The translations under genes and the position numbers were made by a program. From Desulfotignum sp. (GTDB lineage: Bacteria; Desulfobacterota; Desulfobacteria; Desulfobacterales; Desulfobacteraceae), in the NCBI GenBank assembly GCA_018399285.1, contig JAGYOW010000015.1:1-64000 (forward strand): a stretch of DNA of 64,000 bases, read 5' to 3'. The notes under the pieces were generated by a model. It did not search any database. It saw nothing but the letters and a program-made list of their open reading frames with translations, and was not told where the DNA came from. Shown one piece after another: positions 1 through 64,000 of this stretch (the first letter of the stretch is position 1; every line of letters starts with the position of its first letter).

Positions 1-1
1 A

Positions 2-151
2 TTAAGAGATTTTTCTAATTTGACGGGCAAATGCGGTGCATGTGAATACAAACGGGTCTGCGGCGGTTGCCGTGCCCGGGCCTATGAAGCCACGGGCAGC
101 TACCTGGCCGAAGAACCGTTGTGTACTTACCAGCCTTCAAAAAAAGCGTGA
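2..151 (+). CDS. C-terminal end of a radical SAM/SPASM protein, AhbC/AhbD-like (partial)
   Basis: The window opens inside a reading frame with no stop from base 2 to the TGA at 149-151. The 49 visible residues hold a cysteine-rich SPASM-type tail: [15 protein letters not shown], then [16 protein letters not shown] and a final Cys. In this protein group the tail cysteines bind an auxiliary iron-sulfur cluster. The GGCRARAYE and LAEEP pattern is typical of the AhbC/AhbD/NirJ branch, which converts siroheme-derived intermediates to heme in sulfate reducers and archaea. The radical SAM core lies outside the window, so AhbC and AhbD cannot be told apart. The gene is convergent with the pfp gene, with two bases between the stops. 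Confidence 0.75.
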
Positions 152-153
152 CA

Positions 154-2271
154 TCACGGATTCTGATCATTTGATCTTTTTTTTGTGCGCATGTCAATGG
201 CATTCAATGTCAAGGTGATGGGCCGGTCTTCCGCAGACCGGCTGTCACACCGCACCGGCCCGGGTTTCCGGAAATGATCCGCACCCGGTTTGGCTGCCAG
301 CCATTTTTCACGCATTCCTTTAAATACCCGGAACGCATTGGATGACAAATCCACCAGACTTTTTTCCATGACCAGTTCCAGCCGGCCTTTGCGTTCTTCC
401 AGATGCATCAGCCGGGCAATGGGAATGCCGATGGGTTCCCAGTTTTCAAACGGCTGTTCCAGATTTTTAATGGCTGCCATCTGGCCGGTTTTCCCATGGG
501 CCATCAAATGAAACGCGGTCATGCCCAGGTTATAGGTATAATGACAGTCAAACGCAGTGGGATCGCAACCCCGCCCGTCATATCCATAAAAATGGGTCTG
601 AATTTTGAAATCCGGTTCCGACCGCCGGAAAATTTCTTTGACCGGACCGGGAATCTCCTGATCCGGTTCCAGAAGCTTGGCAGTGACCAGGGCCTGTTTC
701 AGGGTTTTCAATGACATGATGCCCGGTTTGACCAGAAGATAGACTGAATTTGGATCGTTGAACAAAGCCGGGGCATACCGGTCCGGATCCAGGTTCCGTG
801 ACCGCATGAAAGACTGGTAATAGGACTGGCTGATACCGATTTTATAGCGGCCCTGCTCTTTTAGCGCCCCGAGATATTCCTTGACCATATCCATGATAAT
901 TTTTTCCGTTCTGACCTGGGAAAACTGGAAATTGCCGTGAAAATCCCGTTCCACCAGAAGCCCGGCCTGAAAAAAATCCGGCAGTTGATTGAACAGCTCA
1001 TCATCTCTTACGTTCCAGATGGGGAATTGATGGCTGTCCATCATCCCCTGGCTGATGCGACGCAGATAATCCAGTTTTTCATTCAACGTCGGAAAGGTTC
1101 GATGAAAATCCAGATCATGAATGGTGTTGAAATCCGCGATAATTTTGTTGAGCTTGATGATGAATATCTGGATCTCATTGATAAATTCCAGAATCCCTTC
1201 CGGAATGATCATGATCCCATAATTTTTACCGAATGCCGCGCGCCGGACAATGGCATCACAGATCACCCGGGACAGATGGCGCAGCGTGATCCCGAAGGCG
1301 GTAAAATCCGTTTCCCCGGTCTCCTGCGCTTTTTTAAGGCGTTCTTCATCCGTGTACGCGGCCAGTTCTTCGCCGATGAAGGCCAGATTGGCATGGGTCT
1401 GCAACGCCGCCTCCAGGGTCAGGTGGCTGGCCACCCGGCCCATGACCTTGCACACATGCCAGTATTTCACATCTGATGCTGCATCCGATGCCAGATGGCT
1501 GATATTCTGGGCAAAAGATCTGGCGGCGGAATGAAACCCGAACGGAACCGCCAAAAGGCAGGTACCGTCATCGCTTTTCACCTGAATGTCCCCGTCAATG
1601 GTTTTGGGGACCCCGACCACGTGAATGCCGGCAGACTTGAAATGCTGGGCTAAAAATGCGGCATTGGTGTTGGAATCATCCCCGCCGATGATCACGATCC
1701 CCTCCAGGTTCATGGATTGACAGGTTTTTAAGGCCTGATCCATTTTTTCAGACGTATCGATTTTGGTCCGTCCGGTCCGGATCATGGAAAACCCGCCCAT
1801 ATGCCGGTGCGCATCCACCATTTTTTCAGTGATTTCCACACAACTGGATTCCAGCAGACCGTCGGGTCCCAGCACAAACCCGTATAAACAGGAATCCGGA
1901 TGATTGGTTTTCATGGCATCATACAACCCGGCAATCACGGTGTGCCCCCCGGGTGCCGGTCCTCCGGAAAACACCACACCGATCCGCCGGGGTTTGCAGA
2001 ATGCCGTTTTTTCCTGTATCGACATGTCCGGCCGGGCAGCCACTTTTTGAACACAATTGTCAATAATGCCGGGCAGCAGTCGCCGGGCTTCAGAATTATC
2101 GGCAAACCGGTATTGGGGCTGGTCTGTCATTTCTGTAAGACCGGCGTCGAAAACAGCAATCCGTCTGGGCTTAAACGTCTGTCTTTCTTCGGTTTCCGAA
2201 TTTGTATCCAACGTCATCTGCCGGGTAACCGGATGATCGAGCAGTGGTTCAATGGCATCCTCAAAGGTCAT
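154..2271 (-). CDS. pfp: Pyrophosphate-dependent 6-phosphofructokinase, long form
   Basis: This 705-residue protein belongs to the phosphofructokinase family, which interconverts fructose 6-phosphate and fructose 1,6-bisphosphate in the cytoplasm. The phosphate-binding glycine loop is SGGPAPGGH (residues 102-110). GGDDS (196-200) has Asp where ATP enzymes have Gly, and PKTIDGD (222-228) carries the catalytic Asp; both mark the PPi-dependent class. PPi enzymes are reversible and are common in anaerobes. At 705 residues it is longer than typical long-form PPi-PFKs (about 550), with about 95 extra residues before the first catalytic loop and further sequence at the C-terminus. The start is supported by AGGAG a few bases upstream of the ATG. 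It is transcribed divergently from ftsY. Confidence 0.9.
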   Translation of the reverse strand: MTFEDAIEPLLDHPVTRQMTLDTNSETEERQTFKPRRIAVFDAGLTEMTDQPQYRFADNSEARRLLPGIIDNCVQKVAARPDMSIQEKTAFCKPRRIGVVFSGGPAPGGHTVIAGLYDAMKTNHPDSCLYGFVLGPDGLLESSCVEITEKMVDAHRHMGGFSMIRTGRTKIDTSEKMDQALKTCQSMNLEGIVIIGGDDSNTNAAFLAQHFKSAGIHVVGVPKTIDGDIQVKSDDGTCLLAVPFGFHSAARSFAQNISHLASDAASDVKYWHVCKVMGRVASHLTLEAALQTHANLAFIGEELAAYTDEERLKKAQETGETDFTAFGITLRHLSRVICDAIVRRAAFGKNYGIMIIPEGILEFINEIQIFIIKLNKIIADFNTIHDLDFHRTFPTLNEKLDYLRRISQGMMDSHQFPIWNVRDDELFNQLPDFFQAGLLVERDFHGNFQFSQVRTEKIIMDMVKEYLGALKEQGRYKIGISQSYYQSFMRSRNLDPDRYAPALFNDPNSVYLLVKPGIMSLKTLKQALVTAKLLEPDQEIPGPVKEIFRRSEPDFKIQTHFYGYDGRGCDPTAFDCHYTYNLGMTAFHLMAHGKTGQMAAIKNLEQPFENWEPIGIPIARLMHLEERKGRLELVMEKSLVDLSSNAFRVFKGMREKWLAAKPGADHFRKPGPVRCDSRSAEDRPITLTLNAIDMRTKKRSNDQNP

Positions 2272-2384
2272 ATTGACTCCTGTTTAAAAATGGTTTCACC
2301 TTGACATTATCAGATCTCAATTTACCGGCCCGTTCAAGGAAAGTAAAGAAATTCCTGACAATTCAATCCATGGGTTTACAGGGT

Positions 2385-2413
2385 TGATTTGATCTTTCAA
2401 ACATTGTAAAAGA
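2385..2413 (+). promoter_or_regulatory. Candidate sigma70 promoter for ftsY
   Basis: TTGATT (2385-2390) and TAAAAG (2408-2413) are separated by 17 bases and lie about 55 bases upstream of the ftsY start. This is a pattern match only; the -10 box is weak. Confidence 0.3.
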
Positions 2414-2466
2414 GCGGTACACAAACCGGTTATCAAAAAATCTGCCCATCACAAGGAGACACCTGC

Positions 2467-3634
2467 GTGGCATTCAATTTTTTCAAAAGAAAAACAAAAG
2501 AAAAAGAGCAAGAAAAACTGAAAAAACAAGCACAGCTCAAGGAACAGGAGCGGCTCCAAGAACAAGCGCGGCTGAAAGAACAAGAGAGACGTGAAGAACA
2601 AGAAAAAATAAATGAGCAGGAACGATTGATCGAACAAGCCCGGCTCAAGGAGACGGCTCGATTAAAAGAGCAGGCCCGCCTTAAAGAAGAGGAAGAACGC
2701 AGGGCCCGGGAACAACGTGAAGAACAGGAACGACTTAAAGAATATTCAGCCGCCTAAAATCCGGCCTGACCAAACCAGGAAGTCCTGAACACGGATATCA
2801 ATGACCTGTTCAAATCCAGCCGCAAAATTGACGATGCCCTTTTGAGGAACTGGAAGAGGTGTTGATTACCGCAGATCTGGGTATGGACATCACCATGGAA
2901 ATGATGGACCGGATCCGGGAAGCAGGCAAAGCCGTCTGTCCACAGCAAGACCAACTCAAAACAGTACTTAAACAAGAACTCATTGCTTTGTTTCCCGGGA
3001 CAGAAGATCTGAAGCCGCCCCTGCCCACCCATCGCGCCCCCATATCATCATGGTGGTGGGTGTCAACAGCACCAGCAGGAAAGCCACTACATTGGGCAAA
3101 CTGGCCACCCAGTTCACCGGGAAAATAAAAAAGTGCTCATTGCCGCTGCCCGGATACGTTCAGGAGCTGCCGCCATCGAACAGGTGGGCATCTGGGCGGA
3201 TCGGGCCGGTGCCACCATCGTGCCATAAACAGGGCGCAGATCCGGCTGCTGTGGCCTATGACGGGTGGAAGCCGCCATGGCGGGGCATGGATGTGCTGCT
3301 CATTGACACGACCGGCCGGCTCCCTTGCCAAAACCTGATGGAAGAGCTGAAGAAAAGTCAAACGCACGGTGGAAAAAAAAATGCCCGGCGCTCCCCGCCG
3401 AAGTGCTCATGGTGCTGGTGCCACCGGGCAGAACGCCATTTCCCAGGCAAAATGTTTCATGAGGCCGTCGTCGACAGCTGGCGTTGACCAAACTGGACGG
3501 TACGGCCAAAGGCGGTATTGTGGCGGCGGTGGCGGAACCCTGCACCTGCCGATCCGGTACATCGGTGTGGGAGAAAGCATGGATGATTTACAGGAGTTTG
3601 ACGCAGTCGGTTTGTCAATGCCCTGTTTGATTAA
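2467..3634 (+). pseudogene. ftsY: Signal recognition particle receptor FtsY, broken by several frameshifts
   Basis: FtsY is the membrane-associated GTPase that receives SRP-ribosome complexes. The first 96 residues, from a GTG start at 2467 after AAGGAG, form a highly charged Glu/Lys/Arg/Gln coiled-coil region. Recognisable NG-domain sequence then continues in shifting frames: IDDALL and LITADLGMDITMEMMDRI near 2830-2920, a G1 region near 3050 (VVGVN, with the P-loop garbled), LATQFTGK, GMDVLLIDT near 3285, TGQNAISQAK, TKLDGTAKGGIVAAVAE near 3490-3540, and IRYIGVGESMDDLQEFD at the end. The last frame closes with FVNALFD and TAA at 3632-3634. Because ftsY is essential and nearly every segment can be recovered in one of three frames, sequencing error is more likely than real decay. 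A functional copy elsewhere cannot be excluded. Confidence 0.85.
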
Positions 3635-3700
3635 GCACAGGGTATAATCATTATAAAAATTTATGTATGCATTGATTTGATTTATTCATACCACGAAAGC

Positions 3701-3743
3701 GCACGAAGGACACGAAGAAACCCCTCCTTCGTGTCCTTCGTGC
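3701..3743. repeat. Perfect 17-bp palindrome in the ftsY/lysE intergenic region
   Basis: GCACGAAGGACACGAAG (3701-3717) is followed by a 9-base loop and its exact reverse complement (3727-3743). Each arm itself contains a near-direct repeat (CACGAAGGA/CACGAAG). No T-run follows, so this is not a classical terminator, though it could protect the 3' end of ftsY mRNA. It looks like a REP-type intergenic element. Confidence 0.7.
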
Positions 3744-3787
3744 CTTGCCTAAATGATAAAAGGATTGGACAGATCTGAAAGACAACC

Positions 3788-4415
3788 GTGTTTGGCATTG
3801 AAAATATGCCGGGTTCTGGCGGCCGCCATTATACTGAACCTGACCCCGGGACCGACACCCTGTATATTCTGACCCGGAGCGATATCAAGGGTCCCGTGCC
3901 GGACTGGTGTCTGTGGCCGGGATCATGTCCGGAGTGCGTGGTGCATGTGCTGGCCACTGCATTTTGGCCTGTCTTTGATTTTGTCCACATCGGCCACGGC
4001 CTTTTCTGGTAAAATGGGCGGGTGCGATCTACCTGATTTTCTGGGCATCAAAGCCTGACCACCCGGACACCGGCATTTGAAAACCAGAACCGCCGATTTT
4101 CACACAACGATTTGATCACCATTTACAGGCAGGGAATGATCGCAATATACTCAACCCAAAGTGGCATTGTTTTTTCTGTCTTTTACCCCAGTTCATCAAC
4201 CCGGACCATGCATCAAGGCCCTTTGCCGTTTCTGGTTCTGGGCGGGACATTTCTTCTTGTCACCGGTACGCTGTGAGTGCCTGATTTTAACCGGGCTGCC
4301 ACCCGGTTGACCCCATATGCTTCGGGAAAATGCCGCAATCGGCATCGGATACAGAAAATATCCGGCATCATTTTTATCGAGATTCGGCGTGAATCTGGTT
4401 TTGAATTCCCGATGA
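3788..4415 (+). pseudogene. LysE/RhtB-family amino acid exporter, frameshifted
   Basis: This is a small inner-membrane exporter family for amino acids and related metabolites. The N-terminus from the GTG at 3788 reads VFGIENM, and a shifted frame gives the family hallmark LTPGPDT-YILTRS near 3840-3880. Further pieces in other frames give VKWAGAIYLIFLGIKA, an NPKVALFF-like segment near 4150, and a last membrane segment ending VNLVLNS with TGA at 4413-4415. Total length, about 208 codons, equals the usual family length, so nothing large is missing. At least four frame changes are needed. The gene lies in the same low-quality patch as ftsY, so it is probably intact in the organism. Confidence 0.7.
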
Positions 4416-4462
4416 TGATGGTTCATCAAAGCCCAAAAAAAGAATTTTTGAAACCAATGAAT

Positions 4463-5101
4463 TCAATGGGTGAAAAATTTTCTGCGCATCCGGTCAAAGT
4501 GATCGGTCAGCACTTTTCTTCGGAACATACCCATGGATTTTGTGTCCCGGGTATGAATCAAATCAGACAGATTCTCGATCTCCTCCACCATACTGCGCAC
4601 TTCCTCATTCCAGTCCCCCTTGTCCATGGCACCATACCACAAACGGAATGTCTGGGTGTAAAGCCGATCGGAAATTTCCTTTAAGACCGGATTGCCTGCA
4701 GCCTCGTGAATCATGTTTCGAAGGTCGGTGTCCACGGCAACCAACGCTTTACGATCTTTGTTGTCAAACAGGGCCGCGCATCGCTCTTTAATCGTCTTGA
4801 GTACGATCCGATGCGAATCGTTGAGTTGATTCGCAGCCAGCTGGATTTCCAGGACTTCACATTCAAACCGCACCTGAAACACGTGCATGATTTTGTTGAA
4901 TTCGATTTCCGTCACCATGCTGCCGGTCCGGGGAATAATCCGGACCAGCTGTTCCCATTCCAGACGGTTAAGCACATTTCGGACCGGTGACCGGCTGACC
5001 TCAAACTCCTGTGCCAGCACGTTTTCATTGAGAATCTGACCGGGTTGATATTCCATGTACAGAATTCGATCCCGCAGGATATTAAACATGTTTGGTTTCA
5101 T
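4463..5101 (-). CDS. GntR-family (FCD type) transcriptional regulator of the racemase-TRAP operon
   Basis: A 212-residue regulator with an N-terminal winged helix-turn-helix (residues about 5-65, including LAQEFEVSRSPVRNVLNRLE) and an alpha-helical FCD ligand domain. FCD regulators usually sense small organic acids and repress divergent catabolic or transport genes. The gene is transcribed away from the racemase-TRAP operon across a 202-base gap that holds a palindrome on the -10 region of the operon promoter, which argues for direct local repression. The likely inducer is whatever the TRAP transporter imports. Confidence 0.85.
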   Translation of the reverse strand: MKPNMFNILRDRILYMEYQPGQILNENVLAQEFEVSRSPVRNVLNRLEWEQLVRIIPRTGSMVTEIEFNKIMHVFQVRFECEVLEIQLAANQLNDSHRIVLKTIKERCAALFDNKDRKALVAVDTDLRNMIHEAAGNPVLKEISDRLYTQTFRLWYGAMDKGDWNEEVRSMVEEIENLSDLIHTRDTKSMGMFRRKVLTDHFDRMRRKFFTH

Positions 5102-5190
5102 AATCCACTGCCTTGTTTGTTGCAGTCAGCATCCGTTTGAACCTGATTACGGGCGGATACACTTTTTATGGCCCGGTCCAATAAAAAAGC

Positions 5191-5223
5191 TTGACATGAA
5201 AATTCGCTCACTGGTATACCAGT
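5191..5223 (+). promoter_or_regulatory. Promoter with overlapping GntR operator for the racemase-TRAP operon
   Basis: TTGACA (5191-5196) is a consensus -35 box. At 16-18 bases spacing the -10 box falls inside ACTGGTATACCAGT (5210-5223), a perfect 14-bp palindrome of the TGGTATACCA type used by FadR/GntR regulators. A bound dimer would cover the -10 element and block transcription. The operon start codon is at 5304, leaving a leader of roughly 75 bases. Confidence 0.75.
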
Positions 5224-5303
5224 AGCAAGATTAATGATAAAAATAAAGGTATTTTTATAGAAATACATTTTTTTCGCCAACCATAACAAATTATTGGAGT
5301 GCA

Positions 5304-6038
5304 ATGACCGTTTATTGTATCCACAGAAAAACCCAGGCCTGGTATGGAGAATCCATCGGCATCCTGATACTGGATGCTGCCTATCCCTGCGTTCCCGGCA
5401 ATGTGGGTAATGCCAGCACGTTTCCTTTTCCGGTCCGGTATGAAAGAGTGACCGGGGCCTCCATCGACCGGCTGCTCAACCAGCAGGATCCCACGTTGGC
5501 GGAACCGTTCATCCAGGCGGCAAAAAACATTCAGGACCAGGGTGTGAAGGCCATTACCGGGGCCTGTGGATTCATGGCCCTGTTCCAGCGGGAAGTGACT
5601 GCAGCCGTAGATATCCCGGTCTTTTTATCCAGTCTTTTGCAGATTCCATTGATCTATCAGATGACCCGGAAACCCATCGGTATCATTACCGCCAACGCAT
5701 CCAGTTTGAAAAAAGCCCATTTTGATGCCGTCGGCGTGACCCCGGACATGCCAGTGATTATCGCGGGCATGGAAACCCAGCCGGAATTTTCCAGCGCCGT
5801 GCTGGAAGAAAAAGGGACCCTGGATTCTGATAAAGTTCAGGATGAGGTGGTTTCCACAGCCAAAACAATGGTGAACGACCATCCGGACATTGGCGCGGTG
5901 GTGCTGGAATGCAGTGACCTGCCCCCTTATGCCCATGCGGTTCAGGCCGCGGTACAGCGTCCGGTGTTTGACTTTTTCACCATGATTCAGTATATCCACA
6001 CTAGCTTGGTAAGAACCCCTTTTACCGGGTTTATGTAA
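5304..6038 (+). CDS. Aspartate/glutamate/hydantoin racemase-family protein
   Basis: The protein has 244 residues and the two-cysteine layout of the Asp/Glu racemase superfamily: Cys88 in GACGF and Cys203 in LECSDLPPYA, the acid/base pair for cofactor-independent proton abstraction. Superfamily members include Asp and Glu racemases, hydantoin racemase and maleate isomerase; the substrate here cannot be assigned. GGAG lies six bases before the ATG. It is the first gene after the GntR operator, 33 bases before the TRAP binding protein, so it probably acts on the imported compound. Confidence 0.75.
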   Translation: MTVYCIHRKTQAWYGESIGILILDAAYPCVPGNVGNASTFPFPVRYERVTGASIDRLLNQQDPTLAEPFIQAAKNIQDQGVKAITGACGFMALFQREVTAAVDIPVFLSSLLQIPLIYQMTRKPIGIITANASSLKKAHFDAVGVTPDMPVIIAGMETQPEFSSAVLEEKGTLDSDKVQDEVVSTAKTMVNDHPDIGAVVLECSDLPPYAHAVQAAVQRPVFDFFTMIQYIHTSLVRTPFTGFM

Positions 6039-6071
6039 CACAACCACATACAATTTTCCAAGGAGGAAGAG

Positions 6072-7124
6072 ATGAAAAAAGGACGAAGGTTCATTCAGGG
6101 ACTGATGGTGCTGACAATCAGTGCGATGCTTGTAACAGCCGCACCGATTCAGGCCAAAGCGGAAAAAACATTTAAATGGCAGCCGTCATCCTGGCTGTCC
6201 TCGGGCATCAGCTGGGATACCATCAATGATATCTCCCAAAAAGTGACCGAAAAGACCAATGGCCGTCTGACCATGACCCCCAGCTCTCCGGGCGCCATTG
6301 TACCGGTGCCGGAACAGCTGGAAGCTGTGAGCATGGGAATCATGCAAGCCACCTTTATCTGGCCGGGATATTTCCCCGGACAGCTGCCTGTGGCATTCAT
6401 GCATGGAGATTGTTTTGCGGCCCCGCATTCCATTTCCGAACTGCGGTATCTGTATGAAGAATATGAAGACGGCAAAATCATGAAGATCCTGAGAGACGCT
6501 TATGCCGAACATGGGGTCTATCTGGTGGGCAACCTTTACTGGACCCTGGACAACCTGATGATCTCCAAAGTCCCCATCAACGGCGTGGATGACATCAAAG
6601 GCAAAAAGTTCCGTTCCTCCGAACTGATTGCTCTTCAGCTGGCTGAACTGGGCGCCGGTACCATCTGGGTTCCCGGAGATGAAATCTACACCATGCTGTC
6701 CACCGGTGCTGTGGATGCCATCACCTTTTCCCATGCCGCCGACATGGTGGCCATGGGGTTCCATGAAGTGACCAAATACTGGATTAAATACCCCACCGCT
6801 GTGGGACCGGCTGCTGATGCTTTGATCGTGAACATGAAAGAATGGGAAGCAATGCCCCAGGATCTGAAAACGATTCTGGCCAGTGCGGTTGCCAACGGCA
6901 GTTACAGAAACGAGACCGAAGCGGAAAAAGAGATTGGCAAGGCCTGGGAATTTGTGGAAAAACAGGGCATTGAAATCATTGAATGGCCTGAAGAAGATGC
7001 GGTTAAACTGGCCGGCACCGCCCGGAAAGTGGTTCCTGAAAAATACCTCAAGGACGAATCCTTTAACGAAATTTTCAAAATCGTTGAAAAATGGGCCATG
7101 GAAATGGGGTACTGGGCAAAATAG
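6072..7124 (+). CDS. dctP: TRAP transporter solute-binding protein, DctP family
   Basis: A periplasmic binding protein of 350 residues with a Sec signal peptide (MKKGRRFIQGLMVLTISAML, cleavage near residue 31 after AKA). The mature part has DctP-fold features, including GVDDIKGKKFRSSELIALQL, where a conserved Arg normally binds the substrate carboxylate, and the later STGAVDAITF. TRAP systems use an ion gradient to import organic acids. AAGGAGG lies just before the ATG. It is followed by a stem-loop that may allow more binding protein than membrane subunits to be made. Confidence 0.9.
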   Translation: MKKGRRFIQGLMVLTISAMLVTAAPIQAKAEKTFKWQPSSWLSSGISWDTINDISQKVTEKTNGRLTMTPSSPGAIVPVPEQLEAVSMGIMQATFIWPGYFPGQLPVAFMHGDCFAAPHSISELRYLYEEYEDGKIMKILRDAYAEHGVYLVGNLYWTLDNLMISKVPINGVDDIKGKKFRSSELIALQLAELGAGTIWVPGDEIYTMLSTGAVDAITFSHAADMVAMGFHEVTKYWIKYPTAVGPAADALIVNMKEWEAMPQDLKTILASAVANGSYRNETEAEKEIGKAWEFVEKQGIEIIEWPEEDAVKLAGTARKVVPEKYLKDESFNEIFKIVEKWAMEMGYWAK

Positions 7125-7165
7125 CGCTCAAATCGTAAGGATCGGCTGAAAAAAGCCCAAAGAAA

Positions 7166-7204
7166 CGATAAAGCCTCCTTCGTTCGCTGGTGGGGGCTTT
7201 ATCG
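7166..7204 (+). terminator. Stem-loop between TRAP binding protein and membrane subunits (attenuating or partial terminator)
   Basis: CGATAAAGCCTCC (7166-7178) pairs with GGGGGCTTTATCG (7192-7204), a 13-bp stem with one G-T pair and a 13-base loop. It is not followed by a strong T-run. Its position between dctP and dctQM fits the common arrangement that lowers expression of the membrane subunits or stabilises the dctP transcript. Confidence 0.6.
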
Positions 7205-7240
7205 CTTCTGATGTTAATCGATCATAGAAAGAGGTAAAAA

Positions 7241-7747
7241 ATGAGACGCGTCCTGGCATTCATCGACAGTGTCAGCGAATGGAGCGGGAAGCTGGTCAGC
7301 TGGCTGATATTGATCATCATGGCCGTCCTGCTCATTGAAGTGGCATTGCGGTTTTTATTCAACGCTCCGACCATCTGGATTCATGAACTGTGCATGCATT
7401 TGTTTGGATTCTTTTCTGTGCTTGCCGGGGCCTATGTCCTTCTGCACAAACAACACGTAAAAATCGATATTATCTACCTGCAGTTTTCCCCCCGGGTCCG
7501 GGCCGCCATTGATACGGTGACGTATATGGTTTTTTTCATGTACATCGGGGCCATGTTTTATTACGGCACCGTCCTTGCGATCCGGGCCGTGGAATTGAAC
7601 CAGACCGTATCACCATCTCCCTGGGGATCTCCGTTATGGCCGCTGAAAATAGCTTTGCCCGTGGCAGCATTACTGCTGCTGCTCCAGGGGCTGGCCGATT
7701 TCATCCGCACGGTTAAATTCGCTGTGACCGGAAAGGAGATGTCATGA
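7241..7747 (+). CDS. dctQ: TRAP transporter small membrane subunit, DctQ family
   Basis: 168 residues with four predicted membrane segments: residues about 18-38, 50-72, 88-110 and 130-155. Conserved DctQ features include E at the start of TM2 (TIWIHELCMHLFGF) and the HVKIDIIY loop between TM2 and TM3. The subunit pairs with DctM to form the membrane complex. GAGG precedes the ATG, and the stop overlaps the ATG of dctM (ATGA), so the two are translationally coupled. Confidence 0.9.
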   Translation: MRRVLAFIDSVSEWSGKLVSWLILIIMAVLLIEVALRFLFNAPTIWIHELCMHLFGFFSVLAGAYVLLHKQHVKIDIIYLQFSPRVRAAIDTVTYMVFFMYIGAMFYYGTVLAIRAVELNQTVSPSPWGSPLWPLKIALPVAALLLLLQGLADFIRTVKFAVTGKEMS

Positions 7748-9063
7748 CATTTGAATGGCTACCCATTATCGTTCTGGTCGCCGGGCTCATGCTCGGGCTG
7801 ATCTCAGGGTTTCCCATGGCATTTACCCTGGGCGGCAGTTCCATTGTGGCCTCCTGGATCTTCATCGGATTTGACAGTCTGCCCTATGTGGCCACCAATA
7901 CATTCGGCATGATGACCAATGTGATCCTTATTGCCATGCCGTTGTTCATCTTCATGGCCTGTGTGCTGGAAAAATCCGGGGTGACCCATGATCTGTACAA
8001 TTTCATGCACCAGCTTTTAGGGTCCCTGAACGGGGGCCTGGCCATGGGCACCGTGGCCATCTGCGCCATTATCGCAGCCATGTCCGGGGTGAGCACCACC
8101 GGTGTGGTGACCATGGGGATTATCGCTTTACCCATCATGCTTAAAATGAAGTACGACAAAAGCATCGCCATCGGCCCGATTCTGGCCGGCGGGGCCCTGG
8201 GCCTGCTCATTCCCCCCAGTGTGTCTCTGGTCATCTACGGCATGATCGCCCGGGTGTCCATCGGCCGGTTGTTTGCCGGTGCCATCATTCCCGGCATGAT
8301 CCTGGTGTTTCTGTACATGAGTTATATCGGGATCCGGTGTTATCTGAACCCCAGTCTGGGTCCGGCCCTGCCCAAAGAAGACCGGGTTTCTTTTATTGAA
8401 AAACTGAAACTGGCCAAGAGCCTGGTGCTGCCCATGCTCATCATCATCTCGGTGCTGGGATCCATTTTCGCCGGACTGGCTTCTCCCACGGAAGCGGCTG
8501 CAGTAGGGGCCGGCGGTGCGGTTTTGAGTGCCGCCATCAACCGGCGCCTGTCCTGGGATGTGCTCAAGGATGCCTGCTTCCGCACCATGGCCATCAACGG
8601 CATGATCATGTGGATTCTGTTCGGGGCTGCCTGCTTCACCAGTATCTTTTTCCGCACCGGCGGCCAGGGACTGATCGGTGACATGATGCTGGGTCTGGAA
8701 AGCAAGGTCATCATTTTCGGTATTATTCTGCTCACCCTGATCGTTCTGGGATTTTTCCTGGATGAAATCACCCAGATCATGATCACAGTACCGGTGTTTC
8801 TGCCCATCGTGGTCCAGCTGGGATATGACCCGGTCTGGTTCGGGGTGCTGTTCATGACCCAGGTGCAGATGGATTATCTGACCCCGCCCTTTGGATTCAC
8901 CCTGTTTTATCTCAAGGGGGTGGCACCGCCCGAAGTGAGTATGGCAGATATCTATAAATCGATTCTGCCGTTTCTGTTCATGCAGCTGTTTGTGGTCATA
9001 CTGATTCTGTTGTTTCCCCAGATTGTTCTGTGGCTGCCTGAAGAGGTATTTGCCCTCAGATAG
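7744..9063 (+). CDS. dctM: TRAP transporter large membrane subunit, DctM family
   Basis: 439 residues, 11-12 hydrophobic helices. Recognisable DctM features are GFPMAFTLGG near the N-terminus, AAMSGVSTTGVVTMG, LIPPSVSLVIYGMI, GLASPTEAAAVGAGGA, and DYLTPPFGFTLFYLKGV near the C-terminus. This is the ion-coupled translocating subunit. It overlaps dctQ by 4 bases and is followed by a strong terminator. Long open frames on the opposite strand are coding shadows. Confidence 0.93.
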   Translation: MTFEWLPIIVLVAGLMLGLISGFPMAFTLGGSSIVASWIFIGFDSLPYVATNTFGMMTNVILIAMPLFIFMACVLEKSGVTHDLYNFMHQLLGSLNGGLAMGTVAICAIIAAMSGVSTTGVVTMGIIALPIMLKMKYDKSIAIGPILAGGALGLLIPPSVSLVIYGMIARVSIGRLFAGAIIPGMILVFLYMSYIGIRCYLNPSLGPALPKEDRVSFIEKLKLAKSLVLPMLIIISVLGSIFAGLASPTEAAAVGAGGAVLSAAINRRLSWDVLKDACFRTMAINGMIMWILFGAACFTSIFFRTGGQGLIGDMMLGLESKVIIFGIILLTLIVLGFFLDEITQIMITVPVFLPIVVQLGYDPVWFGVLFMTQVQMDYLTPPFGFTLFYLKGVAPPEVSMADIYKSILPFLFMQLFVVILILLFPQIVLWLPEEVFALR

Positions 9064-9109
9064 CTGAATCAGAATCAGATATTCACAAGGTTTAAAACCA
9101 TGACATTTA

Positions 9110-9152
9110 CGCTGGATTCCAGCAAAACACATCAATCCAGCGTTTTTTTTTT
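9110..9152 (+). terminator. Rho-independent terminator after the TRAP genes
   Basis: CGCTGGATT (9110-9118) and AATCCAGCG (9134-9142) form a 9-bp stem, directly followed by ten Ts (9143-9152). The next gene's ribosome site starts within a few bases, so the proline-racemase gene is reached by readthrough or from a promoter inside dctM. Confidence 0.85.
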
Positions 9153-9166
9153 AAAAGGAAACCATC

Positions 9167-10174
9167 ATGAATTTTACTCACAACATCACCACGGTTGACA
9201 CCCACACCATGGGCGAACCCACCCGGGTGGTCACCTCCGGCATGGCGCATATTCCCGGAAACCAGATGATCGATAAAAAAAACTGGCTGTCTGAACACCG
9301 GGATCATATCCGGAAAATGCTCATGCTGGAACCCCGGGGCCACCAGGACATGTTCGGGGCCATTCTCACGGAACCGGTCACAGACGAATCCGATGCCGGC
9401 GTGATCTTCATGGACAGCGGCGGATATCTGGACATGTGCGGTCACGGCAGCATGGGAGCTGTGGTGGTGCTTCTGGAAACCGGGATGCTGTCCGGAGAAA
9501 TCCATGAAAAAAACAACCCCCGGACCCTGGCTTTGGATACCCCGGCCGGCCTGATCCATGCCCGGGCTGTGATGGAAGACAACCGGGTGACCAGCGTCAC
9601 CATCCAAAACCGGGACTCTTTTTTTTGTGAGTCCATGGAGATCGAGCTGGATGCCATCGGCAAAGTCCCGGTGGATATTGCTTATGGCGGCAACTATTTT
9701 GCGCTGGTCAATGCCGATCATTTAAATCTGCCCGTGACCCCGGCGCACATCGATCCGCTCAAAAAACTGGGAATTGCCATCAGAACCGCAGTGAACCGGC
9801 AGTTCATTTTTTCCCACCCGGTGTCAGGGCTTTCTGCCACTGTGGATCTGACCGAAATTTATGAAAACACGGATCCCCCCCGGAACATCGTGGTGTTCGG
9901 AACCGGACAGGTGGACCGATCCCCCTGCGGCACCGGCACCAGCGCCAAAATGGCGTTTCTGCATCATAAAGGCCGGCTTAAACCGGAAGAACATTATGCC
10001 TATCAAAGTGTTTTCGGCACACAGTTTATGGGAAAAATTTTAAAGGAAACCAGGGTGGGGGACCGGCCCGCCATTGTGCCGGAAATCACCGGCAATGCCT
10101 GGATCACTGGATTTCATCAATTTGTGGTGGATGATACGGATCCGTATGCGTTTGGGTTTAAAATTCACATGTAA
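9167..10174 (+). CDS. Proline racemase-family enzyme (proline racemase or 4-hydroxyproline 2-epimerase)
   Basis: 335 residues with both catalytic cysteines of the cofactor-independent two-base mechanism: Cys91 in DMCGHGSMG and Cys254 in SPCGTGTSA. Because Cys254 is kept, this is a racemase/epimerase rather than the trans-3-hydroxyproline dehydratase branch, which replaces it with Thr. The MDSGGYLDMCGHG block and GGNYFALV also fit the family. The exact substrate (proline, 4-hydroxyproline, or a betaine analogue) cannot be read from sequence. AAAAGGA precedes the ATG and sits on the T-run of the upstream terminator. Confidence 0.85.
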   Translation: MNFTHNITTVDTHTMGEPTRVVTSGMAHIPGNQMIDKKNWLSEHRDHIRKMLMLEPRGHQDMFGAILTEPVTDESDAGVIFMDSGGYLDMCGHGSMGAVVVLLETGMLSGEIHEKNNPRTLALDTPAGLIHARAVMEDNRVTSVTIQNRDSFFCESMEIELDAIGKVPVDIAYGGNYFALVNADHLNLPVTPAHIDPLKKLGIAIRTAVNRQFIFSHPVSGLSATVDLTEIYENTDPPRNIVVFGTGQVDRSPCGTGTSAKMAFLHHKGRLKPEEHYAYQSVFGTQFMGKILKETRVGDRPAIVPEITGNAWITGFHQFVVDDTDPYAFGFKIHM

Positions 10175-10227
10175 ATTTTATAAGAACCTATCACAAATTT
10201 CGAAATTATAAGCAACGGACTGATATT

Positions 10228-11325
10228 ATGACATCCCGCATATCAGCAGTGATTCTGGCTGCCGGATTTTCCTCCCGGATGAAAACCTTTAAACCGTTGC
10301 TTCCGGTGGGTAAAAAAACCATGATTCAGACTGTCATTGATCTGTTCAGGAATAACGGCATTACCGATATTGTGGTGGTCACCGGCCACAACCGTGAACA
10401 ACTGGAACCGGTTGTCAAAAATGCCGGTGCCCGGCCGATGTTCCATCCCGGGTTTGCTTCCGGCATGCTGGGGTCCATCCAGAAAGGGATCCGGCACATC
10501 CGTCCCGAGCATGCCGGATTTTTCCTTCTTCCGACTGATATCCCGGCGGTTCGTCCGTCAACTGTCCGACTTATGATCCGGGAATTTCACACCAATCCCC
10601 ACCGAATCATCATGCCCTGTTTCAAAGGACAGCCGGGACATCCGCCTCTGATTCCCAGTGAACTGACAACACGGATTCAAGCATTGGGAAAAAACGCCAC
10701 TCTACGGGTCCTGCTGGCAGCAGAAAAAAAAAGGACCCTGACACTCCATGACCAGGGAATTCTGATGGATGCAGATGACCCTGATGGATACCGCCGCGTA
10801 CTTGACAAAGTCCGGTCCCTTGACATTCCCAACAGGGAAGAATGCCTGTCCATTGTTGACCAAGAGCTGCCACGAGAACATCCCATCCGGGACCATCTGG
10901 CCCTGGTGGCCAGGACCGCCCTGAAACTGGCCCATGCCGTGTCCGATCCCGTGAACGTGGACCTGGTGATTGCCGCAGCCCTGCTCCATGATGTCAAACG
11001 CATGGAAAAAAAACATGCCGGGGCCGGTGCCGCCCTGCTGCAGGACCTGGGATTCACCAGAGTATCCACTGTCATATCCCAGCACATGGACATTGAACTG
11101 GATCTCCATGCCCCTGTCCAGGAAAAGGAACTGGTGTATTTTGCAGATAAACTGTGCACCCGACACGGTCTGGACATCGATTATCACCACCGGTTCAGGA
11201 ACCACCTTGAAAAAACTCCCTGGGCCGCCACCAACATCTGGAAACGGTATGAAAATACACGGCACATACAGGCCAGAATTGAAGCCGCCGCAGGTAAATC
11301 CATTACAGAAATACTTGCATGCTGA
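10228..11325 (+). CDS. MobA/MocA-like nucleotidyltransferase fused to an HD domain
   Basis: A 365-residue two-domain protein. Residues 1-195 form a molybdopterin nucleotidyltransferase fold: LAAGFSSRM (10-18) for nucleotide binding, a conserved Lys at FKPLLPVG, and PTDIP (102-106) with the metal-binding Asp. This is the MocA type that attaches CMP to molybdopterin for xanthine-dehydrogenase-family enzymes. Residues about 215-340 form an HD phosphohydrolase domain with the His-Asp pair at 254-255 (LLHDVK) and downstream metal-ligand candidates (SQHMD). The fusion joins cofactor maturation to a hydrolase activity of unknown target. It is the natural partner of the molybdenum hydroxylase encoded by the convergent operon. 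Confidence 0.85.
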   Translation: MTSRISAVILAAGFSSRMKTFKPLLPVGKKTMIQTVIDLFRNNGITDIVVVTGHNREQLEPVVKNAGARPMFHPGFASGMLGSIQKGIRHIRPEHAGFFLLPTDIPAVRPSTVRLMIREFHTNPHRIIMPCFKGQPGHPPLIPSELTTRIQALGKNATLRVLLAAEKKRTLTLHDQGILMDADDPDGYRRVLDKVRSLDIPNREECLSIVDQELPREHPIRDHLALVARTALKLAHAVSDPVNVDLVIAAALLHDVKRMEKKHAGAGAALLQDLGFTRVSTVISQHMDIELDLHAPVQEKELVYFADKLCTRHGLDIDYHHRFRNHLEKTPWAATNIWKRYENTRHIQARIEAAAGKSITEILAC

Positions 11326-11898
11326 CGGCTTATTTTTTCTTCTACGGCACGGACAGATCGCCGGTTCCGGCACCCGGCGGTTCATAGGCATCTCTGATGT
11401 GGATCTGGATGACACCGGCAAATCCCAGGCCGAATATTGGCAGCATGCCTTTTCTCCACTGAAAATCGATACTATCTACACCAGCTGCCTCACCCGATGC
11501 CGGGATACGGCCCGATGGATTGCCGGGAACCGGAAATTCGTCTGCCATCCGGCATTGAATGAGATCAATCTGGGACAGTGGGAAGGCCGGCCGTTTGATG
11601 AAATTAAACGCCTGAATCCGGAAGGGTTCAAACAAAGGGGAACATCTGGATACATTCAGGCCGCCGGACGGAGAAAGTTTCACGATGTCCAGTGCCGGGC
11701 TGTCCCTTTTAGCCCGATGCCTTCAAAGACCCAGCGCCGATGTTTGTGACCCATGCCGGGGTGATCCGGGTGATTTTGTGTCCTTATCACAGGCCTGGCA
11801 CTGAAAAATCTGTTCCGGTTCAATGTGTGTCCTATGGACAGTTGTTTGTGATTCAGACCTGCGGGAAATCACAGGATTGCCCTGACGAATCTGGATGA
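11315..11898 (+). pseudogene. Histidine phosphatase-family protein, frameshifted
   Basis: Phosphoglycerate-mutase-like fold. The catalytic LLRHG motif is encoded at about 11339-11353. The only upstream start in that frame is a TTG at 11315, overlapping the end of the MocA/HD gene and suggesting coupling. The first part is intact: RHGQIAGSGTRRFIG, TSCLTRCRDTA and LNEINLGQWEGRPFDEI. After 11640 the reading moves between frames: the second active-site His in FVTHAGVIRVI is near 11740, and the end SYGQLFVIQT runs to TGA at 11896-11898. Total length is about 194 codons, normal for the family. At least two indels are needed and are likely sequence errors. The substrate may be a nucleotide or cofactor phosphate linked to molybdopterin maturation. 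Confidence 0.7.
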
Positions 11899-12889
11899 TC
11901 TGAGCCATGATACTGACCCCGATTTCCGCCGGGTCTGGGCTGATGGAAAGCCCCACGAGTGAATACACCGTGTTGAACCGCTCTTTTGAGATCCTTTTGC
12001 CATCAGATTGTCATGGATTCTGTCCCGTTTTGGTCCGGGAGCCGATCATGCCGATATGAGCCGGATCAGTAAGCGCCTGCTCCAGAACAGTCTGATCATG
12101 GAGATGGCCCCGGGTGAGAATCACGATATAGGAATGGCTGTCCACATTCAATCCTTTGAATGCATTATCAAAATCCGGTGTCACCCGGACCTGCCGGGCA
12201 TGGGGAAATCGGTTTTGTTGGCAAACGCCTCCCGGTCATCAATCACCACCGTGGAAAATCCGATAAGATGTGCCAATTGGGCCAGAACAAACCCCACATG
12301 CCCGGCACCGAAAATTAACAGGGTATCCCCAGGCAGCATGGGCTGAATGATGAATTCTTCAGATCAAAGGATGAACACTTGGAAATCTGCCGGAAAACCG
12401 GTTGTCACAAATATCTTCCAGCAGGGCTTCGGGATAAGGCGGGATCCTGTTACTGTGCCATCCAGGAGTACCAGGCTTTTGCTGATGAATTCCCCTGGCT
12501 GGGACCGGATGACAGTTTGAATACCAAAACCCCTTTTTGACCGGCCTGCTCCTGTGCCACCAGTGCCTGAAAAACTGAAATCAATTCCGGTCCGGGTACC
12601 AGGGTTTCCATGAGCACGGTAAGGCGGCCCCCGCAAGACCATATCCAGACTGCTCTTGAGTTCCTTGTCCAGAAGGGCTGGATTCGGCATGTTTTTCGGA
12701 TAAGCGCCAGGCAGGCATCTTTGACTTTTGCTTCCACAAGCCCCCGCCGATGGTGCCCAGAGGGCCATCCGGCATCACGACCATGCGGGAACCTGACGTT
12801 CTGGGTGTGGACCCCTGATGAAGAATGGCGGCAGGGCAAAGGGGTCCCTGTTTCAAGACAGTCAGTATCTGTTGATTCGACAATTCCAT
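11860..12889 (-). pseudogene. XdhC-family molybdenum hydroxylase maturation protein, frameshifted
   Basis: XdhC/CoxI proteins bind the molybdenum cofactor and help insert the sulfurated form into xanthine-dehydrogenase-type enzymes. From ATG 12889 the start reads MELSNQQILTVLKQG, then GSTPRTSGSRMVVMPDG and LGTIGGGL, the family's N-terminal signature. Middle parts (LVPGPELI, VLVFKL) lie in another frame. A Rossmann segment near 12330-12230 reads LLIFGAGHVGFVLAQLA and VVIDDREAFAN. The C-terminal PAEIGVSIMAQIIQIRQG ends near 11870. At least five frame changes are required. The start is three bases after the MoeA-like stop, so the genes are coupled. The 3' end is approximate and overlaps the convergent phosphatase gene. 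Confidence 0.75.
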
Positions 12890-12891
12890 GG

Positions 12892-13916
12892 TCAATTCTT
12901 CCCAAAACTGCACCGGGGATCTGGCATGTTTTTACAGGATGAACAAATCCGCCGTGTCCCATTTGGATAATATCGGTGCGGGTCACGGTTTCTCCAGCCA
13001 GCAGCCGGGGCACCGCAGATCAAAAATCGAGGCGGTAATACATGACACATCCGGGCAGGCCGATCACCGGCACATCATCGATATAAGCCAGCATAAACAT
13101 GGCACCGGGCGATGCCAGGCTATAGAGCATCACCTTGCCGCCGGCGTTTCGAATGGCCGCCGGGGTGAGGTCGTCAGGATCCACAGACATGCCGCCGGTG
13201 ACAGCGATAAATCCGGCCCCGTCATCCACGCACTGCCGGATAGCGGCCACGGTCATATCCATGTCATCAGAAACGACTTTTACCCCGCGGTCGGGGCCCA
13301 GTTCTTCGAACTTTTTCTGGACCACCGGTCCGAACCCGTCATTAGTCCGGCCGGAAAACACCGATCCTGTGACCACCAGTCCCACATCCACCCTGGCAAA
13401 GAGGCGGATATCAATGATCGGAAAAATTTTGCATCTTCCCGCTGCCATGACATGGGTTTCATCAATGGATAACGGATACCCAGGTGCCGGCCAGATCCCT
13501 GACCCTCTGTGACTGTCTGGTGAGTATGCAGAGTGGCACAGATCACTTCAGGAACACTGTTAAGCTGTGTCAGGCCATTCCACATCAATTTTCAACAGAC
13601 CAGAAATACCCGCACTAAATCCCACCTTGCCCTCTTTGGGATCGGAAAGCCGGATATTTTTCCCGGCAGCGGCCCGGGCGATCCGTTGTGCAGCATCGTT
13701 TTCGTGGATTTCACCGTTGAGACAGGCCACATATACATGCTGTTTGCCCAGATCCAGCAGCTGGTCCACATCTGCTTCAGTGATGATATGGCCTTTTCTG
13801 AAGGCCGGTCCCTTGAACAGATCCGGAACGATCCGGGTAATATCATGGAGCAGCATTTTCCCCACAGCATCCCTGACAGGCAGGGTCTGCACACGGTCTT
13901 TTTCATAATACTTCAA
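12892..13916 (-). pseudogene. MoeA/MogA-like molybdopterin-binding protein, frameshifted
   Basis: Proteins of this type accompany molybdenum hydroxylases and carry a MoCF_biosynth domain. The N-terminal part from the TTG start at 13916 (RDAVGKMLLHDITRIVPDLFKG, then AFRKGHIITEADVDQLLDLG) resembles the MoeA linker region. The central part, after frame changes near 13560 and 13440, reads VDVGLVVTGSVFSGRTNDGFGP, and then FIAVTGGMSVDPDDLTPAAI, the molybdopterin-binding motif. The end has paired cysteines (FCHPCKTCQIPRCSFGKN in the recovered frame) with TGA at 12892-12894. It lies between the MttB gene and xdhC, as expected for dedicated cofactor maturation. Frame breaks are in the second low-quality patch. 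Confidence 0.7.
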
Positions 13917-13955
13917 AAATGGTCCCCTTCAAGCTGTATCTCAATTTATAAATTT

Positions 13956-15386
13956 TTAAGCTTTTTTTTGCAGCAACGCCCTGTCAACAATTTCATCGAT
14001 GGCTGCGGCCTGTTTGTCAGTCACAAGAATCTGCGGTTCTTTTTCCAGCATAACCAGGGTCTTTTCCAATGCCTTGTCCCGAATGGACCTGGCCCCTTTC
14101 GATTCCCATTTATCCCAATTGTCATGGTCAAACAGGGCGGAATGCCATAATTCGGTCTTAAAATGTGCAAAGGTGTGCTGTGAAGCCAGCAGATTACCGC
14201 CTGGACCAGCCTGGGAAACAGCATCCAGGGCAAGAGTGTCGGCATTGATTGGAATATCTCGCATGGCATGGCGGATAAAGGCCATACAGTCATTACAGAA
14301 CACCATGTCGGCATAATCCACCACCATATCCGTGTCCAGCTGCATCCCATCCATGAGATCCGCCCTCAGGGAGGTCAGGGTCCCCACCATCCCGGTCTCG
14401 AACCCGGCCTGGGCATCCAGTATTTTAGCATCCCGCAGCATGGACGGCATGCGCACCGGCAGGTCCAGGTACTCCCCCATCTGGGCCATGGCAACCTTTA
14501 ATACGGCAAATTCCGGCCCTGCCATGGAAATATTGGAGGTCTGCATGTTCATGCCCCTGGCAAAACTGGTGTACACAATGGGTGCACCCGGTGACACCAG
14601 CTGGGACAGAGTGATACAGGCCAGAATTTCCGCATGGGCCTGAGCCACCATGCCGGGAATGGTCACCGGACCGGTATTGCCCAGGATCGGCCCGGAACTG
14701 AGCATGATAGGAATATGGTGTTGGTTCATGATCATCATGGCTTCCAAAGATTCAATGTCCATGCCCAGGGGTGGCAGGGTCAACACCCATCCGGAAATAA
14801 AGGGCCGCTTTAGAAATGCTTCTCGAGAACCTGTCACCACCGCGCCCATGTCGATGGCATCCAACACGCCCTGTTCTCCCAGGACTCCGCCGGTGATATG
14901 CTTGGTGGTGTTTTTTATGCATCCGGCCCAAGTGTACCAGTCACACACCCGATGGTCCACATCCTGGGGGGTGACAGGCCCGCCGGACACACGGACATGT
15001 GCCAGTTGATCCGACAGGTGTACCAGTCGTGTCAGGTCTGCCATGGAGGCTGACCGCTTTTTCCCGGACCAGGGATCGATCACGCTGGTGGCCATGGTCA
15101 TGCAGGCCAGTCCCGGATCATGAAGTTCAAAGGTAACATCTTTTTCAGGATCACGAGCAAACAGGCGTAGGTCTTTTTTTTTGAGCGTCGTTGAAAGGGC
15201 TTTTTGGATCAGGTCTTCTCTCAAGCACACGATATCCTTGTCACGTATTTTGGCCCCGGCCTGGTCAAATAAACCCAGGGCCTTTGAAGAGGGAAACCGC
15301 ATGCCCACGTCATGCAAAATTTTCAGAGCTGCCTCATGCAAAATACTAATCTCTTTGTCAGACAAATAATCGATGCTCAGTTTCAT
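13956..15386 (-). CDS. MttB-superfamily (non-pyrrolysine) methyltransferase
   Basis: 476 residues from the ATG at 15386, which overlaps the stop of the FAD-subunit gene (ATGA) and has GGAGG upstream. The frame is open throughout, without the internal amber codon that pyrrolysine-type trimethylamine methyltransferases use, so this is a non-Pyl MttB homologue. Known members demethylate glycine betaine, proline betaine, carnitine or gamma-butyrobetaine and pass the methyl to a corrinoid protein. The barrel is recognisable from GGVLGEQGVLDAIDMG, GAPIVYTSFARGMNMQTSN, DAKILDAQAGFETG and SQAGPGGNLLASQHTFAHFK. No corrinoid protein or methylcobalamin:THF methyltransferase gene lies in the window, so those partners must be elsewhere. 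Linkage to a BCCT transporter and a molybdenum hydroxylase points to a quaternary nitrogen substrate. Confidence 0.88.
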   Translation of the reverse strand: MKLSIDYLSDKEISILHEAALKILHDVGMRFPSSKALGLFDQAGAKIRDKDIVCLREDLIQKALSTTLKKKDLRLFARDPEKDVTFELHDPGLACMTMATSVIDPWSGKKRSASMADLTRLVHLSDQLAHVRVSGGPVTPQDVDHRVCDWYTWAGCIKNTTKHITGGVLGEQGVLDAIDMGAVVTGSREAFLKRPFISGWVLTLPPLGMDIESLEAMMIMNQHHIPIMLSSGPILGNTGPVTIPGMVAQAHAEILACITLSQLVSPGAPIVYTSFARGMNMQTSNISMAGPEFAVLKVAMAQMGEYLDLPVRMPSMLRDAKILDAQAGFETGMVGTLTSLRADLMDGMQLDTDMVVDYADMVFCNDCMAFIRHAMRDIPINADTLALDAVSQAGPGGNLLASQHTFAHFKTELWHSALFDHDNWDKWESKGARSIRDKALEKTLVMLEKEPQILVTDKQAAAIDEIVDRALLQKKA

Positions 15387-16324
15387 GTCAACGCCTCCAG
15401 GCAATCCATGATACACCGTTTTACAAGGGTTTCAGCCACATCTTTTCGGTATACAGCCGATGCTCTCAAGTCAGTGATGGGTGAAATCTCGTCCGCTGCC
15501 ATGCCGGCGCATTTCTCGATCACTCGCTTCTCCAGAGGTTTACCAGCAAGAAATTGTTCAGCCGCAGCTACCCTTACCGGGGTAGGCGCCACTGATCCAA
15601 AAGCGATCCGAGCGGTTTCGCACAAATCGCCGTCCATCCGGATTTTCACTGCTGCCGATACGATAGAGATGATCACGGCAGTGCGGGTGCCGATTTTACG
15701 AAACCCGGCAGATTCTTTGGCCTTGATTTTTGGAATGCAGATATGTGTCAGCACCTGACCGGGTGTCAAGATGGACTGTCCGGGCCCGGTGAAGAAATCC
15801 ACTACCGGCACCGAGGTACTCCCCTGTGCATCTTGAATAAGAACCCAGGCATCAGATACCAGCAAAGGCGGTGCCGTATCCGCGGCCGGTGATGCCATGC
15901 AAAGGTTGCCGCCCATGGTGGCGGTATTTCGCACCTGCAATGAGGCCATCTGTTCGACAGCCTGGGTCAATACCGGACAAGAAGCCCGGACAACCGGGGA
16001 AGTCAGTATCTGGGTCAAGGTCACCCCGGCTCCTATTTTCAGGATATCTTCTTTATTTTCAATCCGGTTGAGGGCCTTTATTTTGGAAATATCGATGAGA
16101 TTCAATCCTGGATCGAAACGCCACCGCCCAGTACGAATTGAGGGAATAAAATCGGTGCATCCGGCCACGATCTTTGCAAACGGTCCATGAGTGCTTATCA
16201 GGTCCATCAGATCCTGCATGGTTTCCGGTGCATTGTACACCAGTTCAGGCATAGCCCGGGATCCGATAAAGTTGTTTGCGGGTCTGGTTGTCATCATCGT
16301 ATTGTTTCCATAGGTGTCAGGCAT
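15383..16324 (-). CDS. Molybdenum hydroxylase FAD-binding (medium) subunit
   Basis: 313 residues of the CoxM/XdhB type. FAD-binding signatures are IVAGCTDFIPSIRTG (the usual AGGTD has a Cys for the second Gly) and TMGGNLCMASPAADTAPPLL. This subunit passes electrons between the [2Fe-2S] subunit and an external acceptor. The start at 16324 has AAGGGGA seven bases upstream; a later ATG at 16252 begins where family homology starts and is the alternative. It overlaps the MttB start by four bases and follows the iron-sulfur subunit gene by 37 bases. Confidence 0.9.
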   Translation of the reverse strand: MPDTYGNNTMMTTRPANNFIGSRAMPELVYNAPETMQDLMDLISTHGPFAKIVAGCTDFIPSIRTGRWRFDPGLNLIDISKIKALNRIENKEDILKIGAGVTLTQILTSPVVRASCPVLTQAVEQMASLQVRNTATMGGNLCMASPAADTAPPLLVSDAWVLIQDAQGSTSVPVVDFFTGPGQSILTPGQVLTHICIPKIKAKESAGFRKIGTRTAVIISIVSAAVKIRMDGDLCETARIAFGSVAPTPVRVAAAEQFLAGKPLEKRVIEKCAGMAADEISPITDLRASAVYRKDVAETLVKRCIMDCLEALT

Positions 16325-16361
16325 GATATTCCCCTTTGTGTATACCTACATTTCTCTTTTT

Positions 16362-16850
16362 TTACCACCATTCACCGGCAAGTTTTGATTTCTGGGCGAC
16401 CATTACCGATTTGACGATGTTGATATACCCGGTGCACCGGCACAAATTTCCTTCCAGGGCTTTGCGAATCACTGCATCTGTTAGCACCGTATCTCCGGCA
16501 TCCTGAATGAGGGCATACGCATTCATAAGCATACCCGGTGTACAGAAGCCGCACTGGATACCCAGTTCGTCCGTGAATGCCTTCATCAGGGGATGAGGTC
16601 TTCCGTTTTTCACCAGGCCCTCGGAAGTCATCACAGATGCCCCTTGGACCGAGGCGGCCAGCACCAGGCATGAGTTTACCGGTTTATTATTCAGCAGCAC
16701 GGTACAAGCCCCGCACTCTCCTTCTTCACAGCTGCGGTGTACACTCGTCTTTCTCCCCTGGTTTCTGAGCACTTCCAGCAGGGTTTGCCAAGGATCAATT
16801 TCAAAGGTGGTTTTTTGGTGGTTCAAAACAAATGTCAATGGGATCTTCAT
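16362..16850 (-). CDS. Molybdenum hydroxylase [2Fe-2S] (small) subunit
   Basis: 162 residues from the ATG at 16850 (GGGAGA upstream), with the two-cluster arrangement of CoxS proteins. The plant-type ferredoxin cluster motif is CEEGECGACTVLLNNKPVNSC. The second cluster is in CGFCTPGMLM and NLCRCTGYINI. Electrons from the molybdenum centre pass through these clusters to FAD. Subunit order in the operon is large, small, medium, then the methyltransferase. All cluster cysteines are present. Confidence 0.93.
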   Translation of the reverse strand: MKIPLTFVLNHQKTTFEIDPWQTLLEVLRNQGRKTSVHRSCEEGECGACTVLLNNKPVNSCLVLAASVQGASVMTSEGLVKNGRPHPLMKAFTDELGIQCGFCTPGMLMNAYALIQDAGDTVLTDAVIRKALEGNLCRCTGYINIVKSVMVAQKSKLAGEWW

Positions 16851-16928
16851 ATTTTTTCTCCCTGTCAAAGGGTCGATTGTTTAAAAACAGATGGTTGATA
16901 GGTGGATTCTAACGGTCATGTTAAAAAT

Positions 16929-19283
16929 TCACCTGCCCTGCCCGGTAGCCTGCCGAATCCAAGACCGCACCTTTTCCGGGGTGGCCGGCGAATCATTCAC
17001 CCGAATACCGAAAGGCGTCAGCGCATCTTCGATGGCATCCAGAATTACAGCTTTTGAACCGATGATAGGGGCCTCTCCCATACCTTTGCTGCCGGTTTCT
17101 GAAAACGGGGAAGGCGTTTCCAGATGGGCGATCTCGATGTCCGGAGCTTCCACGGATGTAGGAATCAAATAATTGGAAAACGACGTGTTTTGCAATAGTC
17201 CAGATTCATCGTAATTAAGTCCCTCATACAAAGCCTCACCGATACCCTGGATGATCCCGCCGTGGATCTGACCATCCACTACCTGGGAATTGATAATAGT
17301 TCCGGCATCATGTACATGCACATACTTGATAATCTGTGTCACGCCGGTGTCAATGTCCACCTCCACCGCGGCAATATCCGCAGATACACAGAACGATGTA
17401 TAGGAAGATCCGCTTTCCGGGGTGGTGGGGCTGTACCAGGTGGTGGTCACATCCAGCAAATGATCATGGGCTTTGAGCATCTCCGGGTCCAGGCCCCTGG
17501 GACCCGGAAAGAAAAACACTTTTTCCGCGAACTGTGCATAGGAGATCTTTTTTTCCGGTGCATCTGCTGGATAGATAAATCCCTTTTCCAGCACTACCTG
17601 ATCTTGAGATATTTTGAGCAGCCAAGCCGCACATTTCACAACCTTCTCACGTAAAAGCCGGGCCGCCTTGGCCACGGCACTGGCCGGATACACAGCCCCT
17701 CTGCTGGACAAAGGACCCTGGCCGATAAAGTCGGATGTCACCCGCTTTACATGAATATGGGCCGGGTCCATTCCTAAAATATCCGCCACAATGGTTGCAT
17801 GGGAAATCTCGGTGCCCTGCCCGATTTCGGTGCGATCCGAATGCACCTCCACGCTGCCGTCCGGCGTGATCAACACCCGTGCTTCGGTGATGCCTCCCAT
17901 CTGGCAGTTGGGCACAGCCACCCCGGCTGGTTCAATGGCCGTGACCAAGCCAATGCCCAGGTAACGGCCTTGGTCGGCCAGTTCTTTTTTATGTTTGCGG
18001 AACCCGTCCAGGTCGGCCATTTCCATGGCTTTGTTGAGTACAGCCGGGTAATCTCCGCTGTCCAGCACATAGTTGTTGATCTGATGATAAGGAAATTCAT
18101 GGGGCTGAATAAAATTTTTCATTCGGATCGCTTCCGGTGTCATGTTCAACTGCTTTGCCACCTGGTTGATGGCCCCTTCAATGAACTTGATGCCCTTATC
18201 CTTGCCATACCCCCGGTAGGCGCAGTAAAAGGATTTATTGGTCACCGTACCGATCCCTTCCACATGCATACCCACCCACTTGTACATGTTGGTGGGTGAG
18301 GAACAGGCCGGAAAAATGCTTAAGGCGGCAATCCCCTTGTTAGTGCTTTCCACCCCCAAGTCATGGAACACGGTGGCCTTGAGCCCCAGCAGGGTACCGT
18401 CGTTCTTGAACGCAATCTTTCCATCCCAGAACACATCCCGTTGATGGGGACCGGTGGTGACAAAGTCCCGGTGAGGCTCCATCCATTTCACGGGCCGACC
18501 CGTGAGCTTGGACGCCAGAGCCACCACATTTTCCTTCCATGCATGAATCTTCAAACCAAAAGCCCCGCCAATGTCTACGGCATTGATTTTCACCTTAGCT
18601 TCAGGAATCCCCAGAGTAGCTGAAATGTTGTGCCGGGCCAGAAATGGGGTCTGAAATGATCCCCACATTTCCAGGGTGTCATTTTTTGTGTCATACACCC
18701 CCACACACCCCCGGGGCTCAATGGGAAGGCCCGTAACCCGACCTTCACGGTTGGTAACGCTCAACACCTGGTCTGCCATTGCAAAGGCCTTGTCCGGATC
18801 TCCGAAGTCAAACACCAGGTGGACCTGTTTATTGTCCTCCCAGTCCTCATAAACCTTTGGAGCTCCGGGGTTCAGAGCGGTACGCAGGTCGCCCGCCAAG
18901 GGCAAAAGATCATATCGAACCGAAACCAGCTCTGCAGCCTGGCGGGCGATCTCTTCAGTTTCCGCCACCACGGCCGCCACCGGCTCGCCATACCAGCGCA
19001 CCTTGTCTGAAGAAATAGCATAGATCTCTGCCAGGCGCCAGGTCCACCCCTTGGAGGTGAAATTCGCCTGTACCGGCAAGTGGCGGGTATGGGCTGCTAC
19101 TTCTTTTCCCGTGACCACGGTGACCACTCCGGGCAGAGCAAGTGCACGGGTGATGTCGATGGACACGATTTTTGCATGGGCATGGGGACTGCCCACAAAC
19201 ACCAGGTGAGCCATGTTGTTGAATTCAAGGTCATCAGCATATTGCCCTTTTCCCAGAATCAAACGTTCTTCTCTTTTTTTCAT
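16929..19283 (-). CDS. Molybdenum hydroxylase molybdopterin-binding (large) subunit
   Basis: 784 residues from the ATG at 19283 (AAGGAG eight bases upstream; an ATG at 19301 is less likely). It is a xanthine-dehydrogenase-family large subunit. Cofactor contacts include GGAFGLKIHAW. CAYRGYGKDKG sits where CO dehydrogenases have their Cys-containing loop and lacks that signature, so it is not a form I CO dehydrogenase. GSKGMGEAPIIG near the C-terminus holds the catalytic Glu of hydroxylases. The family inserts water-derived oxygen into N-heteroaromatics, purines or aldehydes. The substrate is not predictable from motifs; context suggests a nitrogen heterocycle or an aldehyde formed from one. 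Confidence 0.9.
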   Translation of the reverse strand: MKKREERLILGKGQYADDLEFNNMAHLVFVGSPHAHAKIVSIDITRALALPGVVTVVTGKEVAAHTRHLPVQANFTSKGWTWRLAEIYAISSDKVRWYGEPVAAVVAETEEIARQAAELVSVRYDLLPLAGDLRTALNPGAPKVYEDWEDNKQVHLVFDFGDPDKAFAMADQVLSVTNREGRVTGLPIEPRGCVGVYDTKNDTLEMWGSFQTPFLARHNISATLGIPEAKVKINAVDIGGAFGLKIHAWKENVVALASKLTGRPVKWMEPHRDFVTTGPHQRDVFWDGKIAFKNDGTLLGLKATVFHDLGVESTNKGIAALSIFPACSSPTNMYKWVGMHVEGIGTVTNKSFYCAYRGYGKDKGIKFIEGAINQVAKQLNMTPEAIRMKNFIQPHEFPYHQINNYVLDSGDYPAVLNKAMEMADLDGFRKHKKELADQGRYLGIGLVTAIEPAGVAVPNCQMGGITEARVLITPDGSVEVHSDRTEIGQGTEISHATIVADILGMDPAHIHVKRVTSDFIGQGPLSSRGAVYPASAVAKAARLLREKVVKCAAWLLKISQDQVVLEKGFIYPADAPEKKISYAQFAEKVFFFPGPRGLDPEMLKAHDHLLDVTTTWYSPTTPESGSSYTSFCVSADIAAVEVDIDTGVTQIIKYVHVHDAGTIINSQVVDGQIHGGIIQGIGEALYEGLNYDESGLLQNTSFSNYLIPTSVEAPDIEIAHLETPSPFSETGSKGMGEAPIIGSKAVILDAIEDALTPFGIRVNDSPATPEKVRSWIRQATGQGR

Positions 19284-19324
19284 GACTGTATCTCCTTGCA
19301 CAGGCGCCTGTGGCCCGGTTGGTT

Positions 19325-20884
19325 TTATTTATTGAATTGTTCATTATACAGGTTTTTCGCCATTTGAGGACCTCCCCACAGGGTGGGCAGCATGATAAAT
19401 CCTACCGGCACGGCCGTGATCACAATAAATGACTGCAGGGCCCCGATACCGCCAGCCCCCATTTTGATGAGAATGGCAGCCACCGCACCCATAGTGATAG
19501 CCCAGAACACCCGCATCTCTTTTGGGGGATCATCCTCTCCGGTCACGCAGATAGCAATAGACAGGGACATGGAATCTCCGGTGGTGGCCAGAAAGATGAA
19601 AATCAGTACCAGAAACACCGGAATAAGCAGACCTGCCATGGGCAGCTGCCCCACAACGGCCAGAAGTGCGGCCGGCAGCCCGGCATCATTGAGTGGCCCG
19701 GAGATCACGCCAGGATTATTCATTTCAAAGAAAATACCGGTTCCCCCAAGGATGGTAAACCAGAAATGGGTGGCCAGCGGTGCAATCACCCCCACGGCCA
19801 GCATCATCTGTCGGATGGTTCTGCCCCGGGAGATCCGGGCTACCAGCACGGCCATCAGCGGGCCGTACCCCAGAAACCAGCCCCAGAAAAAAACGGTCCA
19901 CCAGGATAGCCACCCGGTATCGCCCCGGAAAAGGCTGAGCTCGGTGAAATCTTTGATATAGGCACCCATGGAATGGGTAAAGGTATCGATGATGAACCCA
20001 CCCGGCCCGATGAGGAGAATCAAGGCCACTAAGGCCACTGTAAGCAGAACATTGACCCGGCTTAAGAACTGAATTCCCCGGTGCAGGCCGGTAACGGCTG
20101 AAATAGTATATACGATCACCAGGGCGATGATTATGGCCAGCTGGGTAATATAGGCATCCGGAAGTCCGAAAATCTGGTTCAAGGCATAACTGATCTGAAG
20201 TCCCAGAAACCCGATGGGGCCGATGGTCCCGGCGGCTACCGCCAGAATGGAGCAACCTTCAGCCACTTGTCCCAGCCGGTTCTTCATGATCTTTTCTCCG
20301 AACACCGGATACAGCAGCGCCCGGGCCTGAAGCGGATGGCCTTTGTGGTAATGAACATACATGAGCACCACAGCCCCCAGGGTGCCTAAAATAGACCAGG
20401 CCAGAAATCCCCAGTGCAGAAAGCTCTGTTCCATGGCCGGCACCACCGCTGCCTTGGTGGCGGATTCCACCCCCTCAAACACCGGCGGGGTGGTTAAAAA
20501 ATAATACATGGGTTCTGCTGCGGACCAGAACACCCCGCCCCCGGCCAGCAGGGTGCACATGATAATGGAAATCCAGCGGAAGGTGCTCATCTCCGGAGTA
20601 TCGATGTTTCCCAGCCTGACATCCCCGTATCTGGAAACCGCCAGACCCATGGCGATAAGAAAATTCAGAAGCAGCAGCCACTGCCAGTAGGCCCCGAAAT
20701 ATGTGCAGGACAGGCCGAAAAAACGGTTCACCTGGCTGGATACGAACTCACTGTTGATCAGGGAGGCCACCACAAACAGGAGCAAAAATCCTCCACTGAT
20801 CAAAAAAACAAGCCATTCCATGTTTTTCCACTGAAAACTGGTTTTTGTGCTGGCGCTTTTGTTCACCGTCATGTTCCCGTCCAT
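19325..20884 (-). CDS. BCCT-family betaine/carnitine/choline transporter
   Basis: 519 residues, 12 predicted membrane segments. BCCT features include the aromatic-rich WSAAEPMYYF after TM3 (usually WxxAEPM), FLHWGFLAWSILGTLG, and FWGWFLGYGPLMAVLVARISRGRTIRQM in TM8 to the following loop. BCCT carriers import zwitterionic quaternary ammonium compounds such as glycine betaine, carnitine, proline betaine or sulfonium analogues. AAGGAG precedes the ATG. Within an operon holding an MttB methyltransferase and a hydroxylase, it most likely takes up a growth substrate rather than an osmolyte. Confidence 0.92.
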   Translation of the reverse strand: MDGNMTVNKSASTKTSFQWKNMEWLVFLISGGFLLLFVVASLINSEFVSSQVNRFFGLSCTYFGAYWQWLLLLNFLIAMGLAVSRYGDVRLGNIDTPEMSTFRWISIIMCTLLAGGGVFWSAAEPMYYFLTTPPVFEGVESATKAAVVPAMEQSFLHWGFLAWSILGTLGAVVLMYVHYHKGHPLQARALLYPVFGEKIMKNRLGQVAEGCSILAVAAGTIGPIGFLGLQISYALNQIFGLPDAYITQLAIIIALVIVYTISAVTGLHRGIQFLSRVNVLLTVALVALILLIGPGGFIIDTFTHSMGAYIKDFTELSLFRGDTGWLSWWTVFFWGWFLGYGPLMAVLVARISRGRTIRQMMLAVGVIAPLATHFWFTILGGTGIFFEMNNPGVISGPLNDAGLPAALLAVVGQLPMAGLLIPVFLVLIFIFLATTGDSMSLSIAICVTGEDDPPKEMRVFWAITMGAVAAILIKMGAGGIGALQSFIVITAVPVGFIMLPTLWGGPQMAKNLYNEQFNK

Positions 20885-20964
20885 TTTTTACTCCTTATAA
20901 ATGTTTGGTTTTTTTGATGTCACCATCCCTTATGGTGGTACTTTATAGTGTTATGTTTACATGA

Positions 20965-22158
20965 TCAAACCTGCTGCATTTCAATGGTTCCCGTGACCGG
21001 GCATACGGACAGGCACCCGCCGCATCCTACACAGTTTTCTTCTTTCACATACACGGTCTCGTCCCCCTGCTGCATGGCATCGGAAAAACACACTTTCAGG
21101 CACATGCCGCAGTTGATGCATTTTTCTTGGTCCACACATGCTTTTTCATGGGGCATATCCCCGTATTCCATGCACGCATCCGTGGCAATGCCCAGCATCT
21201 GATCAATGGAGGCATACCCTTTATCATCCATGAAGGTTTCCAGTCCCTCAACCTGCTTTGTGAGCCACTCATACCCGTAACACATAACAGCTGAACACAT
21301 CTGGACAATATGGGCCCCGCTCATGATGAACATGACCACATCCCGCCAGTCATAGGCCCCGTTGGTGCCGGTGATGTCCAGTTTGTCCCCCAAAGCGCAC
21401 CTGACCTCATTGATCCACCGCAGGGTCAACGGTTTGGTCCAGGGACCGCCCACCCCGGCCTTGCCGTAAATCAACGGCTTGCCGGTCTCGATATCCGGTA
21501 CAAACCCGATGAACCGGTTGGTGAGGGTAACAGCCCGGGCCCCGGCTCGGTGAAGCATGTCTGAAAACAGCACCAGGTCGGTCACCTGAGGCGTAACCTT
21601 GATGATGATGGGAACCTTTACAGCCTCGGCCACTTTTTGAGTGATTTCACACCCGTAATCAAAATCCTGTCCCACGTTCATGCCGGTTCTCACCCCGGGC
21701 ATCAACTTGGGATGGGGACACCCGAAATTCAGCTCGATCAACGGCACCCCGCCGTCCTCCATCTGTTTTCCCAGATCTACCCAGCCGTCCAGGGTGGTGG
21801 AGGCGATGGACCCGATGACCTGGGCATCGTGCTGACGGGCATAGGCCACGGTTTCGGTAATCTCCTTCATGAAATCTTCAGGCGGCTCCAACGCCAGGCC
21901 TGAGCGGCTGTAAAGGCTGAAACTTCTGGGGACCTTACCGTGGCATACCTCATGTCTGGCATTGAGAAACCGCCATTTGGCCCGCTGTGTCAGCTCCCGC
22001 ATGGCAGGCGAGTCAGTCATGGTTTTGGCGATCACTGCACCTGCACCGGCATCAATGCATTTTTTCATGTTAGCGGCATTGAGGGTGGGTTCGGCTGAAG
22101 CTGCAGCCAGGGGGTTTTTAAAGGGTACACCACAAAATTTCACACGTGTATCTGCCAT
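20965..22158 (-). CDS. PreA-like dihydropyrimidine dehydrogenase/dihydroorotate dehydrogenase-family protein with two [4Fe-4S] clusters
   Basis: 397 residues. The TIM-barrel flavin domain (about residues 1-310) carries VKFCGVPFKNPLAAAS, LIELNFGCPHP, IIIKVTPQVTD and ITGTNGAYDWRD. The C-terminal ferredoxin domain has two CxxCxxCxxxC motifs (CINCGMCLKVC and CVGCGGCLSVC). PreA-type enzymes reduce or oxidise a C=C bond in a nitrogen ring such as uracil, usually with a PreT partner. No preT gene is adjacent, so electrons may come from ferredoxin or another oxidoreductase. AAGGAC precedes the ATG. It lies 24 bases after the nitrilase-type gene, paralleling reductive pyrimidine degradation, in which ring reduction is followed by amide hydrolysis. 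Confidence 0.85.
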   Translation of the reverse strand: MADTRVKFCGVPFKNPLAAASAEPTLNAANMKKCIDAGAGAVIAKTMTDSPAMRELTQRAKWRFLNARHEVCHGKVPRSFSLYSRSGLALEPPEDFMKEITETVAYARQHDAQVIGSIASTTLDGWVDLGKQMEDGGVPLIELNFGCPHPKLMPGVRTGMNVGQDFDYGCEITQKVAEAVKVPIIIKVTPQVTDLVLFSDMLHRAGARAVTLTNRFIGFVPDIETGKPLIYGKAGVGGPWTKPLTLRWINEVRCALGDKLDITGTNGAYDWRDVVMFIMSGAHIVQMCSAVMCYGYEWLTKQVEGLETFMDDKGYASIDQMLGIATDACMEYGDMPHEKACVDQEKCINCGMCLKVCFSDAMQQGDETVYVKEENCVGCGGCLSVCPVTGTIEMQQV

Positions 22159-22182
22159 GATTTTTTGTCCTTATTGTTGATG

Positions 22183-22977
22183 TTACTGGTTTTTCATTCC
22201 CGGGTTTAAAAACGCTTTTCTGCCGGCAAGTCCCGGGAATTTCTTTCTGGCGGCATCCGTATTTGCCGGATCAATTCTGGTTTCAATGATGGCTTCCTCA
22301 TCCCCGGCCCCGGCCAGAATCGTGCCCCAGGGATCCACCACCATGCTGTGACCGACAAATTGACTGCCGTTGTTCATACCACAGCTGTTTGCACAGACCA
22401 GGTAGCACTGGTTCTCTAAGGCCCGGACCCGGTTGAGCATAGTCCAGGCCGGCAGCCGGGGATACGGCCAGGCAGAACATACCAGAAACATATCCGCCCC
22501 CTGGTCCACCATGGAACGGAACAGCTCCGGAAACCGCAGGTCAAAACAGGTGGCCATGCCCATATTGCCGAACGGGGTCTCCACCACCACCGGGGTGTCC
22601 CCGGGGGTCAGAATCTGTGTTTCCTTTGAATTGTAACCGAACAGATGGATTTTCCTGTATGTGGCCAGAATAGCCCCCTCCGGAGAAAACAGCACACTGG
22701 TGTTGTAGTAATTGTCCCCGTTTTTTTCCACGAAACTGCCGGTATGCAGATAGATTTGATATTTTCCGGCCAGGTTGCCCATATTCCGAACAAACGGACC
22801 GTCTATAGTCTGGGCATCAGGCACATACCGGTCAAAACGCATGAAACCAGTCTGCCAGATTTCCGGCAGCATCACCAGATCCGCCTCCCGGCACTGATCA
22901 ATGGCTTGTTGTGCTTTGTCAAAGGTGGCTGCAGGATCGTTTTCAATCACACTCAGCTGGATAGCGGCGATTTTCAT
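22183..22977 (-). CDS. Carbon-nitrogen hydrolase (nitrilase superfamily)
   Basis: 264 residues from the ATG at 22977, which has AAGGAG upstream; an upstream ATG at 23016 is poorer. The Glu-Lys-Cys triad is complete: Glu39 in MLPEIW, Lys109 in YRKIHLFGYN and Cys144 in MATCFDLRFPE. The superfamily hydrolyses amides, nitriles and carbamoyl compounds. The sequence around Lys and Cys is of the omega-amidase/beta-ureidopropionase kind rather than true nitrilase. In this operon it may open a lactam or cleave a carbamoyl or amide intermediate made by the PreA-like enzyme. Confidence 0.88.
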   Translation of the reverse strand: MKIAAIQLSVIENDPAATFDKAQQAIDQCREADLVMLPEIWQTGFMRFDRYVPDAQTIDGPFVRNMGNLAGKYQIYLHTGSFVEKNGDNYYNTSVLFSPEGAILATYRKIHLFGYNSKETQILTPGDTPVVVETPFGNMGMATCFDLRFPELFRSMVDQGADMFLVCSAWPYPRLPAWTMLNRVRALENQCYLVCANSCGMNNGSQFVGHSMVVDPWGTILAGAGDEEAIIETRIDPANTDAARKKFPGLAGRKAFLNPGMKNQ

Positions 22978-23023
22978 GAAAAATATCTCCTTGTCATTAT
23001 CTCTTTCAGATATCACTCACCCA

Positions 23024-23716
23024 TCAGACCATGTAGTCCATGGGATGGATGCTGTAGGCAAAAAACAGTTTTCTGTCCAGAACCGCGTCGGTCAGGCTGC
23101 CTGAAAACCGGTCAGCATACACAAACTCCGGGGTTTCCATTTTCACGGTACCTGAAAAAATGACCATGTCTGTCAACGGCCCGGTCACTTTTTTACCCAC
23201 AAATGCCAGCAGTTCAGCAGGCGACATCAACAGGCCGACGGAACCTTTCTGGTACACGACATCTTCTCCCCCTTTTTCCACCGTACATGCCATGACCAGA
23301 TCGTCCCAGTGGTCTGACACATCCTGTAAATCCCAGACAACCGGTGAAACAATATTCGGACACACCTGCTTGGCCCGGGGAATGTCGGTTTCCTCCAGTT
23401 TCCTGTCTGTGTGATCACTGCCGATGCCCACGTAGACCTGATCCTCATTTTTTACAAACAGCACAAATTCGATCTCTCCGGATGTCTGCTGCCCGTACAC
23501 AACGATTCTTTCATCCGTAGTCAGGGTGCCGGGTATAACCGGATAAATCAGGGGGGTTTCATCAGGCACGTCAATACCTTTTGCAGACAATTCATCCAGG
23601 TGATGCCGCACCTCTGCCTGGTCCCTGCCGGTAAATCCGGCATTGACCATGCGCTCCACATGAAAATTCAGCGGGGTCTGTTTTTTATCCTTCTCAAGAA
23701 ATAACTGTATATCCAC
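23024..23716 (-). CDS. DUF2848 family protein
   Basis: 231 residues from a GTG at 23716 with AGGAG six bases upstream; the frame extends to 23791, but the extra N-terminus overlaps the cupin gene. The block GIGSDHTDRKLEETDIPRAKQ is the characteristic DUF2848 motif, a family thought to share the fumarylacetoacetase-like fold. Such folds often hydrolyse or decarboxylate beta-keto or hydroxy acids with a divalent metal. The biochemical function is not established. It is coexpressed with the cupin upstream and the amidohydrolase downstream, so a late ring-opening or C-C cleavage role is a reasonable guess. Confidence 0.75.
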   Translation of the reverse strand: MDIQLFLEKDKKQTPLNFHVERMVNAGFTGRDQAEVRHHLDELSAKGIDVPDETPLIYPVIPGTLTTDERIVVYGQQTSGEIEFVLFVKNEDQVYVGIGSDHTDRKLEETDIPRAKQVCPNIVSPVVWDLQDVSDHWDDLVMACTVEKGGEDVVYQKGSVGLLMSPAELLAFVGKKVTGPLTDMVIFSGTVKMETPEFVYADRFSGSLTDAVLDRKLFFAYSIHPMDYMV

Positions 23717-23729
23717 ATTGCACTCCTGT

Positions 23730-24074
23730 TTATTTTTTGTGATATCTGATTTCAAACGTGACACATCCCTGAGGGATACTATAGGGACCATGGGTCATTC
23801 CCGGCGGGCGGCAGGCATAATAGCCCGGCAGATAGGTTTCTTTTTTAGCAATATCGTGAAGCGATCCTTCCACCAGCAGCACCTCTTCCCAGAAATCATG
23901 CACCAGGGTATCAGCAGTCTCAATGCCCGGGGGAAACTTGAGCATACGCGTGTAGTCCCCGGTATCCGGGTCATAACTCAATATTTTCTCCTTGATGCCC
24001 AGGGTATCGCCTTCCACATCTTTCCATTCATAGTGTGTATCATAGTCTGTAAATTCAATTTCCGGTTTCGCCAT
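23730..24074 (-). CDS. Single-domain cupin protein
   Basis: 114 residues with a small-barrel cupin pattern: LKFPPGIETADTLVHDFWEEVLLVEGSLHDI and, after a spacer, PPGMTHGPYSIPQGC. Likely metal ligands are the His and Glu residues in the first half and His in MTHG. Such cupins act as isomerases, dioxygenases, or ligand sensors. The ATG lies inside the 3' end of the gntR gene (20-base overlap), with AGGAGG upstream, so it is translationally coupled to the regulator. No specific reaction is assigned. Confidence 0.75.
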   Translation of the reverse strand: MAKPEIEFTDYDTHYEWKDVEGDTLGIKEKILSYDPDTGDYTRMLKFPPGIETADTLVHDFWEEVLLVEGSLHDIAKKETYLPGYYACRPPGMTHGPYSIPQGCVTFEIRYHKK

Positions 24075-24741
24075 TTGTGTTTTCCTCCTGTTTGCTTTGT
24101 TTGACAGCCAGTTTGCTGTATTCCAGATGGACTTCCATCAATTGCATGGCCTTTGTCACCTGTCCTTTTATTACTGCAGCCAGTATGGCATCATGCTCTG
24201 TAATAACCTCCTGTATGCGACTTTTCTGAGTCAGGGCCTTGAAACCCATCAGGTGCATGATATCTCGGATATCCTGCATCATCTCCATGAGATATGCATT
24301 TCTTGTCAGCCGGGTAAATGTGATATGAAAATTGCGATCCGCTTCCATGAAGGCCACTGCATTTTTTTTTTGTGCCGCATCTTTCTGGACCAGTAAAAAT
24401 TTGTTCAGACCAGAAATATCAAGCGTTTTATGGTTGATGCAGGCTTTTTTAATGGAAAATACTTCCAGCGCGGTCCGAATCTCAAAAACATCTTCGATCT
24501 CCTTGTCGGAAAAGGTGTTGATAACCACCCCTTTCTGGGGCAGAAATTTAATCAGACGCTTTGCGGAGAGTTCAAGCAGGGCTTCTCTCACCGGGGTACG
24601 GGAAATTCCCAGATCTTTTGCCAGACTTTTTTCATTGTACACCACATCTGTGGTGAGTTCATTGGTGAGAATGGAACGGCGCAATACCTTGAGGGCGGTT
24701 TTTGCCAGTGGTTCAGATTTTCTGATTTTGGTCAACCCCAT
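24055..24741 (-). CDS. GntR-family (FCD type) regulator, first gene of the molybdenum hydroxylase operon
   Basis: 228 residues. The winged helix includes LAKDLGISRTPVREALLELSAKRLIKFLPQKGVVI, and the rest is an FCD helical domain. It is the first gene of the long minus-strand operon and so probably autoregulates it together with the catabolic genes. It is strikingly similar to the separate GntR gene about 390 bases upstream (25135-25797), sharing SRTPVREALLELSAKR and long matching stretches in the ligand domain, which points to a tandem duplication. GGAG precedes the ATG. Confidence 0.88.
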   Translation of the reverse strand: MGLTKIRKSEPLAKTALKVLRRSILTNELTTDVVYNEKSLAKDLGISRTPVREALLELSAKRLIKFLPQKGVVINTFSDKEIEDVFEIRTALEVFSIKKACINHKTLDISGLNKFLLVQKDAAQKKNAVAFMEADRNFHITFTRLTRNAYLMEMMQDIRDIMHLMGFKALTQKSRIQEVITEHDAILAAVIKGQVTKAMQLMEVHLEYSKLAVKQSKQEENTNGETGN

Positions 24742-24801
24742 GTACAGATACTCCGGCTAATATTGAAAATTGTGCGGTATGTGTAATTTTGTATTTTGTA
24801 T

Positions 24802-24830
24802 TTGATATATTACATACATTGACAAGTCAA
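24802..24830 (-). promoter_or_regulatory. Promoter of the gntR-to-xdhC catabolic operon
   Basis: Read on the minus strand, TTGACT (24830-24825) and TATCAA (24807-24802) have 17-base spacing, 60 bases before the gntR start. The -35 box is part of an inverted repeat, TTGAC-TT-GTCAA (24819-24830), and the region holds several GTAT/ATAC units typical of GntR operators. Autorepression through these sites is plausible but unproven. Confidence 0.5.
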
Positions 24831-25134
24831 GACTAAAAATTATTTTTTTATAACTATACAGTAACACTGATATCCGAGGGGCTATCATCCATCAAGAAGA
24901 CAGGCAATATATTGAAATCAATGAGTTTTACTACGAAACAAAAAAAGGCAGGATCATTTCCAGCTGACAGGAATCCAGCTGATATCAAGGAACAAACCTG
25001 ATTTTTTTTAAAAAAAAGGGGATTATTGATGATACATTTCACGAATTCTCATCCGAATTCATGCCATTTGTGTTGCTTCAGATCACCTGGCGAATAGAAT
25101 CGTATATTCGTCGCTTTGAGAATCAGTGTATCTC
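24831..25134. other. Intergenic region between the two gntR genes
   Basis: AT-rich, without a supported gene. It contains a direct repeat GAATTC-N6-GAATTC near 25044-25062 and a short imperfect hairpin (GCGAATA/TATTCGTCGC near 25091-25112) that could end transcription of the upstream gntR gene on the minus strand. A short minus-strand frame (24854-25042, 62 residues) has no clear ribosome site or recognisable sequence, so it was not called. Confidence 0.5.
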
Positions 25135-25797
25135 TTAAAATTCGCGATGGAACTGTTTCACTGCATCTCTGCTGTTTTCAAGATGCTGAGTCATGGCTTT
25201 CGTGGCTTCCAACACATTTTTGCGCTGCACGGCATCCAGTATTTTTCGGTGTTCCAGGATCACCAGCTGCATACGCCCCTGAACGCCCAGAGCTTTGAAT
25301 CCCATCAAGTGCATGATATCTCGGATATCTTCCATCATATCTATGAGATAATCGTTTTGCGTCAACCGGGTGAATCCGACATGAAAATGCCTGTCCCCCT
25401 TCATGAACCCTGCTTCATCACCGGCATCAAGCGCTTTTTTCTGATCGCTCAGCGCTTTTTCCAGATCCCGGATGTCAGGAGAATCCATTCCCTGACAGAT
25501 TTTCTGGACGGAAAATCCTTCCAGTGCCATTCGAATCTCGAACGCATCATCAATATCCTTCAGACTGAAGGTATTGACAATCACCCCTTTTTGAGGCAGA
25601 AACTTCACCAGACGTTTGGCAGACAGTTCCAGCAATGCTTCTCTAACCGGAGTTCTCGAAATCCCCAGATCCTGAGCGATACGTTTTTCATTGTAAATCT
25701 CATTGGGAGTCAGTTCATTGTTCAGAATGGATTGACGGAGGGCCTTTTGAACTTTTTTGGCCAGGGATTCCGGTTTGTCGATCTTATCAAGGGCCAT
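25135..25797 (-). CDS. GntR-family (FCD type) regulator, paralogue of the adjacent one
   Basis: 220 residues with the same architecture as the neighbouring regulator: winged helix (LAQDLGISRTPVREALLELSAKRLVKFLPQKGVIV) followed by an FCD ligand domain (RHFHVGFTRLTQNDYLIDMMEDIRDIMHLMGFKALG). The matching block in the paralogue is NFHITFTRLTRNAYLMEMMQDIRDIMHLMGFKAL, so the ligand pocket is probably similar. It lies 29 bases after ligA on the same strand but is separated from the catabolic operon by about 390 bases. It may respond to the same or a related compound and could repress its paralogue's operon. Confidence 0.88.
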   Translation of the reverse strand: MALDKIDKPESLAKKVQKALRQSILNNELTPNEIYNEKRIAQDLGISRTPVREALLELSAKRLVKFLPQKGVIVNTFSLKDIDDAFEIRMALEGFSVQKICQGMDSPDIRDLEKALSDQKKALDAGDEAGFMKGDRHFHVGFTRLTQNDYLIDMMEDIRDIMHLMGFKALGVQGRMQLVILEHRKILDAVQRKNVLEATKAMTQHLENSRDAVKQFHREF

Positions 25798-25826
25798 TGT
25801 CTGTCATTCTCCAATCAGCAGACTGG

Positions 25827-28644
<2,818 letters not shown>

Positions 28645-28924
28645 CCTTTACCTCATCGATAATGTCGTACAGCCACATGATATCTTCCACAGACAGACGA
28701 CCGGCCTTGGACGGGGCCCGGTCCGTGCCGTCTTTTTTTTTCAGAATCCTGGGGCCGATCTGAACTTTGGGTTCTCCTTCTCCATACTGCTGAATGGAAA
28801 TCAAAAGCCCGGTTTCCTCATTTTTCCACTCTTTAATCTTTTTATCTTTATCAGGGTCATAACCCGGCATATGTGTTCTCCTTTACGACGATTCTGTTTA
28901 TTTGAATTCAGTAAAATATCAGTA

Positions 28925-29965
28925 TCATACAATCAGGATACCCGCTGGATCGATGCGGGTGTCCAGCAGTTTTGCGTCCGGTATATCCGCAAGCAGGGCC
29001 CGCCAGGATTCTGCCAGAAGTGCCATATCCTTCTGCCCGCCCACAGCCCACAGACATCCGCCGCCGCCGGCCCCGGTAAACCGGGCCCCGCACTGGTGTG
29101 CTTGAGCCGCATCAAACAGTTTTTGGCCCGTATCATCCAGCACATCCGGGGTCATCTGTTGACGAAGCCGAGTTTCTCTGATCATCAAATCCGCTGCCCG
29201 GGCATAATCCTTATCCCGGATGGCCGTGTAAAACGCCCGGGTCATCTCAATGATCCGGGCAAAAACCGTTCTGGTTTTCCCCTGAACAAACGAGGCGACC
29301 CACCGGCTGTTGATATCTTTGGATACATGGGGAATGCCGCAGTAAGCCACCAACATATGCGGAATGAAATTGTCCCGGTCATCATCCGAATCAAACACGG
29401 GAAACCGGTCAAAAACAGGGCCGCGGTCGCCCATTTTCCATGCCCACATATGGGCCCCGCCGAACGCGGCCGCAGCCTGGTCCTGCACACCGCAGGGAAC
29501 TCCGGCCACACTGGATTCAATGTAATGGGCCAGCCAGGCCACCTGGGCCGGATCCACCGGATTTTCAAACGCCGTGTGAAACGCGGCCAGAATGGCCACC
29601 GCCGCAGAAGAGGACCCCCCCAGGGCACTTCGGGGCGGGGATGCGGAATCGATATGAATATGAACTCCATGGGCGTTGAAATACTGGGCACAGGCAAACA
29701 TCAGTCCCATGGGATGATCAAACGGGGCATTGCCATGATCAAATTCAGCAGATTCAAATCCTCTGGACGATACCTTGATCCGGCCCCGGCGATGCGGGGT
29801 CAATGTCACTTTAGTGCGCAGATCCATTGCCACATTGAATCCCACGGGATTCAGATGGGCCAGGGGCAGATAAAAGGTGGAAATATCCAGGGTGCCGCCG
29901 AAATCCACCCGGCAGGGCACCGACACCTTGACGGGATTATTTTCCAGAATACCACTTATGTCCAT
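28925..29965 (-). CDS. GHMP-family small-molecule kinase
   Basis: 346 residues. The GHMP ATP-binding loop is SALGGSSSAAVA, preceded by a substrate region (VPCRVDFGGTLD), with the C-terminal glycine motif FTGAGGGGCLWAVG. The family phosphorylates galactose, heptoses, mevalonate, homoserine and others. The N-terminal PCRVDFGGTLD pattern is closest in feel to sugar kinases such as heptose-7-phosphate or galactokinase-like enzymes, but the substrate is left open. The 3' end of recO overlaps its start by 10 bases. Confidence 0.8.
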   Translation of the reverse strand: MDISGILENNPVKVSVPCRVDFGGTLDISTFYLPLAHLNPVGFNVAMDLRTKVTLTPHRRGRIKVSSRGFESAEFDHGNAPFDHPMGLMFACAQYFNAHGVHIHIDSASPPRSALGGSSSAAVAILAAFHTAFENPVDPAQVAWLAHYIESSVAGVPCGVQDQAAAAFGGAHMWAWKMGDRGPVFDRFPVFDSDDDRDNFIPHMLVAYCGIPHVSKDINSRWVASFVQGKTRTVFARIIEMTRAFYTAIRDKDYARAADLMIRETRLRQQMTPDVLDDTGQKLFDAAQAHQCGARFTGAGGGGCLWAVGGQKDMALLAESWRALLADIPDAKLLDTRIDPAGILIV

Positions 29966-30741
29966 GCGTCATTTCTCAATCGTTTTAAAAATGTCAATGT
30001 TTTAAATTCCCGGGCCATGTGAAAAGCGATAAACGATTCCAGCAGAATCTGTCCCTCTTTGACAGCCATGCTGGAAAACCGGATGCGATCCGCTTTTTCA
30101 ACATGGGTATTGTTCATCCAGAACAATTGCTTTAATGTGCCTTTGGAAACATCCAGTCCGGATCTGACCCCGTTTACTCGGCATTTGGGGCACACGATCT
30201 TTCCTTCCCTGAAATCAAACCGCAGCATCTTTTCGGAAATATCATCCAGATGGACATGACAGATGCCGCATCTTTCAATGGTGGGAGAAAATCCGGAAAT
30301 ACTCATGAACCGGATCTGAAACAACAGGCTTAACACCTCTTTGGCCATATCGGACCGGTCCAGCATATCCAAGGAAAACAACAGCAGATCATACACGTCC
30401 GGCTGGGATTTGCCCTCTTCCAGCCACAGATTCACCATTTCCGTCCAGTAACTGGCATACGCGGTTTTATACACATCATACCGGATCTTGGCAAATCCGT
30501 TTTCCAGGTCCGACTGCACCAGGGTCAACAACGCGTCTTTGTTCTTTTTAGGCATGCGGCACTGAATATGGTTGAAAGAAAACAGATCCAAAGACCCGGA
30601 AAAGCGCTTGACGCTTTTTTTGGCATTCTTGGCCATCACGGTAATTTTGCCTCTGTCTCGGGTCATGAATGTGATGATGAAATCATGATCCCCGTATTCA
30701 ATCCGCCGCAACAGAATCGCATCTGTTTTAAAATCATGCAT
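29956..30741 (-). CDS. recO: DNA repair protein RecO
   Basis: 261 residues. The N-terminal OB fold starts DAILLRRIEYGDHDFIITFMTRDRGKITVMAKNAKKS, the standard RecO beginning. The C-terminal helical part carries a zinc-binding CGICH and CPKC pair. RecO loads RecA on SSB-coated DNA in the RecFOR gap-repair pathway. Its neighbours, a PPIase gene upstream and ligA further downstream, form a housekeeping minus-strand block. The frame is intact. Confidence 0.9.
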   Translation of the reverse strand: MHDFKTDAILLRRIEYGDHDFIITFMTRDRGKITVMAKNAKKSVKRFSGSLDLFSFNHIQCRMPKKNKDALLTLVQSDLENGFAKIRYDVYKTAYASYWTEMVNLWLEEGKSQPDVYDLLLFSLDMLDRSDMAKEVLSLLFQIRFMSISGFSPTIERCGICHVHLDDISEKMLRFDFREGKIVCPKCRVNGVRSGLDVSKGTLKQLFWMNNTHVEKADRIRFSSMAVKEGQILLESFIAFHMAREFKTLTFLKRLRNDAWT

Positions 30742-30747
30742 GTCCGG

Positions 30748-31689
30748 CTACAGCATGATCTTGATATGGGCATTTTTTTTCAAGGATTCGATCCACTTGG
30801 CAAATTTTTCTTCGCCCTGTTTTTGATGCAAAATATCCTGGATTTCATCTCTGACCTGGTCCAGGGCCTGTCCACCGGTCTCAATGATATCTTCCACATA
30901 AATAATCTGATGTCCCTGTCCCGTGGTAATGACCCCGGAATATTCCCCTTTTTTCAATGGCTGCACCGCGGTTTTGATGGTGTCATTAAAGGTCTGGATC
31001 TCAAATTCACCAAGATCTCCGCCGTCGTCGGCATTGGGGGCCACAGAAAACTGCCGGGCAGCCTTTGGAAAGGAAAGCCCCTGGTCCAGCCTGGACAAAA
31101 CCTTTCGGGCATCTGATTCCGTGGCCGCAAGAATATTGCGAAGATGATATTTGCGTTCCTTTTTGAACTTTTCCGGATGCGCCTGATAATAGGCCTCGAT
31201 ATCAGCCTGGGTCACGATGATCCGGGACCGGATCACCCGGTTGACCAGCAACGACTGCATGATATCCTCCCGGACCCGTTCCCTGTATTCCTCCAGGGAG
31301 ATGCCTTCGGATTCAAGCCCTTTTTCAAAGGCTTCCTGGTCCAGGCCGTTTTGTTGCTTGAAATTGTCAATGGCGGATGTCACTTCGTCATCGGAAACCG
31401 AGATCTGTTGACGGGCAGCCTCCTGCCGGGTAAGGGTCCGGTCGATCAGGGTATTGAGCATCTGTTTTTCCATGGTCTCGATCATCTGTTTTTTTTCAGT
31501 TTCAGATTTTGAGGAAGAAGTCACCTGCGTCAAATAGGGTTGAACCGCTTTGTGCAGCTGGGATAAGGTAATGATATCATCATTGATCACCGCAACGATC
31601 CGATCCACGATCTCCTGATTTGCCGACACCCAGGCGGACGATCCTAATAAACAGAGTCCTGTCAACCATACAAGGGCTTTTTTAATCAT
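30748..31689 (-). CDS. SurA-like periplasmic peptidyl-prolyl cis-trans isomerase
   Basis: 313 residues from the ATG at 31689, which has AGGAACG upstream and begins a signal peptide (MIKKALVWLTGLCLLGSSAW, cleavage near ANQ). The frame extends 43 codons upstream without a signal-like start. A SurA N-terminal chaperone domain (IVDRIVAVINDDIITLSQL) is followed by one parvulin domain (YHLRNILAAT, then FSVAPNADDGGDLGEF and GHQIIYVEDI). The protein probably assists folding of outer-membrane proteins in the periplasm. E. coli SurA has two parvulin domains; one is common in this phylum. Its stop is 6 bases before recO. Confidence 0.85.
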   Translation of the reverse strand: MIKKALVWLTGLCLLGSSAWVSANQEIVDRIVAVINDDIITLSQLHKAVQPYLTQVTSSSKSETEKKQMIETMEKQMLNTLIDRTLTRQEAARQQISVSDDEVTSAIDNFKQQNGLDQEAFEKGLESEGISLEEYRERVREDIMQSLLVNRVIRSRIIVTQADIEAYYQAHPEKFKKERKYHLRNILAATESDARKVLSRLDQGLSFPKAARQFSVAPNADDGGDLGEFEIQTFNDTIKTAVQPLKKGEYSGVITTGQGHQIIYVEDIIETGGQALDQVRDEIQDILHQKQGEEKFAKWIESLKKNAHIKIML

Positions 31690-31878
31690 GGGGCGTTCCT
31701 TTTTGTTCATATATGTCATAAACGTTTTTGCCTTCTGATTGTTTTCCATGCCAAAAAGTCTTTTTTGGCTGTTCAATGAAACTGAAACACTACCATTACC
31801 GCATTTTTTGCGCAACACTAAAGCCGGGGGAATAGATGAACTTTTTTCAAAGGCCTCATAAAAAAGACCGATCCCGGG

Positions 31879-32841
31879 TCAAAAAAAATGGCAGGCAGCC
31901 ACATGACGAGTGTCGTTTCCTTTGGGCATCAACGGTGGTGGTTTCTGCCGGCAAATGGCGGCGGCATGGGGACACCGGGTATGAAACCGGCATCCTGAAG
32001 GGGGATTTTCCACAGACGGCACCTCACCGGTCAGAATAATCCGCCGGGGTTTGATATCCGGATCCGGCACCGGTACTGCGGAGAGCAATGCCCGGGTATA
32101 GGGGTGACGGGCATTGTCATAGATATCCTGAGCATCCGCCATCTCCACGATCTTTCCCAGATACATCACCCCGATCTGATCCGACACATGCCGGACCACG
32201 GAAAGATCATGGGAAATAAACACATAGGTCAGGCCCAGGGTCTGCTGCAGTTCCAGTAACAGATTTAAAATTTTGGACTGAACCGACACATCCAGGGCTG
32301 ATACCGGTTCATCACAGATAATGATCTCAGGATGCATGCTCACGGCCCGGGCAATGCCGATGCGCTGGCGCTGCCCCCCTGAAAATTCATGGGGATATCT
32401 GGACAGGCTGTCTTTGGAAAGTCCCACCTGGGACAGAAGCTGCCGGATCTCCCGGGACAGATGGGCTGAATCATGACCGTGAATTCTGTATTTTTCTTCC
32501 AGGATCTGCTGAACTGTCTGTCTCGGGTCCAATGATTCATAGGGATCCTGAAAAATCATCTGAAGATGGGTGGCCAGTTTTTTTTTCTGAAAACCAGTCA
32601 GATTTGAAATGGATTGTCCCTGAACGGCGACAGACCCGCCGGTGAGATCATACAGCCCCATGATACATCGCCCCAGCGTGGTTTTTCCACAACCGGATTC
32701 ACCCACCAGACCGAATGTCTTTCCTTTTTCCACAGAAAACGAGACATCATCCACGGCATGGACCCAGCCGGTCCGCCTGAGAAAAACGCCCCCCAGCACG
32801 GGAAAATATTTTTTGAGCCGGCGGACGTGTAAAATGGACAT
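31879..32841 (-). CDS. Peptide/nickel-type ABC transporter ATP-binding protein, DppF/OppF class
   Basis: 320 residues from the ATG at 32841 (GGAGGAAGG upstream). The nucleotide-binding domain is complete: Walker A GESGCGKTTLG, Q-loop FQDPYESLDP, signature FSGGQRQRIGIARA, Walker B IIICDEPVSALD and the H-loop His in FISHDLSVV. The C-terminal oligopeptide/dipeptide extension has a cysteine pattern (CRFHTRCPHAAAIC) that marks the DppD/DppF group. It would pair with the broken DppD-like ATPase at 33283-34271. A cold-shock gene and its terminator lie between the two ATPases, so this gene needs its own promoter or readthrough. Confidence 0.9.
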   Translation of the reverse strand: MSILHVRRLKKYFPVLGGVFLRRTGWVHAVDDVSFSVEKGKTFGLVGESGCGKTTLGRCIMGLYDLTGGSVAVQGQSISNLTGFQKKKLATHLQMIFQDPYESLDPRQTVQQILEEKYRIHGHDSAHLSREIRQLLSQVGLSKDSLSRYPHEFSGGQRQRIGIARAVSMHPEIIICDEPVSALDVSVQSKILNLLLELQQTLGLTYVFISHDLSVVRHVSDQIGVMYLGKIVEMADAQDIYDNARHPYTRALLSAVPVPDPDIKPRRIILTGEVPSVENPPSGCRFHTRCPHAAAICRQKPPPLMPKGNDTRHVAACHFF

Positions 32842-32867
32842 GCCTTCCTCCGATACCGGGGTAAAAC

Positions 32868-32906
32868 AAAAGGGTTTTACACTCACGTGCGGTGTAAAAC
32901 CCTTTT
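32868..32906 (-). terminator. Strong stem-loop terminator after the cold-shock gene
   Basis: AAAAGGGTTTTACAC (32868-32882) and GTGTAAAACCCTTTT (32892-32906) form a perfect 15-bp stem with a 9-base loop. On the minus strand it ends in TTTTGTTTTAC, giving a rho-independent terminator 18 bases after the cold-shock stop. The opposite strand also ends in Ts, so it could act in both directions. Confidence 0.85.
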
Positions 32907-32923
32907 AAAATTTAAGTGGATAA

Positions 32924-33124
32924 CTACAGTACAACGACGTTGACAGCAGCAGGACCTTTCTGGCCGTCTTCAACGTCAAAGGAAACCCGGTCACCCTCGT
33001 TCAGTGATCTGAAACCGGTAGCGCTGATTCCTGTATGGTGCACGAATACATCCGGCCCGTCTTCCTGTTCGATAAATCCATACCCTTTTGCATCGTTAAA
33101 CCATTTTACAATCCCATTTGCCAT
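32924..33124 (-). CDS. csp: Cold-shock domain protein, CspA family
   Basis: 66 residues, a single cold-shock domain. RNP1 is KGYGFIEQ (the usual KGFGFI with Tyr) and RNP2 is VFVHHTGI. The start [18 protein letters not shown] is canonical, and GGAGAAAG precedes the ATG. Such proteins bind single-stranded RNA and DNA and melt RNA structure. It has its own promoter with a long leader and its own terminator, so it is a separate unit inside the peptide transporter region. Confidence 0.95.
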
Positions 33125-33246
33125 TACGACTTTCTCCTTGCTTTAGGTAAAAATTGGGGGTAGTTTCAAACTTCAGGTCGAGCCATTGGATGAACGGGCC
33201 CAAGAACGAAACTGCAAAGCCTTTACTATACCGTGGCTTTGACTGT

Positions 33247-33274
33247 ATATTATTCGCTTTGTTCTAAAAATCAA
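33247..33274 (-). promoter_or_regulatory. Promoter of the cold-shock gene with a long 5' leader
   Basis: On the minus strand, TTGATT (33274-33269) and TAATAT (33252-33247) are spaced by 16 bases. Transcription would start near 33240, giving a leader of about 115 bases before the ATG at 33124. Long structured leaders are typical of cold-shock mRNAs. Confidence 0.55.
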
Positions 33275-33282
33275 GTATTTTT

Positions 33283-34271
33283 TTATATTCTTTCTTTTTT
33301 GTTCAAAAGGCGGATAAACCATATGACACGCCGCTGTCCGTCCTTCCTTCCCACGGATGTCAGTCGGGGCGGATGCGTCAGGCAGATTTTTCGGTATCCG
33401 CAAGCATCTGTCTGGTAAACCGGCACTTTCGGGCATCCGGGGACAGGTCCGGCACATGCCGGGAATGTGGGCAACCGGGTTTTGCTGTTTTGACAACGAA
33501 GGAATCGAAACAAGCAATCCTTTGGTATAAGGATGAAGTGGATATTTGAAAAGGGACCGACATCGGCGGTCCTGACAATCTGTCCGGCATACATCACAGC
33601 CACGTCATCATAGCCTCTCCGCAATCACGCCCAGACTGGGAAGATGAGAACCGGACATGGATCTGTTTTTCAGTCCTTTGACTGCCTTCCGAATGGTCAC
33701 ATCCAGGGCTGTGGTGGGTTCATCGGCAATCAGGATGTCGGGTTCACAGCTCAACGCCATGGCAATCATCACCCGCTGGCGGATCCCGCCGGAAAGCTGA
33801 TGCGGATATTTATTCAGACCCGGGCCGATCCTCGAATCCCTGCCCGCTCCAGCATCTGAATCGCTTTGGCGTGTTTTTCGCCGGCGGTCATGTCCGGAAA
33901 ATGCAGCGCAAACACCTCTTTCATCTGCCGGGCCGGCCGTGTGTACCGGATTCAGCGTAAGGCGGTCATGGGTTCCTGAAATATCATGGCGATTTTCCGG
34001 CTCCCGGATATGCTGTATCTGCTGAATCGGCAGTGTCAGCAGATCCTGGCCCCGATACAGAATCCGGCCCTGACAATCTGTGACACCGGTTTGGGTAAAA
34101 GCCGGATAATACTTAACGCGGTCACGCTTTTGCCGCACCCGGATTCTCTGGCAATCCCTAAAAACTGGCCTTTTTCCAGTGAAACCCCACATGGTCCACG
34201 GCCCGGACCCGTCCCTGTTCCGTGTCGAATTCCACAACCAGGTCTTTGATTTCCACAGTGTGTTGCGTCAT
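33283..34271 (-). pseudogene. Peptide-type ABC transporter ATP-binding protein, DppD/OppD class, frameshifted
   Basis: The start is [15 protein letters not shown] at 34271. Walker [19 protein letters not shown], the signature [21 protein letters not shown] and Walker [15 protein letters not shown] are all readable but in different frames. The H-loop region is damaged (LGVIAE survives), and DVAVMYAGQIVRTADVG follows. The C-terminal extension (CRFTDRC-like, then KICLTHPPRLTS) is broken several times before about 33283. Length, about 329 codons, is normal. At least six indels are needed. It directly follows the solute-binding protein gene, with no permease genes between. Confidence 0.75.
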
Positions 34272-34286
34272 GGGGATTCTTTTCTG

Positions 34287-36133
34287 TCACTTTGAAGCGG
34301 TCATCGATAAGGGTGACCGGCGGCAGGGCCGTGCCCTGTTTCATGGCTGAAAAGTTAGTTTGATCATACAGATCCGGATCCATCCAGAAAGCCCGCCCAC
34401 CGTGGATGAAAACGGATCAAAACAGGTTTTCTGGACATGCGGGTGCCATGAAATGAGGGCAGCCTGAGCCACCGCCAGTAAGCGATCCGGGACATAGGGC
34501 AATCATAAACGTGGGCACATAGGCACACCTCATGGATTTTGTTCTGATGGCTTTGGACAGCCGGATCCGCCTCTGCTTTCATCCAGACTTTCCGGTATTA
34601 GATCAATCAGGGCATCCAGTCAGCATGTGGATCATCCGTGTTGGTGATATTATTGGTCTGGGGCTGGGCGTTGTCCGAATGCCATCCCTGCCAGTGGTAG
34701 GACGGCGCATGCCGGTGCTCCACCCCATCCAGGCCACATCATGCTGTTTTTCAGAAACTTTTTGAACATGGCGGATGAATCCAGTTTTTCCAGTTGCAGT
34801 TCAATGCCGGCTTTGCGGGCTTCTTCTTTCAGCACCACCAGCTGGGGCATATGATCGTCATATCCATAGGTAACAGTGATGGAAACCGCTGACCGTCTCT
34901 GACCAGATACCGTCATCGGCCCGGTGCTATCCCTCGCCCGGTCATCAGAGATTCCACCGACATCATATTTCCGGGCAGAAATCGTGAGGTCCGTGTAATC
35001 TCCATAACCGAAAACGGCTGGGCCAGTCGGAAATAATCCCCCGCAGCACTTTTTCAATCACCTATCGATGTTCATGGCATAAGTAAACGCGCCTGACGGC
35101 GGTATGATTCAGAAAAATGTCCTTGTCCTGATTAAGCCACAAGACTGGGCCGGGGCAGGTCATTGAAAACCAGATCCGATGCACATACCTGCTTCAATCA
35201 CCCGGGTCTTTGATTTATCATACCAGTATTTGGGCTGCACCAGACCAAAGGTTTCCAGCCGGCCTTTCTGAAATGCTCCCATTGAAGATTGAAATCTCTG
35301 ATCACCGAATACTGACCGTGTCCACATTGAACCGGTGTTTAAAATAGCGCCGGTCCTTTGCCCACCAGTCAATTTTTCTGGCAAATGGATATACCGGCCT
35401 TTTGAATTCAGAAATCTGATAAGGACCGGTATTGGTACCACGGCCCAGTTGTACCGGTAAGTGAACTCTTTGTCCAAAGGATGGAAAAAGGGCGTGGGGC
35501 TGATGCCCAGTTTCAGGTGAAGATCCGGCACGGTTGCGCTTTTCACACCAATGGTGCGGGATCATCGTACACCATGACCTGTTCGATCTCCCGGGTGTAA
35601 TAGTCATTGTACCAGGGCGCGATAATGTGTTCCGAGCGCATGAACGTGAGGGTAGACAAAACTTATCCCGTGACCGGCTGGCTGTCAGACCATCGGGCAT
35701 CTTTGTCCAGCTTGAAATACATGGTTTTCTTATCCGGATCAAAGGCCCAGTGGGTGGCCAGTTCCGGAATGATGTTGCCGGTGTTGGGATGGATATTGAT
35801 CAATGACAACTGATTGTCCAGGATCGCGGATCTGAAACTGCCGTTGGAATCAGGCCCCACCACCCGGAAGGTCATGGGAAAACTGAGCAGAGCGGCCCTG
35901 AAAAGCCCGCCTTTTTCAGCATCAGGTGATGCAAACACGGGATCAATATCATTGGTCAGCCAGTGAATATTTTCAGGCATGGGGGCATATTCACGCAAAA
36001 GCGGTTCATTTTCCCGGTCCAAAAGTTTGGAAAATGACGGCTCTTTGGTCTCAGGGTCTTCCCGGCTGTCTGAACATCCAGCCAGGGCCGCACAACACAC
36101 CAGTAACACAAACACCCATTTATGAAACCGCAT
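34287..36133 (-). pseudogene. Extracellular solute-binding lipoprotein (family 5, YejA/DppA-like), frameshifted
   Basis: The first 150 residues are clean: a lipoprotein signal (MRFHKWVFVLLVCCAALAGC, lipobox LAGC), then PVFASPDAEKGGLFRAALLSFPMTFRVVGPDSNG, IPELATHWAFDPDKKTMYFKLDKDARWSDSQPVT. Later parts appear in other frames, including PDLHLKLGISPTPFFHPLDKEF, QPKYWYDKSKTRVIEAG, DDHMPQLVVLKEEARKAGIELQLEKLDSSAMFKKF and the end DPDLYDQTNFSAMKQGTALPPV. The total (about 615 codons) fits YejA-type binding proteins, which serve oligopeptide or microcin-C-type importers. Frame changes lie between about 35650 and 34290. The start is intact, so promoter and export signal are unaffected. Confidence 0.75.
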
Positions 36134-36353
36134 GGTTTCTCCGTCTGACTTGATAAATCCTCATCCATTTCCCCCCATGGCGTTTAATCGCAAACCATAC
36201 CAGATGTCTGCGCCATGTGACAACACCTGTTTTTATCTCAGGTCCGGGTGTCTTGACATGCGGGCAGAAAAAAGCCTATTTTTAGGCACACATCCATTTG
36301 AAAGACAGGTATGGCACAATGGAACAACCACTTATAACCAGGTGTCTGAATTC

Positions 36354-37823
36354 ATGATCCTGCACATTGACATGGACGCTTTTTTTGCGGCTGTGGAACA
36401 GCGGGATAATCCGGAACTGAAGCACCGGCCCGTGGTGGTGTGCGGCAATTCGCCCCGGGCCGTGGTATCCACGGCCAGCTATGAAGCCAGACAATTCGGA
36501 ATTCATTCCGCCATGCCCCTTTTCCAGGCCAAACAGCTTTGTCCGCATCTGATTGTGGTTCCGGGACACAGGGAAAAATATGCCGCCGCATCCCAACAGA
36601 TCATGGCGATCATTTCAAAATTCACCCCATTGGTGGAGCCTGTGTCCATTGATGAAGCCTATGCCGATGTGACCGGGTGCAGCACCTTGTTCGGTCCCCC
36701 GCCGGTCATTGCAAGGCAAATCAAACAGGCCCTTTACACCCATCTGGCGTTAACCTGTTCCATCGGCATCGCACCGGTGAAATTTCTGGCCAAAATCGCC
36801 TCGGACATGAACAAACCCGACGGGTTGACCCATATCACCCGGGAACAGATGCCGACGGTCATTCAGTCATTGCCCGTTCATCAGGTTCCGGGAGTGGGAA
36901 AGCAGGCCATGCACCGGATGAAAGAGCTGAATATTCAGACATTGGGGGATATTCAGCGGTTTGACGTGACACTGCTTAACAAAAAATTCGGCAAATTCGG
37001 CCAGCGGCTGTACCAGCTATGCCGGGGCCTGGATGATGACCGGATACAAACCCCGGCCACCCGCAAATCCATTTCCTGTGAAACCACCCTGGAAACCGAT
37101 ATTTCAGATGAACAGACCGCCAGAAAAATCCTGCTCTCCCTGGCCGGCCGGGTGGGAAGGGAGCTGAGAAAAAAAAACCGGGTGTGTGAAAGTGTGTCCA
37201 TTAAAATAAAGTTTTCCGACTTCACCCAGATCACCCGGACCCGGAAAACCCCGGCCCGGACCTGTTCAACAGAAGCGATTTTCCACCAGGCCCGGCTTTT
37301 GTTTGAACAAGTGAAACTCACCCAGAAAATCCGGTTGCTGGGGGTGGGGGTCTCTCATCTGCAACCCAAACATGCGCCGGTTCAGATGGCACTGCTGTCT
37401 TTGCCTGAAGATAATACCACAAAACAATGGGAATCCGTGGATCAGGCCATGGACCGCATTTTTGAAAAATTCGGCCGGGAAATGGTAACACCGGCGGTAT
37501 TGAACCCGTTGAAAAACCCGTCACCCGGGAAAGGAGGACAAATGACCCGGACAAGTGCAACAAAACTGATCATTTCAGGAAAGGTCCAGGGCGTGTATTT
37601 TCGACTGGAAACCCGGAAAGCAGCCCTTCAGGCAGGGGTTGACGGATATGTGAAAAACCGGGCCGATGGATCGGTGGAAGCAGTTTTCCAGGGGCCACCC
37701 CAGGCCGTGGATCAGATGGTGGCATGGTGTCACCAGGGTCCACCCGCGGCCCGGGTGGACCAGGTAACCGTTGAAACCCTTGCGCTTCAACCGGACACAA
37801 ACGGTTTTGATATCAGGTACTAG
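36354..37823 (+). CDS. dinB: DNA polymerase IV with in-frame C-terminal acylphosphatase domain
   Basis: 489 residues from the ATG at 36354, which begins ILHIDMDAFFAAVEQ; the frame extends upstream to 36132 but that part has no family similarity. The Y-family palm has the catalytic Asp of HIDMDAFF and SIDEAYAD, then the HhH region (VHQVPGVGKQAMHRMKEL) and a little-finger domain to about residue 380. Residues 397-489 form an acylphosphatase domain, with catalytic Arg in GKVQGVYFR and Asn in YVKNRADGS. DinB performs error-prone translesion synthesis; acylphosphatase hydrolyses acyl phosphates. A strong internal ribosome site suggests acylphosphatase may also be made alone. The 3' end overlaps the convergent DUF166 gene by 11 bases. 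Confidence 0.9.
   Translation: MILHIDMDAFFAAVEQRDNPELKHRPVVVCGNSPRAVVSTASYEARQFGIHSAMPLFQAKQLCPHLIVVPGHREKYAAASQQIMAIISKFTPLVEPVSIDEAYADVTGCSTLFGPPPVIARQIKQALYTHLALTCSIGIAPVKFLAKIASDMNKPDGLTHITREQMPTVIQSLPVHQVPGVGKQAMHRMKELNIQTLGDIQRFDVTLLNKKFGKFGQRLYQLCRGLDDDRIQTPATRKSISCETTLETDISDEQTARKILLSLAGRVGRELRKKNRVCESVSIKIKFSDFTQITRTRKTPARTCSTEAIFHQARLLFEQVKLTQKIRLLGVGVSHLQPKHAPVQMALLSLPEDNTTKQWESVDQAMDRIFEKFGREMVTPAVLNPLKNPSPGKGGQMTRTSATKLIISGKVQGVYFRLETRKAALQAGVDGYVKNRADGSVEAVFQGPPQAVDQMVAWCHQGPPAARVDQVTVETLALQPDTNGFDIRY
37531..37544 (+). promoter_or_regulatory. Internal Shine-Dalgarno and start codon within the dinB-acylphosphatase frame
   Basis: AAGGAGG (37531-37537) is followed by ACAA and an in-frame ATG (37542-37544) exactly where the acylphosphatase domain starts (MTRTSATKLIISGKVQGV). 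This would yield a 93-residue free acylphosphatase, the normal size of that enzyme. It marks where two originally separate genes seem to have fused by loss of the dinB stop codon, or where one base change or error removed it. Confidence 0.75.
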
Positions 37824-38454
37824 ACGCGGTTTCCTTTTTTTTCTTCAGACTGGTCTTCAACGCGGCGGTATGAATGTCTGCGGCCAGATGAACCGGGCTT
37901 TTGCCCCATAACGGATCCCACCCGGCCGGATTGGCGGAGCAGAAAAACTGGACTTCCAGCCCGAACCGGGTCATGGCTTGATCCAGAGGCAGTCCCTTGA
38001 CTTTTTCCGCTGCCAGCCAGGTGGCACCGCAGGGAGCGCCGCGATGCACCCGGATTTGTGCCACCCGGTCTTCATCAAGATCCACTGTGATCCGGGGGGT
38101 ACCGAACATTTTGCCGTAAAGCCCCAAGGTGCTGCTTTCCTGCAACGTGCAGCAGATGGGAGGACAAAACGCATGGCCGCATTGCAGTTTTTTGCCTGAT
38201 GAGACAATGGGAATGCCGAGTTGATCACACAATCGGCTCAGATCCTCAGACAGATCGCAATGTTTGAGATAATCCAGAACCAGATCCGCTTCAATCGTTT
38301 TGGGCAGATAAGGGGATGTATCATCCAGCACCGGCGGCAGATCCGGTTCAATATTAAAAATTTGAATGTCAAACTGGCGGTCACCGAATTTGGCAATCCC
38401 TTTTATCTTGGTTTCTCCTGAATTGTTTTGTTGGAACACGGCAATGGTCTGCAT
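37813..38454 (-). CDS. DUF166-family protein
   Basis: 213 residues with a Cys-rich core (LQCGHAFCPPICCTL) and a second part with HRGAPCGATWLAAEKVKGL and QFFCSANPAGWDP, the pattern of DUF166 proteins known mostly from methanogens and sulfate reducers. The cysteines suggest a metal or iron-sulfur site. Some members were annotated as thymidylate-synthase-like, but I would not rely on that. It is 3 bases downstream of the LUD-protein gene on the same strand and ends by overlapping dinB. It has no signal peptide. Confidence 0.65.
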   Translation of the reverse strand: MQTIAVFQQNNSGETKIKGIAKFGDRQFDIQIFNIEPDLPPVLDDTSPYLPKTIEADLVLDYLKHCDLSEDLSRLCDQLGIPIVSSGKKLQCGHAFCPPICCTLQESSTLGLYGKMFGTPRITVDLDEDRVAQIRVHRGAPCGATWLAAEKVKGLPLDQAMTRFGLEVQFFCSANPAGWDPLWGKSPVHLAADIHTAALKTSLKKKKETASST

Positions 38455-38457
38455 GAT

Positions 38458-39111
38458 TTAAAACCCCAGATCTTCATTGACCAGAATAATTTTAATCCGG
38501 TGTTTTACAAAGGATTTTTCTATAATGGTCCAGTAGTTACAGATCCGGTCCGGGCTGGCACAGTCCTGGCAGATGCCGGTGGCGGCACAGGGCGTTTTTT
38601 TATCCAGGTTCATGACGTTCACCGGGGCCGCATAGTTTTTGATCCGGAACATGGCATCTTCCAGATCCGCACACAGTTTGTTTCGTCCGATAATCAGCAG
38701 CACATGTTTGGGTCCCCACATCATGGCCCCGACCCGGTTGCCGATCATATCCAGGTTCACCAGCTGACCCGCTTCTGTCAATGCATTGGTGCCGGTGATG
38801 AACAGGTCCGCCAGCAGCGACTGGCGCCGTGTTTCCATCATGTCGTCAAAAGAAAGGGTTTTATCAAATGTGTTGATGATCTCCAGATCTTTTTTTTCCA
38901 TGAGCGCATGAAACAGGCCCGTGGACACAAAGGACATGGATCCGCCCCAGGAAACGCTTTTCACATCCAGGGCCGGAATGATCTGTTCCAGGGCCAGGTC
39001 TTTGGCCCCGGCAGCCGTGTCTGAAATGAATACCTCGAATTTGTTCTTTTCAAGGGCTTCCTTAACGGCTTCCAGCTTGAGGTGCCAGTAATTATCTATG
39101 GGATTTTTCAT
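38458..39111 (-). CDS. LUD-domain (LutC-like) protein
   Basis: 217 residues of the LUD/DUF162 family: VSWGGSMSFVSTGL, ADLFITGTNALTEAGQLVNLDMIGNRVGAMMWGPKHVLLIIGRNKL is the hallmark block. A C-terminal cysteine group (CAATGICQDCASPDRIC) may bind a metal. LutC takes part with LutA and LutB in lactate oxidation, but stand-alone LUD proteins with this Cys tail are widespread in anaerobes and are functionally unclear. No lutA or lutB lies nearby. It is followed immediately by the DUF166 gene, forming a two-gene operon. Confidence 0.8.
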   Translation of the reverse strand: MKNPIDNYWHLKLEAVKEALEKNKFEVFISDTAAGAKDLALEQIIPALDVKSVSWGGSMSFVSTGLFHALMEKKDLEIINTFDKTLSFDDMMETRRQSLLADLFITGTNALTEAGQLVNLDMIGNRVGAMMWGPKHVLLIIGRNKLCADLEDAMFRIKNYAAPVNVMNLDKKTPCAATGICQDCASPDRICNYWTIIEKSFVKHRIKIILVNEDLGF

Positions 39112-39255
39112 AGGTGCATCCTTAAATGATTTGATGTTGACGTTCTCTCTTCCAGATGGTTCCGACTATACCTGTCAGCGGTTTACCTGGCAATGATTTT
39201 TTCCGGATCCTTTTTTTCAGAGAAGATATTTTTTTTGAAATTACAACTTTTATTG

Positions 39256-39284
39256 TTGACTTCATCCAACAATCTTAATATGAG
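39256..39284 (+). promoter_or_regulatory. Candidate promoter with inverted repeat upstream of acs
   Basis: TTGACT (39256-39261) and TATGAG (39279-39284) have 17-base spacing. An inverted repeat, ATTGTTG (39252-39258) and CAACAAT (39267-39273), straddles the -35 box and could be an operator. The acs leader would be about 280 bases. The rest of the 457-base gap (39112-39568) shows no gene. Confidence 0.5.
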
Positions 39285-39485
39285 ATGACAAATACATAAA
39301 TTGAATTCAGTAAATAACTCTGGTTTCTAATCTCTTCGTGGACGTTGCCGCTTTCTGTGCTGGTTGTAAAAATAAGTGATTGCTGACATCAGCAGTTGCA
39401 GGATATGCAGAACCAATATCGTTAACAACCATTGATCAAATAATTTTTTCAACCATTAACCCCCTGTGAAAAATTTTCCAGGCGC

Positions 39486-39497
39486 AAAGGAGGTGAT
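39486..39497 (+). promoter_or_regulatory. Perfect anti-anti-Shine-Dalgarno sequence without a start codon
   Basis: AAAGGAGGTGAT matches the complement of the 16S rRNA 3' end over its whole length, yet no ATG, GTG or TTG follows at usable distance. The true acs ribosome site (AAAGGAGATG, next to the ATG at 39569) is 70 bases on. It may be a ribosome standby site or the relic of a leader peptide. Confidence 0.5.
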
Positions 39498-39568
39498 AGC
39501 GTTTCGGTAAAATTTTAAAATTTTCCTATTATTTCAGATAATTAAAACCATTATAAAGGAGATGCCGC

Positions 39569-41591
39569 ATGAGCAGAAAAGAAGTTGTCGAAACCACGGA
39601 AGCCCAGATCGCTGTCCACTGGAAGGAAGAAGAGTACTATTATCCTTCCCCCAAATTCATCGGCCAGGCCAATCTGACCGATCCGGCCATCTTTGACCGG
39701 TTCAGCCTGGACAATTTTCCGGACTATTACACTGATTTTGCTGAAATGCTCACCTGGTATAAATATTGGGACGAGGTCCTGGACACCAGTGACGCACCCT
39801 GTTTCAAATGGTTCAAAGGCGGTCTGATCAATGCCAGCTACAACTGCATCGACCGCCATCTGAAAGACAACAAAAACAAAACCGCTATCCATTTTGTCCC
39901 GGAACTCGAAGAAGAACGCATTGACCATATCACCTACCAGGAACTGTATGTCAGGGTCAATGAATTCGCGTCCCTGCTGCGCAATTTTGCCGGGCTCAAG
40001 CGCGGAGACCGGGTCACCATTCACATGCCCATGTCCGCGGAGCTGCCCATCACCATGCTGGCCTGTGCCCGGCTCGGGGTGATCCATTCCGTTGTCTTCG
40101 GCGGGTTCTCGGCATCTGCCTGCGCCGACCGGATCGTGGATTCCAATTCCCGGGTCCTGATCACTATGGATGCCTATTACCGGGCCGGGAAACTGCTCAA
40201 CCACAAGCAGCATGCGGACGAGGCCGTGAAAATTTCCGAAAAACAGGGCCAGACGGTGGACAAGGTGCTGGTGTGGCAGCGGTATCCGGGCAAATATTCC
40301 TCTTCCACCCCCATGCAGGACGGCCGGGACGTGTTTGTGAACGACGAGCTGAAAAACCACTTTGGCGGCCGCATCGAACCGGAAAAAATGCGGTCTGAAG
40401 ACCCGTTGTTTCTCATGTACACCAGCGGCACCACAGGCAAGCCCAAAGGATGCCAGCACAGTACCGGCGGATACCTGGCCTATGTCACGGCCATGTCCAA
40501 ATATATCCAGGACATCCACCCGGAAGATGTGTACTGGTGCATGGCAGACATCGGATGGATCACAGGCCATTCCTTTATCGTATACGGACCCCTTGCCCTG
40601 TGTGCCTCTTCTGTCATCTACGAAGGGGTGCCCACCTATCCGGATGCCGGCCGTTCCTGGCGCATCGCCCAGGATCTGGATGTCAACATCTTCCACACCG
40701 CCCCAACCGCCATCCGGGCTTTGCGAAAACTGGGACCGGACGAGCCGGCCAAATACACCTATCATTTCAAACATATGACCACGGTGGGCGGGGGCATCGA
40801 ACCGGAATGTGGAAATGGTATGAAAGTGCTGTGGGCAAAGGAGAAGCCGTATCGTGGACACCTGGTGGCAGACGGGAAACCGGTGGATTTTATGCTCCAC
40901 CGTGCCGGGCATCAAGCCCATGAAGCCAGGCAGCGCCGGCCCGTGTCCCGGGTATTCATCCCTTTATTTTAGATGATGAGGGCAAGGAGATCACAGAAAC
41001 CGGCATTGCAGCAATATCTGCATCCGCAACCCCTGGCCGGGACAGTTCCAGACCCATCTGGGGAGACCGCCAGCGGTTTTTGTGAGACACCTATTTGCCC
41101 CGGTGTGCAGAAATCCGGAGAGCAAGGACTGGAAAGACTGGCCCTATCTGGCCGGAGATGCCGCCATGATGGCTGAAGACGGGTATTTCCGCATCCTGGG
41201 ACGGATCGATGATGTCATCAATGTGTCCGGCCACCGCCTGGGAACCAAGGAGATCGAATCCGCGGCCATGGTGGTGGATGAGGTGGCCGAAGCCGCGGTT
41301 GTGCCGGTATCCCATGAGATCAAGGGCAGAACCGGACCTGTACATTGCCTTGAAAACCGGGGTCAGCCGTCAGACGAGCTGGCAAAAAATCTCTGATGCC
41401 ATATGTGACCAGATCGGCAAAATTGCCAAACCCAGACGGGTCTGGCTGGTGCCGGACATGCCCAAAACCCGGTCCGGAAAAATCATGCGCCGGGTCTGGG
41501 CGCCATCTCGAATAGAGGCGATGTCCGGGGATGTGTGACTCTGGCCAACCCGGAAATTGTGGAAGAGATCAAAAACATGGTTCAAAAATAA
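39569..41591 (+). pseudogene. acs: Acetyl-CoA synthetase (AMP-forming), frameshifted in the C-terminal half
   Basis: Acs activates acetate to acetyl-CoA through acetyl-AMP. About 420 residues are clean: HWKEEEYYYPSPKFIGQANL, then the AMP-binding motif MYTSGTTGKPKG, then WITGHSFIVYGPL and FHTAPTAIRALRKLG. Near 40800-40870 the frame breaks inside the substrate-pocket region, where other frames give VGKGEAV and TETGGF. Downstream pieces include GIHPFI, DDEGKEI, WKDWPYLAGDAAMMAEDGYFRILGRIDDVINVSGHRLGTKEIESA and PKTRSGKIMRRV, which carries the catalytic, acetylatable Lys of the C-terminal domain. The end is EEIKNMVQK, TAA at 41589-41591. About 670 codons equals normal Acs length. The indels look like sequence error. 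Confidence 0.88.
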
Positions 41592-41622
41592 TGCGGCGCG
41601 GTTAATGTGAGGAGGAAATTCC

Positions 41623-43523
41623 ATGTCCAATCTGTATGATCAAGCTTATGAACAATCCATCAAAGACCCGGAAGGATTCTGGGGGGCCCATTGCCGAAAA
41701 GAATGCTGCTGGTATAAAAAATGGGACAAGGTGCTGGATGATGCCAACACCCCCTTTCCGGTGGTTTTGCGGGTGAAACCAACACCTGCTGCAATGCGGT
41801 GGACCTGCATGTGGATGAAGGCCAGAGAGACCAGGCGGCCGTCATTTATGACAGTCCCGTGACCGACACCATCACCACCTATACCTACAATGATCTGAAA
41901 GATCAGGTATCGCGCTTTGCCGGGGTACTGAAAGACCGGGGCGTGACCAAAGGAGACCGGGTCATCATCTACATGCCCATGATTCCCCAGGCCGTGTTTG
42001 CCATGCTGGCCTGTGCCAGAATCGGGGCCATCCATTCCGTGGTGTTCGGCGGTTTTGCCGCCAATGAGCTGGCCACAAGAATAGACGATGCCAAACCCAA
42101 AGTCATTGTGTCCGCGTCCTGCGGCATTGAAGTCAAGCGGGTAATCCCCTACAAGCCGCTGCTGGACAAAGCCATTGACCTGTCCGACACCAAACCGGAA
42201 GCCTGCATCATTTTTCAGCGTCCCCAGGCAGATGCTGACATGCAAAAAGGAAGGGATTTTGACTGGGATGAGGCCATGGGCCAGGCAGCCCCGGCCGACT
42301 GCGTGCCTGTGGCGGCCACAGACCCGTTGTATATCCTCTACACTTCTGGCACCACAGGCCAGCCCAAAGGCATTGTCCGGGACAACGGCGGGCACATGGT
42401 GGCCCTGAAATGGACCATGAATGCCATTTACGGCGTCAACCAGGGGGATGTTTACTGGGCCGCCTCGGACATCGGCTGGGTGGTGGGACATTCCTATATT
42501 GTATATGCGCCCTTGTTCAAGGGATGCACCACGATTCTCTATGAAGGCAAGCCCGTGGGAACACCGGATGCCTCGGCATTCTGGCGGGTCATCTCCCAGC
42601 ATAAAGTGAAAACCATGTTCACCGCGCCCACGGCATTCAGGGCCATCAAGCAGCAGGATCCGGCAGCCAAATTGATGGCCGGCTTTGATCTGTCCCATTT
42701 CAAATACCTGTTTCTGGCCGGGGAAAGAACCGATCCGGACACCCTTTCCTGGGCGGAAGACAGTCTGAAGATACCGGTGATCGATCACTGGTGGCAGACT
42801 GAAACCGGGTGGGCCATTGCCGCCAACTGTGTGGGACTGCATAAGTTTCCGGTCAAACCCGGGTCCCCCACCAAGGCGGCCCCGGGCTGGGACCTGGCCG
42901 TGCTGGATGAGACGGGACAGCCTGTGGGGCCGGGGGGAATCGGCGCCATTGTTGCCAGACTGCCCCTACCCCCGGGCACCCTGCCCACGCTGTGGCAGAA
43001 TGACGACCGGTACATTTCAGCGTACCTGGCCACATTTCCCGGGTATTATGAAACCGCGGATGCCGGATATATTGATGCGGACGGGTATGTGTTTGTCATG
43101 GCCAGGACCGATGACATCATCAATGTGGCCGGCCACAGGTTGTCCACCGGTGCCATGGAAGAGGTGATCGCCGGGCACCCGGATGTGGCGGAATGCGCGG
43201 TCATGGGAGTGGAAGACGCCCTCAAGGGCCAGGTGCCTTTGGGAATGGTGGTGCTTAACGCCGGCGTGGACCGGGACCAGGAAGAGATCATCAAAGAAGT
43301 GGTCCAGAAGGTCAGGGACACCATCGGCCCGGTAGCGGCCTTCAAGAAGGCCGTGGTTGTTCAGCGCCTGCCCAAGACCCGGTCCGGAAAAATCCTTAGA
43401 GGAACCATGCGGGCCATTGCTGATAAAAAAGACTACAAGGTGCCGGCCACCATCGATGACGACACCATCCTGGAAGAGATTGAAACCTCACTGGGAAAGA
43501 TCGGATATGGCAGACAGGCATGA
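41623..43523 (+). pseudogene. prpE: Propionyl-CoA synthetase-like acyl-CoA synthetase, frameshifted near the start
   Basis: The N-terminal 25 residues (MSNLYDQAYEQSIKDPEGFW, GGAGG upstream) sit in one frame. The frame shifts at about 41690-41820, then about 565 residues are clean to the stop. Motifs are LYTSGTTGQPKGIVRDNGGH (P-loop, with the RDNGGH extension typical of PrpE), WWQTETGWAIA and DDIINVAGHRLSTGAMEE, and the adenylation Lys in PKTRSGKILRGTMR. PrpE prefers propionate. Short spacing after acs (31 bases) makes one operon for activating acetate and propionate, feeding the TCA-type or reverse Wood-Ljungdahl oxidation of sulfate reducers. Substrate range cannot be fixed from sequence. 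Confidence 0.88.
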
Positions 43524-43564
43524 CACAGGCCGTTTATATGTGTTCACAATAATTCGGATGGGAA

Positions 43565-43601
43565 GGGAGGTGATATGTATGCCCTGATGATGCCTTTATG
43601 A
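43565..43601 (+). other. Possible leader mini-ORF before the symporter gene
   Basis: GGGAGGTGAT (43565-43574), a near-perfect ribosome site, abuts an ATG at 43575 that opens an eight-residue frame (MYALMMPL) ending with TGA at 43599-43601. The symporter start follows 65 bases later. It could be a translated leader affecting downstream expression, or simply a standby site like the one before acs. Confidence 0.35.
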
Positions 43602-43666
43602 TTTTCATGATAATCATGCATGATCCGATCAATTCTCAATAATGAGACAACAGGAGGGAACAAATT

Positions 43667-45447
43667 ATGGATCCAAAAATATGGGTTTGGTTTTTTCTGG
43701 TACTGTACATCATCTACTGCTTCTGGTGGGGCCTGAAAGGATTTTTCAGTGAAAACTTCGGGTTATGCCATTGCCGGCGCTCATCCCGTTCATCGCATTT
43801 TTTGATGGCGGCCACGGCGTACATCCTTTCAGTGATGGACCTTTATCGGCCATCCCGGTCTGATCTGGAAAGCCGGGCTGGTATATGCCTATGCCTCTTT
43901 TATAGTGCTCACCATCCCCATCACCGGGGCGTTTTTGCCAAACGAAACTGGCTCATGGGCAAGCGCTACGGGTTTATCACACCGGGCGACATGTTCTCCT
44001 ATTACTATAACAACGAAGCCGTGCGGTGGCTGACCGTGCTGGCCGCAATCTGTACTCCATTTTCTATTCCGGGCTCCAGCTCATTGCCGCAGCCAAGCTG
44101 TTCTACTGGACTGCGGGTGTGCCTGCAAGAAACCATCGGCCTGATTTTCATGGCTGCCATCGTGTGGTTCTATGTGGTCACCGGCGGATTGAAAGCCTCC
44201 ACATGGGTGGGGTGTTGCAGTTCATTCTTCTGGTAGGCGGCATCATCCTGTTGGGATTTTACACCATCGAAGCCCTCTTTTTCGGCGGGTGGTCCGGTTT
44301 GTGGCCTCCATGGGCGGAATTGAAGACAAATACATGAAAGTACCGGGCCTGATTCACTTCGGCCTGGGCAGCGGCAGGTGGACTGCGATAATGATCCTCA
44401 CGTACATGTTCGCATTGATGGGGATCCAGTCCTCGCCGGCATTCACCCTGTGGAACTTTGGTATTCTCTCTCCCAAGCCTTTGGCCTGGCAGCAGGTGTT
44501 CATGTCCACCTTTGTGGTGGGCCTGGCGTTGTTCTTTTTCACGGCATTCCAGGGTATGGGTGCCCGGATTCTCATGGAGGCCGGCCGTCTTGCGCCTCAA
44601 GTGGACGGGGACGTGGTGCCCATGCTCATGACCAAATTTCTGCCCGGCCCGGTCCTGGGCCTGGTGTTCATGGGGAGCCATTGCCGCCATCCACTCCACA
44701 TCAGCACCCTACATCGGCACGGGCGGTACCATTATCCAGCGGGACGTGTGGTGGCGGTATGTTAAAAACAGGGCGGATCCACTCCGAGCAGATCTGGACC
44801 AACCGGATCTTTGCCACCATCCTGACGGTAGCTGCGGTGGTGGTCTCTTTGGCCTCCACGGATGCCATCGTTATGATCGGCGGATTTGCCACGGCATTCC
44901 GGCACCATCATGTACCTGTGCCTGTTAGGGTTCACTGGGGATTCAGATTCCCCAGCATCGGTGTGGTCTTAGGCTTGATCTGCGCCGTTATCGCCTGTTT
45001 TCTCACCTATTACGTGTGGCAGTATCCGTTGTCCATCCATACGGCCGGATGGGGCATTTTCGTAGGTCTGGCCGTGGCATATCTGTGCCGGGGCTGGGCA
45101 TCAAAGACAGTGAAGAAACCATTGCCCGGCAGAAAGAGGTCAGAGAATGGCTCAACTCCATTGACGGTCCCTCTGAAAAAGGCAAACGCTGGCGCGGGTA
45201 CATGAAAATCATCGTGCCCATCTGGTTTTTCATGGCCATCGGCCCCGGGGTGCTCATCGGTAACAGCGCTATATCCTTTGCCGGGTTCCCGCCCATCTGG
45301 TCCTGGCAGATTCTTTGGTGGATCCTGGGTATCATCATGATGTGGGGGCTTTGTTTTAAAGCGGAAATGTCCACCACCTCGGCCGAGCAGATCCGGCGGG
45401 CTGATGAGGAAACCATGGATGTGACCAAGGAAGCCGATGATATGTGA
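43667..45447 (+). pseudogene. Sodium:solute symporter (SSS family), frameshifted
   Basis: A multi-pass membrane carrier adjacent to acs and prpE, so acetate or propionate is the likely substrate. The start (MDPKIWVWFFLVLYIIYCFWWGLKGFF) has AGGAGGG upstream. Homology moves between frames: GKRYGFITPGDMFSYYYNNEAVRWLTVLAAIC, WFYVVTGGLKASTWVG, LIFMAAIVW, FALMGIQSSPAFTLWNFG, AIAAIHSTSAPYIGTGG near 44680-44730, then a clean end (WRGYMKIIVPIWFFMAIGPG, DEETMDVTKEADDM). About 13 hydrophobic segments are recoverable, and about 593 codons fits the long SSS group. Six or more indels lie between 43750 and 45100. The tail after the last helix is acidic and cytoplasmic. Confidence 0.82.
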
Positions 45448-45495
45448 TAATCCGGGCGACGAATCTGACAACCTGAAAAATAAAGGAGAACTACC

Positions 45496-45582
45496 ATGGC
45501 GCTTGAAGACAAATATCTCATCGCAACCATCATTTTCTGCATATTCTTTGTATGTACATTCAGCTGGGGATGGTGGGGATAA
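45496..45582 (+). CDS. 28-residue single-pass membrane peptide beside the symporter
   Basis: The ATG at 45496 has AAAGGAGA at ideal spacing, and the frame runs to TAA at 45580-45582. The peptide starts MALEDKY, has one hydrophobic helix (LIATIIFCIFFVCTF) and ends SWGWWG. It follows the symporter stop by 48 bases and precedes a strong terminator, so it is the last gene of the acs-prpE-symporter operon. Small membrane partners are known beside several sodium:solute symporters, which supports a role as a subunit or stabiliser; that is inference. It is below the usual gene-calling length. Confidence 0.75.
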   Translation: MALEDKYLIATIIFCIFFVCTFSWGWWG

Positions 45583-45612
45583 TCCCCCCATTTGATTGAT
45601 AACTCTTTAATA

Positions 45613-45648
45613 AAGAATTCCGGACACCGGTGCGTGTCCGGAATTCTT
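45613..45648 (+). terminator. Terminator of the acetate/propionate uptake operon
   Basis: AAGAATTCCGGACAC (45613-45627) pairs perfectly with GTGTCCGGAATTCTT (45634-45648), a 15-bp stem with a 6-base loop; TACTGTTTCC follows. The U-tract is short but the stem is strong. The next gene starts 15 bases later, so some readthrough may feed the exonuclease gene. Confidence 0.8.
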
Positions 45649-45662
45649 ACTGTTTCCACGCC

Positions 45663-47693
45663 ATGACCCTGAGCCACCGATTCTGGATCTTCGCTGTGAC
45701 CGCTGCCGGTATCATCCTGATGATTTTTGCGGGCATGGCCCTGTATATCTGGTTGCATCTGACCCCGGAACAGACGGAAACAGCCCTGAACATCATCCAA
45801 AAAAACCTGCCTGCCCTGCTGACCGGGGGTCTGCTTTTGTCCCTGGTGTTCTGGGCATTATCCGACCTGGTATATGCCAATTACATCAAACCGGTCAGAA
45901 AAATTTCCGGAAATCTGGCCCTGATTTATGCATCCAATCCGTCTTTGCGCATTCCGGTCAAAGGCAACCAGGATATTCAGGCCCTGGCCCGGACCATCAA
46001 TACCTTTGCCGACACCTTTGAAAAATTGAATCAGGACATTAAAACCCAGATGGTGGAAGCCAGAAAAGAGACCGACCAGGAAAGAAACCTGCTGGCCGCC
46101 ATCATGGGAGAACTGCCCCAGGGGGTGATCATCTGCAACCAGAACGGCCGGATCCTGTTGTACAATTCCCTGGCCAAAGATATCTTCACCCGCACCATGG
46201 TCCGGGAAAAAACGGAACACTTCATGGGCCTGGGCCGATCCATCTTTCATCTGGTGGACAAGGACCTGATTTCCCATGCCATGGAAGAAATCAATGAACA
46301 GCTGGCCTCAAATGAAAACAGTGCCGGCTCCTTTTTCATCACTCCCATCGGGGATCACAGCCTGATCAGCGTGGAAGCGATTCCGGTCCTGGACAAGACC
46401 AATCAGATCACCGGATTTATTCTGGCGATCCTCGATATCACCCGGGATGTTGAAAAATTCAGATCCATGCAGCGGGATCTGTCTGATTTCCAAGCATGCC
46501 TGGAAAAACAAAGTATTGCAAAACAAAAATTTCCACCCCTGTCCGATATGATCCAGAATACGTATCTTTCCCGCCTGCCCCTGTCCCGTCTCAACCTGGC
46601 GCCGTTTCTGTTTAAAATCCAGAAGCTCACAGGACGAAACCACAATATCCGGATCAATGTGCACAACCTTCCCAGAGACGAACGGATCATGGCAGACACC
46701 TATTCTTTCACCAAAGCGATTGTATTTCTGTTCAGAACCCTGTCAGACTGGACTTATGCCGTTGAATTCGAACTGACCGTCACCGATGCTTCCGACCGGA
46801 TACAGTTTGACATCACCTGGGATGGGGTTCCTGTGGACAAACCGGGTCTGGACACCATCATAAAGACAACCATCAACGCCCTGCCCGGGTTTAAATCCAT
46901 TCTAACGCTCAACAATGCCCGGCTCCATGTTCCGGAATCAGGCGAAACACACTTTTCCCACATTATTTTATCCGTGAAAAAATCCACAGAACCCCCTGCC
47001 AAGTTCCACCGGACACCGGTTTTGGCCGGTTCCCGGCCGGAATTTTACGATTTCGACCTGTTCAAGATCAGAGACGACAACAAAAACCTGATGGACACCC
47101 GACTCACTGAGCTGTCCTATACGGTGTTGGATACGGAAACCACGGGATTGAACCCGGAAGGAGGCGATGAGATTGTTTCCATGGGAGCAGTGAGAATTGT
47201 GAACGGCCGGCTCCTGTCTGACGAAATTTTTGAAGAGCTGGTGAACCCCGGGCGGGATATCCCGGTGGCCTCCTACCGGATTCACGGCATCCACCATGAA
47301 ATGGTGGCGGAAAAAGATCCCATTGAAACAGTTTTGCCCCGATTCCGGCAGTTTGTGGCCGACACCGTGCTGGTGGGCCACAATTTCGCCTTTGACATGA
47401 AGCTGCTCAAACTCAAAGAAAAGACCACCCATATCCGGTTCACCAATCCGGTACTGGACACCCTGCTGTTGTCGGCGGTGCTGCATCCGGTCCATGAACA
47501 GCATGATATGGAAAATATTGCCCGTCGACTGGGAATTTCCATGATTGGCCGGCATACTGCTTTAGGGGATGCCCTGACCACGGCCCAAATTTTTTTAAAA
47601 CTGATCCCCATACTGAACAGCAACGGCATTCTGACCCTGGGAGATGCCATTCATGCCTCCAAAAATTCCTATTATGCCCGATTAAAATATTGA
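45663..47693 (+). CDS. Membrane HAMP/PAS protein with C-terminal DnaQ-type 3'-5' exonuclease domain
   Basis: 676 residues from the ATG at 45663; an upstream GTG in the terminator is unlikely. Two N-terminal membrane helices (about 8-30 and 43-66) lead into a HAMP-like linker (YANYIKPVRKISGNLALIYASNPSLRIPV), then a coiled coil and a PAS domain (about 140-250, from LAAIMGELPQGVIICNQNGRILLYNS). Next comes a middle region resembling a degenerate kinase dimerisation/ATPase part without H, N or G boxes. Residues about 485-660 are a DEDDh exonuclease: LDTETTG, VGHNFAFDMKLL and RHTALGDALTTA carry the Asp, Glu, Asp, His and Asp ligands. Similar exonuclease plus DUF294 pairs occur beside acetate symporters in other Proteobacteria, suggesting a regulatory rather than repair role. 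Confidence 0.85.
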   Translation: MTLSHRFWIFAVTAAGIILMIFAGMALYIWLHLTPEQTETALNIIQKNLPALLTGGLLLSLVFWALSDLVYANYIKPVRKISGNLALIYASNPSLRIPVKGNQDIQALARTINTFADTFEKLNQDIKTQMVEARKETDQERNLLAAIMGELPQGVIICNQNGRILLYNSLAKDIFTRTMVREKTEHFMGLGRSIFHLVDKDLISHAMEEINEQLASNENSAGSFFITPIGDHSLISVEAIPVLDKTNQITGFILAILDITRDVEKFRSMQRDLSDFQACLEKQSIAKQKFPPLSDMIQNTYLSRLPLSRLNLAPFLFKIQKLTGRNHNIRINVHNLPRDERIMADTYSFTKAIVFLFRTLSDWTYAVEFELTVTDASDRIQFDITWDGVPVDKPGLDTIIKTTINALPGFKSILTLNNARLHVPESGETHFSHIILSVKKSTEPPAKFHRTPVLAGSRPEFYDFDLFKIRDDNKNLMDTRLTELSYTVLDTETTGLNPEGGDEIVSMGAVRIVNGRLLSDEIFEELVNPGRDIPVASYRIHGIHHEMVAEKDPIETVLPRFRQFVADTVLVGHNFAFDMKLLKLKEKTTHIRFTNPVLDTLLLSAVLHPVHEQHDMENIARRLGISMIGRHTALGDALTTAQIFLKLIPILNSNGILTLGDAIHASKNSYYARLKY

Positions 47694-47767
47694 TTCGTAC
47701 GCAAACCCGTGATAGGGCTCAATACATGCAGCCAATCCAGTCAATCTTCAACCAGGAGATCTATTTT

Positions 47768-48340
47768 ATGAAAAAACCATGGCTTATCTTTGCCGGTCTG
47801 TGTGCCGTTGTCCTGGCCATTGTGATGATCTGCGTGATTTTCGGCAGTTACACCAGCATGCTGCGGTCCAAAAACCGGGTCCATGCGGGCAAAGACCTGA
47901 TGATCACAGCCTGTGGAAACCAGCTGGATCAAATCCCGGACCTGTTGTCCCTGGCGTCCGGGACAGATGCCGCACCCATCGTTTCCCGGATCCATGACGC
48001 CATGGAACAGATCCAGACTTTGCTGATCCGGTTCCAGCCCCCCGACACCCCCCTGGATCCGAATCTGGTTTCCCTGTTTGAACAGACCCAGTCCCGCCTG
48101 GCTGAAGATCTGGATATCCTGGCCCGGGATATCGGCACATCCCATCCCCGGGTTCAGGAATTAACGGACCTGTATCTGAATACCATCTACGCGGCAGGGC
48201 GTTATAACAAGGAAGTGACTTACTTTCACAGCCGGAAAAAGGTGTTCCCCGGTATGTTCACCGCCAAATGGTTTCATCTGGATGATCTGCATTTCCCCTT
48301 GATCGACATCACCTGTTTTGAACCCTGGGGGCTGAAATGA
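47768..48340 (+). CDS. LemA-like single-pass membrane protein
   Basis: 190 residues from the ATG at 47768 (AGGAG eight bases upstream); the frame is open from 47690 but that part lacks a plausible start site. One N-terminal membrane helix (KPWLIFAGLCAVVLAIVMICVIFGSY) is followed by a helical domain. The pattern NRVHAGKDLMITACGNQLDQIPDLLSLA near the start and RYNKEVTYFHSRKKVFPGMFTAKWF near the end follows the LemA family, with RYN and FPG in the usual place. LemA proteins are of unclear function. The stop overlaps the CBS-DUF294 start (ATGA), so the two are coupled. Confidence 0.7.
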   Translation: MKKPWLIFAGLCAVVLAIVMICVIFGSYTSMLRSKNRVHAGKDLMITACGNQLDQIPDLLSLASGTDAAPIVSRIHDAMEQIQTLLIRFQPPDTPLDPNLVSLFEQTQSRLAEDLDILARDIGTSHPRVQELTDLYLNTIYAAGRYNKEVTYFHSRKKVFPGMFTAKWFHLDDLHFPLIDITCFEPWGLK

Positions 48341-49791
48341 AAGAAGACCCCTCCCTGTCGGCATTTTTCAACCAGCCTGTGTCCGCCATCTTCCGGGCCA
48401 ACATCGCCACCTGCCCTTTGGACACGCCGGCAAATCTGGCAGCTCAGAAAATGAGCCGGTCCAATGCCTCTGCCATCCTGATCAAGGATGACTCCCGGCA
48501 GATTGCCGGCATTGTCACGGATGCGGATTTTCGGACAAAGGTGCTGGCAAAAAATCTGAAACCCGACATCCCTGTGTCCGAAATCATGTCATCGCCCGTG
48601 ATCACTATTTCATCCGACAGCCTGGTATTTGAAGCGTTTCTGACCATGATCGGCAAAGATAAACGGCATCTGGCCGTGTGCGGAGAATCCGGGGCCATTT
48701 CCGGCATTTTAACAGAAAAAGACCTGATTTCAGCCCAGACAAAAGACACGTACCTGCTGCTCAAAACCATTACCACAGCCAAAACCATGAGTGATTTGAA
48801 GAACTTTCACGACCGGCTGTGCCGCATGCTTCTGGATCCCATTGACGCCGGGGTGAAACCGGAAATGATCACCCGGCTGATCACCACATTTTCCGATGCC
48901 ATCTTAAAAAAAATCATGGCCTTTTCCCTGGAAGAGATCGGGCCTGCCCCCTGCCGGTTCGTATTTCTGACCATGGGATCCGAAGGCCGGGAGGAACAGA
49001 CCCTGGTATCGGATCAGGACAACGCCATTGTGTATGCAGATCCGGCTTCAGACACGGAGGCAGAGGCGGCGGCCGCCTATTTCAGCCGTCTGGCCGACCG
49101 GGTGTGCACCCGGCTGGATATGGCGGGATACCGGTTCTGTGAGGGAAACAATATGGCCAAAAATCCGAAGTGGTGCCAGCCGTTGTCTGTGTGGAAACAG
49201 TATTTTCACACCTGGATCCGCAAGGCCAAGCCGGAAGATCTGTTGTACTCCAGCATTTTTTTTGATTTCAAAGGCACATACGGGGACCTGTCACTGTCTT
49301 CCCAACTCAAAGATTGTCTGTTTGAATCCATCCAGGGGTGGTCCGGCTTTCTGCGAAACATGACCGAAAACGCCCTGTATTTCAAGCCGCCCATCGGGCT
49401 GTTCGGTAAATTAAAGGTTGCATCGGAAGGCCGGCACAAGAATGCTTTTGACATCAAATATGCCATGCTGCCCCTCACAGACGTCACCCGGGTGTACGCC
49501 CTGAAAAACAACATTCATCAGACCAATACCCTGAAACGGCTGTTCCGGTTGTATACCAGACATGCCGTCACTGCCAAAGAATACCACAACCTGGTCCAGT
49601 GCTATCATTTTTTAATGAAACTGCGGTTCCGCCGCCAGATCACCAACATCATGGACGAGGGAACACCCCCGGACAATTTCATCAATCCGGACAATCTGTC
49701 TTCCCTGGACCGTCACATGCTCAAGGAAATTTTTAAAATTATTGAAAATTTCCAGCAAAAATTGAATATGGAGTTCACCGGGGTCGTCTGA
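48337..49791 (+). CDS. CBS-pair and DUF294 nucleotidyltransferase-like signalling protein
   Basis: 484 residues. Residues 20-135 are two CBS motifs (NASAILIKDDSRQIAGIVTDADFRTKVL and KRHLAVCGESGAISGILTEKDL), which bind adenine nucleotides. Residues about 195-330 are a DUF294 nucleotidyltransferase-like domain with GSEGREEQTLVSDQDNA, keeping the GS and the DxD metal ligands of GlnD-type enzymes. A DUF294 C-terminal helical domain ends the protein. It may uridylylate or adenylylate a partner in response to energy state. It is coupled to the LemA-like gene and sits downstream of the exonuclease, a conserved trio near short-chain fatty acid uptake. Confidence 0.88.
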   Translation: MKEDPSLSAFFNQPVSAIFRANIATCPLDTPANLAAQKMSRSNASAILIKDDSRQIAGIVTDADFRTKVLAKNLKPDIPVSEIMSSPVITISSDSLVFEAFLTMIGKDKRHLAVCGESGAISGILTEKDLISAQTKDTYLLLKTITTAKTMSDLKNFHDRLCRMLLDPIDAGVKPEMITRLITTFSDAILKKIMAFSLEEIGPAPCRFVFLTMGSEGREEQTLVSDQDNAIVYADPASDTEAEAAAAYFSRLADRVCTRLDMAGYRFCEGNNMAKNPKWCQPLSVWKQYFHTWIRKAKPEDLLYSSIFFDFKGTYGDLSLSSQLKDCLFESIQGWSGFLRNMTENALYFKPPIGLFGKLKVASEGRHKNAFDIKYAMLPLTDVTRVYALKNNIHQTNTLKRLFRLYTRHAVTAKEYHNLVQCYHFLMKLRFRRQITNIMDEGTPPDNFINPDNLSSLDRHMLKEIFKIIENFQQKLNMEFTGVV

Positions 49792-49858
49792 TCTCATCTC
49801 AAAACCAGCGGGTCCATCCATAAACGGAAAAGTACAACCAAAATGCTATAATCTGATA

Positions 49859-50230
49859 CTATAGCCGGAATGTTTTTTGACACAGGTCACAGGAACCGGT
49901 TGCCGGAATTTCCCGGCAGTGAACACATTTTTCCGACAGGTACCGGTCCTTGCCCTGTTTTTTCTTGCAGTTGGGGCATGTCCAGTCTTTTTTTACAGGA
50001 AGCACCCGGGCACAATGCGGACATTTGATGGGAAATTTTCTGAACACCAGAAACATCAGCCCGGAAATAATGAAAAACGGACCCAGAAGCTTGAACTGAA
50101 CGCTGTCTGCAAACCGGCTGAAATCCGAGGCACTGGACAGAATGACAAACAAAAGAAACGCAATGGAGGTCACGGCCAGAAACTTGAATCTGAAATGAAA
50201 AAACACGGACGGCAAAGGATCTTTTTCCAT
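49859..50230 (-). CDS. Small membrane protein with zinc-ribbon domain
   Basis: 123 residues from the ATG at 50230 (AGGA upstream), starting MEKDPLPSVFFHFRFKFLAV. Two hydrophobic helices (about 14-33 and 47-65) precede three Cys pairs: CPHC, CPNC, CVHC and a final CDLC, the pattern of two zinc ribbons. The family and function are not recognised. It is the last gene of a minus-strand operon, 11 bases after the acyltransferase gene. It faces the CBS-DUF294 gene tail to tail. Confidence 0.65.
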   Translation of the reverse strand: MEKDPLPSVFFHFRFKFLAVTSIAFLLFVILSSASDFSRFADSVQFKLLGPFFIISGLMFLVFRKFPIKCPHCARVLPVKKDWTCPNCKKKQGKDRYLSEKCVHCREIPATGSCDLCQKTFRL

Positions 50231-50240
50231 ATCATTATTC

Positions 50241-50900
50241 CTATGTTTGAAATTGATATAACCGGGGCAAAAACCGGGCTTCCAGATCATGACGCTGCTG
50301 CTCGAACCCATCCGCTACCAGGGTGGGTTCGAGCACGATTTCGGGTTCAAAAACAATGCGCACCCGGGAAAAAGGTTTGGGCACCATGAACCGGTCCCAG
50401 GAATTGAAAAACCAGGCACGGTCTGCGGTCACATAAAAAGGTACCAGCCGGGCCCCGGTGGCATGGGCCATGCGAATGATGCCGGGCTTGATTTTTCCGG
50501 CAGGCCCTCTGGGACCGTCCAGGATATGGGCGCCGAATTGATGGGTGTTTATATGGGCGATCATGGCCTCCATGGCGGATTTCCCCCCCCGGGACGATGA
50601 GCCTCTGGGCGTGTGCCATCCCACCCGGTTGGCCACCCCGGAAATCAGATCCCCGTCCCGGCTTTGGGAAATCATCAGACCCGGATGATACCCGGCATAG
50701 GTTTCAAAATAGGCGATGGCGGCAAAAAACTGCTGATGCCAGGCACACAGCAGCACAGGGGTTCCTTGATGCAGCAGGGTTTTCCAGACAGCCTCGTTTT
50801 CCACTGTGAGCCGAAACGTGCGGCTGTACCATTTGACCAGATAATAGGCAAACCTGATGAATGCCCGGGTATAAATCAGAAATTTCAAGCGTTTGAACAT
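50241..50900 (-). CDS. DUF374-type lysophospholipid acyltransferase
   Basis: 219 residues from the ATG at 50900 with GGGAGGTG upstream; the longer frame to 51098 is a shadow of the UbiD gene. The acyltransferase-like motif is CAWHQQFFAAI (HxxxxF-like), followed by MISQSRDGDLISGVANRVGWHTPRGSSSRGGKSAMEAM and ILDGPRGPAGKIKPGIIRMAHATGARLVPFYV, the DUF374 signature blocks. Such enzymes are thought to acylate lipid A precursors or lysolipids at the inner membrane. An N-terminal amphipathic or membrane helix (IYTRAFIRFAYYLVKW) anchors it. Confidence 0.85.
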   Translation of the reverse strand: MFKRLKFLIYTRAFIRFAYYLVKWYSRTFRLTVENEAVWKTLLHQGTPVLLCAWHQQFFAAIAYFETYAGYHPGLMISQSRDGDLISGVANRVGWHTPRGSSSRGGKSAMEAMIAHINTHQFGAHILDGPRGPAGKIKPGIIRMAHATGARLVPFYVTADRAWFFNSWDRFMVPKPFSRVRIVFEPEIVLEPTLVADGFEQQRHDLEARFLPRLYQFQT

Positions 50901-50967
50901 ATTCGCCCACCTCCCCGGGGCCGGATTTGAGTGTGACCGGATGCGTATTTTCTGCAGAAATGCATTA

Positions 50968-52800
50968 TCACAATATTTTGTACAGCGGACCGCCTTTACA
51001 GGCCATCCGGTCCACCCGCAAAGCCACTTCCGGGTCCGGCTCCAGCGGGGCCGCATGAAAAGGTTTGATGCGGGCGTCAATGACCAGCGGGGCTTCACAC
51101 CCCCAGTGCTTATGCAAAGTTCTTTCCTTTATGCCGTAAATGTCATGGGACGGGTTGGACCGCAGAAACGTCACCCACAAAAAATTATCAAACGTGTCTG
51201 CGCAAAACCGGGCATCATCCACCACCACCACCAGGGCCAGGCCGGATGCGTCTCCCAGGGTTTCCAGATATTTTTTCACCGGACTGATCTGCTGTCGGGC
51301 CCTGGGATAGGAAGTGAACGCCGGTCCCTGGATGACGGCAATACCCGGGGCTGCCATCACAGCGCGGGAAAATCCGTCGGGCAATGAAAACTGAACCGGC
51401 AGGGTCGGGCCAAGACGCCGCTTTACAGGTCCGGCCGCGGCCATCACCAGTTTGGATCCCTGATTGATCTGCTGTCCCGAATAATCCAGGGTATCCATGG
51501 TGGTGCAAGTGACAAAATGCAGGTCCCTGGAAAAATCCACCCGTTCCAGCACATGCATCAGAAATTGTTTTTCATCGTTTACATCCAGACCGGGATCGTC
51601 CTCATGGGCGCAGATGAACAAATATTTGGCCAGAGACAGCTGGCCTTTGCCTAAAATGGCATGGGCATGGGTGAGCAGTTCTCTGGGCATGGGCTCGTCA
51701 TAGGGCAGGTATCGTTCCCTGGCTTTGGCCAAAAGCAGCGGATGCACACCGGCCGCATCCACGGCATTGACCGCTGTTACACCGGGAAGGGCTTTGGCCA
51801 CGGCATTCCGGGTGATTTCATGGATGAGCCGGCCAAAATGACTGTCTTCTCTGGGGGGACGTCCCACCACGGTAAACGGAAAAATTGCATCCGGCCGGTG
51901 CCACACCGATGCCACCCGGATACAGGGAAACTCATGAACATTGGAATAATACCCCAGATGATCGCCGAAAGGGCCTTCGGGCCGGGTCTGATGGGGAATC
52001 ACCCATCCGTTGATACAGAAATCCGCATCAGATGACATCACAAACCCGTTGCGTCGAAAATATCTGAAATTGCGCCCGGCCAGGGCCCCGGCAAAGGCAA
52101 TCTCAGGCATCCCTTCCGGCAGAGGCATCACCGCTGCCAGGGCATGGGCCGGGGGGCCGCCGATAAAAATGCTCACTTTCAACGGCCTGTTTTTTTCCAG
52201 CGCTTTCCGGTGATGAACCCCAATGCCCCGGTGCAGCTGATAGTGCAGCCCGATTTCTTCATTGGGCGGATAATCGTTGCCGGACAACTGGATCCGGTAC
52301 ATGCCCAGGTTGGATTGCAGCACGGAGTCCGAATCCGGATCCAGGGAAAACACCTGGGGCAGCAGCACAAACGCCCCGCCATCCCCGGGCCAGCAGGTGA
52401 TCTGGGGTAGCTGATCCATCCGGGTCATCTGGGTCAAGGTCCGGTTTTTCTGAACCGGCAGAGGCAAGGACCGGGCCAGGGCCATACCGGCCTTGAATCC
52501 CCGGCCCGGAGATCTGATCGCCTGCATGGGGTCAGATGCCATATCCACCAGGGCCTTGACCTGTTCCAGCTGCGGTTCAAAAATTTTCAGGGTCCGCTGC
52601 CAGGTGCCATACAGGTTGGACAACGCCGAAAACGGCGACCCTTTGACATTTTCAAACAAAAGGGCCGGGCCGCCTGCGTCAAACACCCGCCGGGTGATCT
52701 CCGCCATTTCCAGATGCGGGTCGACAGGTTCGCGAAAGCGGATCAGTTCATTTTCCTGTTCCAGGAACGATACGCATTGTTTCAAACTGCAAAATTTCAT
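50968..52800 (-). CDS. ubiD: UbiD-family decarboxylase
   Basis: 610 residues. UbiD features include VSIFIGGPPAHALAAVMPLPEGMPEIAFAGALAG, the prenylated-FMN pocket block RPEGPFGDHLGYYS, VASVWHRPDAIFPFTVVGRPPREDSHFG, and the late PGIAVIQGPAFTSYPRA. The family uses prenyl-FMN made by UbiX to decarboxylate or carboxylate aromatic and alpha,beta-unsaturated acids. No ubiX gene lies in the window. The length is above the common 450-500 residues and matches the longer MenA/aromatic-carboxylase-like branch (COG0043, about 600). Substrate is unknown; menaquinone biosynthesis is one option. Its ATG overlaps the stop of the flavin split-barrel gene. Confidence 0.88.
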   Translation of the reverse strand: MKFCSLKQCVSFLEQENELIRFREPVDPHLEMAEITRRVFDAGGPALLFENVKGSPFSALSNLYGTWQRTLKIFEPQLEQVKALVDMASDPMQAIRSPGRGFKAGMALARSLPLPVQKNRTLTQMTRMDQLPQITCWPGDGGAFVLLPQVFSLDPDSDSVLQSNLGMYRIQLSGNDYPPNEEIGLHYQLHRGIGVHHRKALEKNRPLKVSIFIGGPPAHALAAVMPLPEGMPEIAFAGALAGRNFRYFRRNGFVMSSDADFCINGWVIPHQTRPEGPFGDHLGYYSNVHEFPCIRVASVWHRPDAIFPFTVVGRPPREDSHFGRLIHEITRNAVAKALPGVTAVNAVDAAGVHPLLLAKARERYLPYDEPMPRELLTHAHAILGKGQLSLAKYLFICAHEDDPGLDVNDEKQFLMHVLERVDFSRDLHFVTCTTMDTLDYSGQQINQGSKLVMAAAGPVKRRLGPTLPVQFSLPDGFSRAVMAAPGIAVIQGPAFTSYPRARQQISPVKKYLETLGDASGLALVVVVDDARFCADTFDNFLWVTFLRSNPSHDIYGIKERTLHKHWGCEAPLVIDARIKPFHAAPLEPDPEVALRVDRMACKGGPLYKIL

Positions 52801-53255
52801 AAATGGATAATCTCCCTGTTTCCGAAACCCTTGCGGTTATCCATGTGATAAATCTGATCCGGACAAAAAGCATAGAGCCGGGCATGGAATGCGTTTTGAA
52901 AAAACGTCAGAAAATCCGCGCCGGGCACGGGGATGCCGAAGCGCCGGGCATATGCCCCGGCAGCACCTGCCGACCGGATCCCGGGTTTCTGGGAATGAAT
53001 GGCCCCGCTCATCTGAATTCCCTCCAGATGATCCACACGTTCATGAACGCGAAAGATGGATGCCGCGCACAAACGACCTTCACCATCCTGGATGTGCCGG
53101 GAACCGGGACTGGAAAAAAAATAAAATCGTTTTTCTCTGTAAAGATAATAGACCGGTGCGGACCAGGGGCCGGTTTCCCCACTCGTTGCCAAAGTCATGG
53201 TCCAGACCGCGTCAATCAGTTCCTGAAACCGGTTTTTTGGCTGACTACTGGGCAT
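52797..53255 (-). CDS. Pyridoxamine 5'-phosphate oxidase-like FMN-binding protein
   Basis: 152 residues of the split-barrel flavin family: MTLATSGETGPWSAPVYYLYREKRFYFFSSPGSRHI is the characteristic opening, with the conserved T-L-A-T strand and S-A-P. The C-terminus (FHARLYAFCPDQIYHMDNRKGFGNREII) also fits the family's last strands. Enzymatic function is not assigned; members bind FMN, F420, heme or sense small molecules. It overlaps the M48 protease gene upstream by 11 bases and the UbiD gene downstream by 4 bases, so it is embedded in the operon and may supply flavin chemistry to UbiD or act independently. Confidence 0.75.
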   Translation of the reverse strand: MPSSQPKNRFQELIDAVWTMTLATSGETGPWSAPVYYLYREKRFYFFSSPGSRHIQDGEGRLCAASIFRVHERVDHLEGIQMSGAIHSQKPGIRSAGAAGAYARRFGIPVPGADFLTFFQNAFHARLYAFCPDQIYHMDNRKGFGNREIIHL

Positions 53256-54597
53256 ATCCCCATTCTTTCAGCCGCTTGAACGCATACTGGGAATATTGAT
53301 TGGACTGATAATTGATCATTTTCAGGTATGTAGAATAATCATTGGCTGCGGCCTGGCGCTGTCCGAGTTTGTCCCGGGAATATCCCTTGTAAAAGGTCAG
53401 CTGGGGATTGCCCGGCAGCAACTGGTCGCACCGGGTGAAATTGTCCAGGGCCCGGTCGAACTGCTTTGTCCCCACATGGGCCAGGCCGGCCACATAATGT
53501 CCCTGGGGTTCTGTGGGATACAGGTCTATGGCCGCTTTTGCATAGGATACCGCCCTGGCATCTTTCTTCTGAATCAACTGGCATCTGGCCATGAGCACAT
53601 GGGCCGCATAATCATCATTCGCCCGTTTCAGGGCCGATGAAAAAGCGGTTTGGGCGGCATCGTATTTTCCCTTTCCCAGATATTTTTCTCCTTCCTGCAT
53701 CAACTCAATCGCTTTTTTTTGCTGGCGCAGTGCAGCGGTCTGGTCCATGTACCGTTCCCGGTAAACCGGTGCGTTTTGCGTGCCGGCATAAGGCCCCTGA
53801 TCCCGCTGCACTGCGGCAGCCAGGCGTTCATCACTCATGGGATGGGTGGAAAACAGCATCTGGGCGGAAGAAGGCTGCTGCTTGTTCAAGGTGTTGAGCA
53901 TTTCCATCAATCCCACAAATCCTTGGGATCCATACCCGGCCCTGACCATATATTCATGCCCCAGATAATCGGCTTCCCGCTCGTTGTCCCGGCTGTATTT
54001 GGCCAGATACAGCCCCTGGCCCAGGGCGCCCAGCTGCTGGGTCAGATTCCCCAGTCCCCTGGCCTGGGAATCCGCCAGCATCGCCAGTCCTCCCACGAAC
54101 AGGGAAGACAGCTGACTTTTGGATACCTGTTCCGCTGTGTGCCGGGCATTGACATGGCCCAGTTCATGGCCCAGCAGGGATGCCAGCTCCCCTTCGTTTT
54201 CAAGGCTCAGCAGAATCCCGCGGGTCACGGCAATGGACCCGCCGGGAAATGCATACGCATTGATATACGTGGCATTCACACATTGAAAATTATATGGCAT
54301 ATCCGGCCGATGGACATAGGGCACCAGATTTTTGCCCACCTGGTTGATATACTGATTCAACGCGCCGTCTTGAATAATGCCGTAATCCGATGAAAACTGA
54401 AACGGTGACTGCTGCCGGTCAATGGCAACCTCCTGGTCCGCTGTCAGCATCATGAGCTGGGATTTGCCGGTCACCGGGTCTATGGCACACCCCCAGACCG
54501 GAAGCAGACCGGCTGCGGTCAAGATGGCGGACAGCCTCAGAAACTGGCGCCGGTTCAACGAGGAATTATTCAGGTTTTGAAAAATTGTGTCATCCAT
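53245..54597 (-). CDS. M48-family metalloprotease lipoprotein with TPR tail (BepA-like)
   Basis: 450 residues from the ATG at 54597. The N-terminus combines a twin-arginine motif (NRRQFLRLSA) with a lipobox (LLPVWGC, Cys37), indicating Tat export and lipid anchoring. The zinc protease motif is HELGH (144-148) followed by the third ligand in NEREADYLGHEY. Residues about 290-450 are TPR-like repeats (AAQTAFSSALKRANDDYAAHVLMARCQLIQK and so on). BepA-type enzymes degrade or help assemble outer-membrane proteins such as LptD and BamA. Start is supported by GAGGG upstream. It is the first gene of the operon running to the zinc-ribbon protein. Confidence 0.88.
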   Translation of the reverse strand: MDDTIFQNLNNSSLNRRQFLRLSAILTAAGLLPVWGCAIDPVTGKSQLMMLTADQEVAIDRQQSPFQFSSDYGIIQDGALNQYINQVGKNLVPYVHRPDMPYNFQCVNATYINAYAFPGGSIAVTRGILLSLENEGELASLLGHELGHVNARHTAEQVSKSQLSSLFVGGLAMLADSQARGLGNLTQQLGALGQGLYLAKYSRDNEREADYLGHEYMVRAGYGSQGFVGLMEMLNTLNKQQPSSAQMLFSTHPMSDERLAAAVQRDQGPYAGTQNAPVYRERYMDQTAALRQQKKAIELMQEGEKYLGKGKYDAAQTAFSSALKRANDDYAAHVLMARCQLIQKKDARAVSYAKAAIDLYPTEPQGHYVAGLAHVGTKQFDRALDNFTRCDQLLPGNPQLTFYKGYSRDKLGQRQAAANDYSTYLKMINYQSNQYSQYAFKRLKEWGYAQ

Positions 54598-54635
54598 TTT
54601 ATTTTCCCTCATTTATTCAATTGCTCTGAATCGGG

Positions 54636-54914
54636 TCATGATCGGATCTTTACAAACATACCCACGACAAGAAACACCGTCCCTACCCCCAGAAGCACCC
54701 CGTAAAACGGCAGATCAAAAATCAGAAAATCAAGAATATTTTTCATTAAGATCCCAGGGACCCATCTCACCACAAGTGTTGCATAATCACCCAGCAGCCG
54801 GGAAAGCGTCAGGCCGGTCCAAAAATTGTCCGCCTGCATAAAACTGGAAATTCCACTGAAAAGCCATACAAAAAATGCACCCAACAGACACCATATTCCA
54901 ATTCTGGTCCACAT
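54636..54914 (-). CDS. Small hydrophobic membrane protein (92 residues)
   Basis: No family recognised. Three hydrophobic segments are visible: about residues 5-27 (IGIWCLLGAFFVWLFSGISSF), a mid-region amphipathic stretch (LLGDYATLVVRWVPGILM) and 65-88 (LPFYGVLLGVGTVFLVVGMF). The frame starts at ATG 54914 with AGGAAAA upstream. It is upstream of the M48 lipoprotease gene by 38 bases on the same strand, so it may belong to that operon, and is divergent from murJ. Coding support is moderate. Confidence 0.5.
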   Translation of the reverse strand: MWTRIGIWCLLGAFFVWLFSGISSFMQADNFWTGLTLSRLLGDYATLVVRWVPGILMKNILDFLIFDLPFYGVLLGVGTVFLVVGMFVKIRS

Positions 54915-55098
54915 ACCTGTTTTTTCCTGTCATTCTGATGCACATGCATCTGTCTGCATCGTTTTTTGATCTTATAGCGCATTGCTTGAATGTATTTTAA
55001 CCGAGTATATTCGGCCTGCCCTGTTGCGTCAAGTATCATATAAGGCAAACAGATCTTTTCTTTGTTGGAATCTTATGATACACCCCCTTTAAGCAGCC

Positions 55099-56688
55099 AT
55101 GACAACCTCCACATTCAAAAAAATCGGCATCGCCTCTTTTATCATGATGGCGTCGGTGTTTGCCAGCCGGGTCATCGGTCTGGTGAGGGAAATGACCATT
55201 GCCTGGGCCGGCGGTGCGAACGCCGGAGTGGATGCCTACCAGATCGCCTTTGCTCTGCCGGAAATTCTCAATCATATTGTGGCCAGCGGGTTTCTGTCCG
55301 TCACCTTTATCCCGGTTTTTGCCAGATATATCACCCAGGGAGACGAAAAACAGGGGTTTGAGGTCTTTTCCCTGATCTTCAACGGGTTCGGCCTGATTCT
55401 GGTCACAGGCATAGCCATAGGGATGATCTGGACCCCGTTTTTCGTCCATCTGCTGGCACCGGGCATCACGGATCCGGCCACTTTTGCTCTGGCCGTGCGC
55501 ATGACCCGCATCATCCTGCCGGCCCAGTTTTTCTTTTTTGCAGGCGGCCTGTTCATGGCGGTGCAGTTCACAAAAGAAAAATTTTTCATCCCGGCGTTAG
55601 CCCCCTTGATCTATAATCTGGGCATCATCTGCGGCGGAGTGTTTCTGTACCCGCATATCGGTATGGAAGGATTTGCCTGGGGGGTTTTAGGGGGAGCGTT
55701 TGCCGGTAATTTTCTTTTGCAGATGACCGGTGCCGCCAGACAGGGATTGCAGTTCCGGTTTTACATCAATTTTTTTCATCCGGATTTCATCCATTATGTG
55801 AAAATCACCCTGCCGTTCATGGTGGGGCTCACCGTCACTTTTTCCACGGAAATTCTGATGAAACTGTTCGGATCCTTTCTGCCCACCGGCCACATTGCCG
55901 CCATGAACTATGCCCTGCGCATCATGTTCATTCTGGTGGGATTTTTCGGCCAGGCCATCGGCATGGCATCCTACCCCTTTATGGCCGGTATTGCAGCTGC
56001 CGGAGACATGGACCGCCTCAACCACATCATCAACCAGACATTGAAATTCATTTTTCTGGTGATCCCGTTTTCCGTGCTCTTTATTGTCCTGCGGTATGAA
56101 ATCGTGATGATCCTGTTTCAGCGGGGGGCCTTTGATGCCCATGCCACACACCTCACCGCAAACATCCTGCCGTTTTTCATGGCAGGGGCCTTTGCCTTTT
56201 CCGCCCAGACCTTTGTGGCAAGAGGGTTCTACGCCCTGGAAAACACCTTGTATCCCGCGGTGGTATCCACCGTGTGCATGCTGGCCGGTTTACCGGTCAT
56301 TTACGGGTGCATGAAAGTGTTCGGCGTCACCGGCGTGGCATCGGGGCTGTCTTTGACGGTCATCGTGTCCTCATTTGCTCTGTATGGGTCCTGGAATCGA
56401 AAAACCCGGAATTCCGGCGACACCGGGGTGTATCTGTTTCTGGTCAAGCTGATCCTGGCCAGTCTGGTCTTGGGAGGGATTCTTTCGGGTATCCACCAGA
56501 TGCTGACCCGCCTGATGCCGCCCACCGCATTTGTCCCGGCAATGATAATCTGCATTGTCACCGGACTGGCGTTCTTAATGTTGATGCCGGTGTCGGCCAG
56601 GCTGCTGCGCATCCCTGAAATCATGACTTTTTATGAAAAAACAGCAAGGAGACTGCTTTCATGGCAAAAGAAACCACCCCGGTCCTGA
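55099..56688 (+). CDS. murJ: Lipid II flippase MurJ
   Basis: 529 residues, 14 predicted membrane segments of the MVF/MATE-like fold. The N-terminus (SRVIGLVREMTIAWAGGANAGVDAYQIAFALPEILNHI) matches the MurJ hallmark GxxRxxxxAxxFGAGxxxDAFxVAFxIPN, including the essential Arg. A helix II-IV region follows (FLSVTFIPVFARYITQGDEKQGFEVFSLIF). MurJ moves lipid II across the inner membrane for peptidoglycan synthesis. The ribosome site is weak (TAAG before the ATG). The frame is intact and leads into the last error-rich patch. A short frame at 56660 overlaps its end by 29 bases. Confidence 0.92.
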   Translation: MTTSTFKKIGIASFIMMASVFASRVIGLVREMTIAWAGGANAGVDAYQIAFALPEILNHIVASGFLSVTFIPVFARYITQGDEKQGFEVFSLIFNGFGLILVTGIAIGMIWTPFFVHLLAPGITDPATFALAVRMTRIILPAQFFFFAGGLFMAVQFTKEKFFIPALAPLIYNLGIICGGVFLYPHIGMEGFAWGVLGGAFAGNFLLQMTGAARQGLQFRFYINFFHPDFIHYVKITLPFMVGLTVTFSTEILMKLFGSFLPTGHIAAMNYALRIMFILVGFFGQAIGMASYPFMAGIAAAGDMDRLNHIINQTLKFIFLVIPFSVLFIVLRYEIVMILFQRGAFDAHATHLTANILPFFMAGAFAFSAQTFVARGFYALENTLYPAVVSTVCMLAGLPVIYGCMKVFGVTGVASGLSLTVIVSSFALYGSWNRKTRNSGDTGVYLFLVKLILASLVLGGILSGIHQMLTRLMPPTAFVPAMIICIVTGLAFLMLMPVSARLLRIPEIMTFYEKTARRLLSWQKKPPRS

Positions 56689-56940
56689 CCGATATCGCGG
56701 CCCGGGTGAGGTAATCTGCATGGCGGACGCCCTCCGTTATGTACGATCCGTCCTTGACGAAACCCGGCAATTCATTTATATTCATATCATTGAGATGATC
56801 CCCCACATGCCTTAGCTTTTGTTTCCCATACGATCTGTGAACCACGCGGTATCACTGACCCCGGCTGCCAATCCATCTGCCTGATCCGCCTGTTTTTGAA
56901 TGTGCCCCTGCTCCTGCTGGAGCAGATTATCAAATCTTAA
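56660..56940 (+). pseudogene. Short hypothetical protein after murJ, frameshifted
   Basis: Starts MAKETTPVLTDIAARV at the ATG 56660, inside the murJ end, then continues in another frame as GEVICMADALRYVRSVLDETRQFIYIHIIEMIP, and in a third as AFVSHTICEPRGITDPGCQSICLIRLFLNVPLLLLEQIIKS to TAA at 56938-56940. Together about 92 codons. I do not recognise the family. The position between murJ and a GAF-domain gene with a good ribosome site suggests an operon. The three-frame join is my reconstruction. Confidence 0.4.
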
Positions 56941-56955
56941 CCAAAGGAGGCAGAA

Positions 56956-57549
56956 ATGGAAAAACACGCCATGTATTACGACACCATCGTCAAACTGACC
57001 ACCGCCATTTCCCAGTGCAAGGACCCGGAAGAGGTTGCCCTGATCACGGCGGAAAGCGTGAAAACCGCATTCAGCGCCAAGGGATGTTCCGTGTTTCTGG
57101 TGAACCGGGAAACCCGGGAACTGGGACTGGTGGCCTCATCCGGCCTGAGTGAAGAGTATCTGAACAAAGGCCCGATCCATTTCATGCAGACGATTCAGGA
57201 AGCCAAAGACGCCGTGCCCATTGCCATCTTTTTGATGTCATGGAGATCCGCGCATCGAATACCCGGAACACGCGAAAAGGAGGGCATCGCCTCCCCGTTG
57301 AAGTCCCATCATCAGCAACAACAAGATCATCGGGCTTTGCAGGGTCTATACGGCCGAGCCCTGGAATTTGCCTGGTCACGACATCAATCTGGCCTGTGCC
57401 GTGGCCCTGATTCGCGGTATAGCCATGGACATGTGCCGCATGTACAAGGGCTACAAAACCAGCATTGAAATCCTGAAAACATGCGGGACGGAGAGACAGT
57501 TTCAAATCCTACAAATGGGACCCCTATGAAGGGGTGCCGTCCAGCGTGA
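56956..57549 (+). pseudogene. GAF-domain protein, frameshifted
   Basis: The ATG at 56956 has AAAGGAGG upstream. The first 90 residues are a clean GAF-domain start: YYDTIVKLTTAISQCKDPEEVALITAESVKTAFSAKGCSVFLVNRETRELGLVASSGLSEEYLNKG. After about 57220 the frame shifts repeatedly: EGIASLLKSPIISNNKIIGLCRVYTAEP (GAF core strands) near 57280-57360, DINLACAVALIRGIAMDMCRMYKGYKTSIEIL near 57380-57475. The end is near 57549 in one frame. GAF domains bind cyclic nucleotides or other small ligands. No output domain is seen, so it may be a stand-alone sensor. Indels are probably sequence errors. Confidence 0.7.
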
Positions 57550-57595
57550 TCCGTCCATCTGCGATTATTGGACCCTACTGTGATAATCGGGACCT

Positions 57596-58208
57596 TTACC
57601 TGTGTCCTGCCTTGTTTGTGAATATCAGAAACCGGTTATCCTGCCGAACCGGTACAGGTCCCGGGTCACCCGCACATCCTGGGTGCAGTACTCAATGATT
57701 TTATCCATCTCCCTGTTGCCACCACTTGCAGTGCCAAGGAGTCGATCTGCGCTTTTTTTTTTGCCCCTGTGGTGTTCTGGGCCAGATGATCCAGAGACAG
57801 GCGGTATCCCAAGACCTCATGGACCTTCATCAAAATATCCAGGGTGGTGGGAAGGCGGGTAAAATCAAAATCACTCAGCCCGGCCATGAACCTTTTATAT
57901 AGTCAAACCGGATCAGATTGAACCCCACCACTCCGGTCCAGTAAGGAAAGATGCTCGCACAGGGCCGGCACCTGATCCTCGAATAATCATGGAACCGTCC
58001 GGAATGCGAATCATAGAGCACGGCACAGCTGACCCCCATGTTTTCCGCACGGTTCCAGCTCCCCACCTCGGCAGCGGACCGCCTTGCTCGATGTCCAGGA
58101 CCCCATAGCGCAGTGCGTTGCGTTTTTGCAACGAAATCTCCTGAACCCGGGTGTGGATTCCGGCACCAGGAAATCTTCTGCCCCGGCAGTCAGTCACCGG
58201 ATGGTCAT
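57596..58208 (-). pseudogene. mrfB: MrfB-like DEDD exonuclease (YprB type), frameshifted
   Basis: Read on the minus strand from ATG 58208. VLDIE near 58100 gives the first Asp-Glu pair of an RNase H-like DEDD exonuclease. Then SWNRAENMGVS, VLYDSHSGRFHDY, VGFNLIRFDY (second acidic site, near 57900), and LSDFDFTRLPTTLDILMKVHEVLGYRLSLDHLAQNTTGAKK near 57880-57760, closing with FLIFTNKAGH and TAA at 57598-57596. This is the YprB/MrfB pattern; in Bacillus subtilis MrfA and MrfB act together in mitomycin C repair. It lies just after the mrfA-like gene. About four frame changes are required. Confidence 0.7.
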
Positions 58209-58213
58209 TTCGT

Positions 58214-60575
58214 TCAACTATAGCCGCCGGCAAATCCGGCACCGAAATTTGACGGGCCGGCCGACCCGGAAATAATACATTCCAGAATCTGCCGGGCCGC
58301 ATGCTTGTCAATGGGCCGGTTGCCGACCCGCACTTGGCAAATGCACACAGGCCGGACAGCCGGTGGTGCAGGGGCAGGACGTGATGGTCTCCGTGGTGGC
58401 GTGCAGAAACCGGTCTGCGTGTTCAAATCGCCTGGCGGCACAGCCCCTAGCCCCCGGGCACGGCATCGTACACAAACACAGCCGCGGTCTGCACCTGATC
58501 ATGGAATGGAATGGAGATGCCGCCCGCAGATCATTCCGGTCGGTCATCACCAAAAAGCGGGCATGATGCCGATGGCGGCATGTTCCATGGCATGGATCCC
58601 GCCCATGAAATGCATGCGGTCCGCTGATTCAAGCATTTTGTCTCGGATCTCATCCGGGATTCTGGACCTACAGTCCCCGGGGTGTCAAAGGTCACTGGCG
58701 GCAGATCCAGGGGCACCATGCCGATGGATTGGGCCCGTGGCCACCAGGTTTGCGGTCATACCCGGTCACCTGCTCGGTGATACGCAGCCGGGCCGAACCC
58801 CATCCGGGTGGCTTTCACAATTTTGCTGTCCAGAATCTCAATGATCTAGCAGATTTGGAAAGACCGTGCCCTTGTGTAGTAGTTCACCTCTTTGGGAATC
58901 ACCCCACGCTGCCTTTTTCATGGTCGAACCGGGTCACCACATAGATTTGGCCCTGGTGCAGGTACACGGCCCCGTCATGGGTGTCGAAACGCCCGGTGCC
59001 GGTCGATCTCTCCCAGACTCTGGCGGGTATTTTCCAGAAAAATGGAATGGTGCGGGCCCAGGCCCTGCAGGCTCGCCTCCCGGTGGGGATTTTTTGGGCC
59101 GCATACCAGATATCGTTGTTCACACTGCGCAGCAGCTTGCCCGAGGCTTCCAGTTTTAGCGCCGCTCTGAACAGGGCCGGCGGCTGCGGTTTTTCGATTG
59201 GTTTTCTGCCGGTCGAAAGATGGCTGGATCTGGATGCGCCCGGATCCGCATCAGCATGGGTTCCCCTTTTTCAGGCCAGATCCAACCACGCGCACACTCC
59301 GTGGCCTTGCAGATCACGGGGTTGTCCGGATTGATCAGCGCGGTTTCCGGGGCATGTCAAAGAATACGTCCGGATGGTTCGGTTGCGAAATACTGGTCCA
59401 GGGCATCCTCATGGGCAATGAGCACCAAAGCGGATTGGCTGTCCCGCCCTACCCGGCCGGCCCGCCAGGTGGACATGATGGTGCCTGATACTTCACCAGG
59501 ATGCACAGATCCAGGCGTTCCCGATATCAATGCCCAGTTCCAGGGCCGAGGTGACACCACGCACAACAGATCCTGTGGCCAGCCGGGTTTCACCTCCCGC
59601 CGCTCTTCCGGCAGAAACCCGGCCCGGTAGGCGCTGATCCCTCATTTTTTTGAGCGACGCCCAGATGGCGATCAGTTCCGTGATTTTTCTGGATTGTGTA
59701 TATACAATTGTACGCAAGTTCCGGTGCAGGGCCGCATGAATCAGGGCAATGGCGGTCCGCTGCCCTGTCCATGCCCCGCATGAGCACCACCTTCTTTTCC
59801 CGGCCGGTGCCTCTGCCCGGTCCACCACCCCCAATCCAGGCCCAGAGCCGGCGGCACAGATCGCCTGGATTGGCAATGGTGGCCGAGCAGAACACAAACA
59901 CCGGCGTTGCTCCCCATAATACCGGCAGATGCGTACTGTGCGCCGGAACACTCCAGGCCATGTGGGACCCCATCACCCCCCCGGTACGTGTGCACCTCAT
60001 CCACCACCACAAAGGCCAGGCGCCGGAAATACGCCTCCCACAGATGATGGTGGGGCAGCATGGCTTCGGGTGCAGCATCTCCGGATTGAACAGCACCTGG
60101 GCGGGGTCCCGCCGGATTTTGGCCTTGTGATGGGAAGTGACATCCCCGTCATATACGGCCGCTTTCAGCACCGGCACATCCGAGAAAGGCTTCTGGCCCG
60201 CACCAGCAGATCCTGCACCGTGCCCAGCTGATCCCGGGCCAGGGCTTTTAACGGAAACAGATACAGGCCGTGGCAGACGGATCAGACAAGAGCCGGTCCA
60301 CCACAGGCAGGTTGTACACTGTGCTTTTGCCCGAGGCTGTGGGCGTGGCAATCACGGTGTGGGAACCGGACAGAATCCGGTCCATGGCGGTCTGTTGATG
60401 GGAATACAGCCGGGAGATACCCAGGTTCCTTACAGCAGTAAGGACAGGTCCTGGGAAACTCCGGGGCAAAGATCCGGCATAGGCCGGCACCGGACCCGTG
60501 GTCCGGTGGCACCAATGTCGCCGCGGCAAATCCTTTGTAGGCTTTCAAAGATTGAATATACTCGGACAGGCTCAC
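58214..60575 (-). pseudogene. mrfA: MrfA-like DEAD/DEAH helicase with C-terminal DUF1998-type zinc domain, frameshifted
   Basis: The start is a GTG at 60575 (VSLSEYIQSLKAYKGF) overlapping the arginase stop as GTGA. Motifs read across frames on the minus strand: ATPTASGKSTVYNLPVVDRLL (Walker A) near 60350, VQDPAQVLFNPEMLH near 60090, FVVVDEVHTYRG (DEVH box) near 60010, FCSATIANPGDLC near 59880, and SALELGIDIG near 59540 (motif V region). A zinc-binding tail, CPCTTGCPACV, is near 58375 with DKHAARQILECI after it. This layout fits YprA/MrfA, a superfamily 2 helicase. Length, about 787 codons, agrees. More than ten indels are needed, the worst-affected gene in the window. Confidence 0.75.
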
Positions 60576-61459
60576 AAAATGCTTTTTCCCAGCGCGACAA
60601 GGTCAGCTCCACGGCCAGTTTCGCCGTCTTGTTGGCCACATCCAGGATCGGGCTGATCTCCACCAGGTCCATGGACCCCAATTCCTTGGAATCCGCCAGA
60701 TCTCCATGAGCAGATGGGCTCTCCCGGTAGGTGATGCTGCCGGGCACGGGGAGTCCCCACTCCCGGGGCTTCCACCGATCCAGGGCATCCATGTCCACGG
60801 TCAGATGAATGTTTCAAGGGCAAATTTCATCACAGCCTTGCTGGGCCACTGTGGAAATTCCCTGTTCGTCAATGTCCTGCATGGTGAACACCGTGACTCC
60901 GGAGGTTTTCAGCCGTTTTTCTCGACTGTCAATATCCTCAGCCTGATCATGACCACGTTTTCCGGCAGCACCTTCGGCCCTGGCCGCCCCACGTTCACCA
61001 GATCCGGATGGCCTTCTCCCATGAGAATGGCCAGGGCATGCCGTGGATATTGCCGACGGCGAGGTCCGGGTGTTGAAATCCCCATGGGCATCTCCAGCCA
61101 GATCAGGCCGATGGGCCTACCATCGGCTCCGGCCGCGGCCACCGTGCCCACGGCAATGGAATGATCCCCGCCCACAAAAAGCGGGAAATCTTCTTCCATC
61201 ACCCGGCGCCCCAGGGTGTACACTGCGTTGCAGATCCGGGAAATTCCTTCCACATAGGTGTTTCCCGCCAACGGCCCGGGTACGGGCTTCATCCCGGATG
61301 GGAATAGCACATCCCCCGGTCCTGCACAGAATGGCCCAGTTCCCGCAACTGGGTAATCAGGCCGGTGTACCGCACAGCCGCTGGCCCCATATCCACCCCC
61401 GCGCAGGTCCCTTCCGCTAAAATCCATGGGCACGCCGATCAGGCTGATCTGTCTGACAT
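60572..61459 (-). pseudogene. Arginase/agmatinase-family protein (arginase-like), frameshifted
   Basis: Ureohydrolases hydrolyse arginine or agmatine with two Mn ions. The ATG at 61459 has AGGAGG upstream; the family sequence [18 protein letters not shown] is one base out of frame with it. Metal-binding blocks are readable: FPLFVGGDHSIAVGTVAAA (first His) near 61180, IGLIWLDAHGDFNTP in mixed frames near 61090, [26 protein letters not shown] near 60780 and EISPILDVANKTAKLAVEL near 60640. The middle region is of the RocF type, so arginase is preferred over agmatinase. About 296 codons is normal. It is cotranscribed with mrfA and mrfB, an unexpected combination. Confidence 0.75.
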
Positions 61460-61622
61460 GCTTCCTCCTTATATCCTAAAATAACATCAGGGTTCCCGCG
61501 ACAGCTCCTATAGCATGACAAGAATCAAGTTCAACCGGATTGTAACATCTTTTTAAAAATACAGGAACCCGCACGCAACCTTGATTGGCCGGTATCCTCG
61601 CATATTCCTTTCGGAGGCAGTT

Positions 61623-62105
61623 ATGACAACCAGACCTCTGTTCACCACCATTCAAAACCTGGATCGATTCTCAGCAGCTGGCCGTGCTGTGCACCCAGAA
61701 GGACGGCACCCTATACAGCCTGGTGCGGCGGCCGCCACCCAGAAACTGACCGGATCATTTTTCTGACTCCGATGAGCACGCGCAAATATGACAAACCTCA
61801 CGGCCTGCCCCAATGCCGCATTTCTGGTCAACAACAGTGAAAACCGGGTTGAAGACATCTATCAGGCGACTGCGGTCACCGCCACCGACGGTGATCGATG
61901 TGCCCGATGCTCAACAACAGGCCCCGACAGCCATCTACCTCGCCCGCCACCCGCACTCCGTAATCCTTTGCTGCAGAGCCGACACCACGGCCCTGGTGTG
62001 CGAAGATCTCCCGGTATATCCCTGGTGAACCGGTTCCAGAATGTGTTTGAACTTGCGGTGAGCAATGATGACGATGATGAAAATCCTGCACCTGAAACCG
62101 GTTGA
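61623..62105 (+). pseudogene. Pyridoxamine 5'-phosphate oxidase-like protein, frameshifted
   Basis: GGAGGCAGTT precedes the ATG at 61623. MTTRPLFTTIQNLDRFS starts in one frame; QLAVLCTQKDGTPY, LVRAAATQKL, RIIFLTPMSTRKYDNL, NAAFLVNNSENRVEDIYQATAVTATG follow in others, then VFELAVSNDDDDENP to the TGA at 62103-62105. This is the split-barrel flavin fold in a form common in Deltaproteobacteria. About 160 codons is the normal size. Function is unknown; it may bind FMN or heme. At least four indels are present. Confidence 0.6.
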
Positions 62106-62187
62106 CACACCGGCATCAGACGATAGAATCTTACCTTGAATTGACAAATATCTTAAATTTATGCAAACGTAGACATCACCCGCCGTC

Positions 62188-62920
62188 ATGAACCGAGAAT
62201 ACCCTCAGATCCGACCAGACCCTCACTGTGATTCAGCAGCTGTTAAATCAGAATATCACAAAATTGCCGCCATCATCCGCCATTCCGAGCGGTTTTACGG
62301 CACCACACCCAGCAGTGAACTCATGGGCCTGACCCTTGCCGGCATGGAATATGCCGTGGAAATGGGACAAAACTTCCTGTTCGCCCTGCCCCGGCTGTAC
62401 TCCTCCCCGTTCGGCCGTTGCATTGAGACGGCTTATCTCATCGACAAGGGATTCACCCGGCAGCACGGCATGGCACTTTCCCACAACCAGCCAGGAAGAA
62501 CAGCTGGCCCCGTTTTACATCAAGGACATCAAAAGGCGCTGAACCTGCTTAAAGAACAGGGCACCCGCACATACATCCGCAACTGGCTTGACAACCGCCT
62601 GATGACACCGTGATGGAAAGCCCGGCATAAATTCACCACGGCCGCCCTCACCCGGTTCATGACGGAAAAAGTCAACGGCCTGGCAGACAATGAGATCGCC
62701 ATCTGCGTGTCCCACGACTGGAACATCTTTCCCTCAAGGAGTTTGCCTCGTGACTGCCCCACGAGGAAGCCGGGGACATCGGATACCTGGACGGGGTGGT
62801 GTTTTTGAAAACAACGGCCGGGTTTATATCACCTCATATCAGACAGATCCCCAGCCGGTGGATGCCGCATCCCTGAAACGTCACTCCGGCTGGATCTGCT
62901 CACAAAAAAGGCGGGACTAA
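62188..62920 (+). pseudogene. Histidine phosphatase-family protein, frameshifted
   Basis: The ATG at 62188 starts MNREYPQIRPDPHCDS. The catalytic motif AAIIRHSER (62261-62290) is in frame, as are LTLAGMEYAVEMGQNF and SSPFGRCIETAYLIDKGF. After about 62490 frames change: EEQLAPFYIKD, ALNLLKEQGTRTYIRNWLDN, FTTAALTRFMTEKVNGLADNEIAICVSHDWNIF (second His, near 62710), and the clean end FFENNGRVYITSYQ to the TAA near 62920. The family hydrolyses phosphate monoesters through a phosphohistidine. The substrate is unknown. Length, about 244 codons, is plausible. Confidence 0.65.
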
Positions 62921-62937
62921 GGAACCGTTCGACATAT

Positions 62938-63331
62938 TTGAACACCTTCAACCAGCTGGACAAAACCAGCCTGAACCCGCTGGACACCCTCTACCATCCC
63001 GACATCTGTTTCATTGATCCGGCCTACACCCTGGAAGGCCTGCCTGTGTTGAAGCGGTACTTTGCATCCCCAGTGAAACGTCCGCTCCATCCGGTTTGTC
63101 TTTGATGCTCCGGATGCAGTCCGGGGACCAGTGCTTGTCACCTGGACCATGGAAATATCCCACCCCCGGCTGGCAAAGGGCAGCCCGTCACCGTGGACGG
63201 GTGCAGTCACCTGACCTTTGCCCCGGACGGCCGGGTGATTTCGTCATCGGACTATTCGACCTGGGCCAAGTGATATGAGCACCTTCCGCTGATGGGGGCC
63301 TGATCAAAACCGTGAAAAGCTGGGATCATGA
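62938..63331 (+). pseudogene. NTF2-like (SnoaL-type) protein, frameshifted
   Basis: The recovered reading starts near a TTG at 62938: LNTFNQLDKTSLNPLDTLYHPDICFIDPAYTLEGLPVLKRYFA, a cone-shaped NTF2 fold start. Other frames give SIRFVFDAP, LVTWTMEISHPRLAKGQPVTVDGCSHLTF, and DYFDLGQ near 63255, then LMGGLIKTVK before the flavoprotein gene. Such proteins regularly precede COG2907-type flavoproteins, so the pair is probably functional together. The start codon is uncertain, and three or more frame changes are present. Confidence 0.6.
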
Positions 63332-64000
63332 AAAAATTGCCGTCATCGGATCGGGCATTGCCGGATTGACAGCGGCCCATTACCTGTCCTCCGGCCGGGG
63401 TCCACCTGTTCGAAGCCGATGACATATCGGCGGCCACACCCACACCGTGGATGTGACAGTGAATGGCGTTCCTGCGCTGTTGACACCGGGTTCATCGTGT
63501 TCAACGACCGGACTTATCCCCATTTTATGCACCTGCTGGATGAACTGGCGGTGCCGTTCAAGAAAAACCGAGATGAGTTTTTCCGTGCGCAACGATGCCA
63601 TCGGCTCCCGGAATACAACGGCCATACCCTTCGATACCCTGTTCGCCCAGCGCAAAACCTGGTGTCTCCATCTTTCTGGCGTATGCTCATGGATATTGTC
63701 CGTCTAACCGGCAGGTGAAGAAAGCGGCGGCAGACCCGGCCTGGCAGACCCTTGGAGAATATCTGGATGCCCGAAGGTTCGGGTCCCTGTTTCAGGACAA
63801 CTACCTGTTTCCTCATGGTGGCGGCCATCTGGTCCATGGTCTGGATGACATCCGGTTCTCTCTTTGCCCTTCTTGTCCGGGTTCTTTGACAACCACGGCC
63901 TGCTCAACCTGGTGGACCGGCCCCAGTGGTACACCATCACGGCGGGTCCATCCCATATCCCGAAAATCACGGCCCGGTTTGCCGACCGGATCCATCTGTC
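63328..64000 (+). pseudogene. COG2907-type NAD/FAD-binding amine-oxidase-like flavoprotein, frameshifted and cut by the right edge
   Basis: Begins at about 63328 with MKKIAVIGSGIAGLTAAHYLSS in the recovered reading (one A seems missing), the Rossmann GxGxxG dinucleotide fold. Continuing pieces are HLFEADDIGGHTHTVDVTVNG, VDTGFIVFNDRTYPHFMHLLDELAVPF, SFWRMLMDIVRL, KKAAADPAWQTLGEYLDARRFGSLFQDNYLFPMVAAIWS and FFDNHGLLNLVDRPQWYTITGGS. This family often sits with fatty-acid cyclopropane or furan modification genes; those would lie to the right. It needs at least four frame changes inside the window. Confidence 0.65.

Follow-up and report, generated by a model that had tools for sequence, protein, structure and literature searches.

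An MttB homologue overlapping a molybdenum hydroxylase operon in Desulfotignum, proposed as the entry enzyme for anaerobic use of a methylated N-heteroaromatic betaine

The window analysed here is a stretch of 64,000 nucleotides from Desulfotignum sp. (GCA_018399285.1, contig JAGYOW010000015.1; genome G000 and contig C57 below), from an assembly of 3.5 Mb in 199 contigs that is 86.5% complete. From about 24.7 kb, the minus strand carries the genes for a GntR regulator, a cupin, a DUF2848 protein, a carbon-nitrogen hydrolase, a PreA-like protein, a BCCT transporter, the large, Fe-S, and FAD subunits of a molybdenum hydroxylase, and an MttB homologue, in this order. These genes and their flanking features are listed below.

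10228-11325, plus strand: DVU_1551-family NTP transferase with HD domain, a possible molybdenum cofactor maturation gene (NF045665, 365.5 bits, cut-off 315)
12364-13916, minus strand: decayed molybdenum cofactor accessory region downstream of MttB, with XdhC-like and (by eye) MoeA-like remnants as ORF fragments in several frames
13956-15386, minus strand: non-pyrrolysine MttB-superfamily methyltransferase, proposed N-methyl-pyridine-carboxylate:corrinoid methyltransferase (PF06253)
15383-16324, minus strand: molybdenum hydroxylase FAD subunit, whose stop overlaps the MttB start (PF00941 and PF03450)
16362-16868, minus strand: molybdenum hydroxylase 2x[2Fe-2S] subunit (PF01799 and PF00111)
16929-19301, minus strand: molybdenum hydroxylase molybdopterin subunit, proposed to hydroxylate next to a ring nitrogen (PF20256/PF02738/PF01315)
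19325-20884, minus strand: BCCT transporter, proposed importer of the methylated betaine (PF02028, 494.2 bits)
20965-22158, minus strand: PreA-like ring reductase with a DHOD domain and 2x[4Fe-4S] (PF01180 and Fer4)
22183-23016, minus strand: carbon-nitrogen hydrolase, omega-amidase-like (PF00795, 200.1 bits; nearest solved chain NIT2 2w1v, 131.3 bits)
23024-23791, minus strand: DUF2848 protein, for which a hydration or ring-opening step is a guess (PF11010, 194.3 bits)
23730-24074, minus strand: small cupin (PF12973), 83-100% identical across the module copies read
24055-24741, minus strand: GntR/FCD regulator, proposed regulator of the operon (PF00392 and PF07729)
25135-25797, minus strand: second GntR-type regulator resembling the first (ORF; 57-61% to the first GntR genes of sibling genomes)

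The MttB ORF encodes 476 amino acids from an ATG start with GGAGG just upstream, and its residues 5-469 match the Pfam MTTB family at 293.5 bits against a cut-off of 25, which identifies a superfamily member. The preliminary description had reported that this start codon shares an ATGA with the stop of the FAD subunit gene and had called the two fused; the overlap, of ATG with TGA, was confirmed in the sequence, and the genes are two and not a single polypeptide. The same overlap was observed in all eight Desulfotignum loci compared (the window, L001-L005, L007, and L008) and is therefore no chance event. No stop occurs within the matched frame, so a pyrrolysine codon is absent, and the protein falls below the equivalog for pyrrolysine trimethylamine methyltransferases (TIGR02369, 314.8 versus 525 bits) and lacks an in-frame amber codon. 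An in-frame TAG is expected for those enzymes. The source genome holds 13 MttB matches, some cut by contig ends, and two further MttB genes in it (G000:C2:77847-79322 and G000:C145:99604-101070) contain one in-frame TAG each.

Among solved chains, the nearest to the window MttB is MtgB 9yce (187.5 bits, 424 residues aligned), a chain to which the genus's own MtgB-type protein scores 442.2 bits. In the MttB tree, the window-type proteins formed a clade of their own with support of 100/100, and the MtgB-type protein of Desulfotignum, to which the window MttB is 30% identical, was placed outside it. Placement within a characterised clade had been named beforehand as the result that would overturn the earlier reading, and with respect to MtgB the reading stands. 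An assignment as a second glycine betaine enzyme (MtgB) was ruled out by this clade together with the transporter segment described below. Predicted structures of MttB and the DUF2848 protein, built from shallow alignments, had mean pLDDT values of 36.8 and 31.9 and were not used.

The three hydroxylase subunits carry the MoCo, 2x[2Fe-2S], and FAD domains of the molybdenum hydroxylase family in Pfam. The nearest solved chain of the large subunit is quinoline 2-oxidoreductase 1t3q (391 bits), with CoxL 8uem close behind (385.6 bits). A CO dehydrogenase (CoxL) label was rejected for the large subunit, which scored under the equivalog cut-offs (417.6 versus 991.15 and 478.4 versus 950 bits), as was a xanthine dehydrogenase label for the molybdenum subunit (357.5 versus 780 bits). 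No NCBIfam enzyme cut-off was reached by MttB, the hydroxylase subunits, BCCT, the amidase, or the PreA-like protein, indicating uncharacterised members of known families. A second hydroxylase family, termed cox' here, was found in L052, L054, and L058; its large subunit is 28% identical to that of the window and has 4-hydroxybenzoyl-CoA reductase as its nearest solved chain. The window-type (coxLSM) and cox' hydroxylases form separate tree groups, with long branches flagged by the program.

The nearest solved chain of the PreA-like protein is dihydropyrimidine dehydrogenase, and its score lies under the PreA equivalog (241.2 versus 335 bits). All eight PreA-like proteins of the module that were compared have a GMNVGQ loop where dihydropyrimidine dehydrogenase has GLACGQ; the cysteine is thus replaced, and the reaction may differ. 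These proteins perhaps represent a distinct ring reductase family. For the amidase, the ATG at 22980 is a likelier start than the listed GTG. The DUF2848 protein resembles FAA hydrolases by a match below the cut-off (FAA_hydrolase, 20.7 versus 23.9), and any role given to it or to the cupin in a pathway is a guess.

Downstream of MttB, the decayed accessory region retains a partial XdhC_CoxI match (12740-12829) and is 82.7% identical to the sibling locus L009 at the DNA level, with 106 gaps, over 2.7 kb. Further XdhC-like matches are present elsewhere in the source genome. A phosphatase-like gene (assigned by eye, about 11297-12000) is frame-broken as well, with intact neighbours. A convergent operon at 5304-10174, which adjoins the MttB operon in several Desulfotignum siblings, encodes an Asp/Glu-racemase-like protein, a TRAP transporter, and a proline-racemase family protein. 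A proline-related substrate was considered from this operon and dropped, as the racemase was labelled in no orthologue stretch outside Desulfotignum.

A second, diverged copy of the operon was identified in the source genome on contig C177 (L061, 1-7928), in the order amidase-PreA-BCCT-coxL-coxS-coxM-MttB and cut by both contig ends. Compared with the window, its MttB fragment is 56% identical and its coxL 79%. The idea that this copy belongs to another MttB subclade with an isomeric substrate was discarded, since its 132-residue fragment groups on the window's side of the tree. G064 also has a second MttB piece.

Orthologues of the window MttB were sought by similarity search in one class, covering the Desulfobacteraceae (86 genomes) and the Desulfobacteria (389 genomes). 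They were found in 18 of the 86 family genomes (E <= 1e-100) and 23 of the 389 class genomes (E <= 1e-120), which combine to 25 different genomes; a contig scan for MttB gave nine loci, seven of them from Desulfotignum. The orthologue stretches span 4.7 to 21.4 kb, mostly from fragmented MAGs. Their genes were named by comparison with those of the window, L057, and L058, so that genes unlike these are mostly unnamed.

Counting the genomes in which MttB lies near a molybdenum hydroxylase, as the preliminary description had suggested, gave 17 of the 25 with a hydroxylase of either of the two non-orthologous families on the same stretch. In eight Desulfotignum-type genomes, coxLSM stands directly before MttB. 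The whole operon is present in four Desulfotignum-type loci besides the window (L002, L004, L005, and L007), and part of it on the short contigs of L001, L003, and L008. The unrelated cox' set lies directly after MttB in G017, G019, and G041, about 9.7 kb away in G038 and G055, and beyond the ring genes in G221; coxLSM is about 12.7 kb from MttB in G057, and coxL follows BCCT in G143 and G276. L054 and L058 keep the window gene set, and L052, on a short contig, part of it, with the cox' hydroxylase downstream of MttB. In G388, ring genes adjoin MttB and the contig ends before any hydroxylase, while the contig of G031 is too short to judge. As a control, among the matches listed for 84 family genomes, none of 150 other MttB-superfamily genes lies within 3 kb of an FAD subunit and one of 150 within 15 kb, against 11 of 19 and 14 of 19 window-type MttB places from the family search; each list gives the best 150 rows by score, contigs are often short, and the counts are incomplete on both sides.

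The remaining six genomes (G059, G060, G081, G256, G260, and G264) show a different arrangement, here called the BenE type, in which MttB, BCCT, and BenE accompany a pterin methyltransferase and a corrinoid protein and the gene order varies. Corrinoid-protein and pterin-methyltransferase matches lie within about 10 kb in all six, and ring genes were found on the stretch in none of the six. The domains were confirmed by Pfam/NCBIfam in L057 and partly in L055 (including the corrinoid protein) and L083, with BenE-family transporters inside the methyltransferase operons at L055 6314-7606 and L057 12408-13727. Both L055 and L057 include a chemoreceptor, and that of L057 has 3lib as its nearest solved chain. 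In sections of PMC10104139, 3lib is named as carrying an amine-binding motif, and no trigonelline binding is reported for several domains with this motif.

The ring module was also observed apart from MttB. G059, which contains the BenE-type L055, holds on another contig L156, a run of GntR-cupin-DUF2848-amidase-PreA-coxLSM-TRAP without MttB or BCCT; the other five BenE-type genomes had no PreA orthologue at E <= 1e-160. G255, in which no MttB orthologue was found at E <= 1e-120, encodes a ring module with cox' on an 8.9 kb contig. These two modules, with the TRAP transporter of L156, indicate that the ring module can stand apart and is then found with an organic-acid transporter family. In L081, PreA-MttB-BCCT-coxLSM-TRAP-MtgA-like form one run, and in L079 a TRAP transporter lies between MttB and PreA. 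A Liv-type ABC transporter separates the cox' hydroxylase from cupin-DUF2848-amidase in L165 (4366-8974), whose genome showed no BCCT next to MttB. It was considered a hint that the free acid is taken up separately, a reading that was dropped since this contig breaks off within the amidase gene, beyond which MttB may lie. Across the MttB tree the arrangements are intermixed, requiring three changes for BenE, three for coxLSM, and two for cox', of which starred branches force two each. One and the same demethylase has thus repeatedly been combined with different sets of downstream genes, and MttB with BCCT looks like an attachable entry unit.

BCCT was labelled in 19 of the 25 orthologue genomes; the six stretches where it was not seen are those of G038, G055, and G221 and three on short contigs (G031, G072, and G388). 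In G221, a TRAP transporter takes its place beside MttB. The segment WGWFLGYGP is present in the 16 operon BCCTs compared, 10 of ring type and 6 of BenE type, where Leu is replaced once by Ile and once by Met (L001, L004, L005, and L008 were left out of this comparison). The BCCTs beside MtgB-type genes of the genus have WAWWMSW(S/A)P instead in all three cases. Following work on BetP, we take this segment to be the putative aromatic box that would bind the substrate, and its common form in ring-type and BenE-type loci suggests the same substrate in both.

The preliminary description had stated that no corrinoid or MtgA-type gene is near MttB, and indeed all B12-binding_2, B12-binding, and MtgA-like matches of the source genome lie off contig C57. 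Its view of this absence as an oddity is weaker than claimed, given that the six BenE-type orthologues have genes for both partner proteins nearby and that, according to sections of PMC8604678, a single MtqC, whose gene lies apart from theirs, serves MtpB, MtcB, and MtyB alike in Eubacterium limosum. The search it proposed for an unlinked corrinoid protein returned no close one in the rest of the genome (0 matches in G000; one B12-binding_2 match of 36.5 bits). A corrinoid protein 72-83% identical to the BenE-type one occurs in 10 of 13 genomes of the genus. In L133, this corrinoid protein and a pterin methyltransferase follow the MtgB-type gene, and in L137 it follows another MttB paralogue. 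The source genome's counterpart of the L133 MtgB-type gene (89-90% identity) is cut by the end of contig C13, so a gap in the assembly probably explains the lack of its corrinoid/pterin pair. The source genome also has two strong RACo activator family matches (G000:C116:43867-44634 and G000:C123:94658-95386); both hold one TGA inside the matched frame, and more RACo fragments lie beside the C116 match.

Homarine is N-methylpicolinate, and trigonelline is N-methylnicotinate. From the observed gene content, conservation, module swapping, and common transporter segment, we infer the substrate, the order of steps, and each reaction of a pathway. In the loci, BCCT points to a substrate that is a zwitterionic quaternary amine, MttB and its corrinoid partners to the removal of an N-methyl group, and BenE to an aromatic acid as the product of demethylation. 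The molybdenum hydroxylase, PreA-like, and omega-amidase-like genes suggest an N-heterocycle that is hydroxylated beside its nitrogen and then reduced, with ring opening to an amide. All these hints fit N-methyl-pyridine carboxylates. We regard it as fairly probable that MttB opens an anaerobic pathway whose substrate is a methylated N-heteroaromatic betaine. This is most likely an N-methyl pyridine carboxylate, with homarine favoured and trigonelline next.

In the proposed route, the zwitterionic betaine would be imported by BCCT, and MttB would move its N-methyl group onto a Co(I) corrinoid protein, from which a partner methyltransferase would hand it to a folate-type carrier. The pyridine acid left after demethylation would be hydroxylated next to the ring nitrogen by the molybdenum hydroxylase and partly reduced by the PreA-like protein, after which the ring would be opened and the amide nitrogen set free by the NIT2-like amidase. 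For picolinate, this would lead from 6-hydroxypicolinate through tetrahydro-6-oxopicolinate and 2-oxoadipamate to 2-oxoadipate and ammonium. On chemical grounds, 2-oxoadipamate is the open intermediate expected from picolinate, and it is a homologue of the NIT2 substrate. In known bacterial pyridine pathways, as presented in parts of PMC9304392, ring opening gives alpha-ketoglutaramate, which is hydrolysed by an omega-amidase. In the BenE-type relatives, BenE would move the demethylated aromatic acid across the membrane, outwards or inwards; both this direction and the acid as cargo are suggested by the family name.

The sequences do not distinguish homarine from trigonelline or from other N-methyl heteroaromatic acids. 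Sections of PMC8269262 report homarine as an abundant marine betaine and trigonelline as far scarcer in a Pacific survey, though a 2023 correction (PMC10134881) describes the homarine values as overstated, the standard having contained picolinic acid. We tentatively propose, as a possibility short of an even case, that the new MttB clade is the homarine:corrinoid methyltransferase of an anaerobic homarine pathway, coupled either to full ring breakdown, by two interchangeable molybdenum hydroxylases with the PreA-like and NIT2-like proteins, or to release of picolinate via BenE.

The same architecture could instead serve trigonelline, with nicotinate passing through 6-hydroxynicotinate and tetrahydro-6-oxonicotinate to 2-formylglutarate as it does in Eubacterium barkeri, though with a different reductase and different ring-opening proteins, a reading that we consider unlikely though worth keeping in view. 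PMC10805028 suggests trigonelline as an aromatic methylamine whose use in anaerobic methylotrophy is yet to be explored, and nicotinate fermentation in E. barkeri, as outlined in PMC9304392, proceeds by reduction of the 6-hydroxynicotinate ring to a tetrahydro-oxo-nicotinate and then hydrolytic opening. Against trigonelline stand its scarcity in the Pacific survey, to be read with the correction of the homarine values, and the NIT2-like amidase, which would fit a 2-oxo-acid amide such as picolinate chemistry, and not nicotinate chemistry, should give.

The preliminary description had also suggested that demethylation and hydroxylation act on the same molecule. That both belong to one pathway is supported by the recurrence of molybdenum hydroxylases of two unrelated families on the MttB stretches, while the six MttB loci without ring genes and the L156 ring module without MttB indicate that the steps are probably sequential, with demethylation first. 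Hydroxylation of the methylated pyridinium ring before demethylation appears quite improbable: the hydroxylase genes of the window do precede and overlap MttB, but MttB precedes the hydroxylase in L052, L054, and L058, and the modules, found separately as described, can work apart. Least probable of all is a reading in which MttB acts on an ordinary aliphatic quaternary amine and merely shares its regulation with hydroxylase genes that serve another compound. In its favour, glycine betaine, carnitine, and choline are known substrates in the BCCT and MttB families, and the nearest solved relative of MttB is a glycine betaine enzyme. Against it, the genus has a separate MtgB-type gene, the BCCT segment differs from that beside MtgB-type genes, an aliphatic product would leave BenE and the ring-reduction genes without a function, and the MttB-hydroxylase association recurs with two hydroxylase families.

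The preferred pathway, entered by demethylation of an N-methyl pyridine carboxylate, resembles several known systems in part. MtgB (2qne and 9yce) belongs to the same superfamily, has no pyrrolysine, and shares the expected N-methyl transfer to a corrinoid protein, whereas the window MttB differs from it in clade, transporter segment, and neighbours. MtpB, MtcB, and MtyB of E. limosum, compared here by description, share MtqC and MtqA and act on proline betaine, carnitine, and gamma-butyrobetaine, and as in the window the B protein is encoded away from its corrinoid and folate partners; the sections of PMC8604678 on these enzymes mention no molybdenum hydroxylase. The E. barkeri fermentation parallels the proposed route in its hydroxylated pyridine acid, ring reduction, and hydrolytic opening, but it starts from the unmethylated acid, and no MttB step is described in the relevant part of PMC9304392. 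Its reductase and enamidase were compared by description, and the amidase of the window is NIT2-like.

Aerobic trigonelline degradation by TgnA/TgnB possibly concerns the same substrate class as the window operon. That route begins with ring opening by an oxygenase, as cited in a passage of PMC8269262, whereas the route proposed here would be oxygen-free. In the reductive pyrimidine pathway (PreA/DPD, then a CN hydrolase), as in the window, a PreA-like reductase adjoins a carbon-nitrogen hydrolase; the window differs in its PreA score below the cut-off, in the replaced Cys of GLACGQ, and in the added hydroxylase and demethylase, and no dihydropyrimidinase was found among the Pfam matches of its operon. 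In the literature searched, we found no MttB-type enzyme described for homarine or trigonelline, and no description of an anaerobic route from a homarine-like betaine through B12-linked demethylation to ring breakdown.

Judged from its genes, this marine-type sulfate reducer appears to carry a set for the import, B12-linked demethylation, and oxygen-free ring breakdown of a methylated ring osmolyte such as homarine. The gene neighbourhoods point to a chemically new substrate class, the aromatic N-methyl betaines, for which WGWF..YGP in a BCCT beside MttB offers a simple search marker. They also give homarine and trigonelline a testable anaerobic fate and, if the reading is true, would suggest how the rings of these osmolytes are degraded without oxygen. 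Should the homarine reading hold, an abundant marine osmolyte would supply sulfate reducers with its methyl group as well as its ring, and some of them would pass the ring to others.
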